A stretch of 64,000 bases of DNA from Amphibalanus amphitrite (lineage: Eukaryota > Arthropoda > Thecostraca > Balanomorpha > Balanidae). Made by a program: the position numbers and the translations under genes. Positions 1 to 64,000 of the stretch are shown one piece after another. The first letter of the stretch is position 1. The number at the start of each line of letters is the position of its first letter. Location: the NCBI RefSeq assembly GCF_019059575.1, contig NW_024882211.1, positions 248,001 to 312,000 of the forward strand. The letters are read 5' to 3'. The notes under the pieces are model-generated. The model saw only the letters and a program-made list of their open reading frames with translations, ran no database searches and was not told the origin of the DNA.

Positions 1-236
1 ATGCATCTTTTCTGCAAGTGTTGTGAAAATTTCAGATCAAGGTCTCTCAAAGGTCAGGTCACCAGAACACTCAAGTGGCCTCACCTCAAGAATTAGAATG
101 CTTGTCAATCATCATAGCTACAGCGACTGAACGATTGCCTTAAAACTTTCAGCGATTGATAAGAGTAATAGTATCTATACAATAATAGAGTAAAAGTATT
201 TAGTAGCTCTCTAAATCTCTCCCTTAGCTCAGTCGG
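1..236. other. No gene recognised
   Basis: AT-rich sequence with scattered AGGTCA-like words (for example near 50-65). No open frame here resembles a known protein. It precedes the simple-repeat tail of a LINE. Confidence 0.5.
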
Positions 237-590
237 TAGACATAGACATAGACATAGACATTTATTAAGGCGATCCACAGTGCTTGTGGCTATTACCACC
301 TCTCGTCAAAGATACAAAGTCATAAAAAGTATGGGATGGAACATACAGCACACAGGTGAATGGGTCAAATCGATAAAACGTCACAGTACGGTATAAAAGT
401 AAACATTAGTCCGGTGGTTCAGATAGGTAACGTTTGAGGTGGTGAGGGAACACGGTCACAGGTAGCTCAGTCAGTATCGATGGTAGTGAGTTGAAGAGAG
501 CAGGACCGCGACAACAGAAGCGCCTCTTCCCCATTTCGGTACGTGACCGGGGCACATAGAGGTCGCGGTCCTGGCGAGTCGTCCTGGTCA
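237..590 (-). mobile_element. 5'-truncated LINE, C-terminal end and 3' tail
   Basis: Read on the minus strand, a frame between about 535 and 406 encodes the typical extreme C-terminus of a non-LTR retrotransposon polyprotein: a GKRRF start, an ALFNSLP-type motif, then a Lys/His-rich stretch and a stop at 408-406. Downstream (lower coordinates) comes a short 3' UTR and a tail of about four TGTCTA units (237-262). The 3' UTR closely matches that of the LINE at 38884-39631, including the stretch before the tail and the block beside the CTCTCGTCA-like word, so both copies belong to one family. Only about 350 bp remain; the copy is dead through 5' truncation. It carries no promoter for its neighbours that I can see. 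Confidence 0.7.
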
Positions 591-1442
591 GTGTCTTGGC
601 TATACAGAATGGACAGGATATAGAGCGTACATACAGGATATGGAGCGATGGACTATACTATACAGGATGGACATACTGGCATGGGGCGTTTTACCTACCC
701 TAGGCGTTTTAGACGGCTATCCCCTGCTGGCATTGGATTCTGATGTTGAATTTTGCCATAACTATATTGGTATTGATGTACATACCTAATTAATTGTAGT
801 TTGTAATTCTGTAGTTAGCTGTGTGACCGGATGAGACGCGGCGTGGCCCAGTTATGTGCCAGGGGGACGCCGTCTAGCCCAGTCTAGCCGATGCTGAATG
901 CTGATTTATGTACTGGAGTGGGCCGTCGTGGTACGCCAGTGGCGGCGGCGCCGAGTCCCATGAGAGGACCAGCAGTGTGGTTGGAACGGCTGCGAGGCAA
1001 GCACGGAATACACTTAACTACATTTATTTACTTACGTGGCCGAGAATCCATTGCAAACAACAATGTGGGTAAAAGTTTGTTAAACTCAACTTTTTGATCA
1101 TATTTCGAAAACAAATAATTGATTTTGATCTTTTACACCCAAACACTAAATGATATCGAACGTGATGTGTCAGCGAGGCTCATTTTAGGTTAAGACTATC
1201 GATAGATAAAACACGCGATTATTTTAGGGAAAGCATCTCATTGTTGCACACACGACGATCAACTAACGATAAAGTTTAGGTCCTATGGCCTTGGGTCCTA
1301 GGGCTTTGGTAAGGTGTGCAAGGGAGTGCAGGCCAGAGAGAAGCCGAATGATATCCCAGCTTTGTGTCTTGAGACGTTTGGTTTTTACGTAGCATGTTAT
1401 TTGGATTAAAAAAAAACATAGTATCTACACAAGCCCTGGGTA
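591..1442. other. No gene recognised
   Basis: About 850 bp with a few short imperfect duplications (ACAGGATATGGAGCG-like words at 600-670) and no convincing coding frame. The 3' part may contain the 5' end of the Harbinger element that follows, but I could not identify its terminal inverted repeat. Confidence 0.4.
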
Positions 1443-3099
1443 ATGGAATTGTTAGCAGTGCTCGATCCCGACGCACGAGATGTGTAGGTACGACAATCCC
1501 CAGCGGCCTTGCAGAGAGTTGGGAGAGTTTTCGATCAGCCAGACCTTTACCTTATCAAAAGGCAGGGCTGCGGAGTCGATGGATTTACGGCGACTCCGAC
1601 TCCGACTCCGACTCCGGCTTTCAAAAACCAACTCCGGCTCTGACTCCGACTCCGGGCAGAAATGTCGACTCCGATCGACTCCAACTCCCGACTCCGACTC
1701 CGCACACCTGGCAGGGCTGCGGAGTCGACAGATTTTCGGTGACTCCGACTCCGACTCCGGCTGGGGTTTCCAATATCGACTCCGGTTCCGACTCCGACTC
1801 CGACTCCGACTCCGACTCCGACTCCGACTCCGACTCCGCAGCCCTGTCAAAAGGTATCGAATGCCAAGACACATGCTACTTGAACTGACATTACAAGTTC
1901 GTGATAGTATGGCAAGGAGCAGCCGAGGTCGTAACATATCACCAGATGTGCAAGTGGCATGCGCGCTGCGTGTCCTGGCGGAGGGCAATTTTCAGCGTCC
2001 ATCCGGCGACACTGTGGTGGACGTCAGTCAGCCCTCCGTCAGCCGCGTCCTCCAGCGGTTTTGTGAGGCTGTACGTGCTGCCTATCCCAATGTCATTAAT
2101 TTCCTTGGAACTGAGCAAGAAATCGCTGACACAGAGCCCCAGTTCAGGGACAAGTTTGGCCTCCCAAACGTGCTAGGCTGTGTGGACGGCACACATGTTA
2201 ACATCAAGGCTCCCGTCGTGAATGAACACCTCTACGTGAATCGTCACCAGAGGCACAGCATCAACGTACAAGGAGTGTACGACAGCAACATGCTCATCAC
2301 AAACGTCGTCGCCAAGTTTCCGGGTGCCAGTCACGACGCTTTTGTTTTCGAACAAAGTGCACTGGGCCAAATGCTGGCGTCATCCCACGGCCGTCTGGGG
2401 TACCTGCTAGGAGACAGCGGATACCCACTTCGCTCCTGGCTGATCGTCCCCTTCGACGAACGACATCGAGAAGGCATGACGCCGGACAAGCAAGCCTTCA
2501 ACAAGAAACACACACAGTGCCGTTCTGTTGTAGAACGGTGCTTCGGCATACTGAAGGCGCGTTATAGGTAGGTGAGTGGCATCTTTTATTGCATTATACT
2601 TGATCATTAAATCATTTCCAGGTTGGGGAACCGGAAGCGATCTCCCCCTACCATATTAAATACCTAATTGCCTCATGAGCAATGAATAAGCTGAAAATGC
2701 AGAGGTGTAGCATGTGATTGAATGTCTGTAATAACGGTGTTGTTAATAACGTGTTGTCATAACGGTGTAGACGATCCCATGTTCTGGCTGATTTCATCAT
2801 GATATTTTAATACTTTTTATATTTTACGTCTACCCCTTTCAGGTGTTTGGATCAGTCCGGCGGCGTCTTGCAGTATGCGCCTGTGAAGGCATGCCAGATG
2901 GTGGTGACGTGCTGCATCCTCCACAATCTGTCTGCTGGCCAATCTGCCAGAACCCGACGAGCGGCCACAACCAGAGGGAGAGCTCGAGCGGCCCCAGCCC
3001 GAGGTCGACCCGAACGCCGGGGATGCCGACCGGGCGGCCCGGCTGCCACAGGGCTCCGCGCTGCGCGATCGCCTGGTGGCGCTGGTTAACGGCCGCTAG
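1443..3099 (+). pseudogene. PIF/Harbinger transposase (HARBI1-like), inactivated
   Basis: A DDE transposase of the PIF/Harbinger superfamily in two exons. Exon 1 runs from an ATG at 1443 to about 2567 and ends before GTAGGTGAGT; exon 2 starts at 2843 after a pyrimidine-rich tract and CAG. Family hallmarks in order are: N-terminal ARSSRGRNISPDVQV block (from about 1910), a C.DGTHV block with the first catalytic Asp (about 2180), GASHDAF, LLGDSGYPLRSW with the second Asp (about 2410), a VERCFGILK block (about 2530), and in exon 2 a KACQMVVTCCILHNL block. Three lesions are visible: an in-frame TAG at 1485-1487, a 284-bp hAT-like insertion at 1563-1846 (with its 8-bp duplication, 292 bp, so it shifts frame), and a 1-nt frameshift in exon 2 near 2920-2952. 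In the shifted frame the natural C-terminus ends at TAG 3097-3099. The usual second protein (MADF/Myb-like) was not seen. Superfamily assignment is firm. Confidence 0.88.
1563..1846. mobile_element. hAT-like MITE, tandem dimer, inserted in the Harbinger gene
   Basis: The ends are inverted copies of CAGGGCTGCGGAGTCG, and both flanks carry the same 8 bp, TCAAAAGG (1555-1562 and 1847-1854). Eight-bp duplications and CAG-starting termini are typical of hAT elements. The inside is almost entirely (GACTCC)n. A second CAGGGCTGCGGAGTCG occurs at 1712, directly after a degenerate right end at about 1710, so this is two short elements in tandem that moved or expanded as one. The long open frames across it in both directions are a by-product of the hexamer. 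Confidence 0.85.
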
Positions 3100-3830
3100 A
3101 GGAGGAGGAAGATCACGAGGCTTGTGTTCGAGTGTCCGTGTGCTGCGCCCTGGCCCCTGCGCGTACATGTTTTCTGAGCCGTTATTGTGAATATTGTGTG
3201 GCAATGAATATTGTGTGGCAATGAATATTGTGTAGCAATGACAAAGTCAACGCTATTGCTGTTGGCTTGTTTCAAAAGTGATTGACATCTTGACATGTGA
3301 TCTTATAAATTAATTTAACGCCTGGGATCAGATTTAATCCGTCAGCTGTCAGAGATGCTGCCTAAGAACAGGCACAGGTGCGCAGACTCCTCCGCTGCTC
3401 CTGCAGCCGGGAGCATCGATCAGAGGATCACGATGGTGCTATTAGTTTATTCCTAGCTGGGATACGTACCCCAGTGGGGTGCGGCTTAAAAATGCGTGCA
3501 CGTGCAGCAGCACCCCAACCTTGACACATGCAAATGCGTTGTGTGACGGTAGGTGCCAACTGCCAACCTATATGCCGAGTTTCAGTGAATCGGTTCAGTA
3601 TTTGCCGAGTTACCACAACATGGGAAATAAACTGGTAACTCTTTATTTTGCACCTGAAAAGCATGCGATGATGGTCGCCTATATGCATCGGGACTCGGGA
3701 GTAATGAAAACGTTTGTTGAAGGGTGAAGGTGACCAAAAAAAAATCGTAAGAAATCATATCAGCGTTTGCTGACGGTTGTTCACCTTCCACATTAGCCTT
3801 TTCTATGTCAAGGAGGTCAATTTTTTACGA
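3100..3830. other. No gene recognised; short tandem repeat at 3186-3240
   Basis: Downstream of the Harbinger gene. Three copies of a 17-bp unit (ATTGTGTGGCAATGAAT, last copy diverged) lie at about 3188-3240. The rest contains no convincing coding frame; 3430-3830 has short frames only. Confidence 0.5.
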
Positions 3831-4797
3831 GGCTCGTGCTCTATCTCGAGATGCAAAAATTCATAAATTCTCAGCGGCTCAGGGTTTGCATTGTTGCTTG
3901 CATTTTTAGCAAGCATTGCATTGTCCTTTTGTTACGAGCGAGCGAGCGCAGCGAGCGAAGCGAGTCTTTTCAATATAACGGAAAAATCTCAGTATGAGCG
4001 GCCCGGCCCGGCCCGGCCCAGCCCGGCCTGTAACGCTTTTGAGAGGCTTATATCTCAGCAACCGCTGGACCGATTGGCCTGCGGTCTTTTTTGCTGGGTA
4101 GCCCAATCCCTTCTACCCCGTAATTGACTACTTTTGATACATCTCAGTGACCGTCGTGGCACGTGCCACGTGAAAAGTCAAGGGTGTTCAAGCTGTTTTG
4201 CAAAAGTAGTGATTTTGAGAGGCTCATATCTCAGCAGCCGCTTGGGCGATTGACTTGCGGTAATTTTTATAGGGTAGCTGCATCCTTTCTACCAAAAATA
4301 GGATACTCTCGATGCATGTGGGTTCACCCCAGTGCACGTGCAAAATACAACAATAAGAGGTGTCAACTTTGTTCCCATTTTAATAACTCGGTAATTACTG
4401 GGGCGATTTCGCTGAAACTTGGCATACAGGTAGGCACCCACCAGGCAATGCATTCCCATGTGTTGCGGTTAAGGTGCTACTGCACGTGCGCACGTGCAGG
4501 GGCGCTTCCAGATCTCGAAAACGGCTGGGCCGATTGCGCTCAAATTTGGTACACGGTTGGAGACCGGTTAGTAGGGTGCCGTGCAAAAGTCAGTTTGGAC
4601 CCCGTTTGCACGTGCGCACGTGCAGAATGCCGCTTCCAGATCTCAGGAACGGCTGGGCCGATTGCGTTCAAATTTGGTACACCGCTAGCGACCGGTTAGA
4701 AGGGTGCTTTGCGCAAGCCCGTTGGAAGTACCATCTCGCCCTTCCGCACGTGCGGGGCTCACTATCTCGCTCGCTCGTTCTTCGCCCAAAAGGCGTT
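3830..4797. repeat. Diverged tandem repeats with CACGTG palindromes
   Basis: Several degraded copies of a sequence with the core GAGAGGCTTATATCTCAGCA or its relative CTTCCAGATCTCGAAAACGG. The two best copies (about 4483-4610 and 4611-4738) are a ~128-bp tandem pair, each starting with CACGTGCGCACGTGCAG and containing GGCTGGGCCGATTGCG and CAAATTTGGTACAC. Similar wording recurs at 43130-43270 and 25900-26160, so this is a dispersed family. No coding capacity is evident. Confidence 0.6.
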
Positions 4798-5127
4798 TTA
4801 CTGGTTATCTAATATTCTCTGAGCTTCAATGACCGTATCGTTAGGCGAGCTGAGAGAATCAAGAGACCCTGTGGGGTCAACAGACGTGCTGACAACGTCT
4901 GGGGTCTCTGGGATCACGGAGTCTGCGAGAAGCGGAGTCTGGGGGGTCATGTGGACATGGTCCTGCTGGGTCTCAGTTGGTACCTCGGCGAGAGGCTGAG
5001 CTGCTCCCACCGAAGTATCTGTGGCCGTCTCCGTCTCGTCCGGGGTGGGGGCAGTCTGGGGGACTGGTGTCGTGACAGTTTCCGTCGACTCCGGGTGCGA
5101 CGGACGAGGGAGCTCCACTGCCGTACT
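4798..5127 (-). CDS. Unrecognised open frame, Ser/Thr/Pro-rich acidic C-terminus
   Basis: A minus-strand frame open from about 5127 to a stop at 4798 encodes roughly 110 residues rich in Thr, Pro, Glu, Asp and Ser (TETVTTPVPQ, then PTPDETETATD, ending SPNDTVIEAQRILDNQ). Composition looks protein-like rather than repeat-driven, and the frame is longer than its neighbours, so it may be the tail of an element-encoded or host protein. It is cut at about 5130 by a sequence starting CCAGGGGCGTAGGCAGG, which resembles a transposon end. No domain is recognisable. It could equally be a chance frame. Confidence 0.25.
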   Translation of the reverse strand, partial: STAVELPRPSHPESTETVTTPVPQTAPTPDETETATDTSVGAAQPLAEVPTETQQDHVHMTPQTPLLADSVIPETPDVVSTSVDPTGSLDSLSSPNDTVIEAQRILDNQ

Positions 5128-5129
5128 GA

Positions 5130-6235
5130 GCCAGGGGCGTAGGCAGGGGGGCCACTGGGCCATGCCCCCCCCCCCTTGGGCGCCGAAGGCGCCCTCCAAT
5201 CGCAAATGCAATTGTGATAGAATCGAATCGAAAAACAATCGCGACTGGAGGGCGCCCAATCGCGAATGTGTTTGCAGGGAAAATACGGTTGTCGATACCC
5301 CTCCAAATACGATTGGAGGGCTCCCTTGGGCGCCCTCCAACCGCATTTGTAGGCTGTAGCTTTCTAAGCGTAGCGGTAGTCGCCTATGTAAGCCTGTTGA
5401 TCGCTGCCCTCCTACCCACTGGCGCCCTCATTTGATCGTTGTACTCTTACCTATTGGCGCTCTCCTGTAAATAGGCGCCCTCTCACCCGAAGGCGCCCTC
5501 TTGTAGGTCGCCACCTTGCCCTACACAATGGCGCCCTTCTGCTGGTCGGCACTCTCATAATCATTGGCGCCCTCCCACCTATTGCGCCCTCGTGAAATTT
5601 TGATGGCCGCCCTCCTCCCTTTTGGCACCCTCTTGTTGAGTGCCACCCTTCTAGCCATTGCATGACGCCCTTTTACCTATTGATTCCCTAGTCCCTCCTG
5701 TTGAATGTTAATCGGGGCCCTCCTATCTATTGGCGCCCTCGTGTTGATCGCCGCCCTCCTAACCACTGACGCCCTCCTGTTGATCGCCGCCCTCCTATCC
5801 ACTGGCACTTTCCTGCTAAATTGGCGCCCTCCCCACAGGTCCCCTCCTGTTCAATGTCATCCTCTTGGACAAAGGCACCCTCCTCACCATTGCCACCCTC
5901 CTGTTGATCGTCACCCTTCCACTCATTGGCGACCCCTTGTTGATCGCCACCTCCCTATCTATTGGTGCTCTCCTGTTCCTTGCCGCCCTCTCACCTGGTG
6001 GCACCCTCCTGTTGATTGTTGATCGGGGCCCTCCTACCTATTGGAGCCCTCCTGTTGATCGCCGCCCTTCTACCCATTGGCGCCCTCCTGCTGCTTGTCA
6101 CCCTCCTACCTATATCGGTGCCCTCCTGTCGAAACTCGGGATGTTGATCGGGGCTCTCCTACTTATTAGCGACCTCCTGTCGATCGCAGCCCTTCTACCT
6201 ATTGGCGACCTCCGTTGATCGCTGCCCTCCTATGA
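5130..6235. repeat. GGCGCC-rich minisatellite
   Basis: Begins with a G/C-rich end-like sequence (CAGGGGCGTAGGCAGGGGGG at about 5132, followed by a poly-C run) and continues as imperfect 25-30-bp units with the core TTGGCGCCCTCCTGTTGATC and CGCCGCCCTCCTA. At least 25 units can be followed to about 6225. Because the unit length is often a multiple of three, the + strand shows a long hydrophobic open frame (repeats of IGALL/LIAALL) which is an artefact. The start resembles the termini of the hAT-like elements at 8281 and 39632, but I found no matching right end. Confidence 0.75.
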
Positions 6236-8072
6236 TTTATCTAGTTACTCCTTTGGCATGTTTCCCAACTTAGCAGTTCTCTTGCACATATTGATGTTTT
6301 TCCTGATTTATCTTCTTTGTTCATTTGTGGTCTGTGAAAACTGCCACAAATGAACGTGCATTCAGCATAATGAATGAAGCATGCCAAAACTGTCTACGCT
6401 CTACCATGCATAAAACACGTCTTTGGTCTTAACGGATTGAGCTTACTTTACGTGCATCATGACATGACATCTATTTTATATGGATCACGATTAATTATTG
6501 TCAACAGGTTTGGCCGCAACAGCAGGCATCAGTTTCGGTGATTGAAGCTGGTTACTTAGGTATTCAACACTGTAATATGCATCTGTGAGAAGGTCATGAG
6601 CGCTGGTCGAGGTAATTTGGATGAGAAGCCCGAGGAGGCTAATCGATCTCATGAGGAACAGTCCTGTTATGGTTTATCTTTCTGTTGCTGCCACCTTCTC
6701 GTTGTGCGCTTGTGTTTACGCACCTCGCGCTCCGGTATCAATCCGATATGGTGGTCTGGTGTGTATGCCACCGCCAACAAACTTTTCTACATCGTCACCC
6801 ATGGGCGAAGCTTCCTATACAGTTTGTGTGGCACCGGCCCCACCAAACCTTAGGTATTTTTACACCTTCAAATTTGGTAAAAGAGCGAGAAGAGCTTTGA
6901 ACAGTGAGCACGTAAAATATGTGCCTAAAAAGCGGAGGAAAAGGTTGTTTTCAAAAATTTTCGCGCGCCTTCGGCGTGCACAACAACACTTCTTTAGTAG
7001 GAACTGATAGACAATCACTTCCAACCTTTTCGTCACGTGTGAGATTAACCCGCGCCAGGACATTTCTTCAGACATGCGGTAAAAAGTAAGTCACGTGTTT
7101 CAACAGGTCGTATTCAATTTTGGTCACGATGCGGCCGGGGGTGCGCCCTTGGCGTGTGCTCACGTGTGCCATAGGATTAGCATTATAAACGGCAAACACA
7201 CGCTATTGTACGGAAACGGTAAGGGCTACGGGGGTGAAATTTTCGCTAGAAGTCGGACACGTGCATTCATTTGTCGTGTCAACTTTTTCGAGCGGGTGGG
7301 TTCAGCGGTGTGCACGTGGTGGCCTGGGACCGCAGCCGGCGCCGAGCAGAATTGCACGTTCTTTAGGCTCAGTTCTTCGCTTGCAAAACTGAGTGAAAAG
7401 AATCAGAGCCGGGAGGTCATTGAACTTTGTGCAACAAACGCCGACGCAAGGCACCGCTCGCAAAGGGGATTCGCGAGTGCGTCTAGCGGCTGGTAGGGAC
7501 AATTATGAGACAGTGCTTGCGCGCTTTATACAGACTGAATTATCGCAAGGCTACTAAATCAAATTGTATTTGCGCATTGGTATCTTCGGTCTTTGTTATT
7601 GTTTGGGCTGGCTGGCTGCCGACAGGTGTGCGGTTGTTATTTATTTTTGTTTTCGGCAGGAAGAGACATCTCATAATTTCGAAGAGATTACTTTTTTGCT
7701 ATTGACACGCTCAAAAGATTGATTGAAAATGTGACGATATGAAAATATTCAAAGATGAAGTGAAAGTCAAGAGGTTGTTGTCGCAAGTATAAATTGAAAT
7801 AGATAGCTATGGAAGTGCATCTATATAAATCATATCGCCAATGAATGAATACCAACTGAGTTTATTGGTGGTTCATTGGTTTCCCAAATCCCAGATGGAT
7901 CATTGTAGACCGTGTTTGATTGAATCAGAATGCAAAATTCATGCTGGATTTACCATGTTCTAATCTAGTTAGGTATGTTCACATAATAATACAGTAAATA
8001 AAATGATAATAAGAAACCGTAGCCTCATAATAAGGTTCAATATATTGCCGAATATAATTATAACAAAGTGAG
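6236..8072. other. No gene recognised
   Basis: About 1.8 kb of mixed sequence. The longest frames (6621-7007 and 7095-7496 on +) have no recognisable domain. A Lys/Arg-rich stretch at about 6870-6990 is of unknown meaning. 7700-8070 is AT-rich. Confidence 0.4.
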
Positions 8073-8105
8073 ACAACAGTTTCGGGCGTAGCCCATTATC
8101 AAGTC
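8073..8105 (-). other. Stem plus GAAA motif resembling Penelope-element terminal sequences
   Basis: On the minus strand this reads as TTGATAAT, a GGGC/GCCC stem with a four-base loop, then GAAAC. A very similar arrangement occurs at 11250-11279 beside the Penelope-like element. Such stem-GAAA words are common near PLE ends, some as hammerhead ribozymes. Here the CUGAUGA core is imperfect, so catalytic activity is not claimed. It may mark a vanished PLE fragment. Confidence 0.3.
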
Positions 8106-8280
8106 TGACATATTTTTTGAAATTTCAAAATGTCTAGCACACTCGCAAACACAAACATTCATTGAAGCGCATCTTCCTTTTTCTGGGATATCAAGCCTGA
8201 TATATCTCTCAGACACAGCTACCATACATCAATGCATAAATACACGAAACATACAATGATGCACACATGCAAGATCAGAT

Positions 8281-9975
8281 CAGGCACGTACCCAGGATTT
8301 CGCCCAGGAGGGGGCCACCTGCTTTCGAAGGGGCCCCCCACAGTGTACAGGGCCCCCAGGTTCCCCGGGGGCCCCCGGGAGTCATGAAGAACCTTTCGAT
8401 GGTGGGGGGGGGGGCATAGCGGGTCCGGTCTCTCCTGCAGACGTAGGTGAGAAAACGCCACGTGTGCTGGGAAAACGCAATTCAGTTCTTTACAACCTAA
8501 TGTAGCATTTGGTTGTGATTTCTCGCGTTCAACTTCATCAAAGTCAATTAAAACGGTCTCTGTAACGGTCTAAGCCTTGAGAAAATGTGGAAAATTGGAA
8601 AGTAAAAATATTTTTGCTTGAGGAGTGTGCATGAAACGCACGGCATTTTATGAACGAGCGCCTCAATTACTGAACATCCTCCAATTCCGGATATGTAGGT
8701 ATATAATATAACAGTGGGGAATAAATGTCTCGTTATCGGAATTCCACTATCTGGCAACTAGCCCTATGTAAACGCGGCTATTATATGTTTCACTAGGAAA
8801 CGAGCGCAATTGTACTTTTAGCCAGAAAATAAATGCTTGGGTAATTCTGAGACACTCTGTATTAATTGGAGGAATAGGACTTAGGAGGAAATGCGATTGC
8901 AAATCGACCCACATCCCTGTGTTAGCCAATGACGCCTTTGGGGCCAAGGTTGGGGGGTATTCAGTTTAGCCTTTTTGTTTTTCTGTGATATCTCCGGCAC
9001 CGTGAAAGATATTGGCTCCTTCAGATGAGTGCCTACTCCAGTCACTACTTATATCCAGTAGCCAGTAGCCACTCAGATGATTTGGGATCAATCAGGTGAT
9101 AAGCGTACTTTCAGACGACCAGGGGCCCCCAGTCGACCAGGGGTTCCCAGGCGACCAGGTCCTCCAGATGACTAGGGGCCCCACTGCCCCAGGCGACCAG
9201 GGCCCTCCAGGCGACCAAGGGCCAATGCGATCAGGTCCCCAAAGCGATCAGGGGCCCCCAGGCGACCAGGGGGCCCCATGCGACCAAGCCCCCGGCTACC
9301 AGGGGCCCCCAGGCGACCAGGGGCCCCCAGGCGACCAGGGGCCCTCTAGGTGACCAGCGGCCCTCAGGCGATCAGGGGCCCCCAGGCGACCAGGGGATCC
9401 CAGGCTACCAGGGGCCCAAGGCGACCAGGGTCCCCCAGGCGACTAGGGGCGACCGGGGGCCCCAGGCAACCAGGGGCCCCATGCCACCAGGCCCCCCGGC
9501 TACCAGGGGCCCCCTGGGCGACTAGGTACCCCCAGGCGATCAGGAGCCTCAATATCATGAAACCAGAGGCCCCCATGCGACTAGGGGCCACAGACTATCA
9601 GGGGCCCATACGACCAGGCCCCCGGCTATCAGGGCCCCCTAGGCAACTAGGGGCCCCCAGTCGATCAGGGGCCTCATGCGACCAGAGGCCCCCCATGCGA
9701 CCAGGGCCCCCTAGGCGACTAGGGGCCACAGGGCTATCAGGGGCCCCCATGAGACCAGGCCCCCGGCTACCAGAGGCCCCCTAGGCGACCAGGGGCCAGG
9801 AAACTGGGGGGCCCTTGGATGACTGTAGGGGCCCCTCGGGTACCCAGTGCACATAAATGAAACTTTAATATCAATTTTTCTTCCGAGTAAAAGACGTTTT
9901 ATCCAGTGTTTAAAAAATATCCTGGGGCCTGAGGGGCCCCCTGCCCGTGCCCCCCCCCCCTTGGGTACGTCACTG
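8281..9975. mobile_element. hAT-like non-autonomous element containing a minisatellite
   Basis: The left end CAGGCACGTACCCAGG (8281) and the right end, read inverted (CAGTGACGTACCCAAGG, ending 9975), form a ~16-bp imperfect terminal inverted repeat. Both sides are flanked by the same 8 bp, GATCAGAT (8273-8280 and 9976-9983), as expected for hAT-type insertion. Near each end is a G-rich or C-rich run (8310-8415, 9920-9960). The inside carries AT-rich unique sequence (8450-9090) and a minisatellite (9100-9840). No transposase frame is present, so movement would need a partner in trans. Confidence 0.8.
9100..9840. repeat. ~18-bp minisatellite, GGGGCCCC core
   Basis: About 40 imperfect units of the type CCAGGGGCCCCCAGGCGA. 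As the unit is six codons long, the + strand shows a collagen-like frame (repeats of GDQGPP) up to 9353, which then breaks into other frames; this is not a real collagen gene because there is no consistent frame, start or flanking exon. The unit contains short GC palindromes. Confidence 0.85.
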
Positions 9976-10118
9976 GATCAGATCGATTCGGGATATTTGT
10001 GCAGTTGTGTTACAATACACAGGTGGTACTGAAATGATGAATGTGTCGGTGAATGAATAGGCAACTGAGTGAATGAGTGAATGAAACTTTATACAGTGTC
10101 TGACAGCCTATATATGGC
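9976..10118 (-). mobile_element. Penelope-like element 3' region
   Basis: Follows the stop of the GIY-YIG frame on the minus strand and contains several GAATGAGTGAATGA-like words (10040-10085), a common sort of 3' tail. The exact 3' boundary is uncertain because the hAT-like element ends at 9975. Confidence 0.4.
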
Positions 10119-10772
10119 CTACTGAGTGCCGTAAGGTGGTGGGGCTATGAGTTTCCACGATGAGTTTTGCGTGTTCAGCTTGGGATGAAGGTCTCTGATG
10201 TATTTTGACTCTGTGATTTTAAGGGATGCTACGTCTTTACATTTCCGAAGGATTTCTAGATGCATTGATGTTGCTGTTATATCGGTGTCAGGATGATGGG
10301 TGCGCACATGGTCACCAAATGGTGTGTCCTCTGTCTTGTTTTTTACGTCACGAAGATGTTCGTTGTATCTGAGTCTGATTGGTCTTTTTGTCTCGCCTAT
10401 ATAGTCTACATTTTGGCAGAGTGTGCAGCAAATTTTATATACTACGTTTTTAGTGGTGCATTTCCCTTGAAGTCCTGCTGTACATGCGTGGCACTTTTTG
10501 TTGCCCGAAGGGCAGATAGGTGGGTTAAGCGCAGAATGAGTGAGTATGTTTGATACTGTTGGTCCTTTTTGCCAAGCTATTTTGATGGGGAGGCCTGATG
10601 AGCGAACTTTTGCATTAATTTTGCGGGTTAGGTCGTCGTCAATAAATGGGAGGGAGATGAAGGTGATGTTTTGGTCCTTTTTGTCCTTTCTGTCATTGTG
10701 GTTGTCGGGGTGTTTTACCTTCCAGATAGCTCGTTTGATGATCCTGAGTGGATACTGGATAGCCATTGCCAA
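10119..10772 (-). pseudogene. Penelope-like element, GIY-YIG endonuclease part
   Basis: Encodes about 217 residues with the C-terminal endonuclease of a Penelope-like retroelement. Visible are the Cys cluster CPSGNKKCHAC (Cys 87, 94, 97 of this frame), a VYK word in place of the GIY triad, YIGET (124-128), an Arg/His block RLRYNEH (about 133-139), and the distal Glu and Asn in ITESKYIRDLHPKLN (186-200). These are the expected nicking-endonuclease landmarks for target-primed insertion. The frame overlaps the upstream RT frame at 10693-10772 but in another phase, so one frameshift separates reverse transcriptase from endonuclease. The element is therefore inactive. Confidence 0.88.
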
Positions 10773-11205
10773 GAAAAAGGTCTACGATTTTTTGTTTCCC
10801 TCGTTGTATGGCTGCGTCATTCGTTCCCAGTCTTGTCGCACGCGTAAGCTCTGAGTGGAGGACGGCTAACTTTACTTGCATAGGCTGTGCTGAAGTAAAG
10901 TGGATAATGATTGGAGAGGCCATAGGTTTGATGTAGAGCTCTGTTTCGTACTGACCTTTGGGTTTCACTATGATAAGAGTGTCCAAGAATGGCACGCTGG
11001 AGAGGGAAGCGGTGTTTGTTTTTTCTAGCGACAACTTCAGGGATGGGTGAACAGAGTTCATAAACTCATGAAATTTGTCGAGTGACTCTTCCCCGTGTGT
11101 CCATACGCCTAGGATGTCGTCGATATATCTCAGGTAGACTTCTGGTTGTTCACGAGGGGCCGATAAGATCAGAGATTCAATGGCGTGCATAAAGCTGATA
11201 GGATA
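10693..11205 (-). pseudogene. Penelope-like element, reverse transcriptase C-terminal part
   Basis: Encodes the last part of a PLE reverse transcriptase: an LRYIDDILGVW block carrying the catalytic YIDD box (about 11100), then LEKTNTASLSSVPFLDTLI and a thumb-like region. The N-terminal RT motifs are missing, so the copy is 5'-truncated close to 11205, a common PLE state. It leads, after a frameshift near 10730-10770, into the GIY-YIG domain on the same strand. Confidence 0.87.
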
Positions 11206-11640
11206 AATGATAACAATAACACGTCAAATGTATATTTAAACACACAAAGCTTTCGGTATGAAAATACCTTGATCACTGTGTTAACTGTATTGAGTCGGTT
11301 GGTTGGTTTGGGTTAAGCACCACATCCAGTGGACCAAGGTGCTAACCGGAACTCTCACGCTGTTCCAAGCGGTCAGGTAGCGGCAAATGCCACGTGCATT
11401 GCCCGGGAATCGTGTATTGAGTCCGGCTGACGACTGCACAACAATACTCATTACTCAAGGACGCCGGAAGCTGCCGGGCGGCACAGCCTACCATCAGACG
11501 CCGGCCGGCGCCGCGGCGGCTGGCAACAGCTGACTGCGCCGGCATAGCTCGTGCCGGCTCAGTAGCACGCATCACAACAGAAACTCACCAAAAATGACCT
11601 CAAAGGCCTAGTGAAGGTACCATGTGCGTATAGGGGTCAT
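11206..11640. other. No gene recognised; PLE-like stem-GAAA motif at 11250-11279
   Basis: Directly upstream of the truncated PLE. On the minus strand 11279-11250 reads GATCAAGGTATTTTCATACC followed by GAAAGC, a short stem and GAAA like that at 8073. Then comes a GGTTGGTTGGTTT-type word (11298) and a GC-rich stretch (11460-11550) with no recognisable gene. Confidence 0.35.
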
Positions 11641-12534
11641 ACTAAGCACGGGTCAAGGTCAGGTCAGGTCACGAAAGGTCACGGTTTTCACTTTCTGCTA
11701 CATGGGCGTGCGACACATGTTTTATGGCTTATTTTTCACGCCGAATCCGATGGTAATGGTTATATGTGATTCCAAGTCACTGTGCTGGTGATAAGTGTGC
11801 ATTGAAAGCATAAAAAATCGTTTATACTATACATAACTAAACGAGGGCTAAGAAAAAAGTCAATTTTTCAACTTTTTATTTTTGACATAAAAATGCACTT
11901 TTCTAGACGAGCTTTGTCCCAGGAATCTAGTGGTGCCATTTGTTTTCACTTGCGATGTTCAGAAGTGCCTCTAATTCACGAAAATGCTTATGACGTCACC
12001 ATGCCCTATGCATGTTGGAGCTATTTTTTACAATTTGGGGGTCAAAAATCAAGATAGAAAGTTGAAATTTGGGGCATCTAATGTTCTAATAGAGCTCTAC
12101 AACATATATTCCGTTTTTTTTGGAAATTCCCAAAATTTTGGATTTTATAAGCTGTTTTCCAAAAAGTATAGTTTTTTTGAATTTTTAGGGGTGAAAAACG
12201 CATTTTATGGAAAATCCGAGATAGCGATTTTAAAGAACTCGTTGAGCTGCGTCTTTTCATGTCCTTAATTTGCAATTTGCTTCAAACCCTGTTTTTTGGC
12301 GATTTTTTAAACATTTACCACTTTTTGACTAAAAACGTCATGTAGTTACATCACTTAAATCGATATATCTCAAAATTTTTTGGAAATTTTTTCTTAAAAA
12401 TTGTACAGGAGACGTCAAATTGATGCGGGAGAAGGTATGCCAAGTTTCAAGTAGATAGCGAAAGTGGTTCATGAGTTATTCAAGAAAAACGGAGGGGGGG
12501 TCGGATCCGACCCCCCCCCCAGGCGGTCGCGGGT
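11641..12534. mobile_element. AGGTCA-rich TTAA-type element fragment
   Basis: Shares wording with the elements at 22211-24472 and 52771-53937: AGGTCAAGGTCAGGTCA at 11650-11670, TGACGTCACCATG-like words, long AAAATTTTGG tracts, and near the right end a G-run, short palindrome TCGGATCCGA and C-run (12492-12522), followed by GCGGTCGCGGGT. The right end is degenerate (GTGA where TTAA is expected) and the left end was not found. Confidence 0.55.
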
Positions 12535-12705
12535 GAAGTTTTGACGTCGTCTGAGAACATGAGGCACGGAGATCTGATTTGGTCCGGAAGATCGTTAATA
12601 AATATAGCGAATAGCAGTGGGATAACAGTCCGCCCTCCGGTGTCCCGGAAGTGACACGGGTCCAGTCGGACACCTTTCCGTGGTGCCCTTGTTAGCTCCA
12701 TGGAA
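12535..12705 (-). mobile_element. LINE reverse transcriptase fragment, inverted 5' part
   Basis: On the minus strand the frame encodes a VSDWTRVTSGTPEG block and, after a frameshift, LLFAIFINDLPDQ and CLMFSDDV, which are the RT motifs leading up to and including the catalytic FADD-type box (here FSDD). Immediately beyond 12706 the continuation of the same protein lies on the + strand. That head-to-head layout is what 5' inversion (twin priming) of a LINE produces. Confidence 0.72.
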
Positions 12706-13222
12706 CGTAATATTTCGCAACTTGTTCACTGGTTTGGCAAAAATGGCATGAAAATCAACGCTAAAAAACACAGCTCATAGCTCTCGGCACTCGGCAAAAT
12801 CTTCGACAGGTACCAACCATTTCTATCAAGTTCATGGGCACGACTGTCTCCGGTTCTCTCATGGTGCGAAACTTGGGTGTCGTACTCGACCAATTTATGA
12901 CTTTTACCACGCACACTGACGATGTGGTTCGACGCTGGTTCGACGCTGCACAGGCATTTTAATCGGTTTGAGTCACTGCCGTCATAGTTTACATTCTGCG
13001 ACGCTCACAACTCTAGTCCAATCTCTAGTCGTATCACTTATTCGCTACTGTCTTGGTCTACGGAACCTGTAACGCCACACAAACTGGTCGGCTACAGAAA
13101 GTGTTGAATTTCGCAGCACGCGTCATCTCTGGGCGTCGAAAATTTGATCATGTGAGTGACGTCCTTCATGAACTGCAGTGGCTTACGGCGCGCAATTTAC
13201 ATGTTTTCACACGCTGACATTG
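12706..13222 (+). mobile_element. LINE fragment, reverse transcriptase thumb and C-terminal region (part 1)
   Basis: The + strand encodes, with frameshifts, the sequence that normally follows the FADD box: LVHWFGKNGMKINAKKTQ, LIALGTRQNLR, a FMGTTVSGSLMVRNLGVVLD block, then RYCLGVYG and HELQWLTARNLHVF. It stops at a TTAA (13223-13226) where a TTAA-targeting element is inserted, and continues at 15168. Frameshifts make it a pseudogene. Confidence 0.78.
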
Positions 13223-13333
13223 TTAAAGGTAGTGTGCCAGCTTTCCTGGACCGTATGGAGTTAATGGCCCAGATAAGGAGAACCGGATTTTTAGAACTTA
13301 TCCATACCTTCAAAACTCATGGAAACGTCTTAA

Positions 13334-14222
13334 CCCTCGCATGTGTGCGGCGTTTGCCAGCTTCTAATGTGTAGGGGGGGGGGGTCGGTTGGACCCCCCC
13401 TTGCCGTTTGGCCCCTGATCGAGCTAGAGCTTCGCGGAAAAAACGAGCGTGTTGCCCGTGACGAGAGAAAGCCGATGATACCCAATTTTAAGGTCCTAGG
13501 TCATTGGTTGACCTTCCAGGTCAGGTCAATGACCCAAAGTCGGGAAAATCGGGATCTGTTAGAAAGTCGTAAAGTGTGGCTGCTAGCTAAGGGGTTTTTC
13601 GGGGTCCTGATCACGAATATCGTGTTAGTTTTGATCACAGATGATGTCTTGAAGCATTTAGACCAGGTCGGGTCAGGTCAGGTCAGGTCAACCAGTAGGC
13701 GTCGTGACGGGTATTCGTAGTACGTGTCAACCGCCTCTGACAGCTTCGTAACATGTTACGAAGTCACCAAAACTACTTCGTAAATGTTCAAATGGTTGCT
13801 AAATTCGAATTCAGCTCCAAAAACTAGCCTAGAAACATGTAAAACTCGAAAAAGTGACCCGAGGTCACCCGAGGTCACCAAAGGTCAATGACCTGACCTG
13901 ACCTTCAGGTGACCTTGACACACACGGGAGTAACATCAAATCACATGTTTGAACGTTTGAAACCACGAAAAGCTTGCAAACACGCGGCTAGTGCGAGCCG
14001 ACATACGCGAAATCGCGATTCCGGCCAAACATGGTCTCGGAAAAAAGGTCACAGGTCAAAGGTCATTTGGGTCAGGGTCATGAAATTTTCAGGGTAGGTG
14101 TCAAATTGATCAATGCGAGGGTACTGAAAGTTTCGTCGCGATCGGCCGCTTTTTACGCGAGTTATTCGCGAAAAACCATGGGGGGGGTCCATCCGACCCC
14201 CCCCCCCCTACACATGCGAGGG
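13334..14222. mobile_element. piggyBac-like AGGTCA-rich element nested in MITE A
   Basis: Perfect 12-bp inverted ends CCCTCGCATGTG at 13334 and 14222, TTAA on both sides (13330-13333 and 14223-14226). The uninterrupted site is preserved in the second MITE copy at about 17908. CCC/GGG termini plus TTAA fit piggyBac-like MITEs. Beside each end is a G-run, short palindrome and C-run (13372-13397 and 14180-14209). The interior holds an array of AGGTCA half-sites (13668-13692 and 13850-13915). No transposase frame. Confidence 0.85.
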
Positions 14223-14430
14223 TTAAATTCTTCAAATTTTGAGTACCCCAGTGCGAAATTCGCCCCGACGGGTTGTCGGTCGTACCCCAACCACATTTCA
14301 CACCACTATGAACAATAAATGCACGCACTGAAATCGCTATTACCGATAGGCTCATCCAATCAAGTTTCGATAAACCCGTTCATCATCATCTCCTGCGGTT
14401 TCGAACACGCCTGTTAGGTGGTGCGGTAGA

Positions 14431-14652
14431 CCGCGCCCAAAGCCAGGGCCCCGGTAACGTGAGGTAGCCGAGTCGGGGCAGCGTGCGCTGACCCAAGCCG
14501 GGGCCGCGCGTCCTCCCGGTGTCATGTGATAGCCCGGGGCTGCCCGCGGGGATGCGGTAGACCGCGCCCAAAGCCGCGGCCCCGGCTTGGGTCAGCGCAC
14601 GCTGCCCCGACTCGGCTACCTCACGTTACTGGGGCCCTGGCTTTGGGCGCGG
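14431..14652. repeat. 78-bp inverted repeat (hairpin) in MITE A copy 1
   Basis: Arms 14431-14508 and 14575-14652 are reverse complements with one visible mismatch, separated by 66 bp. They are very GC-rich and start with CCGCGCCCAAAGCCAGGGCC. The word TGCGGTAGACCGCGCCCAAA also occurs as a direct repeat within the structure (14422 and 14553). Copy 2 has the same hairpin at 18117-18338 with no mismatch seen. Confidence 0.88.
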
Positions 14653-15167
14653 TGGTGGTGCGTCGGGCCGCGCGCTCTGACTTCGGCCAAGAAAAATGCG
14701 TCAGCTGATCATTGTCATTTCTGCCACTTTCATGTGGTGAGATGGGGTCATAACTTTAGAGACGGCTGTTTCATATCAATTATTTTACATAAAATAATAT
14801 TTCCAACCATAAATTAATGTTCGACAGCCAAATTAAAGAAACAATACCAATACAGGCTTACAGTTTAAATTCGACATTGTGTTGTCTACGATTAGACAGC
14901 TGATAACTCATTCCCGTACGTCGTAACTCTATAATGACCTTTGCTTATTGTCACATGTGCGCCGCATTCGTGATTGTTGCCGACGCCTGTTTGCAGGTCA
15001 GCCCACTACAGTTGTTATACATATCGAAAAACCGATAAACTTTTAGGCGAAAAAAGCACTATTTTAGGCCCATTTTTTATTTTTTGCGATATTAGGTAAA
15101 AACAGAAGCTTCTTATCCTAGGAAAAATAAAATGGGAAATCATTCAAAGGTGGCACACTACCTTTAA

Positions 15168-15425
15168 AGCGCATACTGTCTACCTCTCAGCCCGAGACGT
15201 TATCCGCCAGCCTCACGCTTCGACGACATGTTCATCAGCCGACACGCGACAGAACGAGCTGCTGAATGTATCTACCATTAGATCAGAATCCGGTAGGAGG
15301 CGCTTTTTATACTCAGCCGTGACCGCTTTTAATGACTTACCACAAATGATTCGCGACCTAGGCCTGAGCCCATGTAAAAGAGAGCTGCGGAGGTATATGC
15401 TCCAGCAACAGACCGATGCCGGCTA
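15168..15425 (+). mobile_element. LINE C-terminal end (part 2 of the 12706 fragment)
   Basis: A + frame from the TTAA junction encodes the LINE C-terminus: SARDVIRQPHAS, then SGRRRFLYSAVTAFNDLPQ, a Lys/Arg-rich tail and a TAG at about 15424. Part 1 ends at the opposite side of the TTAA insertion, so both belong to one insertion. Confidence 0.78.
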
Positions 15426-17140
15426 GTGACGACCCGTTTGCGGGAACTGTGATAGGGTGTGCGTTTGTGAGAATGAATTCGTGTACTGTATTGATAATTG
15501 CCGACACTCCACAAACACAGTAGTGGCTGTTCCGTGTCGTAAGTCACGAAGTAAAAACAATGCGATACGTATAGGTAGATGGGCATAAAAGAAACATACG
15601 CTCACGTCATTCACCACTTTCACACAGATCTTAGGCCTGTCCCCCCGCGGAGTCCCTATTACGCTGCGACTTAATTACCCCGTTTACATGAGTCAGCGAA
15701 AATGACGTTTAGAACGGATATTTCCGTTTAGCGAAAAGTGCGCAAGTTTCGACTCATGTAAACTGGTTTGGGCGCGCAAAAATGACGATTACGCGGAACG
15801 GAAATATCCGATGAATTAATGGGAAATATCCGTTTAGGACGTCAGGCCTAAACGGATTTTTTGCGCATCTAGCAGAAAATGACATGAATATGCATGTTTT
15901 ATAGATGAAATTTTTTAGTTTACACATCAAAATTCATATTTATCTTGAATGGTAGGTCTAATGACAATGAAATCCACTTTTTGCCCCTGATTTCGCGCCA
16001 TTGTGGCAGATTCATAAAGTACCTACATAAGTGTTGAGAGGAACGTCCTATGCTTCAAAAGGGAAGCATTCTACATAGTTTAGGGGTAATTTCCTTATTT
16101 CTTAGATTCAACAATCAGGGTTCAATTCCAGGGCAACCAACATAGCCTTCCCAGCCAGTCGCTCCCTATAGCCACTTGGAACAGCATGCTAGTGCCATTT
16201 AGTGCTTGGTACACTGGATATGATGCTTGATTTCTTTTGCTTTAGTACATGCTCCCAAAAATTTTATCTACCTAGGTAGGCTTCAAACTTCCTAGCAGTG
16301 ATTCAGATAACTTATGCTTCAACGAACAGCCACCAGACGGCAGGGCACGCAGGCTGGTTGGGACAGTAACTTGGCTGCATGCCAAAATATACACAAGACA
16401 CACAGCCAAATTTACTCAGTGACACTGCCATCTGCCCCCCCCCCCCCCCCACCAATATTTAAATGTTCACCTTATTGTTCCAAAGAAGAAGATTCTTCAG
16501 TGGTGGGAAGGTCTCTGAAAGTTTGGTTAATCTCGGATGGTGGAAGCAGGCAACTGGCAAGTTTTGTGGAATTTGTAGAATCATACCTAACCTTACCTAC
16601 CAACCTAACTTTCAACCTACCATCCTACAAACGCACCTACATGCCTACAACCTATTATACCAAACTACTTCCTACCAATCTACAAGCTCAACTAACCTAC
16701 CAAACCACATAGGTAGGTACCACTCGGACTTCATCTTCACATCTTACCTGGTGTGATTGAGAGTGGATTATTCTATGCATTTTGAAAATTGCACTGATAG
16801 TGTCTTAAAGTTTGGTGGTGAGTAGATGTAATTTCTGTTATGACTAAAACACATGGAAATGATGGATACTGTGTTGCACCCTTGCACCCCAGGCCTACAG
16901 TCAAGCAATGCACCGACAGGTCACATCTACTACACAATTCACCTAGTACTGATCTGACCCCTGTCTTTGAAGAACTGAGCAGCTAAAAGCAAAAAATGAA
17001 AATAAAATGCTGGAATATTCAAGTGCTTCAAATGTGTCAACCAAAAATGTATACACAATCCCGCATCACCCACTTTCATACCAATGTTTTCTGAAGTGTG
17101 GCACCATCCTGCACATCCTTTCATGCATTTTCATTTTGTC
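15426..17140. other. No gene recognised; small inverted repeat and CCTAC-rich tract
   Basis: LINE 3' UTR remains may reach about 15640. At 15681-15759 the words GTTTACATGAGTC and GACTCATGTAAAC form a 13-bp inverted pair around further inverted bits (GGATATTTCCGTTT versus GGAAATATCCG), perhaps a tiny MITE. 16436-16451 is poly-C, and 16580-16715 is a degenerate CCTAC repeat. No coding frame is convincing. Confidence 0.45.
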
Positions 17141-17545
17141 AACTTACTGGAGGTCCATCAATGTAACGCTGGAAACGAGCTGGGTCAAGTTCGATGACAG
17201 CCGGTGGAAGTTCGTTTAAAAGAGATGTTGCGCGATATAAAAAGGAGCGTTGCCCAGCTGCTGAGCGAGTAAGAGGAGGTCTAAAATGCCGGTCCTGTCG
17301 AGTGCTACGGTCACATCGTTGTTGGCGCGATTCACCGAAAGTCACAAACAGAGATGAAATGTCGGCCGGCTCGTCATACACAATTGCCTTATGGGCCACA
17401 GCCATTGCTGATATCTCGTACATACGTCGAGGACAGAGCAGTCCAAGGTCCTCTCGCGCGCGAGACACGTGATCGTACTTTCTGAGGCCAGTGATCACCC
17501 TGGTAGCAAAGTTGATCACGCTGTACGATGTGTGTGACTAACTAT
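17141..17545 (-). mobile_element. LINE C-terminal fragment
   Basis: The minus strand encodes about 130 residues in one frame with landmarks of a LINE polyprotein end: NFATRVITGLRKYDHV, a CPRRMYEISAMAVAHKAI block, then QRSFLYRATSLLNELPPAV and a stop near 17141. RT motifs are absent, so it is 5'-truncated near 17545. Family differs from the LINEs at 38884 and 62838. A separate AATA-type tail (17618-17636) on the other strand belongs to something else. Confidence 0.75.
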
Positions 17546-17801
17546 CCTTATTTTTTAATTGTGACCCTGACCCTAGAATAGCCACGCTTGTGTGGAATGG
17601 GTCTATGATGTGAAATAAATAAATAAATAAATATTTTAGGTACTACATATTAGAGAAGATGAAATTGAATGTCATGTTAATTTTTATTTGCTTTTCACTT
17701 AGTTTAGTTTCCATGACAGTTTTTTTATGTACTTTGTTTTTAATTGGTCTTCAATTGTTTTAAGTTAAAACTCAGCGGTTTTAAATTGGGCTTCCTTTGT
17801 C
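17546..17801. other. AT-rich spacer with (AAAT)n
   Basis: Contains AAATAAATAAATAAATAAAT at about 17614-17636, plausibly the 3' tail of a lost LINE or SINE on the + strand, and AT-rich sequence up to the TTAA target of the next element. Confidence 0.4.
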
Positions 17802-17805
17802 TTAA

Positions 17806-18874
17806 AGGTAGTGTGCCAGCTTTCCTGGACCGTATGGAGTTAATGGCCCAGATAAGGAGAACCGGATTTTTAGAACTTATCCATACCTTCAAAACTCATG
17901 GAAACGTCTTAAATTCTTCAAATTTTGAGTACCCCAGTGCGAAATTCGCCCCGACGGGTTGTCGGTCGTATCCCAACCACATTTCACACCACTATGAACA
18001 ATAAACGCACACACTGAAATCGCTATTACCGATATGCTCATCCAATCAAGTTTCGATAAACCCGTTCATCATCATCTCCTGCGGTTTCGAACACGCCTGT
18101 TAGGTGGTGCGGTAGACCGCGCCCAAAGCCAGGGCCCCGGTAACGTGAGGTAGCCGAGTCGGGGCAGCGTGCGCTGACCCAAGCCGGGGCCGCGCGTCCT
18201 CCCGGTGTCATGTGATAGCCCGGGGCTGCCCGCGGGGATGCGGTAGACCGCGCCCAAAGCTGCGGCCCCGGCTTGGGTCAGCGCACGCTGCCCCGACTCG
18301 GCTACCTCACGTTACCGGGGCCCTGGCTTTGGGCGCGGCTTCTGCTCATACTTTGTGGTGCGGTGGTGGTGCGTCGGGCCGCGCGCTCTGACTTCGGCCA
18401 AGAAAAATGCGTCAGCTGATCATTGTCATTTCTGGCACTTGCGTGTGGTGAAATGGGGTCATAACTTAAGAGACGGCTTTTTCATATCAATTATTTTACA
18501 CAAAATCATATTTCAAACCATAAATAATGTTCGACAGCCAAATAAAAGAAACAATACCAATACAGGCTTACAGTTTAAGGCTCGACATTGTGTTGTCTAC
18601 GATTAGACAGCTGATAACTCCTTCCCGTACGTCGTAACTCTATAATGACCTTTGCTTATTGTCACATGTGCGCCGCATTCGCGATTGTTGCCGACGCCTG
18701 TTTGCAGCTCAGCCCACTACAGTTGTTATACATATCGAAAAACCGATAAACTTTTAGGCGAAAAAGGCACTATTCCAGGCCCATTATTGATTTTTTGCGA
18801 TATTAGGTAAAAACAGAAGCTTCTTATCCTAGGAAAAATAAAATAGGAAATCTTTCAAAGGTGGCACACTACCT
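17806..18874. mobile_element. TTAA-flanked MITE family A, copy 2 (uninterrupted)
   Basis: Same inverted ends as copy 1 (AGGTAGTGTGCCA at 17806 and 18874) with TTAA at 17802-17805 and 18875-18878. It aligns along its length with copy 1 minus the 13334-14222 insertion and differs by a small insertion near 18336-18360. Non-coding. It lies just 5' of the fibulin-type exon, probably within the intron. Confidence 0.85.
18117..18338. repeat. 78-bp inverted repeat (hairpin) in MITE A copy 2
   Basis: Arms 18117-18194 and 18261-18338. Same hairpin as in copy 1; the position mismatched there (ACTGGGG versus ACCGGGG) is paired here. Confidence 0.88.
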
Positions 18875-18878
18875 TTAA

Positions 18879-19125
18879 ATCGGATCGAAAAATGGTGTAG
18901 AGTGTGGCAAAAGAACGCCCTCCGCCAGAGGGGCGCAGGTTAAAAGCGTGCAGTGCCCGGCTGGCTGGCCTTGCAGAGATGGCGAGTGTGCCATCCGCTG
19001 GGTGCCTGTGGTGCCGTCGGTGGCCGAGTGTAGCGGGGCCGGCCGGGTCACTGAGGGCAGTGCCACAGACGGCCGCCGGCGAGCTGCTCCTCTCCCTGAC
19101 CGACTCCCGCCCTGGTCTGCCGCAG
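18879..19125 (+). other. Intron 3' part and splice acceptor
   Basis: GC-rich sequence ending in a C/T-rich tract and CAG at 19123-19125, a good acceptor for the coding exon that follows. Frames are open here by composition, but they do not look like protein. Confidence 0.5.
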
Positions 19126-19534
19126 CCGCTGCAAGCGCAAGTCGCTCTTCTGTCGTGACGGTGATCGCGCCTGCCAGCAGCGTCCGCTCAGCTTTTCCTA
19201 CAACTTCCTGACGTTCGTCTCCAAGCTGCCGGTGCCGCGCTCGGGTCGCATCGATCTGTTCACCATGCGCGGCCCGCTGTGGTCGCAGACGACCGTGCGC
19301 TTCGCGCTGCGGCTGGTGGAGGCGCGCGCGCCGGCCGGCGTGCAGCGCGCCGCCGAGCGCTTCTTCCAGCTGCGCCGGCTGCAGAGCAACCAGGCCGTGG
19401 TGTCGCTGGTGCGCTCCGTCGAGGGCCCGCAGGAGGTGGAGCTCGAGCTCACCATGGACCTCTACCAGGGCAACCGGTTCAGCGGCAAGGCCGTCGCCAA
19501 GCTGTTCGTGTTCGTCACCAAGTACGAGTTTTAG
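19126..19534 (+). CDS. Terminal exon of a fibulin/hemicentin-like extracellular matrix protein
   Basis: Reading from the second base after the CAG acceptor gives 135 residues to a TAG at 19532-19534. The exon opens with a Cys-containing stretch (RCKRKSLFCRDGDRACQQ) and then the fibulin-type C-terminal module: PLSFSYNFLTFVSKLPVPR, DLFTMRGPLWS, FALRLVEAR, FFQLRRLQSNQAVVSLV, VEGPQEVELELTMDLYQ and AVAKLFVFVTKYEF. In fibulins and relatives this module closes secreted, EGF-repeat-bearing matrix proteins. The match is in order and over the full module length. Third positions are strongly G/C, unlike the repeats around it, which supports real selection. The split codon implies a phase-2 intron. Upstream exons are not in the window; the preceding intron holds MITE A copy 2. 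Which paralogue it is cannot be told from one exon. Confidence 0.8.
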
Positions 19535-20330
19535 GCGCGCGGCGTCAGCGGCCCAGTGGTCGCAGCATGTGTGAATGGGAGTAGTCGGACACGAGGCGGC
19601 GCCAGACGCCAGTATTACGCACATTATCGAGCCGCTGTCCATTTATAGTGCAGTGTATTTGTACGCTATAATATCGCATCGCTTCGGGTCAGTTATCGAG
19701 CGGGGGGGGGGGGGGGGGTGAGCCGTCCCGGAAATATACTGACGTATAAGTCACACATGAAACGGTGCATTGGACTCTACCGTATGGCCTCTGCTGCGTG
19801 GCCTCTGCTGTATGACCTCTGCTGCGTGGCCTCTGCTGTATGACCTCTGCTCTGTCGTATGAACGGGTGTCGGGCGCCCGACCCGTGCGCCGGTGCCACT
19901 GTTCTCTGCCCGGGGGCCGACATCCCGGCGGCTCTGCTGACCTGTGACGTCTGATAGCAATAGCCTGAACATCAGCGGATCAACGCAGACTGTAACCCTG
20001 AGACCCAAATTTGGCGCCATTTTGAAAACGCAGAGCGCATGAGTTCGTTGCGAGCCGCCGGTGCGGGCGGTCGGGGCGGGTGCTGAGCCGCCGGTGCGGG
20101 CGGTCGGGACCGGTGCTGAGCCGCTGGTGCGGGCGGTCGGGGCGGGTGCTGAGCCGCCGGTGCGGGCGGTCGGGGCGGGTGCTGAGCCGCCGGTGCGGGC
20201 GGCCACCCCGCGGAGTAGCATCCAGCCGCGGCGATAGCAGTCTAGTGTGCGTAGTGTAAGTGCGGCGGTATGCTGTTGCGTGAACACTGAACAATCCGAT
20301 GAGCAATAAATGTGACGCAAAATCCAAGCA
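19535..20330 (+). other. Presumed 3' UTR with poly(A) signal and minisatellites
   Basis: Follows the stop codon. A poly-G run lies at 19701-19718; repeats of GGCCTCTGCTG(C/T) type occupy 19784-19855; a 33-bp tandem repeat lies at 20053-20215. An AATAAA at 20305-20310 followed by GT-rich sequence is a candidate polyadenylation signal. That this whole stretch is transcribed is inference. Confidence 0.4.
20053..20215. repeat. 33-bp minisatellite, about 4.8 copies
   Basis: Unit GAGCCGCCGGTGCGGGCGGT followed by CGGGGCGGGTGCT, nearly perfect in five consecutive positions. It yields open frames in two phases on the minus strand that are not genes. Confidence 0.88.
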
Positions 20331-21080
20331 TTCTAGGGGCCAGCAGAACTGCGCGATTCATTTGACAGAATTGGAAAAAGTCTGTTTCGTTCGGGTCGGG
20401 AGAGGCAGATCGCTTTTACGCTGCACAAAGAGTTGCAGTAATTTGGTACTTCACTTAATACAGGTTTGTCCGTAATTTCGGTAAACAGTTCTCATGCCAA
20501 TAAGACACATTAAAACCAGCCAAAAATCTTAGATTTTGATGCTTACGAGTTACGGTAGACCATTGCAAGTCGCCCGCCGAGGTAAAACGCCTCACCGACG
20601 TCTCTCGGAACTAGCACAGTTATGAGGAAACATCCTTTCCTCTATAAAACGCACATGGCGCACACTACATGATCATAATATAAGTAGTCTGGTAAGAAAT
20701 TGTGATGCCTCTGTTAACAACTTGTGTAGGGGAAGACGGGGGAACACCGCCCTTTGGGGATCACCGCCCACCCCGATATAAGAAATATGAAAAGGTCTAG
20801 GACGACAGCTGACTGTCTTTTGGCAGCGTGACGTCAACAGAAGTGCAGGTATGGGCAGAGCATGGCATTGTTTTAGGTGATCTGCGAGAAATTCGGAATT
20901 TTACGTTTCGTGAATACGTTTTATACTTTTTGTAGCATAATTAGCAGAAGAAAACTTGCCTTATTTGATAGACCATAGTCCTGAAGAAGTTTTTTTTTTG
21001 CTATAATTAGGACCCATCCAAACATGTCGTGCTTCTGCTCGAGCGCCATTTTTGTCGTGCTGCCATATTAAAGGATTTGT
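20331..21080. other. No gene recognised
   Basis: Includes GTAGGGGAAGACGGGGGAAC at 20727, reminiscent of the termini of the TA-flanked MITE at 47177, but no partner end was found. Otherwise AT-rich with no coding frame. Confidence 0.4.
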
Positions 21081-21084
21081 TTAA

Positions 21085-22074
21085 CCCGCGCACCGACACG
21101 GGGGGGGGGCGGATATCCGCCCCCCTGAGGTTTTTCGCGATTAGCGGGAAAACCGCGGCGCTACGCGCCGCGAATTTGGTACGACTGTTCCCTCATCAAT
21201 TTTACACATGGTGTGCAAGTTTGAACCTCCTACCTTTTAAGGTCAGGTCACCAGATCACTTTGAATGACCCAACCTCAAGTCACTTTTTTGCAACTTTGT
21301 CACCGTGCCAGAGCTACAGTAGATGTCGGAGGCCTTTGAAAGTCGCAGGATGTTATAAGGTCATTAGTAGCTACAATTTGTTTATCTCGGAATTTTGATA
21401 TCGGTGACCTAAGGTCAGGTCAATTTCGCGACCTCCCCATTATACATAAGTCAATGGGCGAAAAATCAACTCCCTGTTTTTACCACTAAAACGGGTCGGA
21501 ATGGCCCCATATACCATACATGACTTCATATACGATCAACCTTCACTACCTTGAGGTCTGTTTTGCTGTTGGGCAGCTGTGAGGTCATGTGACGTCATCA
21601 AAGGTCACCAAAGGTTTTTGGCCAATAACTCCGTACAGGAACAAGATACAGCCGCATGGATGGTCTCATTGTGTTCAGCTCGTCAAGACGCATCGAATGA
21701 TATACATGATGACCTCGAGGTCGCGTGACCTGAGGTCAACCTTTGACCTTGACCTTTCGAGGTCAACATATATATCAATCGATGCGGATTGACGAGAGGA
21801 TCATGATGATGCCCTTAGTTTGTTCCTATCTTGACTAATTCGAAAGTTATTCGAGAAAAACTCTCCATGTCTAGCGCCGCCATTTTGACTTTTTCGACCC
21901 CTGTGACGTCATCTTTGACCTGACCTGAAAATGACCTTAGTAAAAATTGTAGATCTTGACCGTGCATATCCGATGCCGTTTACCGCTTGTCGCTATCTTG
22001 CTTCGTTCTCGAGATCTCAGGGGGGCGGTCATCCGCCCCCCCCCGTCGGTGCGAAGTTGGCGTCGGTGCGCGGG
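21085..22074. mobile_element. piggyBac-like AGGTCA-rich element (CCCGCGCACCGAC ends)
   Basis: Inverted ends CCCGCGCACCGAC at 21085 and 22074; TTAA on both sides (21081-21084 and 22075-22078). Sub-terminal G-run/palindrome/C-run motifs lie at 21101-21127 (core CGGATATCCG) and 22019-22045. Interior carries many AGGTCA/TGACCT words (21238, 21412, 21700-21765). No transposase. A partial relative in the opposite orientation lies at 26560-26827. Confidence 0.83.
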
Positions 22075-22210
22075 TTAAGGAAAAAATGCAGACCCTTGGG
22101 TAACACCGCCCACTTGGGCAATTTGGTATTTAATGGCACATTGTGACACCTGACCCAGGAGTGACTCATTTCAAATAAAGAAAGAACGTTGTTGCTATGT
22201 TTTCTTTTTA

Positions 22211-24472
22211 ACCCGCGCCCCGTAGGGATATCGGCGGACCTTACCACCCGTAGGGGGAGGCCGTTTCTGCCCCCCCCCCCGCCATCAAAGGTCAATGACC
22301 TGACCTGACCTTCCGGTGATCTTGACACCCACCTTAATGCATGGGAGCAACATCATATCCCATGTTGCACGCTTTAAACCACGAAAAGACTGCAAACGCG
22401 CGGCTGACGCGAGCCGACATACGCTGAATCGCGATTCCGGCCAAACATGGTCTCGATAAGTAGGTCACAGGTCAAAAGCCATTAGGGTCAGGGTCATGAA
22501 ATTTTTAGGATAGGTCGACAACAGGCAATACATTGTTCTTGTGGTAACATGAATAGGTAACCTTTTTTGTTGGAAGCTGTTTACTATCCTGACCAACGAA
22601 TTCCACGTAAACAACCTGAATCAGCCTGAGCAGCCAAAATCATGAACAAAATCGTGTTTTCAATATTCGAGTTTATCATGCCCCGCCTCCCGGCTGGAAA
22701 GTGACTCGGACGGACAGTGGCTCAAACAGGAGCTCGGCTCGACAGGGCTGGCCCAAAAACACCGGTACACAGATGACACAGGAGCGGCGCCTCGGGTAAT
22801 GCCCTTAGGTTGACCTAAAGGCCCTCGCATGAGTGGTATGGCCCCTCTCAAGTATGGTACGGTTGACCGGGTTAACTTGACCCGAAGGTTGACCGGCGGC
22901 CAGGGTCAGCCGGTCAACCAGGTGCAGCGTACTCGCGGGCGATTTCGATATCATAGGGACCCTATGAGACCTAGTTCCTATGTTTCCCCGAGACTGGATG
23001 TGGGCCCTCTGAGGTCTCGAATGGGCCTTCGGAGACCTGTTACGCCCCATTAGGCCTAGTATGGACCTTCTGAAGCCTGGTATAGGCACTTTGTGGCCTG
23101 ATGCGGGACCTCTGAGCCCTGAGGTCTATTAGGGTCTAAGCGGCCTGAAATTGGTCTTCTGATGCCTTTTAGGTGCCCTCTGCGGACTGGTCTGGGCCTT
23201 CGGAAACCTGTCAGGTCCCCATTAAGTCTATTATGAACCTTCTAAGGCCTAGTAGAGGCCTCAGAGACCTGGCTTTGTCCCTTGAGACCTGATATGGTCC
23301 TTCTGAAGCCTGGTTTGGGCCCCTGAGGCCTGGTATGGGCCTTCTGAAGTTCGGTAGATCCTCAGTTTGGCATGGCCATTGGAGCCCGGTAAAGGCCCTT
23401 CCTTGACTGGTAGGGACCCTCAAAGGCTTAATATGGGCCTTTTTATACTACTAGGGGGCTTCTTTGGCCTGGTATGGACCCTCTCAGACATTCTAAGGAC
23501 CTTACCAGACCTTTTAATGGCCCTCTCAGCACTGTTGTTGGCCCTCTAATGACTGGTATGGACCCTCTCAGGCATGATACGGGCCCTCCCAGTTCTTGCA
23601 AGGGCCCTCTCAGTACAGCTGCAGGCCCTCGCATGAGTTGTATGGGCCCTCTCAGGCATGGTACGGGCCCTCCTAGTCTAATAGCAATATAGTCCTAGTC
23701 TAATAGTTGTCTAATAGCAAGCAAGACATCAAGATAATCAATGTTGGTCATAAATTATTTCATTTATGGCATAGTTAGCCTGACAGGGCCTCGTCTAAGA
23801 GATTTTCACTGGGGGGAGGGGGCATAGACTCAAGGAGCCAAACCTAGGGTACCCCCAAATCCTGTTTTCTCACCGGATTTAGGCTTCTTATTTTTTATCA
23901 CAGCCCTGAACCTGATTAAAAATTCATTTTTCAAAAATTGTGTGTGTCGTGACGTCATAAAATTTTGAATAACTTCCACATTTTTGAACTGATTCTTCTC
24001 AAAATTGGTATATAGGTGCACATAGACCACCTATCTGATATATATTCCGTTTTTTTTTCGATACACTCAAAATTTTGGATTTCATAATTATTTTCCCAAA
24101 AAAGTCGGTTTTTGGAAAAAGTTTGGGCCAAAATCCAAAATTTTCAAAAAACCGAAATAGACATTTGATAGACAAAGTAGAATCACGTATAACCTTTTTT
24201 GTTACGTCTTGATTCCTTTAAAAATGAAGATGTTAGCGGCTTTTGAAATTTTGCGATTTTTGAGGCGAAAATGGCGAACATGACGTCACTAAAACGTCAT
24301 TTTCTAAAAAAAATATCCGACGGATTTCGCTCAAATTTTCAGGGAACGTAACGTGTCAAATTGATGTATGATCAGGTACTGAAAGTTTGACGTCGCTGGC
24401 GTAACGCGTTTGGAAGTTATTGGCGAAAAACGGGAGGGGGGCAGATTCTGCCCCCCCCCAGCGGGGCGCGGG
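22211..24472. mobile_element. TTAA-type element(s), CCCGCGCCCCG ends, with a minisatellite inside
   Basis: Left end CCCGCGCCCCGTAGGG after TTAA (22207-22210); right end, inverted, CCCGCGCCCCGCTGGGG before TTAA (24473-24476). Both ends carry the G-run/short stem/C-run motif (22250-22285 and 24434-24459). Left interior (22290-22510) resembles 13870-14110 in the element at 13334; right interior (23870-24430) resembles 52800-53330 inverted. So this could be one element or the facing halves of two elements around other DNA. Confidence 0.6.
22800..23690. repeat. GGGCC-rich minisatellite, ~20-30-bp degenerate units
   Basis: Units of the type CCTGGTATGGGCCCTCTGAGG and CCTGGTATGGGCCTTCTGAAG recur throughout, becoming AGGGCCCTCTCAGGCATG-like at the right. 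No coding meaning. Confidence 0.75.
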
Positions 24473-24476
24473 TTAA

Positions 24477-25254
24477 TGTTCGTCGGAGTTAAGATTTAAC
24501 GACTTATTTCCGTTTATCTAAGAATCTTACTCCCGTTATGGCTATGAGGGAGCCATCACTTATTTGTATGCGCTTCTGATCCACTGTTCGTACAAGGTAG
24601 AATTAAAACGTTGAAATCAAATATTTTCTGAGAATAATCGAGCGAAAGGGACAATTGATGCCCTCTAATGACCGGAACATTCACCTTATCTTAGCAATTT
24701 ATTACGAACGCATATATTTTGTTGCGAACCACATCGGTTTCTAATGCCCCCCCCCCCCCCCCCCCCCCCCGGTTTATGAGCGTCAGGTGCCGAGCTCTGA
24801 TGGCCAGCTTCTGGACCTACGTCGGCCTCTGGTAGCCCACACTAGTCTTTCCGGTCCCCAGAGACAGACCACCAGGCTGAGCTTACGATCACCCAGAACG
24901 GGAGCCTGCTTCATTACTATTAGGAGCTACTCTTACCGCACACCGGTGACCGTCCAGCCAGAAGTTCGACGTCGCGAAGTGAGGACGACGAAAGGTAGAA
25001 ACAACAGATTGACGCCCCGAGGACAGAAACAACAAGAGAATACGTGAAAGAGAATATGCGGGACACGGAGTTAGGTCGCCTGAAAACCCGAAATGTAAGG
25101 TATTGCTGAGCGAAAAAAGGTATCAGGTAAACAACATAAACACGTGAAAACAGTCAGAAGTCATCAGGTTATCAATGTGCTCACATTGCATCCATGCTTC
25201 GTTTACTCGAGGGCAGCGCTTTTCGAGGAGCGCTGTGGCCCGAAGGTTTGAACT
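24477..25254. other. No gene recognised; poly-C run at about 24746-24770
   Basis: A 25-base C tract is followed by about 300 bp of mixed sequence with no recognisable frame. Functional content unknown. Confidence 0.4.
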
Positions 25255-25805
25255 TTGAATGGTGAAAAACGCCCGCCCGCCGCAAAACGCAAACACCGCA
25301 AAACGCGCAAAACGCACGCCCGAAACGCCAACGCAAAGGTCGCAAAAAATAAACAAACGCCCGCCCGCCGCAAACCGCAAATAAAAAAAACGCAAAAACG
25401 CCGCAAAACAATAGAACCGCTCGCATGGCACGCCCGCTAACCGCCAACCGAAAACGCCTAAAAATCGCCCGCCCGCCGCCAAAAAAAAAAAACACCGCAA
25501 AAAAACGAAAAAGCGGCCGCCAACCGCAAACAAATTTAACACCGCAAACGACGCAAAAAAAAGAAAACCGCCCGCATCGCCCGCCCGCCCGCCCGCCGCC
25601 AAAGACAAACACCGCAAAAAAAAACACAAAACGCCCGCCCGCCGCAAAACGTAAACACCGCAAAACGTGTAAAACGCACGCCCGTAAAACCAACGCAAAC
25701 GGCAAAAAATCGCCCGACCGCCGCAAACCACACAGAAAAAAAAAAACGCCGAAACGCCGAAAAAATAAAACCGCCCGCACCGCACAGACGCTAACTGCTA
25801 ACCGA
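25255..25805. repeat. A/C-rich, T-poor low-complexity satellite-like tract
   Basis: About 540 bp built from CGCCCGCCCGCCGCAAAACG-like words and AAACGCACGCCC, with hardly any T on the + strand. Composition alone keeps frames open on both strands (up to 290 codons on minus); these Lys/Arg-rich or Phe/Cys-rich translations are artefacts. Confidence 0.8.
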
Positions 25806-26469
25806 AAACGACTAAAAGTCGCCATTGTTTGGTCACCCACGCCATAGTATGCATCATGGGTGCGCCGAAATGACCAAAAGTCCCAATTTCCGGTGTGCAG
25901 GGCCATTTTCAACGGCACGTGACACGTGGTTCTGGACTTTTCCGGCCACTTTGCGACATACCCATGGGTAGTGCACCAAATGGTGGTTGATCTGCATGGA
26001 AGAAAATGGGGGGTCGTTTGGATCGTTTTCGAGCAATCTGCCGTGGAACGCATTTTTTCATTTTGCCCATTGGCTTAACACGGGAATTTTCAGTCACGTG
26101 GCACGTGCACCAGATGGTCCGCGGAGGGGAGACCCATACCAGAACGTAGATCACCTGGCCCACTAGTGACTAGAAATCCTGAAAAAATCAGAATTTTTGG
26201 AGCAGCCGTTTTCAAGAGCATCAAGTTGTACTGATCTCAGGCAGCTTTTGCCAAATTGTCAGGGAACTCAGATTTGTTTTTCAATAGAAAAACACAATTC
26301 TAAAGAATAGTGTTTTAACTATTGACAACAACCTTCGGTTACGCATTTATTTTTATGTGCACTGACGCCTTGCAGTAAAAATTCGTTTGCCTTTCCGCTT
26401 TTGCCGCCCCCTCCCCCCCCCCAGTAGTGACATGGGGGGGCAGGCCGGTGACTGCGGGGTTTGCCCCCC
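25806..26469. other. Degenerate dispersed repeat, no gene
   Basis: Contains CACGTGACACGTGG and similar CACGTG words and phrases related to 3830-4790 (three variants of a ~120-bp theme starting ACCAAATGGT or GCGCCGAAATGACC). From 26166 to 26469 no pattern was recognised, apart from C/G runs at 26406-26475. Confidence 0.45.
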
Positions 26470-26559
26470 CCCCTCAGTTAACATGTTAGACGAAGCCCTG
26501 GTTAGCCATTACGACGCGTTTCAGTGAAACATTAACGTAGGTAATTTTCTTGTAGCATT

Positions 26560-26827
26560 TTGTAGCTAACAGTAGCCTTATTACATCTTGCTACTTTCAA
26601 AGAACTCGGTCATCTACTGTAGCTCTGACACGGTGACAAAGCTGCAAAAAAGTGATTTAAGGTCGGGTCATTCAACGTGACCTGGGCATTGAAGGTTAAG
26701 ATGTTCTAATTTGAACACCATTGATGTCATTAATGTGGAAATAGCTGTGTCAAAATTTCGCTTCCGCTATTTACGAGAAACCTCAGAGAGGGGCCGATAA
26801 CGCCCCCCCCCCCCGTCGGTGTGCGGG
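26560..26827. mobile_element. Fragment of a TTAA-type element (relative of 21085-22074)
   Basis: Sequence around 26630-26690 is the reverse complement of 21240-21310. The right end GTCGGTGTGCGGG (26815-26827) matches the end of that element with one change; CTAA stands where TTAA would be. A C-run motif sits at 26802-26815. The left part is missing or diverged. Confidence 0.6.
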
Positions 26828-27065
26828 CTAATGCGTTATCCATAAAATTACCCGTCTGAATAATCACTGCTAAGCCTATATGAATGGATAAGATAACACC
26901 TTTGTCATCTTTGGATTAATTTTAAAAATAATAGCATCGAATTTAACGTAATCGAAACATAGCTATAGCTTTTGTCATTGATGCGCAATGACATCTTTAC
27001 CGAGCACTCCAATTCACAAGCAAATACAAATACAAATATTAAATATTGGATGCTGAAGTTCTTAC

Positions 27066-27219
27066 CGTCTGATGGTGTCCACCGAGCAGTTGAGGTGGAG
27101 CTCCGCCTTGATCCGATTAGCTGTGATTATCGGCTGCCTCGTAACAAGCTCCAGAATCGCTTGTTCTTGAGCCTCATTCACAACACGAGGGTGACCTCCT
27201 CCATGCCGGTCGAGAAGGT
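27066..27219 (-). pseudogene. Tc1-like transposase helix-turn-helix exon fragment
   Basis: The minus strand encodes about 50 residues: RHGGGHPRVVNEAQEQAILELV, then TRQPIITANRIKAELHL and CSVDTIRR, the second helix-turn-helix of Tc1-like or pogo-like transposases. At the 3' side CATCAGACG is followed by GTAAG (27065-27061), a possible donor site. At its 5' side the frame is cut by the foldback element at 27221. I could not recognise a continuation beyond 36833. It may be an old Tc1-like element or an exon derived from one. Confidence 0.6.
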
Positions 27220-27344
27220 ATGTAACGGAAGTTGGCACAGATTCAGCACAGGTTCAGCACAGCACAGATTCGGTAGGGGGAAAAAAGGCCACGGTAGAGG
27301 GAAACCTTTATGACCCGTTTTCCCCTAGAAATGACGTCACAAGG

Positions 27345-30300
27345 AGGTAAAAATGGGTATCAATGGAAAGCTCTCGTTTACCCAGACACAGTCCTGCAGG
27401 AAAATTTCACTTTTTCCCCATAGGAAAGTTTTTACGGGAAAATCAAAATTTTGGGTCAATGGGGGGTCCCCCCCGATTTCGTTCAAAATCGGCACACAGG
27501 TGCCCCACTACCAGCCGAGAAACTTTCCCCAAAACGGTCCCCGTTGCATTGACGTTTAAGGCCCGTAAAGCCCCCTAGACTCGTAAAATATCCGTAAAAT
27601 CGCCTTTGTGCGGACAAAAAAGTGGTGCTATGGTAAAAATGGGTATCAATCGAAAGCTCTCGTTTACCCAGACACAGTCCTGGAGGAAAATTTCACTTTT
27701 TCCCCATAGGAAAGTTTTTACGGGAAAATCAAAATTTTGGGTCAATGGGGGGTCCCCCCCGATTTCGTTCAAAATCGGCACACAGGTGCCCCACTACCAG
27801 CCGAGAAACTTTCCCCAAAACGGTCCCCGTTGCACTGACGTTTAAGGCCCGTAAAGCCCCCTAGACTCGTAAAATATCCGTAAAATCGCCTTTGTACGGA
27901 CAAAAAAGTAGTGCTATGGTAAAAATGGGTATCACTCGAAAGCTCTCGTTTACCCAGACACAGTCCTGCAGGAAAATTTCACTTTTTCCCCATAGGAAAG
28001 TTTTTACGGGAAAATCAAAATTTTGGGTCAATGGGGGTCCCCCCGATTTCGTTCAAAATCGGCACACAGGTGCCCACCACCAGCCGAGAAACTTTCCCCA
28101 AAACGGTCCCCGTTGCATTGACGTTTAAGGCCCGTAAAGCCCCCTAGACTCGTAAAATATCCGTAAAATCGCCTTTGTACGGACAAAAAAGTAGTGCTAT
28201 GGTAAAAATGGGTATCACTCGAAAGCTCTCGTTTACCCAGACACAGTCCTGCAGGAAAATTTCACTTTTTCCCCATAGGAAAGTTTTTACGGGAAAATCA
28301 AAATTTTGGGTCAATGGGGGGTCCCCCCGATTTCGTTCAAAATCGGCACACAGGTGCCCACCACCAGCCGAGAAACTTTCCCCAAAACGGTCCCCGTTGC
28401 ATTGACGTTTAAGGCCCGTAAAGCCCCCTAGACTCGTAAAATATCCGTAAAATCGCCTTTGTACGGACAAAAAAGTGGTGCTATGGTAAAAATGGGTATC
28501 ACTCGAAAGCTCTGGTTTACCCAGACACAGTCCTGCAGGAAAATTTCACTTTTTCCCCATAGGAAAGTTTTTACGGGAAAATCAAAATTTTGGGTCAATG
28601 GGGGGTCCCCCCCGATTTCGTTCAAAATCGGCACACAGGTGCCCCACCACCAGCCGAGAAACTTTCCCCAAAACGGTCCCCGTTGCATTGACCTTTAAGG
28701 CCCGTAAAGCCCCCTAGACTCGTAAAATATCCGTAAAATCGCCTTTGTACGGACAAAAAAGTGGTGCTATGGTAAAAATGGGTATCAATCGAAAGCTCTC
28801 GTTTACCCAGACACAGTCCTGCAGGAAAATTTCACTTTTTCCCCATAGGAAAGTTTTTACGGGAAAATCAAAATTTTGGGTCAATGGGGGGTCCCCCCCG
28901 ATTTCGTTCAAAATCGGCACACAGGTGCCCCACTACCAGCCGAGAAACTTTCCCCAAAACGGTCCCCGTTGCATTGACGTTTAAGGCCCGTAAAGCCCCC
29001 TAGACTCGTAAAATATCCGTAAAATCGCCTTTGTACGGACAAAAAAGTGGTGCTATGGTAAAAATGGGTATCAATCGAAAGCTCTCGTTTACCCAGACAC
29101 AGTCCTGCAGGAAAATTTCACTTTTTTCCCATAGGAAAGTTTTTATGGGAAAATCAAAATTTTGGGTCAATGGGGGGTCCCCCCCGATTTCGTTCAAAAT
29201 CGGCACACAGGTGCCCCACCACCAGCCGAGAAACTTTCCCCAAAACGGTCCCCGTTGCATTGACGTTTAAGGCCCGTAAAGCCCCCTAGACTCGTAAAAT
29301 ATCCGTAAAATCGCCTTTGTACGGACAAAAAAGTGGTGCTATGGTAAAAATGGGTATCAATCGAAAGCTCTCGTTTACCCAGACACAGTCCTGCAGGAAA
29401 ATTTCACTTTTTCCCCATAGGAAAGTTTTTACGGGAAAATCAAAATTTTGGGTCAATGAGGGGTCCCCCCCGATTTCGTTCAAAATCGGCACACAGGTGC
29501 CCCACTACCAGCCGAGAAACTTTCCCCAAAACGGTCCCCGTTGCATTGACGTTTAAGGCCCGTAAAGCCCCCTAGACTCGTAAAATATCCGTAAAATCGC
29601 CTTTGTACGGACAAAAAAGTGGTGCTATGGTAAAAATGGGTATCAATCGAAAGCTCTCGTTTACCCAGACACAGTCCTGCAGGAAAATTTCACTTTTTCC
29701 CCATAGGAAAGTTTTTACGGGAAAATCAAACTTTTGGGTCAATGGGGGGTCCCCCCCGATTTCGTTCAAAATCGGCACACAGGTGCCCCACCACCAGCCG
29801 AGAAACTTTCCCCAAAACGGTCCCCGTTGCATTGACCTTTAAGGCCCGTAAAGCCCCCTAGACTCGTAAAATATCCGTAAAATCGCCTTTGTACGGACAA
29901 AAAAGTGGTGCTATGGTAAAAATGGGTATCAATCGAAAGCTCTCGTTTACCCAGACACAGTCCTGCAGGAAAATTTCACTTTTTCCCCATAGGAAAGTTT
30001 TTACGGGAAAATCAAAATTTTGGGTCAATGGGGGGTCCCCCCCGATTTCGTTTAAAATCGGCACACAGGTGCCCCACTACCAGCCGAGAAACTTTCCCCA
30101 AAACGGTCCCCGTTGCATTGACGTTTAAGGCCCGTAAAGCCCCCTAGACTCGTAAAATATCCGTAAAATCGCCTTTGTACGGACAAAAAAGTGGTGCTAT
30201 GGTAAAAATGGGTATCAATCGAAAGCTCTCGTTTACCCAGACACAGTCCTGCAGGAAAATTTCACTTTTTCCCCATAGGAAAGTTTTTACGGGAAAATCA

Positions 30301-31701
30301 AAATTTTGGGTCAATGGGGGGTCCCCCCCGATTTCGTTCAAAATCGGCACACAGGTGCCCCACCACCAGCCGAGAAACTTTCCCCAAAACGGTCCCCGTT
30401 GCATTGACGTTTAAGGCCCGTAAAGCCCCCTAGACTCGTAAAATATCCGTAAAATCGCCTTTGTACGGACAAAAAAGTGGTGCTATGGTAAAAATGGGTA
30501 TCAATCGAAAGCTCTCGTTTACCCAGACACAGTCCTGCAGGAAAATTTCACTTTTTCCCCATAGGAAAGTTTTTACGGGAAAATCAAAATTTTGGGTCAA
30601 TGAGGGGTCCCCCCCGATTTCGTTCAAAATCGGCACACAGGTGCCCCACTACCAGCCGAGAAACTTTCCCCAAAACGGTCCCCGTTGCATTGACGTTTAA
30701 GGCCCGTAAAGCCCCCTAGACTCGTAAAATATCCGTAAAATCGCCTTTGTACGGACAAAAAAGTGGTGCTATGGTAAAAATGGGTATCAATCGAAAGCTC
30801 TCGTTTACCCAGACACAGTCCTGCAGGAAAATTTCACTTTTTCCCCATAGGAAAGTTTTTACGGGAAAATCAAAATTTTGGGTCAATGGGGGGGTCCCCC
30901 CCGATTTCGTTCAAAATCGGCACACAGGTGCCCCACCACCAGCCGAGAAACTTTCCCCAAAACGGTCCCCGTTGCATTGACCTTTAAGGCCCGTAAAGCC
31001 CCCTAGACTCGTAAAATATCCGTAAAATCGCCTTTGTACGGACAAAAAAGTGGTGCTATGGTAAAAATGGGTATCAATCGAAAGCTCTCGTTTACCCAGA
31101 CACAGTCCTGCAGGAAAATTTCACTTTTTCCCCATAGGAAAGTTTTTACGGGAAAATCAAAATTTTGGGTCAATGGGGTTTTGGGTCAATGGGGGGTCCC
31201 CCCCCCCCGATTTCGTTTAAAATCGGCACACAGGTGCCCCACTACCAGCCGAGAAACTTTCCCCAAAACGGTCCCCGTTGCATTGACGTTTAAGGCCCGT
31301 AAAGCCCCCTAGACTCGTAAAATATCCGTAAAATCGCCTTTGTACGGACAAAAAAGTGGTGCTATGGTAAAAATGGGTATCAATCGAAAGCTCTCGTTTA
31401 CCCAGACACAGTCCTGCAGGAAAATTTCACATTTTCCCCATAGGAAAGTTTTTACGGGAAAATCAAAATTTTGGGTCAATGGGGGGTCCCCCCCCGATTT
31501 CGTTCAAAATCGGCACACAGGTGCCCCACTACCAGCCGAGAAAATTTCCCCAAAACGGTCCCCGTTGCATTGACGTTTAAGGCCCGTAAAGCCCCCTAGA
31601 CTCGTAAAATATCCGTAAAATCGCCTTTGTACGGACAAAAAAGTGGTGCTATGGTAAAAATGGGTATCAATCGAAAGCTCTCGTTTACCCAGACACAGTC
31701 C
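27345..31701 (+). repeat. ~286-bp satellite array, forward orientation (about 15 units)
   Basis: Unit period is 283-287 bp, with one 306-bp unit near 31180 due to a partial duplication of TTTTGGGTCAATGGGG. Landmarks in order: CCCGTAAAGCCCCCTAGACT, TACGGACAAAAAAGTGGTGC, CCCAGACACAGTCCTGCAGG, a GGGGGGTCCCCCC palindrome, GATTTCGTTCAAAATC, CACACAGGTGCCCCAC. Units differ by few substitutions. Short frames (77-92 codons) recur on both strands in each unit and are not genes. Confidence 0.95.
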
Positions 31702-31800
31702 GTCCGATTTTGAACGAAATCGGGGGGACCCCCCATTGACCCAAAATTTTGATTTTCCCGTAAAAGCTTTCCTATGGGGAAAAAGTGAAATTTTCCTGCA

Positions 31801-34800
31801 GGACTGTGTCTGGGTAAACGAGGGCTTTCGATTGATACCCATTTTTACCATAGCACCACTTTTTTTCCGTACAAAGGCGATTTTACGGATATTTTACGAG
31901 TCTAGGGGGCTTTACGGGCCTTAAACGTCAATGCAACGGGGACCGTTTTGGGGAAAGTTTCTCGGCTGGTGGTGGGGCACCTGTGTGCCAATTTTGAACG
32001 AAATCGGGGGGGACCCCCATTGACCCAAAATTTTGATTTTCCCGTAAAAACTTTGCTATGGGGAAAAAGTGAAATTTTCCTGCAGGACTGTGTCTGGGTA
32101 AACGAGAGCTTTCGAGTGATACCCATTTTTACCATAGCACCACTTTTTTGTCCGTACAAAGGCGATTTTACGGATATTTTACGAGTCTAGGGGGCTTTAC
32201 GGGCCTTAAACGTCAATGCAACGGGGACCGTTTTGGGGAAAGTTTCTCGGCTGGTGGTGGGGCACCTGTGTGCCGATTTTGAACGAAATCGGGGGGGACC
32301 CCCCATTGACCCAAAATTTTGATTTTCCCGTAAAAACTTTCCTATGGGGAAAAAGTGAAATTTTCCTGCAGGACTGTGTCTGGGTAAACGAGAGCTTTCG
32401 ATTGATACCCATTTTTACCATAGCACCACTTTTTTGTCCGTACAAAGGCGATTTTACGGATATTTTACGAGTCTAGGGGGCTTTACGGGCCTTAAACGTC
32501 AGTGCAACGGGGACCGTTTTGGGGAAAGTTTCTCGGCTGGTAGTGGGGCACCTGTGTGCCGATTTTGAACGAAATCGGGGGGGACCCCCCATTGACCCAA
32601 AATTTTGATTTTCCCGTAAAAACTTTCCTATGGGGAAAAAGTGAAATTTTCCTGCAGGACTGTGTCTGGGTAAACGAGAGCTTTCGATTGATACCCATTT
32701 TTACCATAGCACCACTTTTTTGTCCGTACAAAGGCGATTTTACGGATATTTTACGAGTCTAGGGGGCTTTACGGGCCTTAAACGTCAATGCAACGGGGAC
32801 CGTTTTGGGGAAAGTTTCTCGGCTGGTGGTGGGGCACCTGTGTGCCGATTTTGAACGAAATCGGGGGGGACCCCCCATTGACCCAAAATTTTGATTTTCC
32901 CGTAAAAACTTTCCTATGGGGAAAAAGTGAAATTTTCCTGCAGGACTGTGTCTGGGTAAACGAGAGCTTTCGAGTGATACCCATTTTTACCATAGCACCA
33001 CTTTTTTGTCCGTACAAAGGCGATTTTACGGATATTTTACGAGTCTAGGGGGCTTTACGGGCCTTAAACGTCAATGCAACGGGGACCGTTTTGGGGAAAG
33101 TTTCTCGGCTGGTAGTGGGGCACCTGTGTGCCGATTTTGAACGAAATCGGGGGGGACCCCCCATTGACCCAAAATTTTGATTTTCCCGTAAAAACTTTCC
33201 TATGGGGAAAAAGTGAAATTTTCCTGCAGGACTGTGTCTGGGTAAACGAGAGCTTTCGATTGATACCCATTTTTACCATAGCACCACTTTTTTGTCCGTA
33301 CAAAGGCGATTTTACGGATATTTTACGAGTCTAGGGGGCTTTACGGGCCTTAAACGTCAATGCAACGGGGACCGTTTTGGGGAAAGTTTCTCGGCTGGTG
33401 GTGGGGCACCTGTGTGCCGATTTTGAACGAAATCGGGGGGGACCCCCCATTGACCCAAAATTTTGATTTTCCCGTAAAAACTTTCCTATGGGGAAAAAGT
33501 GAAATTTTCCTGCAGGACTGTGTCTGGGTAAACGAGAGCTTTCGATTGATACCCATTTTTACCATAGCACCACTTTTTTGTCCGTACAAAGGCGATTTTA
33601 CGGATATTTTACGAGTCTAGGGGGCTTTACGGGCCTTAAAGGTCAATGCAACGGGACCGTTTTGGGGAAAGTTTCTCGGCTGGTGGTGGGGCACCTGTGT
33701 GCCGATTTTGAACGAAATCGGGGGGGACCCCCCATTGACCCAAAATTTTGATTTTCCCGTAAAAACCTTCCTATGGGGAAAAAGTGAAATTTTCCTGCAG
33801 GACTGTGTCTGGGTAAACGAGAGCTTTCGATTGATACCCATTTTTACCATAGCACCACTTTTTTGTCCGTACAAAGGCGATTTTACGGATATTTTACGAG
33901 TCTAGGGGGCTTTACGGGCCTTAAACGTCAGTGCAACGGGACCGTTTTGGGGAAAGTTTCTCGGCTGGTAGTGGGGCACCTGTGTGCCGATTTTGAACGA
34001 AATCGGGGGGGACCCCCCATTGACCCAAAATTTTGATTTTCCCGTAAAAACTTTCCTATGGGGAAAAAGTGAAATTTTCCTGCAGGACTGTGTCTGGGTA
34101 AACGAGAGCTTTCGATTGATACCCATTTTTACCATAGCACCACTTTTTTGTCCGTACAAAGGCGATTTTACGGATATTTTACGAGTCTAGGGGGCTTTAC
34201 GGGCCTTAAACGTCAATGCAACGGGGACCGTTTTGGGGAAAGTTTCTCGGCTGGTAGTGGGGCACCTGTGTGCCGATTTTGAACGAAATCGGGGGGGACC
34301 CCCCATTGACCCAAAATTTTGATTTTCCCGTAAAAACTTTCCTATGGGGAAAAAGTGAAATTTTCCTGCAGGACTGTGTCTGGGTAAACGAGAGCTTTCG
34401 ATTGATACCCATTTTTACCATAGCACCACTTTTTTGTCCGTACAAAGGCGATTTTACGGATATTTTACGAGTCTAGGGGGCTTTACGGGCCTTAAACGTC
34501 AATGCAACGGGGACCGTTTTGGGGAAAGTTTCTCGGCTGGTGGTGGGGCACCTGTGTGCCGATTTTGAACGAAATCGGGGGGACCCCCCATTGACCCAAA
34601 ATTTTGATTTTCCCGTAAAAACTTTCCTATGGGAAAAAAGTGAAATTTTCCTGCAGGACTGTGTCTGGGTAAACGAGAGCTTTCGATTGATACCCATTTT
34701 TAACATAGCACCACTTTTTTGTCCGTACAAAGGCGATTTTACGGATATTTTACGAGTCTAGGGGGCTTTACGGGCCTTAAACGTCAATGCAACGGGGACC

Positions 34801-36700
34801 GTTTTGGGGAAATTTTCTCGGCTGGTAGTGGGGCACCTGTGTGCCGATTTTGAACGAAATCGGGGGGACCCCCCATTGACCCAAAATTTTGATTTTCCCG
34901 TAAAAGCTTTCCTATGGGGAAAAAGTGAAATTTTCCTGCAGGACTGTGTCTGGGTAAACGAGAGCTTTCGATTGATACCCATTTTTACCATAGCACCACT
35001 TTTTTGTCCGTACAAAGGCGATTTTACGGATATTTTACGAGTCTAGGGGGCTTTACGGGCCTTAAACGTCAATGCAACGGGGACCGTTTTGGGGAAAGTT
35101 TCTCGGCTGGTAGTGGGGCACCTGTGTGCCGATTTTAAACGAAATCGGGGGGGACCCCCCATTGACCCAAAATTTTGATTTTCCCGTAAAAACTTTCCTA
35201 TGGGGAAAAAGTGAAATTTTCCTGCAGGACTGTGTCTGGGTAAACGAGAGCTTTCGATTGATACCCATTTTTACCATAGCACCACTTTTTTGTCCGTACA
35301 AAGGCGATTTTACGGATATTTTACGAGTCTAGGGGGCTTTACGGGCCTTAAACGTCAATGCAACGGGGACCGTTTTGGGGAATTTTTCTCGGCTGGTAGT
35401 GGGGCACCTGTGTGCCGATTTTGAACGAAATCGGGGGGGGGACCCCCCATTGACCCAAAATTTTGATTTTCCCGTAAAAACTTTCCTATGGGGAAAAAGT
35501 GAAATTTTCCTGCAGGACTGTGTCTGGGTAAACGAGAGCTTTCGATTGATACCCATTTTTACCATAGCACCACTTTTTTGTCCGTACAAAGGCGATTTTA
35601 CGGATATTTTACGAGTCTAGGGGGCTTTACGGGCCTTAAAGGTCAATGCAACGGGGACCGTTTTGGGGAAAGTTTCTCGGCTGGTGGTGGGGCACCTGTG
35701 TGCCGATTTTGAACGAAATCGGGGGGGACCCCTCATTGACCCAAAATTTTGATTTTCCCGTAAAAACTTTCCTATGGGGAAAAAGTGAAATTTTCCTGCA
35801 GGACTGTGTCTGGGTAAACGAGAGCTTTCGAGTGATACCCATTTTTACCATAGCACCACTTTTTTGTCCGTACAAAGGCGATTTTACGGATATTTTACGA
35901 GTCTAGGGGGCTTTACGGGCCTTAAACGTCAATGCAACGGGGACCGTTTTGGGGAAAGTTTCTCGGCTGGTGGTGGGGCACCTGTGTGCCGATTTTGAAC
36001 GAAATCGGGGGGGACCCCCCATTGACCCAAAATTTTGATTTTCCCGTAAAAACTTTCCTATGGGGAAAAAGTGAAATTTTCCTGCAGGACTGTGTCTGGG
36101 TAAACGAGAGCTTTCGAGTGATACCCATTTTTACCATAGCACCACTTTTTTGTCCGTACAAAGGCGATTTTACGGATATTTTACGAGTCTAGGGGGCTTT
36201 ACGGGCCTTAAACGTCAGTGCAACGGGACCGTTTTGGGGAAAGTTTCTCGGCTGGTAGTGGGGCACCTGTGTGCCGATTTTGAACGAAATCGGGGGGGAC
36301 CCCCCATTGACCCAAAATTTTGATTTTCCCGTAAAAACTTTCCTATGGGGAAAAATTGAAATTTTCCTGCAGGACTGTGTCTGGGTAAACGAGAGCTTTC
36401 GATTGATACCCATTTTTACCATAGCACCACTTTTTTGTCCGTACAAAGGCGATTTTACGGATATTTTACGAGTCTAGGGGGCTTTACGGGCCTTAAACGT
36501 CAATGCAACGGGGACCGTTTTGGGGAAAGTTTCTCGGCTGGTAGTGGGGCACCTGTGTGCCGATTTTGAACGAAATCGGGGGGGACCCCCCATTGACCCA
36601 AAATTTTGATTTTCCCGTAAAAACTTTCCTATGGGGAAAAAGTGAAATTTTCCTGCAGGACTGTGTCTGGGTAAACGAGAGCTTTCCATTGATACCCATT
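31801..36700 (-). repeat. ~286-bp satellite array, reverse orientation (about 17 units)
   Basis: Same unit as the left array, read on the minus strand, with 284-288-bp spacing. The first unit after the switch carries changes (a missing base in the TTTTTTTCCG word near 31867, GAGGGCTTTCG for GAGAGCTTTCG). The last unit runs into the unique terminal sequence exactly as its mirror does on the left. Confidence 0.95.
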
Positions 36701-36833
36701 TTTACCTCCTTGTGACGTCATTTCTAGGGGAAAACGGGTCATAAAGGTTTCCCTCTACCGTGGCCTTTTTTCCCCCTACCGAATCTGAGCTGTGCTGAAC
36801 CTGTGCTGAATCTGTGCCAACTTCCGTTACATA

Positions 36834-38080
36834 GAAAAAGAAATCACGCCTAGGTAAAGGCAGGTAAAAGCTTAATAAAATATTATCTAAAATAACTCTT
36901 AGATGTATTTCTGGATTTTCGGCAAGTCCAATTACATAATATAAAACTGGCGCTTTATGTTCTAACTGGTGTGTGAGTGACCGCTAACAGAAAATGCTGA
37001 TCAACGGAGCCAATGGCATTAGATTATAAGTGAGCATGAACCTTACTTACGGTTAATTCACATGATGGTGAAAACCCTGAACACGTAATTCACATGATGG
37101 TGAAAACCCTGAACACAATATTTCTTACGCGAGCTGTTGACTTTACTAATAAAATGACGTCTTTTTCTGAAAATGTTAAAATTTGATACTTAATATTTGT
37201 TTGAGAACAAGCTTTTAACTGTATAACATTATCATTTATAAATTATAATTTCTATGGCTATTTATATTGAAACAAAACAATTTTTTGCCACTTCTTTGCT
37301 ATTGACGTCACTAAAGACTCAATTAAAATTTTTGATTGAAAGAGGCAATTGTGGCTCGCACGTCCTTGGGGGTTTGATCGAAGATCATTATTTGGAAAAA
37401 TTAAAATAGATGAATGTTTTTTCTTTCTTTGATGCTCACTAGTGTTTTGATGCCTTGCATATCAAATTAGTTTGAGACTTGTTCAGAAGGCTGCTTCAAG
37501 CCTGGCATATCACACCCCAGAAAATATGCAAGGTAAGGAAGAAGCAAGAGTTTTGACTAGACAATCACTGTTTGACAGTACATCAACTTCAGTTTCATTT
37601 TCCATACCTAACATTGATAATGAAAAGCATCAGGGTCTGTTGTTCTGTCCCACAACCATGCTTCAGGATTTGGCATTAGATGTCTATACTGCTAGTGCTT
37701 CTATTCTGGTTCGTTGTTTATGTTTTCTGCTGATGTAGGCACCTACCTACCTACCTACCCATCTTTCTCAACAACTTGCAAGGGCTTGTGTAGGCATGCG
37801 TTGCGCATCAGGCTTCAGGCCTTCGGCCTAAAGCCAGATACACAACCACTTAACCTATGATGCTTCATGAGCTTGAGAATCTATAGCCCATTGCAATGTG
37901 CTTTTGGCTATATGTTTCAACTAAAAACAACTTATTATATACTATTTGGTTGCATTTCATTGAAAGTATCCACGGCCGGCTGATGGCTGGCTGCCCACAG
38001 TTTGCCACGGCTGTGGGCGGCTGTGGCTGTGGAGCCACGGCTGCGGGGCGGCTAGGCTGTGGAAAATTGCAGCCGTGCAG
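36834..38080. other. No gene recognised; short duplication and simple repeats
   Basis: AT-rich. A ~33-bp direct tandem duplication (AATTCACATGATGGTGAAAA followed by CCCTGAACAC) lies at 37051-37114. (CTAC)n is at 37741-37758. 37975-38065 is built from GGCTGTGG/CCACGGC words. The longest frame (37472-37738) shows no known domain. Confidence 0.45.
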
Positions 38081-38450
38081 AACTCTAGCTCAAAGGGCCC
38101 TTAGAAGGCCTCAATGGGAACTCAAGAGACGTTAAACGGCCCTCAAAAGGCTTGAAAGGGCCCTCTGCTGATGGCAAAGGGCTCGCACCTGAGTCAATAA
38201 GAGCCTTGTCAAAAACGGACCTGAGAAATCTTGCCGCCCCTGGTTATCTGCGGGACTCCTACAGTTACCTGAGTGGCCCCCGTTTACTGAGGGGCCCTGG
38301 TTTTGATGGATTCCCTGGTTACTTGAGGGGCGCCTAGTTACCAGAGGGGCCCATGGTCACCTGGTGGGCCCCTGATCAATTGAAAACCCCTGGTCATCTG
38401 AAACGCCTCTGATTACCTATGGGGTCCCTGATCACTTGGATTCAGTGACA
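38081..38450. repeat. GGGGCCC-rich degenerate minisatellite
   Basis: Units of ~20-25 bp such as CCTGGTTACCTGAGGGGCCC. The right side merges into CAGTGACATAGCAAGGGAGC (38445), similar to the ends of the CAGTG elements at 8281 and 39632. No coding meaning. Confidence 0.6.
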
Positions 38451-38883
38451 TAGCAAGGGAGCGAGGGGGTACGTGCCCGTTATCGGGTTTAGGGTTCCTT
38501 CTAAACCGAGGGGCCCTGCGGCGCCAGTTGGTAGCAGAGGGTTCGCGCTGGCCGCACTTCAACTCGGAAGGACACCAGAGTGCTTGTGGGGGGACGTTTT
38601 TGGCTCCTGTGTAGCCACAATTATCTTCATAAAGGCCAAAAGTCGGTTTCTGAGAGACCTCGCCGGCCGCTCAGGGCCCTAGTAACGGCATATGAGGGAT
38701 TGGCTGTTATGGCTCTACATCCGTCTGTGATAGACACACGGCCCACACCAGTGTTTAGATTCTAAAGGCACCCACAACGACAACTGCGAGGCCCCTCGTG
38801 CCACCTCCAAGGGACCCCCACCAGCGCATCCCCGCGCCCCGTAGGGGGGGGGGGGGGGCGAAACGGCCCCCCGTGTCCTTTTC
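38451..38883. other. No gene; left end of a TTAA-type element at 38833
   Basis: At 38833-38873, CCCGCGCCCCGTAGGGGGG then GCGAAACGGC and a C-run match the ends at 22211 and 49526, but TTAA is lost. It is cut at 38884 by the LINE tail. The rest holds nothing recognisable. Confidence 0.45.
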
Positions 38884-39631
38884 GGTCGATAGATACAGAT
38901 AGATACAGATACAGACTTTAATTAAGGTCATCCATGGAAGTCATGGCTATTAGGACCTCTCGTCACGGTTTTAAAAATGATACATGGATAACATCACATG
39001 CAATCTCACAGAACATTCACTCGCACACGAAGAAGTCAGTCAGGCGCTAAATCTACCAGGTGACGCTTCAGATGACGTCCAAACCGCGACGCGGGGAGTT
39101 CGATGAGGTCTCGCGGCAGACCATGTACCGAGTCGGTCCACGGCAGGCAAAGCGGCGACGGCCCATCTCCGTCCTGGACCGGGGGACTGACAACAGTCCA
39201 TCCTGAGTCCATCCTGCCGCGTCATGCGGTCGGCCGCCGCACGGGCCTCCGCGACAGTGGACAGCCCAGCCGCCAGCTGCTCCGGCTCGCCAGACCGGAG
39301 CACGCGGTGCAGCACGCAGAGAGTGTGGGTATGATGCTATGCCCTCCGCGCTGAGCCAGCCCAGTCTTTGAAGTAGGTCGGAGACGTGGTCGTATTTCCT
39401 ACGACCGAAAATGATTTTTGCCGAGTAATTTATAATCTTTTGAATGCGAGAGAGGTTGCTTTTTTGCCATTTCCGTATACCGAAATACAGTAGCGAATTT
39501 GAGAGAAGACTAGGGCGTGGATCAGCGCGGAGAGCACGGCCGCGGGCAGGTGCCCCCTAAGATGCGACAGACCAGTCAAAACTCCAAAGCAGCGCTGAGT
39601 GATGATGGAAACATGACGTCCCAGCTCAGGG
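38884..39631 (-). mobile_element. LINE, 3' part (C-terminus, 3' UTR and tail)
   Basis: On the minus strand, frames (with shifts) encode RHVSIITQRCFGVLTGLSHL, an AAVLSALIHALVFSQIRYC block and VYG, then the C-terminal EQLAAGLSTVAEARAAADR region and a GRRWAVAALPAVDRL block. The 3' UTR matches the copy at 237-590 and ends in a tail of AGATACAGATAG-like units at 38884-38915. Its first codons continue directly from the LINE part ending at 44798 (a DSTLSWD-type motif spans the junction with one base missing), so the two are one insertion. Confidence 0.82.
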
Positions 39632-40744
39632 CAGTGACGCAGCCAGGATTTCATTTCGGGGGGGGGGGGTCATCACCTCCAAAGCGGGCCCCTAGTGTGC
39701 GGGCCCCCCACCCATTTTTCAGAATTTCTCCATATTTCATACACATTCTGCTGAGCGGGCCCCCTTTACCTGCACGATAACCCTGAGCGAGTTTGAATCA
39801 GAACATTTGGATAGAACAATAGCTCGGTAAACCCGGTGTTCAATTTTTACGCAAAATGACCACGACAGAAATATGTCACTATGATGTAAGAATTCGTATC
39901 TTTCGAGGCCGAAATGTGCCCCTTCCACAATATGCATAGCATATATGCAATCGGAACTGTTGCCTGCTTCTGTCGGACAATTAACTAGTCCCATGTGCCT
40001 GTTCTAAGTCATCTTATATTGGCTGCTTTAGTAGATTGTGCCTTTATTCTTCTTCATTACGTGAATTCGCTCACAAGAAGTTTTAACCCTCGCGGCACAG
40101 GGGGAAGGGGCAACCCTCCTAGTTTTTTTTTCGCGAATAACTTGCGTAAAAAGCGGCTGATCGCGACGTAACTTTCAGTACCCTCGCGTTGATCAATTTT
40201 ACACTTTTACACCTACCCTAGAAATTTTATGACCCTGACCCAAATGACCTAAAGGTCAATTCAAGGTCAAATTCCGACCTTAAGGTCGGAAAGTAGGCCA
40301 AAGTTGGCCTACTTTCCGAGACCATGTTTGGCCAGAATCGCGGTTCGGCGCATGCCGGCTCGCATTAGCGGCGCGTTTGCGTCCTTTCGTGGTTTCAAGC
40401 GTTCAAACATGTGATTTGATGTTGCTCCCATGCATAAGGGTGGATGTCAATGTCACCTGAAGGTCAGGTCAGTTCATTGACCTATGAGGACCTCAGTACA
40501 CTTTTTCAAGCTATATGCATGTTTCTAAGCTAGTTTTTGTTTAGCTGAATTCGAATTTAGCAACCATTTGAACATTTAAGTAGTTTTGGTGCCTTCGTAG
40601 CATGTTACGAAGCTGTCAGAGGCGGTTGATACGTATGTACTACGAATACCCGTCACGATCCATACTGGTTGACCTGACCTGACCTGACCTGACCCGACCT
40701 GGCCTAAATGCATAAAGACATCATCTGTGATCAAAACTAACATA

Positions 40745-42029
40745 CAGGGTGTTGCAGGTAAATTGGAAATTTTCAGACCTAATTTCAACATGCTATTAAT
40801 ACGGTGAATAAAAACACAGAAAGTTGAAACTTCGCACGTGTATTGTGTCATGTACGCACAGCCTTGTCACTCGATGTGACCGCCGTCGGCGTCCCGCACC
40901 CTCTCGAGACGGCGCCGGAAAGCGGAGCACGCGCGCCGGGCCTCGTCCTGGTCAATGGTGCTGACTGCCTTCCTGATGGCCTTCTTCAGGTCAGAAACGT
41001 TGGCAGGAGTGGTCGAGTTGGACTTTTGTTCTACCACGCCCCACATCCAAAAGTCGCATGGATTCAAGTCAGGCGAGTTGGAGGGCCATATGTCCTTGGG
41101 TACATATAGGGGGATCCTCTGGCTCAGGAAATCTTGCACCCTCTGGGAAGCATGTGCTGGGGCGGAGTCTTGCACCAGCATGACATTGCTCAAGTCATAG
41201 TATTTTATCATCCAGGGGATGAGAGACTCCTTCAGGATGGTCAAATACGCGTCAGTGTCGATCATCACACCAGCAGGTATGAAATGGGGCGGCATTATGC
41301 GGCCATCACTTGCGACGGCCCCGAACACCATTACCTACTGATGCCGGATTTTTGCCTTTCATCACGGGAGCCACTTCATCAGGGCTGTAGGCGATAGCCC
41401 GCGAGTTCCTGCGGTTGGCGACCTCTTCTACGATGAACTTTTTCTCATCGACAAATACTCTGACGTCACTCCCGAGGTGCTTGAGGAGATTGAGGACCTT
41501 CGGTGCCCTTCCCTTCGTATCGCTCTTGCTGGTTCGGTCAGGAGGCTTCGTCGTTTTCTGGTAAACGACTTCATCCCGAGGTCCTCTCTCACGGCTCTGC
41601 TGATGGTGCTCTTGCTCACGTGACGGGCACGCGCAAGCTTGTTCATCGAGGTCCTCGTTTTTGCCTGTATCGAGCGTTTTAAGCCGCTCAGGAATGTTGG
41701 TGTCCGTTTTCGGTCACTGCGAGGTGTGTGAGAACGTCGAGCGACATCCCCTCCAGCTCCTACAGTCGCGATAGTTCGGTACACGGTAGACTTTGGGTAC
41801 CCAGTTAAACTTATTATGTCCTTCGCGCTCTGTCCGGCGCGAACTAACTCACCAATCGTTTCCCTCCGACACTGCTCCATGATTGCGCGATATGTTAGGA
41901 TTAAAATTTCAATATCAAATGAAAAACAATTGTTGAAATTATATTGTGTCAAATTTCCATGATGTTCCTCCGCATAGCAAATTTTTTGTAAGGCCATGAA
42001 CTTAGTCCCAATTTATCTGCAACACCCTG
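40745..42029 (-). mobile_element. Tc1/mariner transposon, complete but decayed
   Basis: Inverted ends CAGGGTGTTGCAG(G/A)TAAAT at 40745 and 42029 with TA on both sides (40743-40744 and 42030-42031). Length about 1.28 kb is normal for mariner. The un-inserted site is visible in the related element at about 13608-13640. The single transposase gene runs on the minus strand. Confidence 0.9.
40867..41880 (-). pseudogene. Mariner-type transposase with two frameshifts
   Basis: Begins at an ATG at 41880 (MEQCRRETIGELVRAG). Domains in order: two N-terminal helix-turn-helix segments (SAKDIISLTGYPKSTVYRTI; SMNKLARARHVSKSTISRAV), then a DDD catalytic core: VFVDEKKF (about 41450), VQDSAPAHAS (about 41170), SPDLNPCDFWMW (about 41050). 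By count the last two acidic residues are 37 residues apart, so DD37D spacing rather than the classic DD34D. Frameshifts lie near 41530 and near 41340; the core between them is in another phase. It ends with a stop at 40867-40869. Inactive. Confidence 0.88.
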
Positions 42030-42567
42030 TAATGTTCGTGATCAGCACTCCGAAAAGCCCTCGCACCCACATTTTACGACGTTCTAACAGGTCAAGATTT
42101 TCCCGACTTTTGGGTCATTGACCTGACCTGGAAGGTCAACCAATGACCTAGGACCTTTAAATTGGGATCATCGGCTTCCTCTCGTCACGGGCATCACGCT
42201 CGTTTTATTCCGCGAAGTTCTAGCTCGATCATGGGCCAAACGCGAGGGGGGTCGTAATTGTGCCGTCGAAGGACGCAAAATGGCCTGTGCCGGCGAGGGT
42301 TAACGCGCTCACGAGACATGTATTGCCTTGGGCCGGGTTTGTTGTGGTGTGATGATGTGGTGACGTAGATTCTGTATGTTACCGTGGTCCCGGCATGGTG
42401 TTACTTAGCGCGGGGTAGGTATAGGCTAGAGTGACCGTTGCACCCAGTGCGCTGAAATTTACGCAACCGATGGAACAAGGATGGCAACGTGCCTGTGAGG
42501 GGTCTCAGCTCAATCGGGCCGGTGGTGAGGACATGGCGCGTGCTCAAAAAGTGCACATTCGCGTCAT

Positions 42568-43100
<533 letters not shown>

Positions 43101-43102
<2 letters not shown>

Positions 43103-43880
43103 CGGCTTGCAAAATCGGGCGAAAATAGCTAAATTTGCCCGACACGGGTCCGGTCCCCGTGCAGTATCTCGGTAACCGTGAGTCCGATCGGCACGGGGAG
43201 CACAGTATCGTATATGATAATCGAACGGGCTATCGAATGGTGTGCGGTGCAGGGATGACACGTGCCACGTGCACCCGTTAGGGCACTTATGCTTGAAAAA
43301 TTGACTTTTGGACGGATTTTGGACTTAATGCTATTTTCGGGTGACTGTCAGACGGAGCGGGTTCAAACAACGCCTGTTGTCAAGAAAAACGTACCGCCTC
43401 TCATGGAAAACTTGTGAAAAGCTAATAGATCAAAAACAAGGTGGAACAAATCGCTAAAGAAAATGGCATTTGTTCATGACTTACCTACTTAATTACACGG
43501 GTTTTGCTGCATAAACTGGTACGTTTGACAATTGAAAATGGCATAGTTGAAAAGAGCATTCAATGTTGTCCAAGATCCATTCATCGCTTTTGCATGAAGA
43601 GCAACAATATTCTTAAAAATATAAACGTTTCAAACCTCTACATAGTAATTCATCGATGGCCTCCATTTTTAAATAGGTAGCCTACGTCAACCTATGTTAT
43701 AAAATATACTTGACATGTTCTATGGTAGAACGCATGGTTATCAGACACGAGCACCTCGATGCGATGGATATTTTTTCCCAAACCAAAATACTTAGCCGTC
43801 AAAAGGCAATCGACCGAAATGGATAAATAACCCACGGACACAAGACCAACCAAACGCCCACCGATTGAAAATACCCCTTA
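43101..43880. other. No gene recognised
   Basis: Between the microsatellites and the minisatellite, inside the hAT-like element. 43130-43270 contains CGGTCCCCGTGCAGTATCTC and CACGTGCCACGTG words of the dispersed family seen at 3830-4790. The rest is AT-rich with no frame of interest. Confidence 0.45.
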
Positions 43881-43899
43881 TTCGCGTTGCGGAGCAAGC

Positions 43900-44570
43900 G
43901 GGTCACCCTAGGGGGCCCCATTCACCCGAGGGCCCGGGCTCTATCCACACGGGGGCCCGAGCCCTATCGACACGGGGGCCCGAGCCCTATCCACACGGGG
44001 GCCCGGGCCACGTCCACCTGGGCTCCGGCCCCCATCCAACCGGGGCTCCGGGGCCCGTCCACCAGGGGGCCCGAGCCCCATCCACCCGGGGCCCGGGCCC
44101 CATCCACCCGGGGGTCCGGGCCCCGTCCACCAGAGGGCCCGGGCCCCATCCACCCAGGGGGCCAGGGCCCGTTCTCCCAAGGGCCCGGGCCCCATCCACC
44201 CGGGGATCCGGGCCCCGTCCACCCAGGGCTCGGGGCCCGTTCTCTCGGGGCCCGGGCCCATCCACCGGGGGCCCCGGGCCCCATTTATCCGGGGGCCCGG
44301 ACCCGTTCTCCCGGGGGTTCGGGCCCCGTCCACCCGGGACTCGGGGCCCGTTCTCCCGGGGCTCGGGGCCCGTTCTCCCGGGGACCCGGACCCATCCACC
44401 GGGGGCCCCGGACCCCATCCATCGGGGGCCCGGGCCTAATCCACCGGGGGCCCGGACCCATCCACGGGGGCCCGGGTCCCATCCACCCAGGGGGCCCGGG
44501 CCCGTTCTCCCGGGGGCCCGGGCCCCATCCACCTGGAGCCCCAGGCCGACCCCTCACCCCTGGTGTCCCA
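43900..44570. repeat. ~21-bp minisatellite, GGGCCCGGGCCC core
   Basis: About 30 imperfect units of the type GGGGGCCCGGGCCCCATCCA. Gly/Pro-rich frames are open on both strands by composition only. Self-complementary cores could fold strongly. Confidence 0.9.
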
Positions 44571-44612
44571 GTAGGCATTTCTCGAAGCGGGCCCGTCTAA
44601 TTAGACTAGGAC

Positions 44613-44723
<111 letters not shown>

Positions 44724-44797
44724 AGCGGGCCCCCGACAGAAATTTCGGGGGGGGGGGGGTCAGCTGACCCTCTGACCCCCCCTGGCTGCGCCACTGG

Positions 44798-45927
44798 GCT
44801 CAGGGTGCTGTCAAAGTACAAACCGATATTTTTTGTTTCTGGCACAGGGGTCAAAATGTGATCGCGGAATGTTACAGTTACGTTGTTTAAACTTCAAAGT
44901 GCGCAAATTTTGACGGCTACCCAACAGCATCATTTGAGTTTTGGAGGCATTTACTTTCAGTCCGTTAGCTCTGAACCAGGAATCAAGAGATAGGAGAACG
45001 CTTTCCATGCGGCCGACGAGTACATCGATTTCAGACTTCTTTCCACTGACTAGAATTTGGGTATCGTCCGCATATTGGACAACGGTTGCATCCACAGCAA
45101 AAAGGCTCAAATCGTTCGAAAAAAAACGCTATATAAGAGGGGCCCCAGAGATGACCCCTGGAAAACTCCGATGCTGTTGGGTAGAGGGATGGAGTGTGAG
45201 ACACTGCCCTGGGCGTCAGTGAGGCTGACGCTTTGGGTATGATTTGATAAGTAAGCCGAAAACCAGGAAGTATTGATGCCATGGAGAGATAGCTTTGATA
45301 GGAGTTTTGAGTGGTCTATCACATCAAAACATTCGGACAAATCCAGCAGGCAAAGGAGGGAGACCTCACCACGATCAAAAGAAGTAAGAAGTTGATCAGA
45401 AATGGTAATCAGCGCGGTTTCGGTCGAATGACGCGGCCGGAAACCGTGCTGAGTGGGTGATAGAAGGTGGTTGTTGGATAGGTAGGAATAGAGCTGCTGG
45501 TGCACAGCGCGCTCTACAATCTTGGTGATGACGGGGACAATGGATATAGGACGGAAGTTTGCTGGGTCAGAATGGTCACCGGATTTGTGAATAGGATGGA
45601 CGAGGGAGTGTTTCCAGGATTTAGGAACTTCGGATTGGATTATGCTGGAGTTGACCAAATGCAGGAGCACCCACCCAATGGAGTCAAAACAGGAACGTAT
45701 CATGAGCAGGGAGATGCCGTCGTGGCCGCTGGCCCGTGAGCTAGGCATACCAAACACAATGAGTCGGAGCTCATCGATGGAGAGCGGTGCCAGCTCGAAG
45801 GCGCAGGCACCGACTCGCGGCAGGCGACACGGTAGGTCCGGCGCCGGCCCCAGACGCCTAACCTCCGCCGCCACTCCCGGTCCCACACCGACAAAGTAAC
45901 GATTGAGGTCGTCCGGCGAGATGATAT
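44798..45927 (-). mobile_element. LINE, reverse transcriptase part (5'-truncated)
   Basis: The minus strand encodes a non-LTR reverse transcriptase in order: SPDDLNRYFVGVGPGVA, ASGHDGIS, PKSWKHSLVHPIHKSGD, NFRPISIVPVITKIVE, QHGFRPRHSTETAL, LLDLSECFDVIDH, GVFQGSSLGPLL, and after a frameshift near 45110 VQYADDTQILVS, NGLKVNASKTQMMLLGS and a final DSTLS-type motif at the insertion point. Catalytic Asp residues of the YADD box are present. The copy is 5'-truncated at about 45927, next to a TTAA-family fragment. Likely clade is CR1/L2/Jockey-like; this cannot be fixed by eye. The 3' part is at 38884-39631. Confidence 0.87.
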
Positions 45928-47176
45928 CTCCTAAACGGCTGGAGATATCGCCACCAAACTTTCAGGACCCCTCCGGGCATCAATTTTACACATTGTGACC
46001 AAAATTTTTTCCAAAGGCTATGATAGATTGGCCACAAATGACGTCAGAATGACGTCATGTTCTGTCATTTTCGACCGAAAAAAGACCTTCGCGAGAAGAC
46101 CTGTCAGGCCTACAGCTTTGAAGATACAGAAAAATGATCAGACATAAAAACTGTAGAATTGACAGGGCTACAAAACTGCTATCTCGGATTTTTGAAATTT
46201 TTGAGTTTTGACCCCCAAAATTAAAAAAGCATTTTTTGGATATATTAGCCAAGAAATCAAAAAAGTTTGAGTTTTGAAAAAACCGAAATATATGTGATAG
46301 AACCAAGGCTATAGAACTCCAGGTAAGGACACCAGCCGTTTGACCTTGAACGCCGCCGGCCGGCCGATGACGTCATTGGAGGCAAGCCGGCTCGGCGGAC
46401 GCAACGAGCGAGCGTATAACGGAGGAGGGTTGGGACGTTGCGGGAGCCGGGGAGAGATTTTGAAGCGTTTGCGTACCACCATTGTTATGTTGATTGATCT
46501 AGACTGCATTCTTATAAAGCTCGACGCATCTTAGGCCTGGATGGTGCGTACATTCGTAGAACGGTCCGACGTCCGTGGTCGAAGCTGTCTACTATATATG
46601 TACCAAAAGACGCCAAGACCGGTGCAATAACGGCGACCCGATCCCGTCTCTGGCTATTCTAGGACTCGTTAGGACCCAGGCCGAGTCTAACCCGTCTATT
46701 TTTAGGGAAACGTGGTGGGTGAATTGACAACCGAATACCGATGATTAGAATTGATCCCGTCGTCGAGCGATGGTTGATTGACAGACAACACATGTTGTAG
46801 TGGGCGGATAAGCATCAGGGATAATGCCTGAATGTAGGCAAGCATACCTAAGCCATAACTGGTGTGCCATATTGTTTAGGAATATAAATCGTAACGCAGG
46901 TCCTTGAGGACATTATCTCTACATTACGAGGATTCACCACCAGTGAAATTACTACTGTTAAACCCTCGGTCCCGGGCAACTCCGAGGAGCTGCAGTATCC
47001 GGCGGCCACCTCGTCGACTCGCAGGTCCTGTGGGCTTCCGTGATGCTTCAGTGCTTCACCCAGGGGCACGGATAGAGCAGTAGGATGTGGGGTGAGGTGT
47101 CTGTACGCCTCTTCATTGTAGGTACGACGCATACAGCGCCCAGTCCCGCCGGAGCTCGATAATCGACCGTGACATA
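45928..47176. other. TTAA-family interior fragment, then no recognised gene
   Basis: 45930-46310 (CAAACTTTCAGGACCCCTCC, TGACGTCAGAATGACGTCAT, AAAATTTTT-like words) resembles the interiors of the 22211 and 52771 elements. 46310-47176 contains GC-rich and unique sequence without a convincing frame. Confidence 0.45.
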
Positions 47177-48138
47177 GGGGAGAGCGGGGAGAGTTGTATC
47201 ATGTCCAAGTTGTATCAGGGCGAATTGTGCCAAACTTATCCAATGGATGGCGCTCGCGACACGACCAGCCGACGAGGTTTTCCGGGCGCCATCTTTCCCT
47301 GTTCTGTCTTGTGGCTGAGTGGACGCGTCTCGAGGTGAGAGCCGATTTTGTTTTTTTAATGTCATTCTAAAAAATAAGTTTCAAGAAAATGTGTGTTCTG
47401 GGCATTTAGATGTGCACGAATTTGAAAGATCTCCGTAGCGGTGGTGAGGGCAGGTTCTAAGGCTGCGTGAGTGAAAACGGATTTCTCCAGCTGTCCGCTG
47501 TTTTTTGAGCACGAGGATGTTTTTTCCAAGATGGCGGCTAGGTACATGTTGTATCAGAGCCGGGTGGGGTATGTTGTAACATGTATGTATGTATGTATGT
47601 ATGTATGTATGTATGGGTATGTTGCTTTTGATCGCGAAAGCTAAGCCCTGGCTCGCGTTTGTAGGTAGCTAGTCAATGCTCGTTCCATTTCGGCACAATG
47701 TGTTGGCTTCTTTGCTCTTAACGGGCCACTTTTGCGTCTAGTCTGTTGATGTTTCGTTCGGGTTGCATTGACCTAAGTTTGGTCTAATAAAGTGAAGCCT
47801 TTGAGCATACCTATACATTGTATTAACCCCATTTAATGTTGTTGTTATGTTCAAAGCCAGTAGCAAGCATAGGTACTCCCTGAAACGTGAAATAGTGATA
47901 CAAATTACCCCACCATGTGATACAACTCACCCAAGTCATGGGGCAAGTTGTATCAAAAACATTGTTCTATTCGGGAGACCGTAGAAGAAAAACTGGCAGA
48001 GGTAGCGAAAAGTTACTTTGCACAAAAAAGCAGAAGAATCAAGGAAGGGGAAAGTATGGAAATAATGAGTTTATCACGGATAGTTACGAGGTTATGGTTC
48101 TCGGAGTAAAAACTGATACAACCCACCCCACTCTCCCC
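47177..48138. mobile_element. TA-flanked MITE with GTTGTATCA words
   Basis: Left end GGGGAGAGCGGGGAGAGTTG and inverted right end GGGGAGAGTGGGGTGGGTTG, both running on into TATCA; TA on both sides (47175-47176 and 48139-48140). The inside repeats GTTGTATCA or TGATACAA at least five more times, with (GTAT)n at 47583-47613. No transposase. TA targets suggest Tc1/mariner-like mobilisation. Confidence 0.75.
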
Positions 48139-48140
48139 TA

Positions 48141-48770
48141 TTCTTAACTGGCGGATCCAGGAAGCGGTCTTGGACACATCGGGGGCATATACCCTAAAAA
48201 AGGTTTCTGTGAATTAAAAAAAAAACATCGGATTTCGATTCCTTGCGCACTACTGTGCAGTTCGATCAATAAACTTTTCCTCATAAAGTTGTGAAGTTTT
48301 CGTTTTATTCTCGAAAACGATTTCGGACGCTGCCCCGGATGTGGGCCTGTGGGGGATAACATTTGTCCCAAATGCCTTCCCTTGCAATCGCCAGCGGGCT
48401 GCCCCACCCTGAGCTTAATTAAAAACGTCCTAAAATCCCACCAGAGAGCCGAATCCGATAACTCATCTCTGTCTGCCCGTCTAAATTACTACGCACCGTA
48501 CGGCGCCCGGTCCCGTCGGAGCACTGAACCGACCGTGATATTTTTGGTTTTCCCCCATCCCAAGCTCCATTAGAAACGTTCTCTCTCCCCACCCAATTGC
48601 TCATGATGTCATTTCAAATTCAATACCTACCTCATCTCTGTCTGCCCGCCCATTCATTGCACACCTTACGGCGCCCGGCCCCGCCAGAAGGATCCTACCG
48701 CGCTGAGTGGTTGCCTCCAGCCGCGTCATCGCGAGGCCCCGCGGGGCCCGCAAATGAATACATTGCGTGA
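48141..48770. other. No gene recognised
   Basis: 48440-48700 shows two diverged copies of a phrase CATCTCTGTCTGCCCGTC ... CGGCGCCCGGTCCCG about 190 bp apart. No coding frame. Confidence 0.4.
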
Positions 48771-48779
48771 ATAGCCGTG

Positions 48780-49526
48780 TCGCCCCCCCTGGATAGAACC
48801 TACCGTCTTCTATCTACATACCGAATTTCAGATCGATACCTCGTTTTTTGGCCAAGTTATAGCGAAAAAAAACTTCAAAAATGATGACGCCAAATTTTCA
48901 AACTCAATTGTTGGCAATTCTAGACCTCGTAGAGCAAAACCAAGACCACCATTAGACTCCCCGTGACGAGCTGCATCGAATCGATACCCATTTTATGCAA
49001 AAATATCAACTTTGAAATTTGACCTAATTTGACCTGACCTTGACCTGACCTTCACCAAAACGTGACCTAGGCTGGCCCCAAAGGCTGCCTAACCCACATA
49101 ATCGCATTTGTCATGTAAAATGAACCATAAAACATGTATCACACGACACTTTCATATTGTGACCCCGGTGACCTGACCTCGCTGTGACCTGACCTGGTAT
49201 CAGTGACCTCAGATAGCTAAGTATGTGTTTAACGAACAATGTACCATCGATGGTTTTCAATGAGTACCAATTTACTCGATTTCACAACACATTTCTTGAA
49301 ATGCCTGAGAACGGTGAAAATCTGACCTTTGACCTGACCTGTGACGTCATCGGTTTGACCTAGGTCAATGAAACTTGGTCACAAGGTAGTTCCCGGGTGG
49401 GGCTATCGACCGCCGTTTGAATTTTGAAAATCGGCCGGTAACTTTCCGAGATCTTAGGGGGGGGGCGAAACGCCCCCCCCCCCTCTACGGGTGGTAGGGT
49501 CCGCCGGTAGCCCTACGGGGCGCGGG
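48780..49526. mobile_element. TTAA-type AGGTCA-rich element, right end preserved
   Basis: Interior contains many TGACCT words (49020-49060, 49160-49205, 49320-49370). The G-run/GCGAAACGC/C-run motif lies at 49456-49483, and the inverted end CCCGCGCCCCGTAGGG is at 49526, followed by TTAA (49527-49530). This end is the near twin of that at 22211. The left end is not clear; the start given is approximate. Confidence 0.65.
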
Positions 49527-49530
49527 TTAA

Positions 49531-52500
49531 GGGCCTAACATCGGCGGCTCTGAGAGTCCCCACACCGACGCCTCTGTGGGCCACGTACCAGTGACTCTGA
49601 GCTGAGGGCCTCTTACCAGCCTTTGAGTGTCCTTGCCAGCCTATGAAGGGCCACTTTCCACTTGCAGGCCATTTTGCAGGGCCACACACATTCCAATGAT
49701 GGCCCCACCAGTGTCTCTAAGCCCTAAGACCCCGCAACGGCGCCTGTGAGGACCCAACACCAGCGCATCTGACGGCCTTTCACTGGCACCTCTAAGCGCG
49801 CCACACACCGGTGACTGAGGAGCTCGATCGCTTCGCTCGCTCGTAAAATACCTACCATGTACAGTAGGTCTATTAAAAAAGTCCCCAGCACCAGTGGGCG
49901 CTGCCTTCGCTGAGCCGAACCCCCGTCTGCCCGTCCCATATCGCGCCGGGCTCAGGTCAGGTAGGGTCAGCGGGACCGCTCGGTTCGGCCCGCGGGCGGT
50001 GGACGGGCGGCCGGTAACGCTTTCCGCCAGCCAGCTGTAGAATCCAACAAACGGGACGGCCACCGCTCAGCGCAGCGAAACAGGTGTTAAAGAATGGCAG
50101 TAGATGTTCATGGCCACAATTATTTTGAGATAGTCATTGTTAGCCCGTGCCCCACAGGAATGCCTAGACTCTCACGCCCTATTAGAAGGGAAATGGGGAT
50201 TGAGCATCATTCTTATAACTCAGCTTTGGACATTTAAGTGGTATTCGAAGTAGCGTCAAAAGTAGCAAAAAGAAGAAAAAATACTTCAGCCAATTTTAGG
50301 TCGGGTCAGAGCAAAAGATCATGTCACCAGAGGTCATCGATGGTAAAATTTTGCTTGGACAGGGTGCGTTGCGCGCACCGGTGCATTGGGTTTCCAATTT
50401 CCATGGAAACATCAACAGACTCTGAAGCTCTTAACGCTAGCGTGGAGCCGAATTCATATCAACCGCCGCAACAATGCATGGCAGCGCAGCGCAGTGTGCT
50501 GCAGCGCGGGGCCGTGAAACACCGCCCAGGGCTATCCATGTGTCAGGGCAATCCAACCCACGTGATGGGCTCGGCCCCAGCGGAGCATGAGGCCCAGGAC
50601 TCCCGCCCAAGCCCCCTGTCTCCCCCTAATTCCTGTCATCCTTACGACTCTGAAATTGACCGAAAGAGCCTAACCTAACACAACAAGCAGCTCGTTTACC
50701 GCTATGTCTGAATAATATTGTCAGATTTAATTAAGGTCAACGCCCAACGGCTAAGCACGTAAATAACAGCAACTGCCATCATCGGTACTATGAGAAAACC
50801 AATTGCTTTTCCACAAACACTAGTTTTAAGCTAAACTTGCATGAAATTAATTTTACCAGCCTCGTGTTCCTCTTATCAAAACGCTTCGAATGAATCAAAA
50901 GTTGATCTTTAAAGGTCATTTGAAGAATTTGGCCGATGTTCAAAGACATGACCTGACCAGAAATGGTCATGATGCATAGCAGGATATTAGATCCGTATCG
51001 TGGAGCTTTACAAACACTTAAGATGATTTCATAACTTAAGCATGTCTATCAAAATTATTTATTACATGGCTCACGTGTAAGCTGGGTGTGTGATCATGCT
51101 TACGAGTATGTTGAACGCAACTGAAATGTTCTGTTGGCCACAATTTCTATATTTAATTTATCCTCCCGGATTTCATATTTTATTAATGACACCTTGACGA
51201 TGTCGAGAAAAAAAAAAAAACGCTTAGGAGATTTAACAGCCTGAGATATATTCAGTATAAGGAAGGGTCAAGGGTGCTAGATTCCTTCCGTCCTCGCTAT
51301 CCTCAGGAAAAACCAATCCGCATCGCCCCTAGTCTTCATGCTTCCCTCTCTGGACTGGAGGTCACCCCACCAGCCAACCTGAAGTTGATGTCGGTTTCAT
51401 TCCAGGACACATAATCCTCTTCGGGTGACCGTTGGGGAGACGACTGGAACGCCCCGACAGGGCAATCGTCCCACGGGAACAGTCACGCTTCCGCAGATCA
51501 CTGTCGCTGGCTCGCACAACCAAATTTCTACACCAGAGCATAGTTATGTCATAGCTCTGCAAGGGCCTTCTCAGACCGAAAAAGATGGCTCCCAACAAAA
51601 CAAACAATTTACTCATTCAGTATTGTATCTCATCAGGCACCACATGTTTTCAGACTTCAGAGTGTTTATTATGCGTTCCGTCCAAAAAAGCGCAGTTCAA
51701 CTTTCTCCCATTGACTTTAGCGATCTCAAAATTGACTCGACCAATCAGCAATGTCAAACTTGCAAAGTAAACGTTTCAAATACATATACCTACTGTTGCC
51801 CATTGAAATCGCTGAAGGTTCTAAAGCGATCGGTTAGCCGATGCATTTAGATATGATGAGCACAGGAACTTTCCTTGAGGTAAGGTCACTTGACGTGACC
51901 TGGTGTTATGACCTTCAATTGAAAGACTTGGGCGGAAACAAATGGGTCATTTGAAATCTTAAAATGTTAGATTTTAACAATAATTGTGGACACTATCCCG
52001 GCCAAATAGTGAGTGAGAAGGGAGCGATTCCCAACCCCATGTTTAGCTCCTATAATTGAGCTAACTGCTAGAGCCTCGCGAAAAAAAACGAGCGTTTGCG
52101 TCGTTACGAGAAGCAGCGACTGTTACCCCATTTTAAAATATCAGTGACCTCTTAGGGCAGGTCAAGGGCTTCACGGCATTGGATTGGTTTTTGGTGAAAA
52201 ACTTCGCAAAAAAATGGTCGCATTATCGTCATTTCGATACAATCGTGTTTTCTGTTCTCAGACGCGTCGATTTATATGCTTTTTTGCTTAGGTGAAGCAA
52301 TTTAGGATGTTTAGGTCAATGTCATGTTAGGGCAACACAGGTCACGAAGCTGTTGAAAGGAGGACATGTTGCATAACATTTGATTCGGCAAGTCTCGGAG
52401 TGTAATCGCCACGCCGATTGTGGATTGCTCTTGATCGTCAATACATACATACATACATACATAGTCCAGATGGCTGTCCCGACTGGCTAGGTCATTTTGA

Positions 52501-52766
52501 TCGGGAGTTATTGACGAAACACTCCTATTGACGAGCACTCCGTCACGCAAGGTGAACAATGCAAAAGTGAAGCATTAAACCTTGCCAAGAATGTATGAAG
52601 TCCCGATTTCATGTGCTTGAGGTATAGTTTTAGGTCATTTCCAACGCCAAATTAACAGTTTCATATTTTCCCATTATGCTTATATGAGACTAAGTGCATT
52701 ACGGATTTGCATCATTTTATAACCGACAACCGTGCAGTCTGCAGAGGTTTACTTAAGACGTCATAG
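49531..52766. other. No gene recognised; AGGTCA-family fragments and (ACAT)n
   Basis: 49540-49840 has degenerate minisatellite-like GGCCACxCACCAGTGxCTCTGAG words. 49850-49885 shares ~28 bp with 55140-55170 (inverted). 51870-52320 resembles interiors of the TTAA family (52085-52110 matches the GAGCTAGAGCTTCGCGGAAA region at 13420). (ACAT)n at 52440-52464. The longest frames (50238-50678 and 51425-51850) show no known domain. Confidence 0.4.
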
Positions 52767-52770
52767 TTAA

Positions 52771-53937
52771 CCCGCGCGGGGCTGGGGGGGTAAATTTAAC
52801 CCCCCCTCGCGAATTTTTGCAATATCTTGAAAACGGCGGCGCGCAGCGCCGCCAAACTTTCAGTACCTTTTCTTACATCAATTTGACACGTTCCCCGAAA
52901 ATTTGAGCGAAATCCGTCGGATTTTTTTTTAGAAATTGACGTTTTAGTGACGTCATGTTCGCTATTTTCGCCTCAAAAACGGCAAAATTTCAAACGCCGC
53001 TAACATCTTCATTTTTAAAGGAATCAAGACGTAACAAAAAAGGTTATACGTAATTCTGCTTTGTCTATCAAATGGCTATCTTGGTTTTTTGAATATTTTG
53101 GATTTGGGCCCATTTTTTCTTAAAAAAACTGTTTTTTTTTGGGAAAATAATTATAAAATCAAAAAATTTGAGTGTATCGAAAACACCGGAATATATGTCA
53201 GAGAAGTGGTCTATGTGCACCTACATATCAATTTTCAGAAGAATCGGTTCAAAAATGTGGGATTAACTCAAAATTTTATGACGTCACGACACACAAAAAT
53301 TTTGAAAAATGATTTTTTTGGAAGTTCTAGACCTCGTACGAAAACAAAAATAGCACCATTCGATTCGCCGTGAAAAACTGCATCAGATAGACACCTTTTT
53401 AGGCCTTAACAACCAACCTCAAAATTTGACCTCACTTGACCTGACTTTGACCTGACCTCGACCTGAAATTCATCCAGAGGTGGTCCATATCACTTATTGA
53501 GTGTGCCCATTGAATTCTATGAGTAAAATACCCATAAAACATGTGTCGCACATGCCCTTTTCTAATTTTGTTTTTGGTGACCTGACCTGACCTGACATGA
53601 CCTTGACCTCTGAATGATATTGTATGCAGCGAATATTGTCTTGGTAGCCTAAGAACACGTTTTGGGCAAGTCTCAGTCCATGACTCCATTCTTCGGCAAC
53701 TACGGTGCAAGGCCGATGCTGTAGGAACTTGCAATTTGTACCCTTGACCTGACCTTGACCTTGACCTGAAACTTTAAGTTAAGTACATGTTTTTAGTTGT
53801 TCGTGATGAGATCTTTCGAGTTTCGATTGGCGTTTGAATTTTCCAATTCGGACCATTAGTTCGGGAGATAACAGGGGGGTAAAATTTACCCCCCCCCCGC
53901 CCCGCGCGTTCGGCTGGAGACCCCAGCCACGCGCGGG
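52771..53937. mobile_element. piggyBac-like element (CCCGCGCG ends)
   Basis: Inverted ends CCCGCGCGGGGCTGGGG and CCCGCGCGTGGCTGGGG with TTAA on both sides (52767-52770 and 53938-53941). G-run/AAATTT-centred stem/C-run motifs at 52785-52806 and 53873-53899. The left interior matches 23870-24430 inverted, so these are one family. AGGTCA/TGACCT clusters at 53427-53465 and 53578-53610. No transposase. Confidence 0.82.
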
Positions 53938-53941
53938 TTAA

Positions 53942-54096
53942 GTGACCTGACATGAAAACGTGGTTGATTTCAAATGATCCGGCTTAAATCAAATGTTAGG
54001 CATATGAAATGTCAGCCTTATATCATCAGTGTGCTTTGAACTACCACAAAAAAATACAAGGTGGCGGCATCCACCCCTTTTCTCGGCCGGCGAGGG
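53942..54096. mobile_element. Right-end fragment of an older TTAA element
   Basis: Ends with GGCCGGCGAGGG before TTAA (54097-54100), the inverted form of the CCCTCGCCGGC end at 42299. It is probably the right remnant of the element whose interior appears at 52020-52330, split by the insertion at 52771. Confidence 0.55.
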
Positions 54097-54100
54097 TTAA

Positions 54101-54567
54101 AGGGACCCTCCCACCTTAACATTAGTTTTGAGTTGAGATAGCCAAGTTTGCGGCCATGCTCAGAAACCACCATTTATCCTGGTCGCAACCCCCCCAGCTT
54201 TATGGTGTTCAAGAAATTTCTTCCCTTTACTTGCAGGGTGGGACCAGCTTGGTCCCTATCTCTTAACCATTACGGGAATCTGATGACGTCATCAGGCTTT
54301 CGAACGTCCGTTAAATGTTTGACTAAAACGTTTTGTAGCACGCGGTGGTATATGTTGCTTTGCGCGCAACAAATGCCGCACTTTCAAATAAAGTCGCTAG
54401 GAACAGCGGAGATCCCAAAAAGTAAACAAAAGTAAAAGTCTAATATCTTGAAAACCGGTGAATATTTTTCGATGAAATTTGGTAGATATTCGTTTTTGAT
54501 CTTTCTGAACCGAGCGACATCACTTTCATGCCAATTCATTAACTTTTTTGAAGGTGGGAGGGTCCCT
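54101..54567. mobile_element. TTAA-flanked MITE family B, perfect 17-bp ends
   Basis: Ends AGGGACCCTCCCACCTT at 54101 and inverted at 54567, identical over 17 bp, with TTAA on both sides (54097-54100 and 54568-54571). The left TTAA is also the border of the neighbouring fragment. 467 bp, non-coding, unrelated in sequence to MITE A. Confidence 0.85.
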
Positions 54568-54571
54568 TTAA

Positions 54572-55671
54572 ACCTCGTTTCGAATTATTGCAGATAATGA
54601 TGCGACCGAAAACAAAGTATTTATCTGTGTCTAGAACGGCCGCTGACTTGTTGGACAAGATCCCCAATCCTAATTTGCTAGATGGGAATAAAATACTCGG
54701 CATATGATACATATATACTCCTCGATTTGCCCTCGCGCTAAGTCAATTCTAATCATCACTGTCGCTTTTTTATCCGAGATGATGTCGCCGCTAAACGGGT
54801 TGTTTTGTTTGCTTGCTTGCGTTGAATGGTCATTACCGATTATTGAAGGATTATGATATACATAATAGGAATGGGGCAAGGGAGGATATGCACTGCAGTG
54901 CAGGTGTTTAATTTAGATCACAAAGGCATCATTTCCGGTATCGTGCAGTCACTATCTTCCCCTCCTCTGCACTGCGGCATCGCTGCGCCCCACACACGGC
55001 TTCCTCACTCCACGGCCGGCCGCCGCCAACTGACCCACTCGCCGGGCGCCGCGACCTGACCCGTGTCACTGCCGCGGCCTGCGCAATAGAGTCGGGGCTG
55101 GAATCCGGGGGTTCGGCCGACCGGCCGCCTCTGGAGCGGGGGACTTTTTTAGTAGACCTACTGTACAGTATGTCTAAAAAGAATGTACCGTCGCCACTAC
55201 GTGGCGCTGGTGTCGCGAGCTGGTAGTTGGCTGAATCCGCACCAGACCACACATTCCCAAGCGCTAGGTGACAGCTGCGCAGCGGCCGGTAGTAGCGTAA
55301 GCCCGAACCTTCGTGACACGACCCCCGGGGGGGGGGGGGGAGAGGGAGGGGAGCGAGCGGGGCAGCGCGTATAGGGAGGGGTGCTCCAGCAAGCTGGCAG
55401 TTGTCGCGGCCAAAGGTCAAGGGGTCACACACCAAGCGAACGGACGCTGATGTGGGTTCGTGGGGATCATGAACTTGTGTGTGGTAGGTGCGTCTTGCGA
55501 TGCACGGGTGATACGCCAGGTCTAAGCCAAAGGATTCAGGGGAGTGCTGAAGAAAAACACCTGGTCAACTACGGCGAATAATGGTGCTGAAAAATGGAAA
55601 GTATGGGTCAATGCAAACCTTCATGACTATAAACAACTTTTCTGAGGACGCAAAGGCCAGCATTGAATAAC
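54572..55671. other. No gene recognised
   Basis: 54950-55440 is GC-rich, includes a G-run (55328-55340) and the block GGGGACTTTTTTAGTAGACC at 55138 shared with 49885 (inverted). No domain or splice pattern was recognised. Confidence 0.4.
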
Positions 55672-55676
55672 GATAT

Positions 55677-55931
55677 ATTGCGGGAGCTGAACACACTCAG
55701 ACTCGATGCTTTACTGTATTATCGGCAGAGGCCCAAACAAGAACCACAGAGCCAACCGCTCGTAACCACGGTCTCCCTGCCTCTCCCGGGCCGCCGACCG
55801 CCCAGCCAGCGCCAGCCCTCGACCCCGCCCGAGGGCCACGCGGCAGGGGCGGCGCCGGGCGCGGCCAGCCGGGGAGGCGCCACGGGCGGCGCCAGGCATG
55901 CCACAACGGGCGGTCACAGCCGCCCGTAACA
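55677..55931 (-). repeat. 3' LTR of the Gypsy element
   Basis: 255 bp, GC-rich. Read on the minus strand it begins TGTTACGGGCGGCTGTGACC and ends CTCCCGCAAT. No difference from the 5' LTR was seen by eye. Confidence 0.95.
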
Positions 55932-55945
55932 CCCCTCCCCCCTCA
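55932..55945 (-). other. Polypurine tract
   Basis: On the minus strand GAGGGGGGAGGGG lies directly before the 3' LTR start, the usual site for plus-strand DNA priming. Confidence 0.85.
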
Positions 55946-56041
55946 CGGAAACAATCATACATTGAACAATGCGACACTTACGACACGCTATTTACATTAC
56001 AACTATATACACAATCGCAGCCTTCACCACCTCCACCACAC

Positions 56042-59000
56042 TCATAGTCCCGCCTGGAACCTTTCAGGTGGTCGCGACACTCGGCCTGATCTGGTCACGT
56101 ATGACATTGGCGGCAACATTCCCCTCTGAGCGACGCCCACATCACCAGGTGGGCCAGCTCTCCCGAGTAAGTGCATTAGCGGCACCTCGAGCAGAACGCC
56201 ATGCTCGTTACCACAGTCGCTCACGGGATCCACCCCCACGGCCTCACCACGTCCATTTGGACCACTCGGATCCTGAACTGGCCGCAAGTCGGTCCGACGA
56301 GGGATGAACTCCTTGAGGTCGTTGTGGTGCACGACGCGTGTCTTGCCGCGGACGTCCTGTATCCGGTAGGTAACTTCCTCCCCCGGTGTGCCTCTTCTCT
56401 CGACGATGGTCACCGGTCCTTTAAACGGCAGACCCAGCTTCGGTTTTCCTCCCACAGCGGCAGTGTGGTCTCGTACCCACACCTTCAAGCCCGTTGGGTA
56501 CGCGGTAAAATTGAGTTTGCTGTCATGGCGAACCGCCATTCGAGCAGCTGATTGGGAGGAGGCTCTCCTCACCTGTGCGAAGACCCGCTTCATGTTCTTC
56601 AGCCGTTTGTTCAGGAAGGTTTCAGCTGGTATTGCGACTTCATCGGTTCCGTACATTACATCCAAAGGCAACCGAGGCTCAAAGCCATGGATCATGTAGA
56701 AAGGTGTGTGACCGGTGGTTTCGTGGAGGGAAGAATTGTAGGCCATGGCGTATGATCTGGTACTTTCGTCCCAGTCAAGGCCCTGGCTGTCGATGTATTT
56801 CGACACCATGTCTTTCAGGGTCCTCATGAAGCGCTCCACCATCCCGTCGCTCTCAGGATGATAAGGCGTTGTTCTAGTCTTGTGGATGCCGAGCCTCTGA
56901 TACAGCTCACGCATCATCAGAGATTCGAATTGAGCGCCCTGATCTGTGTGAAGCCTCTCGGGAACACCAAGCTCCTGAACCCAGTGAAGGAGTGCCTCCA
57001 TCACCGTTTCTGTCTTCTGATTCGGCATCGGGAAGATTCGTACGAACTTTGAGAAGTAATCCATGATCACGAGCACATATCGGTTGCCTCTTCTCGACAC
57101 AGGCATCTCCGTGATGTCCATGGCTATTCTCTGGAAGGGTCGTGAGGTAACCTCGGTAACCATCGGTGCTCGTCTTTTGGGTGCCGGTCTGTACCGCCGC
57201 TGACACGGCGTGCACGAGGCACAGAAGCTCCGGATGTCCTCATTCATCCCCGGCCAGACGAATCGAGCCTTCACCCGGGCGATGGTCCGTCTGCGACCCA
57301 TGTGCCCGCTCGATGGATCATCATGCGCCAGTCGGATGATCTCGGCCCGTTCAGTTTGAGGCACCGCCGCCTGGAACTGTCGACCCGAGGCAATGCCGAT
57401 TACTCCATTCATGACGCGCACCTTGCTCCAGTGTTTTCGCAGCACTCCCCACCCAGCGAACGCTGCAGGCCTTGGCTTCTCCTTCCTCTCGTGTGCTCTT
57501 CGGAGAGCCGACAGCGTCGCGTCACTGGCTTGCGCCTGGGCGATTGGAGGGAGGGTCCGTTCTTGGACTGATTGTGACACAGCGACTGATACAGCAGCCG
57601 GTTCCTGCGTAAGCCTTGAGAATACAGCAGTTGGAGCTACAAGAGTCACAACCGACTCAGGCGAACCGCCTTCCGTCGGCGCGGGCGAGCCGCCCGCTAC
57701 TGACCCCACCGTCTCCGTTCTATCTCCTCTCTCTGAGACAGAGCGACCGGGACACCACCCCTGGCCTTGGGCTTGACCAGATCGGACCGCAGACGCCATA
57801 TCTGGTGGTCTGCGAGACAGCGCATCAGCGTTCCCGTGGGCCAGACCGCTGCGGATCCGAACATTGAAGTCGAAAGAACTCAGCTCGATCGCCCATCGAC
57901 CACGACGTCCTGTGCCGTCTCGCTCTGCTGCGATCGATGTCGGTATGTTTGCCAGCGGCTTGTGGTCGGTCACCACTTCAAATCTGGCACCAACAGTGTA
58001 CTGACGGAAATGTCTGATGCCATGAACGATCGCCCAGAGTTCCTTATCGTAAGTCGGCCATCTCGTCTGCTGCTTTGTGAGTGCCTTACTCTCATAGGCG
58101 ATCACCTTTTCCTCATCTCCAATGCGTTCAGCCAGCACCACACCCACAGCAGAGTTGCATGCGTCTGTATACAGGACGAACGTCCCTTCACCTGTTGGCA
58201 AAGCCAGTACGGGAGGCGAGGACAGAGTGGACTTCAACAGCTCGAATGCAATGCGCATCGGTTCGGACCACCTGATTCGTCCCTCCTCTACTGCGGCGTC
58301 CCTAAGTGGCTTTGTAATCGCGGCATACCCCTGAATAAACCGCGCGTAGTACCCGCACAGGCCTAAGAAGCTTTTCATCTCCTCCTCAGATGACGGCTGC
58401 GGCCAGGCCAGGACCTTGTCCACGTTATGCGGATCTGGACGTATCCCTTCCTCGGAGACGAGATGTCCAAGGAAAGTCACCTCCTTGCGTGCGAATCGAC
58501 ATTTCTGTGCCTTTAGCTTCAGCCCGGCTTGCTGAATCCTCAGGAGTACCTCCTGCAGGGTAGCCAGATGTTCTTCCTCGGTCCTGTTGAACAAGATGAC
58601 GTCATCCAAGTACACCAAACAGCTTTTGGTGTCAAGGCCTGCGAGAATCAGTTCCATCATCTTCTGGAAAGTGCCGCTGGCGTTCTTGAGACCCATTGCC
58701 ATGACTCTGAACTGATGGAGGCCTTTTCCAGTCGAAAATGCCGTCTTCTCTCGATCTTCAGCCGCCAGTTCAACCTGCCAATACCCTGTGGCCATGTCCA
58801 GCGTGGTAAACCACCTCGCCCTTGACAGGGTATCGAGCGAGTCGTCGATTCGTGGGAGCGGCATGGCGAAGCCCTTCGTCACTGCGTTCACAGCCCTCAG
58901 GTCGACGCAGAAGCGGAAGGATCCATCTTTCTTGCGCACCAACACGACCGGCGAACACCACGGACTTTCGCTTTCCTCAATGACACCATCCTGTAACATC

Positions 59001-60097
59001 TTTTCTTTTTGTTTCTCTACCTGGTCTCGGACTTTCATGGGTATCCGTCGTGGACGTTGTTTGACTGGGACTGCATCCCCCGTGTCAATCCTGTGTTTTG
59101 TCACACCTGTACGACCAATGTCTCCCGGTCTTTTACTGAAGACGTCACTGTAGGTCTCAAATAAACCCCGTAGTTTGTTACGACCTCTCTCACTCAAGTC
59201 TGTCAGTTCTGGTGACAGGGCTTGCTGCACCTCCGGTTCCACCTCTCCAGGATCATGAGATGGATTACCTCCATCTCCACAGCTCGCCACATTGCAATCG
59301 GCACAGTCTGCCCCGGGACACAAAACACACAGGGCGTCTTCACCGCCCCCAAACGCAAGGAACGTCCCGACATCAGAGCCCTTCAAGAGACGGACGCCCT
59401 CCGCTCCGACATTCGTCAACCGGATAGGTATGGTGCCATTGGAGGCGATCACCACCACAGCCCGTGGAATCAATAGATCCTCACGCTCCGCCGTGCGGCT
59501 TGGCTCCATCATCCCACTTACCGAGCCTGCTGACGTCACAAAAGGTCCCTGGCCATCAAGTCGCTGCACCACTGCTGCTACCGTTGTTACCGAACGACCT
59601 GGTAGTGTTACTGCATCGCCAAGAATGACTCTAGCCCGCGGGGGACGGATCTCAGGGTATGTTGGAAGTGGAATCGTCATCCCTTTCATACGGATCACCC
59701 CCTTCTCATCGTCAATGATAGTTCTGTTTTGGCAACAGAAGTCACGTCCAAGGATCACGTCATAGACCAGCCCCGACACCACAGCCAGTCGTGGACACAC
59801 AATCGACTCCTCCTCCACCTGGATAGGGACATCACGGAGCACCTCAACGATGTTCAGGGGGCTACCACCAGCTCCCTTCGCGGACCGCGTCGGGGTGGTG
59901 GCCTGACAAGCCAGTTCCGTTTTCAACCGCTGCTGGAGCCCATCCCTGACCATGGAAAAGTCGGCACCCGAATCGACCAGCGCCCATACTTCGAGGCTGC
60001 CCAAGTGGACTCGAATGGCTGTTGCAGTTAATCGGGACTGGATACACGCAGCCGGCTCTTGTCCCACAGGGCCAGCTGCCCCTAGTTTTCCGCCGGC
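56042..60097 (-). CDS. pol: Gypsy pol polyprotein (protease, RT, RNase H, integrase)
   Basis: Open from just after a TAA at 60100-60098 to a stop at 56042. There is no early ATG (the first is some 38 residues after a GTG at 60067), so it is probably made as a fusion with gag. Numbering from 60067: retropepsin-like protease with VDSGA (31-35) and ILGRDF (105-110); reverse transcriptase with TLDMATGYWQ (422-431) and YLDD (486-489); RNase H with TDACNSA (634-640), YDKELWAI (673-680) and TDHKPL (700-705); integrase with an HHCC zinc site (H915, H922, C949, C952) and catalytic D984, D1042 and E1078 (D,D-35-E). A GPF-like segment (LPFKGPVTIV) and a tail ending in TRSGRVSRPPERFQ follow, as in many Gypsy elements. 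Length of about 1,340 residues is normal. No stop or frameshift interrupts it. Confidence 0.95.
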   Translation of the reverse strand, partial: AGGKLGAAGPVGQEPAACIQSRLTATAIRVHLGSLEVWALVDSGADFSMVRDGLQQRLKTELACQATTPTRSAKGAGGSPLNIVEVLRDVPIQVEEESIVCPRLAVVSGLVYDVILGRDFCCQNRTIIDDEKGVIRMKGMTIPLPTYPEIRPPRARVILGDAVTLPGRSVTTVAAVVQRLDGQGPFVTSAGSVSGMMEPSRTAEREDLLIPRAVVVIASNGTIPIRLTNVGAEGVRLLKGSDVGTFLAFGGGEDALCVLCPGADCADCNVASCGDGGNPSHDPGEVEPEVQQALSPELTDLSERGRNKLRGLFETYSDVFSKRPGDIGRTGVTKHRIDTGDAVPVKQRPRRIPMKVRDQVEKQKEKMLQDGVIEESESPWCSPVVLVRKKDGSFRFCVDLRAVNAVTKGFAMPLPRIDDSLDTLSRARWFTTLDMATGYWQVELAAEDREKTAFSTGKGLHQFRVMAMGLKNASGTFQKMMELILAGLDTKSCLVYLDDVILFNRTEEEHLATLQEVLLRIQQAGLKLKAQKCRFARKEVTFLGHLVSEEGIRPDPHNVDKVLAWPQPSSEEEMKSFLGLCGYYARFIQGYAAITKPLRDAAVEEGRIRWSEPMRIAFELLKSTLSSPPVLALPTGEGTFVLYTDACNSAVGVVLAERIGDEEKVIAYESKALTKQQTRWPTYDKELWAIVHGIRHFRQYTVGARFEVVTDHKPLANIPTSIAAERDGTGRRGRWAIELSSFDFNVRIRSGLAHGNADALSRRPPDMASAVRSGQAQGQGWCPGRSVSERGDRTETVGSVAGGSPAPTEGGSPESVVTLVAPTAVFSRLTQEPAAVSVAVSQSVQERTLPPIAQAQASDATLSALRRAHERKEKPRPAAFAGWGVLRKHWSKVRVMNGVIGIASGRQFQAAVPQTERAEIIRLAHDDPSSGHMGRRRTIARVKARFVWPGMNEDIRSFCASCTPCQRRYRPAPKRRAPMVTEVTSRPFQRIAMDITEMPVSRRGNRYVLVIMDYFSKFVRIFPMPNQKTETVMEALLHWVQELGVPERLHTDQGAQFESLMMRELYQRLGIHKTRTTPYHPESDGMVERFMRTLKDMVSKYIDSQGLDWDESTRSYAMAYNSSLHETTGHTPFYMIHGFEPRLPLDVMYGTDEVAIPAETFLNKRLKNMKRVFAQVRRASSQSAARMAVRHDSKLNFTAYPTGLKVWVRDHTAAVGGKPKLGLPFKGPVTIVERRGTPGEEVTYRIQDVRGKTRVVHHNDLKEFIPRRTDLRPVQDPSGPNGRGEAVGVDPVSDCGNEHGVLLEVPLMHLLGRAGPPGDVGVAQRGMLPPMSYVTRSGRVSRPPERFQAGL

Positions 60098-61167
60098 TTA
60101 TCAGATGGAAGGGCTTCCCTCGACATCAGCCCCCGACGTCCACCCATTGCTGGAGGCCCCTGCTGCAGGCGAGAATGGCATGCCGCCATCCAGTGCCCAG
60201 CCTCGCCACAGAATAAACAAAACGGTTGGAGCGGGGTGGCAGCTTGTACAGCCGACTGACAGTTACTCCGAATGTGACCCTCCTGCCCGCACGAAAAACA
60301 TTTCACCCTGGTGGCTCTCGGTCCAGTTCTCGGCTGACCACGGCGTACCACCGGGCAGTCACGCCGAAAATGGCCGGGGGCACCACACCCGTAACATTTG
60401 ACAGCCTCAGGCAGGTGGTCCGTCTTGGCAACGGCGAACGCCTCCAACGAAGACCGCAGCTGGCCGATCTCCTGCTGCAGCTGAGCTATCCTTGCATCCT
60501 GCTGCGACCCACCTCCTACCTCTGCATGAACAGCTGACGCTACAGCACCCAGGGGAAGGGGCCCAGTACCTGTATGCGTCGATGGGTTAGCAGCGCGTAC
60601 CGCCTGGACGACCTCCTGGCGTTTATGCAGCTCTCGGATCACCGCTACAGCCGCAGACAGTGACTCAGGATTACGGTGGCACAGTTTCGTCTGGAGCCAC
60701 TCATCCCGAAGTCCACATATGAACCGACTCGTCAGGGTTTTCATCACGAACGCCCTCTCTGCATACGTTTCCTCAGGACCTTTTCCCTCCCCTGACGGAC
60801 CGGTAGAATGAGGGAACGCAGCCCGCCCCAGTCTCTTAATACGGTCAGCGAAGCTCTCAGCTGATTCCCCCGGCGACTGGGAGGCGCGCCCCAGCTCGGC
60901 CTGCGCCTGTAAGGGCTCGATTAACCGACCAAACCGGACCCCAAGTCCTGACTTTATCTCAGAGTACGAACTGTCACCCTGATACAGCGAATGCGCATAA
61001 TCGAGTGCGACGCCATCCAGCAGAGGCAACAGCCGCTTAACTCGCTCAACGTCTCCGAGTCCCACCGTTAACGACTCGAAACGAGATATCCACCGCTCCC
61101 AATCATCTGTCTCTATACCCGCAAAACGAGGGGTTCGCGATACCAAAATAGTGTCGTTGAAATCCAT
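60082..61167 (-). CDS. gag: Gypsy gag protein with three zinc knuckles
   Basis: Starts at the ATG at 61167-61165 (MDFNDTILV); an upstream TTG extension is not needed. 361 residues to TAG at 60084-60082. The N-terminal part resembles the retrotransposon gag capsid domain (WERWISRFESL, then LPLLDGVALDYAHSL). A Gln-rich helix at about 225-245 may be coiled coil. Three CCHC knuckles follow: CYGCGAPGHFRRDC (258-271), CFSCGQEGHIRSNC (290-303) and CLFCGEAGHWMAAC (317-330), which bind the element RNA in virus-like particles. The end overlaps the pol frame by 16 nt. Confidence 0.93.
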   Translation of the reverse strand: MDFNDTILVSRTPRFAGIETDDWERWISRFESLTVGLGDVERVKRLLPLLDGVALDYAHSLYQGDSSYSEIKSGLGVRFGRLIEPLQAQAELGRASQSPGESAESFADRIKRLGRAAFPHSTGPSGEGKGPEETYAERAFVMKTLTSRFICGLRDEWLQTKLCHRNPESLSAAVAVIRELHKRQEVVQAVRAANPSTHTGTGPLPLGAVASAVHAEVGGGSQQDARIAQLQQEIGQLRSSLEAFAVAKTDHLPEAVKCYGCGAPGHFRRDCPVVRRGQPRTGPRATRVKCFSCGQEGHIRSNCQSAVQAATPLQPFCLFCGEAGHWMAACHSRLQQGPPAMGGRRGLMSREALPSDKPAEN

Positions 61168-61391
61168 GGCCAGCGGAAACAATTCACCAAATTATTCAAA
61201 ACTGCACCCAGGCGGACCGCCTTATTCCTAACGTTCCCCTCAGAACAGAAAATATCGGCGTTCTATTTTCGAGCAAACCGCCCGCTTTTTGTCGAGCACA
61301 GACTAGTTACGACAATCAACATTCATGAACTAAATTTCAATAAATATCATCAAATGAAATTAATGAACTCACCCTTTGTCGTCTTCTGCTG

Positions 61392-61408
61392 TCCTACCGA
61401 CCGCGCCA
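61392..61408 (-). other. Primer-binding site
   Basis: On the minus strand TGGCGCGGTCGGTAGGA begins three bases after the 5' LTR. The TGG start is that of a site complementary to a tRNA 3' end; which tRNA I cannot say. Confidence 0.75.
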
Positions 61409-61411
61409 AAT

Positions 61412-61666
61412 ATTGCGGGAGCTGAACACACTCAGACTCGATGCTTTACTGTATTATCGGCAGAGGCCCAAACAAGAACCACAGAGCCAACCGCTCGTAA
61501 CCACGGTCTCCCTGCCTCTCCCGGGCCGCCGACCGCCCAGCCAGCGCCAGCCCTCGACCCCGCCCGAGGGCCACGCGGCAGGGGCGGCGCCGGGCGCGGC
61601 CAGCCGGGGAGGCGCCACGGGCGGCGCCAGGCATGCCACAACGGGCGGTCACAGCCGCCCGTAACA
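61412..61666 (-). repeat. 5' LTR of the Gypsy element
   Basis: 255 bp, same sequence as the 3' LTR. It presumably holds the promoter; no clear TATA box was seen, and the region is GC-rich. Confidence 0.95.
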
Positions 61667-61671
61667 GATAT

Positions 61672-62597
61672 CCGGATCGAAATTAGCAATGATTTATAAT
61701 TACATGCCGAACTAATAGCGCTGCAAAACCCTCCTAGTAAATTGTCAAGTCGGATTATACCCACTTGAATTAAACTATCCTAAATAAAATTGTTAATTAA
61801 CTTTCTAACACTGACGTTCTTTATCATACGATAAGTATGGGGTTAACCAAGATTCAGCATCTTCCGCGTTCAAACAATCACCTGTAAGGCTAGAACATTA
61901 ATGGCCAGGTAAAAACATGGTTGGGATTTGATTAACCGGATTATAAGTCGATTTTTTTAGTCGGGATTTGATAAGTCGGATTTTTTTACACCAACCGCAT
62001 TTTTAAGTCAAGTCAGGTCACTGATCTATGACGTCATAGATGAGCAGTCCTAAAATGAACTGTGTGAAACTGTCCTAATCTGTCCTAAAATGAACATTTT
62101 AGGACTGTGTGCACAGTCCTAAAATGTTCCAACTTCGCAACACCCTCAGTGCAGAGCTTTCATAGGGAGATGAAACTTACAGGATCTTATAGTATGATCG
62201 AGAGGTCTCACAACTTGTATAAATGTATATCTCGGATTTTCTGAAGGGTCGCCTGAGATCAGGTCGGTCTCTCACCATTAAAAGTCAGGGGAATATGGAA
62301 ATTGCTAGTTTGGTGCGGAAATGATATACAACTATCTAAAATTATCAAGCACACGGAATCGTGATTTCATGCGCTCCTTGCAAGGTCTGATGCCTCAATT
62401 TTGCTTTGTTGATCTTGCGTGACGTCATTTATCACGTAACTAAGGCTATCAGTTTTTCGTCAATAACTCCCGATCAACCAAAGCTGACCTGCCAACATGA
62501 AAAGACCTGCCGAATCGATTAATATGCAATATGACCTCCTTTGACCAGCTTCGTGACCTGACGGGCTGTGACCTGACCTTGACCCGAGGTTAACGCC
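61672..62597. other. No gene; TTAA-family interior fragments
   Basis: 61990-62590 contains AGGTCA/TGACCT words and TGACGTCA words typical of the TTAA elements. Two short inverted words around 62040-62125 (TCCTAAAATGAACTGTG versus its complement) form a small hairpin. No coding frame. Confidence 0.45.
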
Positions 62598-62601
62598 TTA
62601 A

Positions 62602-62837
62602 CTCTCGCCCGTATTGGTGTTTTCCAGCCGCAAACGTATAAGGGGGGGGGGGGGGTCCGTTGGACCCCCCTTGCCGTTTCGCCCCTGATTGAGCTAGAGC
62701 TTCGCGGAAAAAAGCGAGCGTGTTGGCCGTGACGAGAGGAAGTCGATGATACCCAATTTTAAGGTCCTAGGTCATCGGTTGACTTTCCAGGTCAGGTCAA
62801 TGACCCAAAAGTCGGGAAAATCGGGACCTGTTAGAAA
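62602..62837. mobile_element. piggyBac-like element, left end only, cut by a LINE
   Basis: TTAA (62598-62601) followed by CTCTCGCCCGTATTGG, then a G-run/TCCGTTGGA/C-run motif (62641-62669) and sequence matching 13398-13560 of the element at 13334. It stops at the LINE tail at 62838. An additional TTAA lies at 62590. Confidence 0.7.
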
Positions 62838-64000
62838 GTTGTGTATTGTGTATTGTGTATTGAAATATACCGTCCACAGGTGCACCCCATTTACAGACGG
62901 AGTCACAAGCATAAATATACGTCACATTTTCACACACCTACCTATGTCTAACTAACACATGTATAAATAAGGTTACAGGCTCGATACGAATGCCTTCACC
63001 TGACTTCTAAACGCCGCCCGGGATCCGAGCAGGTCAGCAGTGGGCCGTTTCTCACATAGACTGTTCACAGCTCGTGGCAAGCGACAGAACAAACCGTTTC
63101 TGATTGTGTCAACCCTTGCTGCAGGCACATACAGCACAGGCTTGGAACGAGTTCGCGATGGTACAGCGAGTGAAAACATCGCAAGAATGTCACCGGAGTC
63201 GATCCTGCCGGTGAACACGTTCTGCACGAAGTTCAAGTCATTCAGAACAAGCCGCTGGTCAATTCGCAAGACACCAAAATGACGAAGCAGATCAGTATAG
63301 TCAAGAGAAGCACATGGACTGTTTGAATGCCTGCCCAACCACATCAGGAACTTGTGTTGGATACGCTCCAGTCTCGCAATATGAGTTTTTGCTGCTCCGC
63401 CCCATATCACGCAACCGAATTCCATGATTGCACGAATGTGGGCATTGAAACCTGTCAATATAGGTCCTGGCGGTAGCCTACGGCCGGCGGGAGCTCGATA
63501 ACTCTGAAGCGACCTCAAGTACATGCCCAAGGCGCGGTTTACCTTTCTTACAAGTTCATCAATGTGGGGGCCGAATGTCAACTTTGAGTCACCAAGATCA
63601 CGCATCTGGCTCACACGTTCCAGTGCAGTACCGCCAATGTGGTAGGTTGTATCTACAGGCTTTCCACGAAGTGTGAACGTGATACTTTTGCATTTAGATG
63701 GGTTCAAAGCTAACTTCCACGTACCTGACCAAAGACACAATTTATCTACGTCTGCTTGAAGAGCCAAAGAGTCACTAGCAGTTCGAATGCGACGGTACAA
63801 TTTCAGATCATCTGCATACATCAGGCACCCAGAAGATATGTCGAGAGGGGCGTCGTTGCAAAATAAGACGAACAGGATTGGCCCACGTATGCTGCCCTCC
63901 GGCACTCCTGACTTCACACGCACCCAGTCAGAACACTTGCCGTTCAACACTACACTCTGCTCTCTCCTACTCAGGTAAGAACGGAACCAATTGAGAGCGG
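62838..64000 (-). mobile_element. LINE, C-terminal half, running off the window
   Basis: The 3' tail is a run of AATACAC-type units on the minus strand (62838-62862), and the 3' UTR is about 110 bp. The element continues beyond the window edge at its 5' side. It landed in a TTAA-family element. Confidence 0.85.
62973..63998 (-). CDS. LINE reverse transcriptase, C-terminal part (partial)
   Basis: One uninterrupted frame of 341 codons to a stop at 62973, entering from beyond 64000. Motifs: NWFRSYLSRREQSVVLNG, VKSGVPEGS, GPILFVLFCND, the catalytic YADD in CLMYADDLKLY, LALNPSKCKSITF, then the post-RT region IRAIMEFGCVIWGG, RLERIQHKFLMWLGRH, and the C-terminal RVDTIRNGLFCRLPRAVNSL. These mark a non-LTR retrotransposon of the Jockey/I/R1-like group. 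A short deletion seems to lie at MRDLGDSKLTF, where a few residues are expected between DLG and DSKL. The open frame suggests this is one of the younger LINEs here, though activity cannot be judged from half an element. Confidence 0.85.
   Translation of the reverse strand, partial: ALNWFRSYLSRREQSVVLNGKCSDWVRVKSGVPEGSIRGPILFVLFCNDAPLDISSGCLMYADDLKLYRRIRTASDSLALQADVDKLCLWSGTWKLALNPSKCKSITFTLRGKPVDTTYHIGGTALERVSQMRDLGDSKLTFGPHIDELVRKVNRALGMYLRSLQSYRAPAGRRLPPGPILTGFNAHIRAIMEFGCVIWGGAAKTHIARLERIQHKFLMWLGRHSNSPCASLDYTDLLRHFGVLRIDQRLVLNDLNFVQNVFTGRIDSGDILAMFSLAVPSRTRSKPVLYVPAARVDTIRNGLFCRLPRAVNSLCEKRPTADLLGSRAAFRSQVKAFVSSL

Follow-up and report, generated by a model that had tools for sequence, protein, structure and literature searches.

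The element in the window

The window, a stretch of 64,000 nucleotides of Amphibalanus amphitrite DNA on contig C714, contains an element (27220-36832) in which 126-bp ends enclose two arrays of a 286-bp unit, set head to head (Table 1). The original prediction described two opposed 286-bp arrays meeting head to head between near-identical unique termini of about 130 bp. Both features are confirmed: TRF recovers the two arrays, and the left and right termini align over 126 bp with a single mismatch. With 0.00 matches to 20 bp of the terminus expected in shuffled windows, chance is excluded. The outer boundaries, earlier placed at 27223 and 36831, are corrected to the A of ATGTAACGG on the left and to position 36832 on the right. 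Elsewhere in the window, mariner-like transposase reading frames (40867-42012) and long LTR-retroelement-like frames (56042-61191) lie on the minus strand, both classified by eye.

Table 1. Positions in the window of the element, its immediate flanks and two empty sites.
Feature	Positions	Strand	Details
Second empty copy of the dispersed repeat hosting the L018 element	14781..14905	-	single TTGGTATTG
Empty site, copy of the dispersed repeat hosting the C970 element (L018)	18492..18616	-	single TTGGTATTG
Remnant reading frame of a Tc1-like transposase, left flank (locus Z)	27065..27217	-	minus-strand translation LLDRHGGGHPRVVNEAQEQ...; class by eye
CGAGAAGGT, 9 bp adjoining the left end	27211..27219	+	second copy absent at the right end
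Left unique terminus (TIR), 126 bp	27220..27345	+	starts ATGTAACGG
Left arm, 286-bp unit x 15.2	27346..31701	+	TRF
Switch point, filler GT (2 nt)	31702..31703		unit phases 49/147; same junction in L009 and L019
Right arm, inverted, 286-bp unit x 17.5	31704..36706	-	TRF
Right unique terminus (TIR), 126 bp	36707..36832	-	ends CCGTTACAT
AGAAAAAGA, complement of TCTTTTTCT	36833..36841	+	one half of a 9-bp duplication that C1136 retains in full

Ends, target duplication and empty sites

Twenty stretches around the best matches to the terminus were examined together with the window. Since these loci were picked as best matches, young copies are over-represented among them. All 35 ends recovered, the window's two included, carry ATGTAACGG or its complement, and the base just outside TGTAACGG is always A (or the complement T); the base beyond this terminal A or T varies. 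Because the A or T is shared by every end, the TA originally read as a target duplication joins one base of the element to one base of the flank. In the window, the terminal A and T belong to the element, while the T before and the A after it are flank bases.

Among the 14 cases with both ends, the target duplication matches at 9/9 positions in ten, at 8/9 in one (L023) and at 10/10 in another (L011). No duplication flanks the window copy or the second of the L017 elements. The element on C970 (L018), with which L020 shares its flanks, probably as one insertion on two contigs, is inserted in a dispersed repeat, and two uninterrupted copies of this repeat lie within the window itself. The empty site that had been sought is thus at hand: each copy holds a single TTGGTATTG, which fixes both borders of the element as well as its 9-bp duplication. 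On insertion, 9 bp of target are duplicated, not TA, and the family's outer borders do behave like transposon ends, as first proposed from the window, given the conserved ends, the duplications and the empty site. The duplication length is that of the Mutator superfamily or MULEs (8-11, mostly 9 bp), and the TA duplication of Tc1/mariner elements is absent. A P-superfamily element of the Galileo type does not fit the duplication length; that superfamily duplicates 7-8 bp. The TA-targeting palindromic element of Tc1/mariner type that was initially envisaged, on the strength of a TA flanking TGTAACGG...CCGTTACA at either end in the window, can hardly be upheld against a terminal A and T that lie inside the element, 9-bp duplications, and an empty site with a single 9-bp copy.

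The window copy has its left end at one locus and its right end at another. Its counterpart is L009. A copy on C1136, in the opposite orientation, is 99.9% identical to it over 9.6 kb; of the C1136 flanks, one equals the window's right flank (225/225) and the other is unlike the window's left flank, and the C1136 copy retains an intact duplication, TCTTTTTCT. The left flank, in turn, has uninterrupted counterparts on C88 (96%) and C221 (94%), in which CGAGAAGGT is followed directly by TCCCATC where the window has the element. The C1136 match and these continuous copies place the left end at one site and the right end at another, and the target previously rebuilt as GGTAGAAAA was wrong. A genome search for the partner end of the left site gave one match, with 3 mismatches and no terminus. 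This chimera could have arisen by recombination between two copies or by an assembly misjoin.

Distribution of the family

The terminus and the 286-bp unit recur outside the window, as predicted. In the species' own assembly (807.6 Mb), the first 21 bp of the terminus are found at 308 sites (148 + 160), the junction of terminus and unit at 243, and a 30-base piece of the unit at 3,909, each with at most 2 mismatches and with 0 matches to the control (reversed, in the case of the terminus). When a pair is defined as a plus-strand terminus followed by a minus-strand one no more than 40 kb away, 88 of the 100 terminus sites listed of the 308 form 44 inward-facing pairs and 12 are single. The listed pairs span 3.4-25.9 kb (median 7.6 kb), so that the anticipated smaller copies with the same ends do exist. 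Some contigs are probably alternative haplotypes, and the 308 sites therefore overestimate the number of insertions. There are about 150 end pairs in the assembly, some of them probably two haplotypes of one insertion, and the element is present in over a hundred copies.

At every terminus in the 20 stretches the satellite array adjoins directly, and arrays reach 34 units. A further 20 terminus ends have no such junction among the matches listed; 17 of them are followed inward by a unit or a portion of one, and three are not. Of the 3,909 unit sites, 100 were listed, and none of these is free satellite: compared by eye, all lie inward of a terminus or junction. The suggestion that such elements seed free satellite is unsupported by this sample. 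Long elements on C13, C22, C51, C25, C124 and C148 contain satellite at the sampled points (1-3 each), and the long element on C21 has other, repeat-like sequence at three of four points. Family elements also occur end to end, a few bp to 500 bp apart, at L017:4978-4985 (C1253), C125:421504-421690, C5:2606068-2606503 and C13:1823682-1824182.

Long inverted arms of tandem repeats with variable length, as found here, define the foldback class. The apparent satellite block is a mobile element, and the mobile foldback element foreseen from the window is borne out by its ends, its 9-bp duplication, the empty site and its copy number.

Switch points

Eighteen switches between the arms were mapped, one in the window and 17 in 16 of the stretches, and they fall into 13 types according to the unit phases that meet. 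Twelve contain 1-24 nt of filler and six an overlap; one more switch, outside this set, was seen in C39. Several junctions recur. For instance, 49/147 is found in the window, L009 and L019, 118/76 in L015 and, mirrored, in L017, and 118/107 in L018 and L020, probably a single insertion. L021 (C1399) and L022 (C1199) share junction 44/34, mirrored in the latter, together with the 9-mer GAAAAATTG beside the end, and their outer flanks differ. Since one junction is shared by separate sites (the window and L019 in one case, L015 and L017 in another), the palindrome moves as a unit. Recognisable middle sequence is retained at none of the 18 junctions, which argues against simple internal deletion, since that would sometimes leave such traces.

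The recurrent junctions also bear on whether an ordinary satellite block was turned into a palindrome by the assembly. The window copy does carry the flanks of two loci, and such arrays are prone to misjoins. However, the same plan recurs at many sites with their own duplications and lengths, and identical switch junctions stand at different sites, which makes an artefact very improbable.

A gene-bearing copy

The original prediction proposed a search for an autonomous relative with the same termini and a transposase. The 25.9-kb pair at C105:775220-801085 answers to the first part, having family ends, satellite arms and an 8/9 duplication. Its arms, of about 15 and 13 units, form their own subtype, with unit differences of 0.37% in the left arm, 2.18% in the right and 1.50% across. 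Between them lies a middle of about 17.4 kb of other sequence, nested repeats included, with an open frame of 1882 codons from stop to stop. Pro/Ala-rich minisatellite makes up long stretches of this frame, and there two opposite frames, of 818 and 778 codons, are likewise open, so the length of the frame proves little.

The second part, the transposase, is answered less firmly. Residues 825-1420 are transposase-like, with the motifs IDATGS, VVSDLSW and CVESWF and catalytic residues assigned by eye; their match to the Pfam MULE domain (PF10551) is weak, with an E-value of 0.038 and 14.9 bits, below the cut-off of 27.6 bits. Residues 1715-1882 match the Ulp1 protease domain (PF02902) at E 9.4e-9. 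MULE-Ulp1 combinations occur in plants (Kaonashi). A comparison of the transposase region with solved structures gave no useful match (one hit, E 0.55). Among 8,000 scored candidates in a protein database, one distant relative (24%) possesses both IDATGS and D.SWALLH, and a second protein search requiring both motifs gave no further relatives.

In the genome, the transposase region has at least 70 matches (73 of 98 candidates scored): C105 itself, one broken copy at 58%, one at 48%, 15 long open frames at 33-39%, and fragments. At least 111 matches to the MULE domain were also seen (150 of 204 candidates scored), for example on C569, C49 and C1813, several of them in open frames of at least 440 codons. 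C105 is likely an autonomous member that moves the other copies in trans. As only one copy among the candidates scored is 100% identical and the next are a broken 58% and a 48% match, the mobiliser may be another copy.

Alternatively, the C105 frame could belong to an unrelated nested transposon, with the real transposase of the family encoded elsewhere. The frame is a single copy, the middle does hold nested repeats, and the 33-58% paralogues lie at none of the terminus sites among the matches listed (of 308). Nevertheless, the frame is enclosed by the family's arms and ends and by the 8/9 duplication. BLAST also finds no other inverted repeat around the frame within the 17-kb middle (E up to 1, low-complexity filter on), though short or absent ends of its own would be compatible with this result. 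An unrelated passenger is thus unlikely, and C105 is still read here as the probable autonomous member.

Evolution of the arms

Units of 275-300 bp were compared across 16 elements (328 units). On average, units differ by 1.29% within an arm, by 1.70% across the two arms of an element and by 2.20% from one element to another, and the nearest neighbour of a unit is in the same element in 54.0% of cases versus 7.2% by chance. Of the 14 elements represented by both arms, 12 show a cross-arm difference below that between elements; in the exceptions, L021 and L017b, units of opposite arms differ more than units of different elements. The outer parts of the arms are likewise more alike within an element. 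Over the outer 700 bp (10 elements), mates differ at 8.5 positions versus 15.3 for arms of different elements, and the same holds over 600 bp (10 elements) and 412 bp (12 elements), with 0/20,000 permutations as extreme in each test; L016 and L018 were left out at 600 and 700 bp. For the 126-bp terminus alone, the likeness within elements was reached in 51 of 8,614 permutations.

A tree of the outer 412 bp, from which L009 and L020 were dropped as duplicates and in which L016 was unscored, joins mates only partly. Of 11 elements, 5 have at least one arm whose closest sequence is its mate; in 3, the mate ranks 13th or beyond whichever arm is taken. This partial joining fits exchange between elements. 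The inner unit order of left and right arms is not mirrored, and arm lengths differ widely among elements. Nested in the satellite arms are repeat-like inserts, about 0.9 kb long and ending in CCC...GGG, several of them GACC-rich (L013:4437-5326, L018:6148-7094, L020:3208-4149 and L019:1955-2869), and relatives of the L013 insert are present in the window at 13374-14222, 40127-40743 and 62604-62850.

The likeness of outer arms within an element might suggest that junction diversity stems from repeated formation of new palindromes, one arm being a mirror-image copy of its partner, and not from deletion or repair of the centre. Against this stand the widely varying arm lengths and the unmirrored inner unit order, and conversion between arms would explain the likeness equally well. 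New palindrome formation is rather unlikely.

Relation to known foldback elements

Long inverted foldback-like arms are also characteristic of FB/NOF and Galileo in Drosophila, and both share these arms with the present family. FB differs in its short tandem units. Galileo differs in its membership of the P superfamily (PMC4079207, PMC3169594). A foldback with inverted termini built of tandem repeats is a known plan, represented in the available descriptions by Tetris, Tm1 and Rehavkus-1_TC. The statement that no family of such structure had been described therefore fails for the general plan. In the openly licensed literature, as represented by titles and opening abstracts, no satellite-armed foldback was found whose arms meet directly without a middle.

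By description, the nearest system is Rehavkus-1_TC of Tribolium, a 9.5-kb DNA transposon with a 164-bp satellite unit in its inverted termini (PMC10218199). The Rehavkus group is summarised as MULE-related, with a 9-bp duplication and a PHD finger (PMC6446971). Satellite in inverted termini and a 9-bp duplication are both found here. In contrast to the arrays of up to 34 units in A. amphitrite, the termini of Rehavkus-1_TC are described as having mostly five and eight units (PMC10218199). Most copies here are gene-less, and the C105 frame contains an Ulp1 domain, both of which depart from Rehavkus as described. The two C105 regions scanned (residues 825-1420 and 1715-1882), which cover part of the frame, have no PHD match, and the family is not assigned to Rehavkus.

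Tetris of Drosophila virilis is reported as a foldback with tandem units of about 220 bp in its termini, an 8-10 bp duplication and a link to satellite DNA, and is thus similar in plan and duplication length; it has a middle domain, no autonomous copy was found, and kb-size satellite arrays occur outside the element (PMC4079207). Unlike this account of Tetris, the arms here meet directly, a gene-bearing copy is present, and no free array was found in the sample (100 of 3,909). Tm1 of Meloidogyne has composite termini with a variable number of tandem units and an 8-10 bp, mostly 9-bp, duplication, and comprises one transposase-bearing type (Phantom/Mutator) and non-autonomous types (PMC3169594). 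Variable tandem-unit termini, the 9-bp duplication and the coexistence of gene-bearing and non-autonomous copies are shared with the present family; the 13-15 bp unit, asymmetric terminal motifs and FLYWCH finger given in the same account are not (PMC3169594).

Proposed history and significance

Most probably, the window element belongs to a Mutator-type family of foldback DNA transposons, as a non-autonomous copy that is moved in trans. In this proposal, the 126-bp ends would be recognised and moved by the transposase of a full-length copy such as C105:775220-801085, each insertion producing the 9-bp duplication. Each end would be followed by a tandem array of the 286-bp unit, and satellite-only copies would descend from gene-bearing ones by loss of the middle. 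Internal deletion would have joined the arms directly, each lineage at its own point in the satellite, the probable occasion being gap repair that followed excision, or repair of the unstable centre of the palindrome. Later, the arrays of one element would lengthen, shorten and homogenise, mostly within that element and across both arms.

More tentatively, and with the balance leaning slightly against it, the satellite may exist only as transposon arms. Each insertion would then evolve in concert as an almost closed unit, its arrays growing, shrinking and homogenising across the palindrome, and palindromes made of satellite alone would have replaced the form with a gene as the successful mobile unit, perhaps because many copies of the unit make it easier for the transposase to locate the ends or bind them. 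In this family, a satellite array is packed in a mobile unit for which ends, target duplication, empty sites and a probable mobiliser are in hand. The origin of satellites from transposons, and the survival and change of long palindromes, thereby become testable copy by copy.
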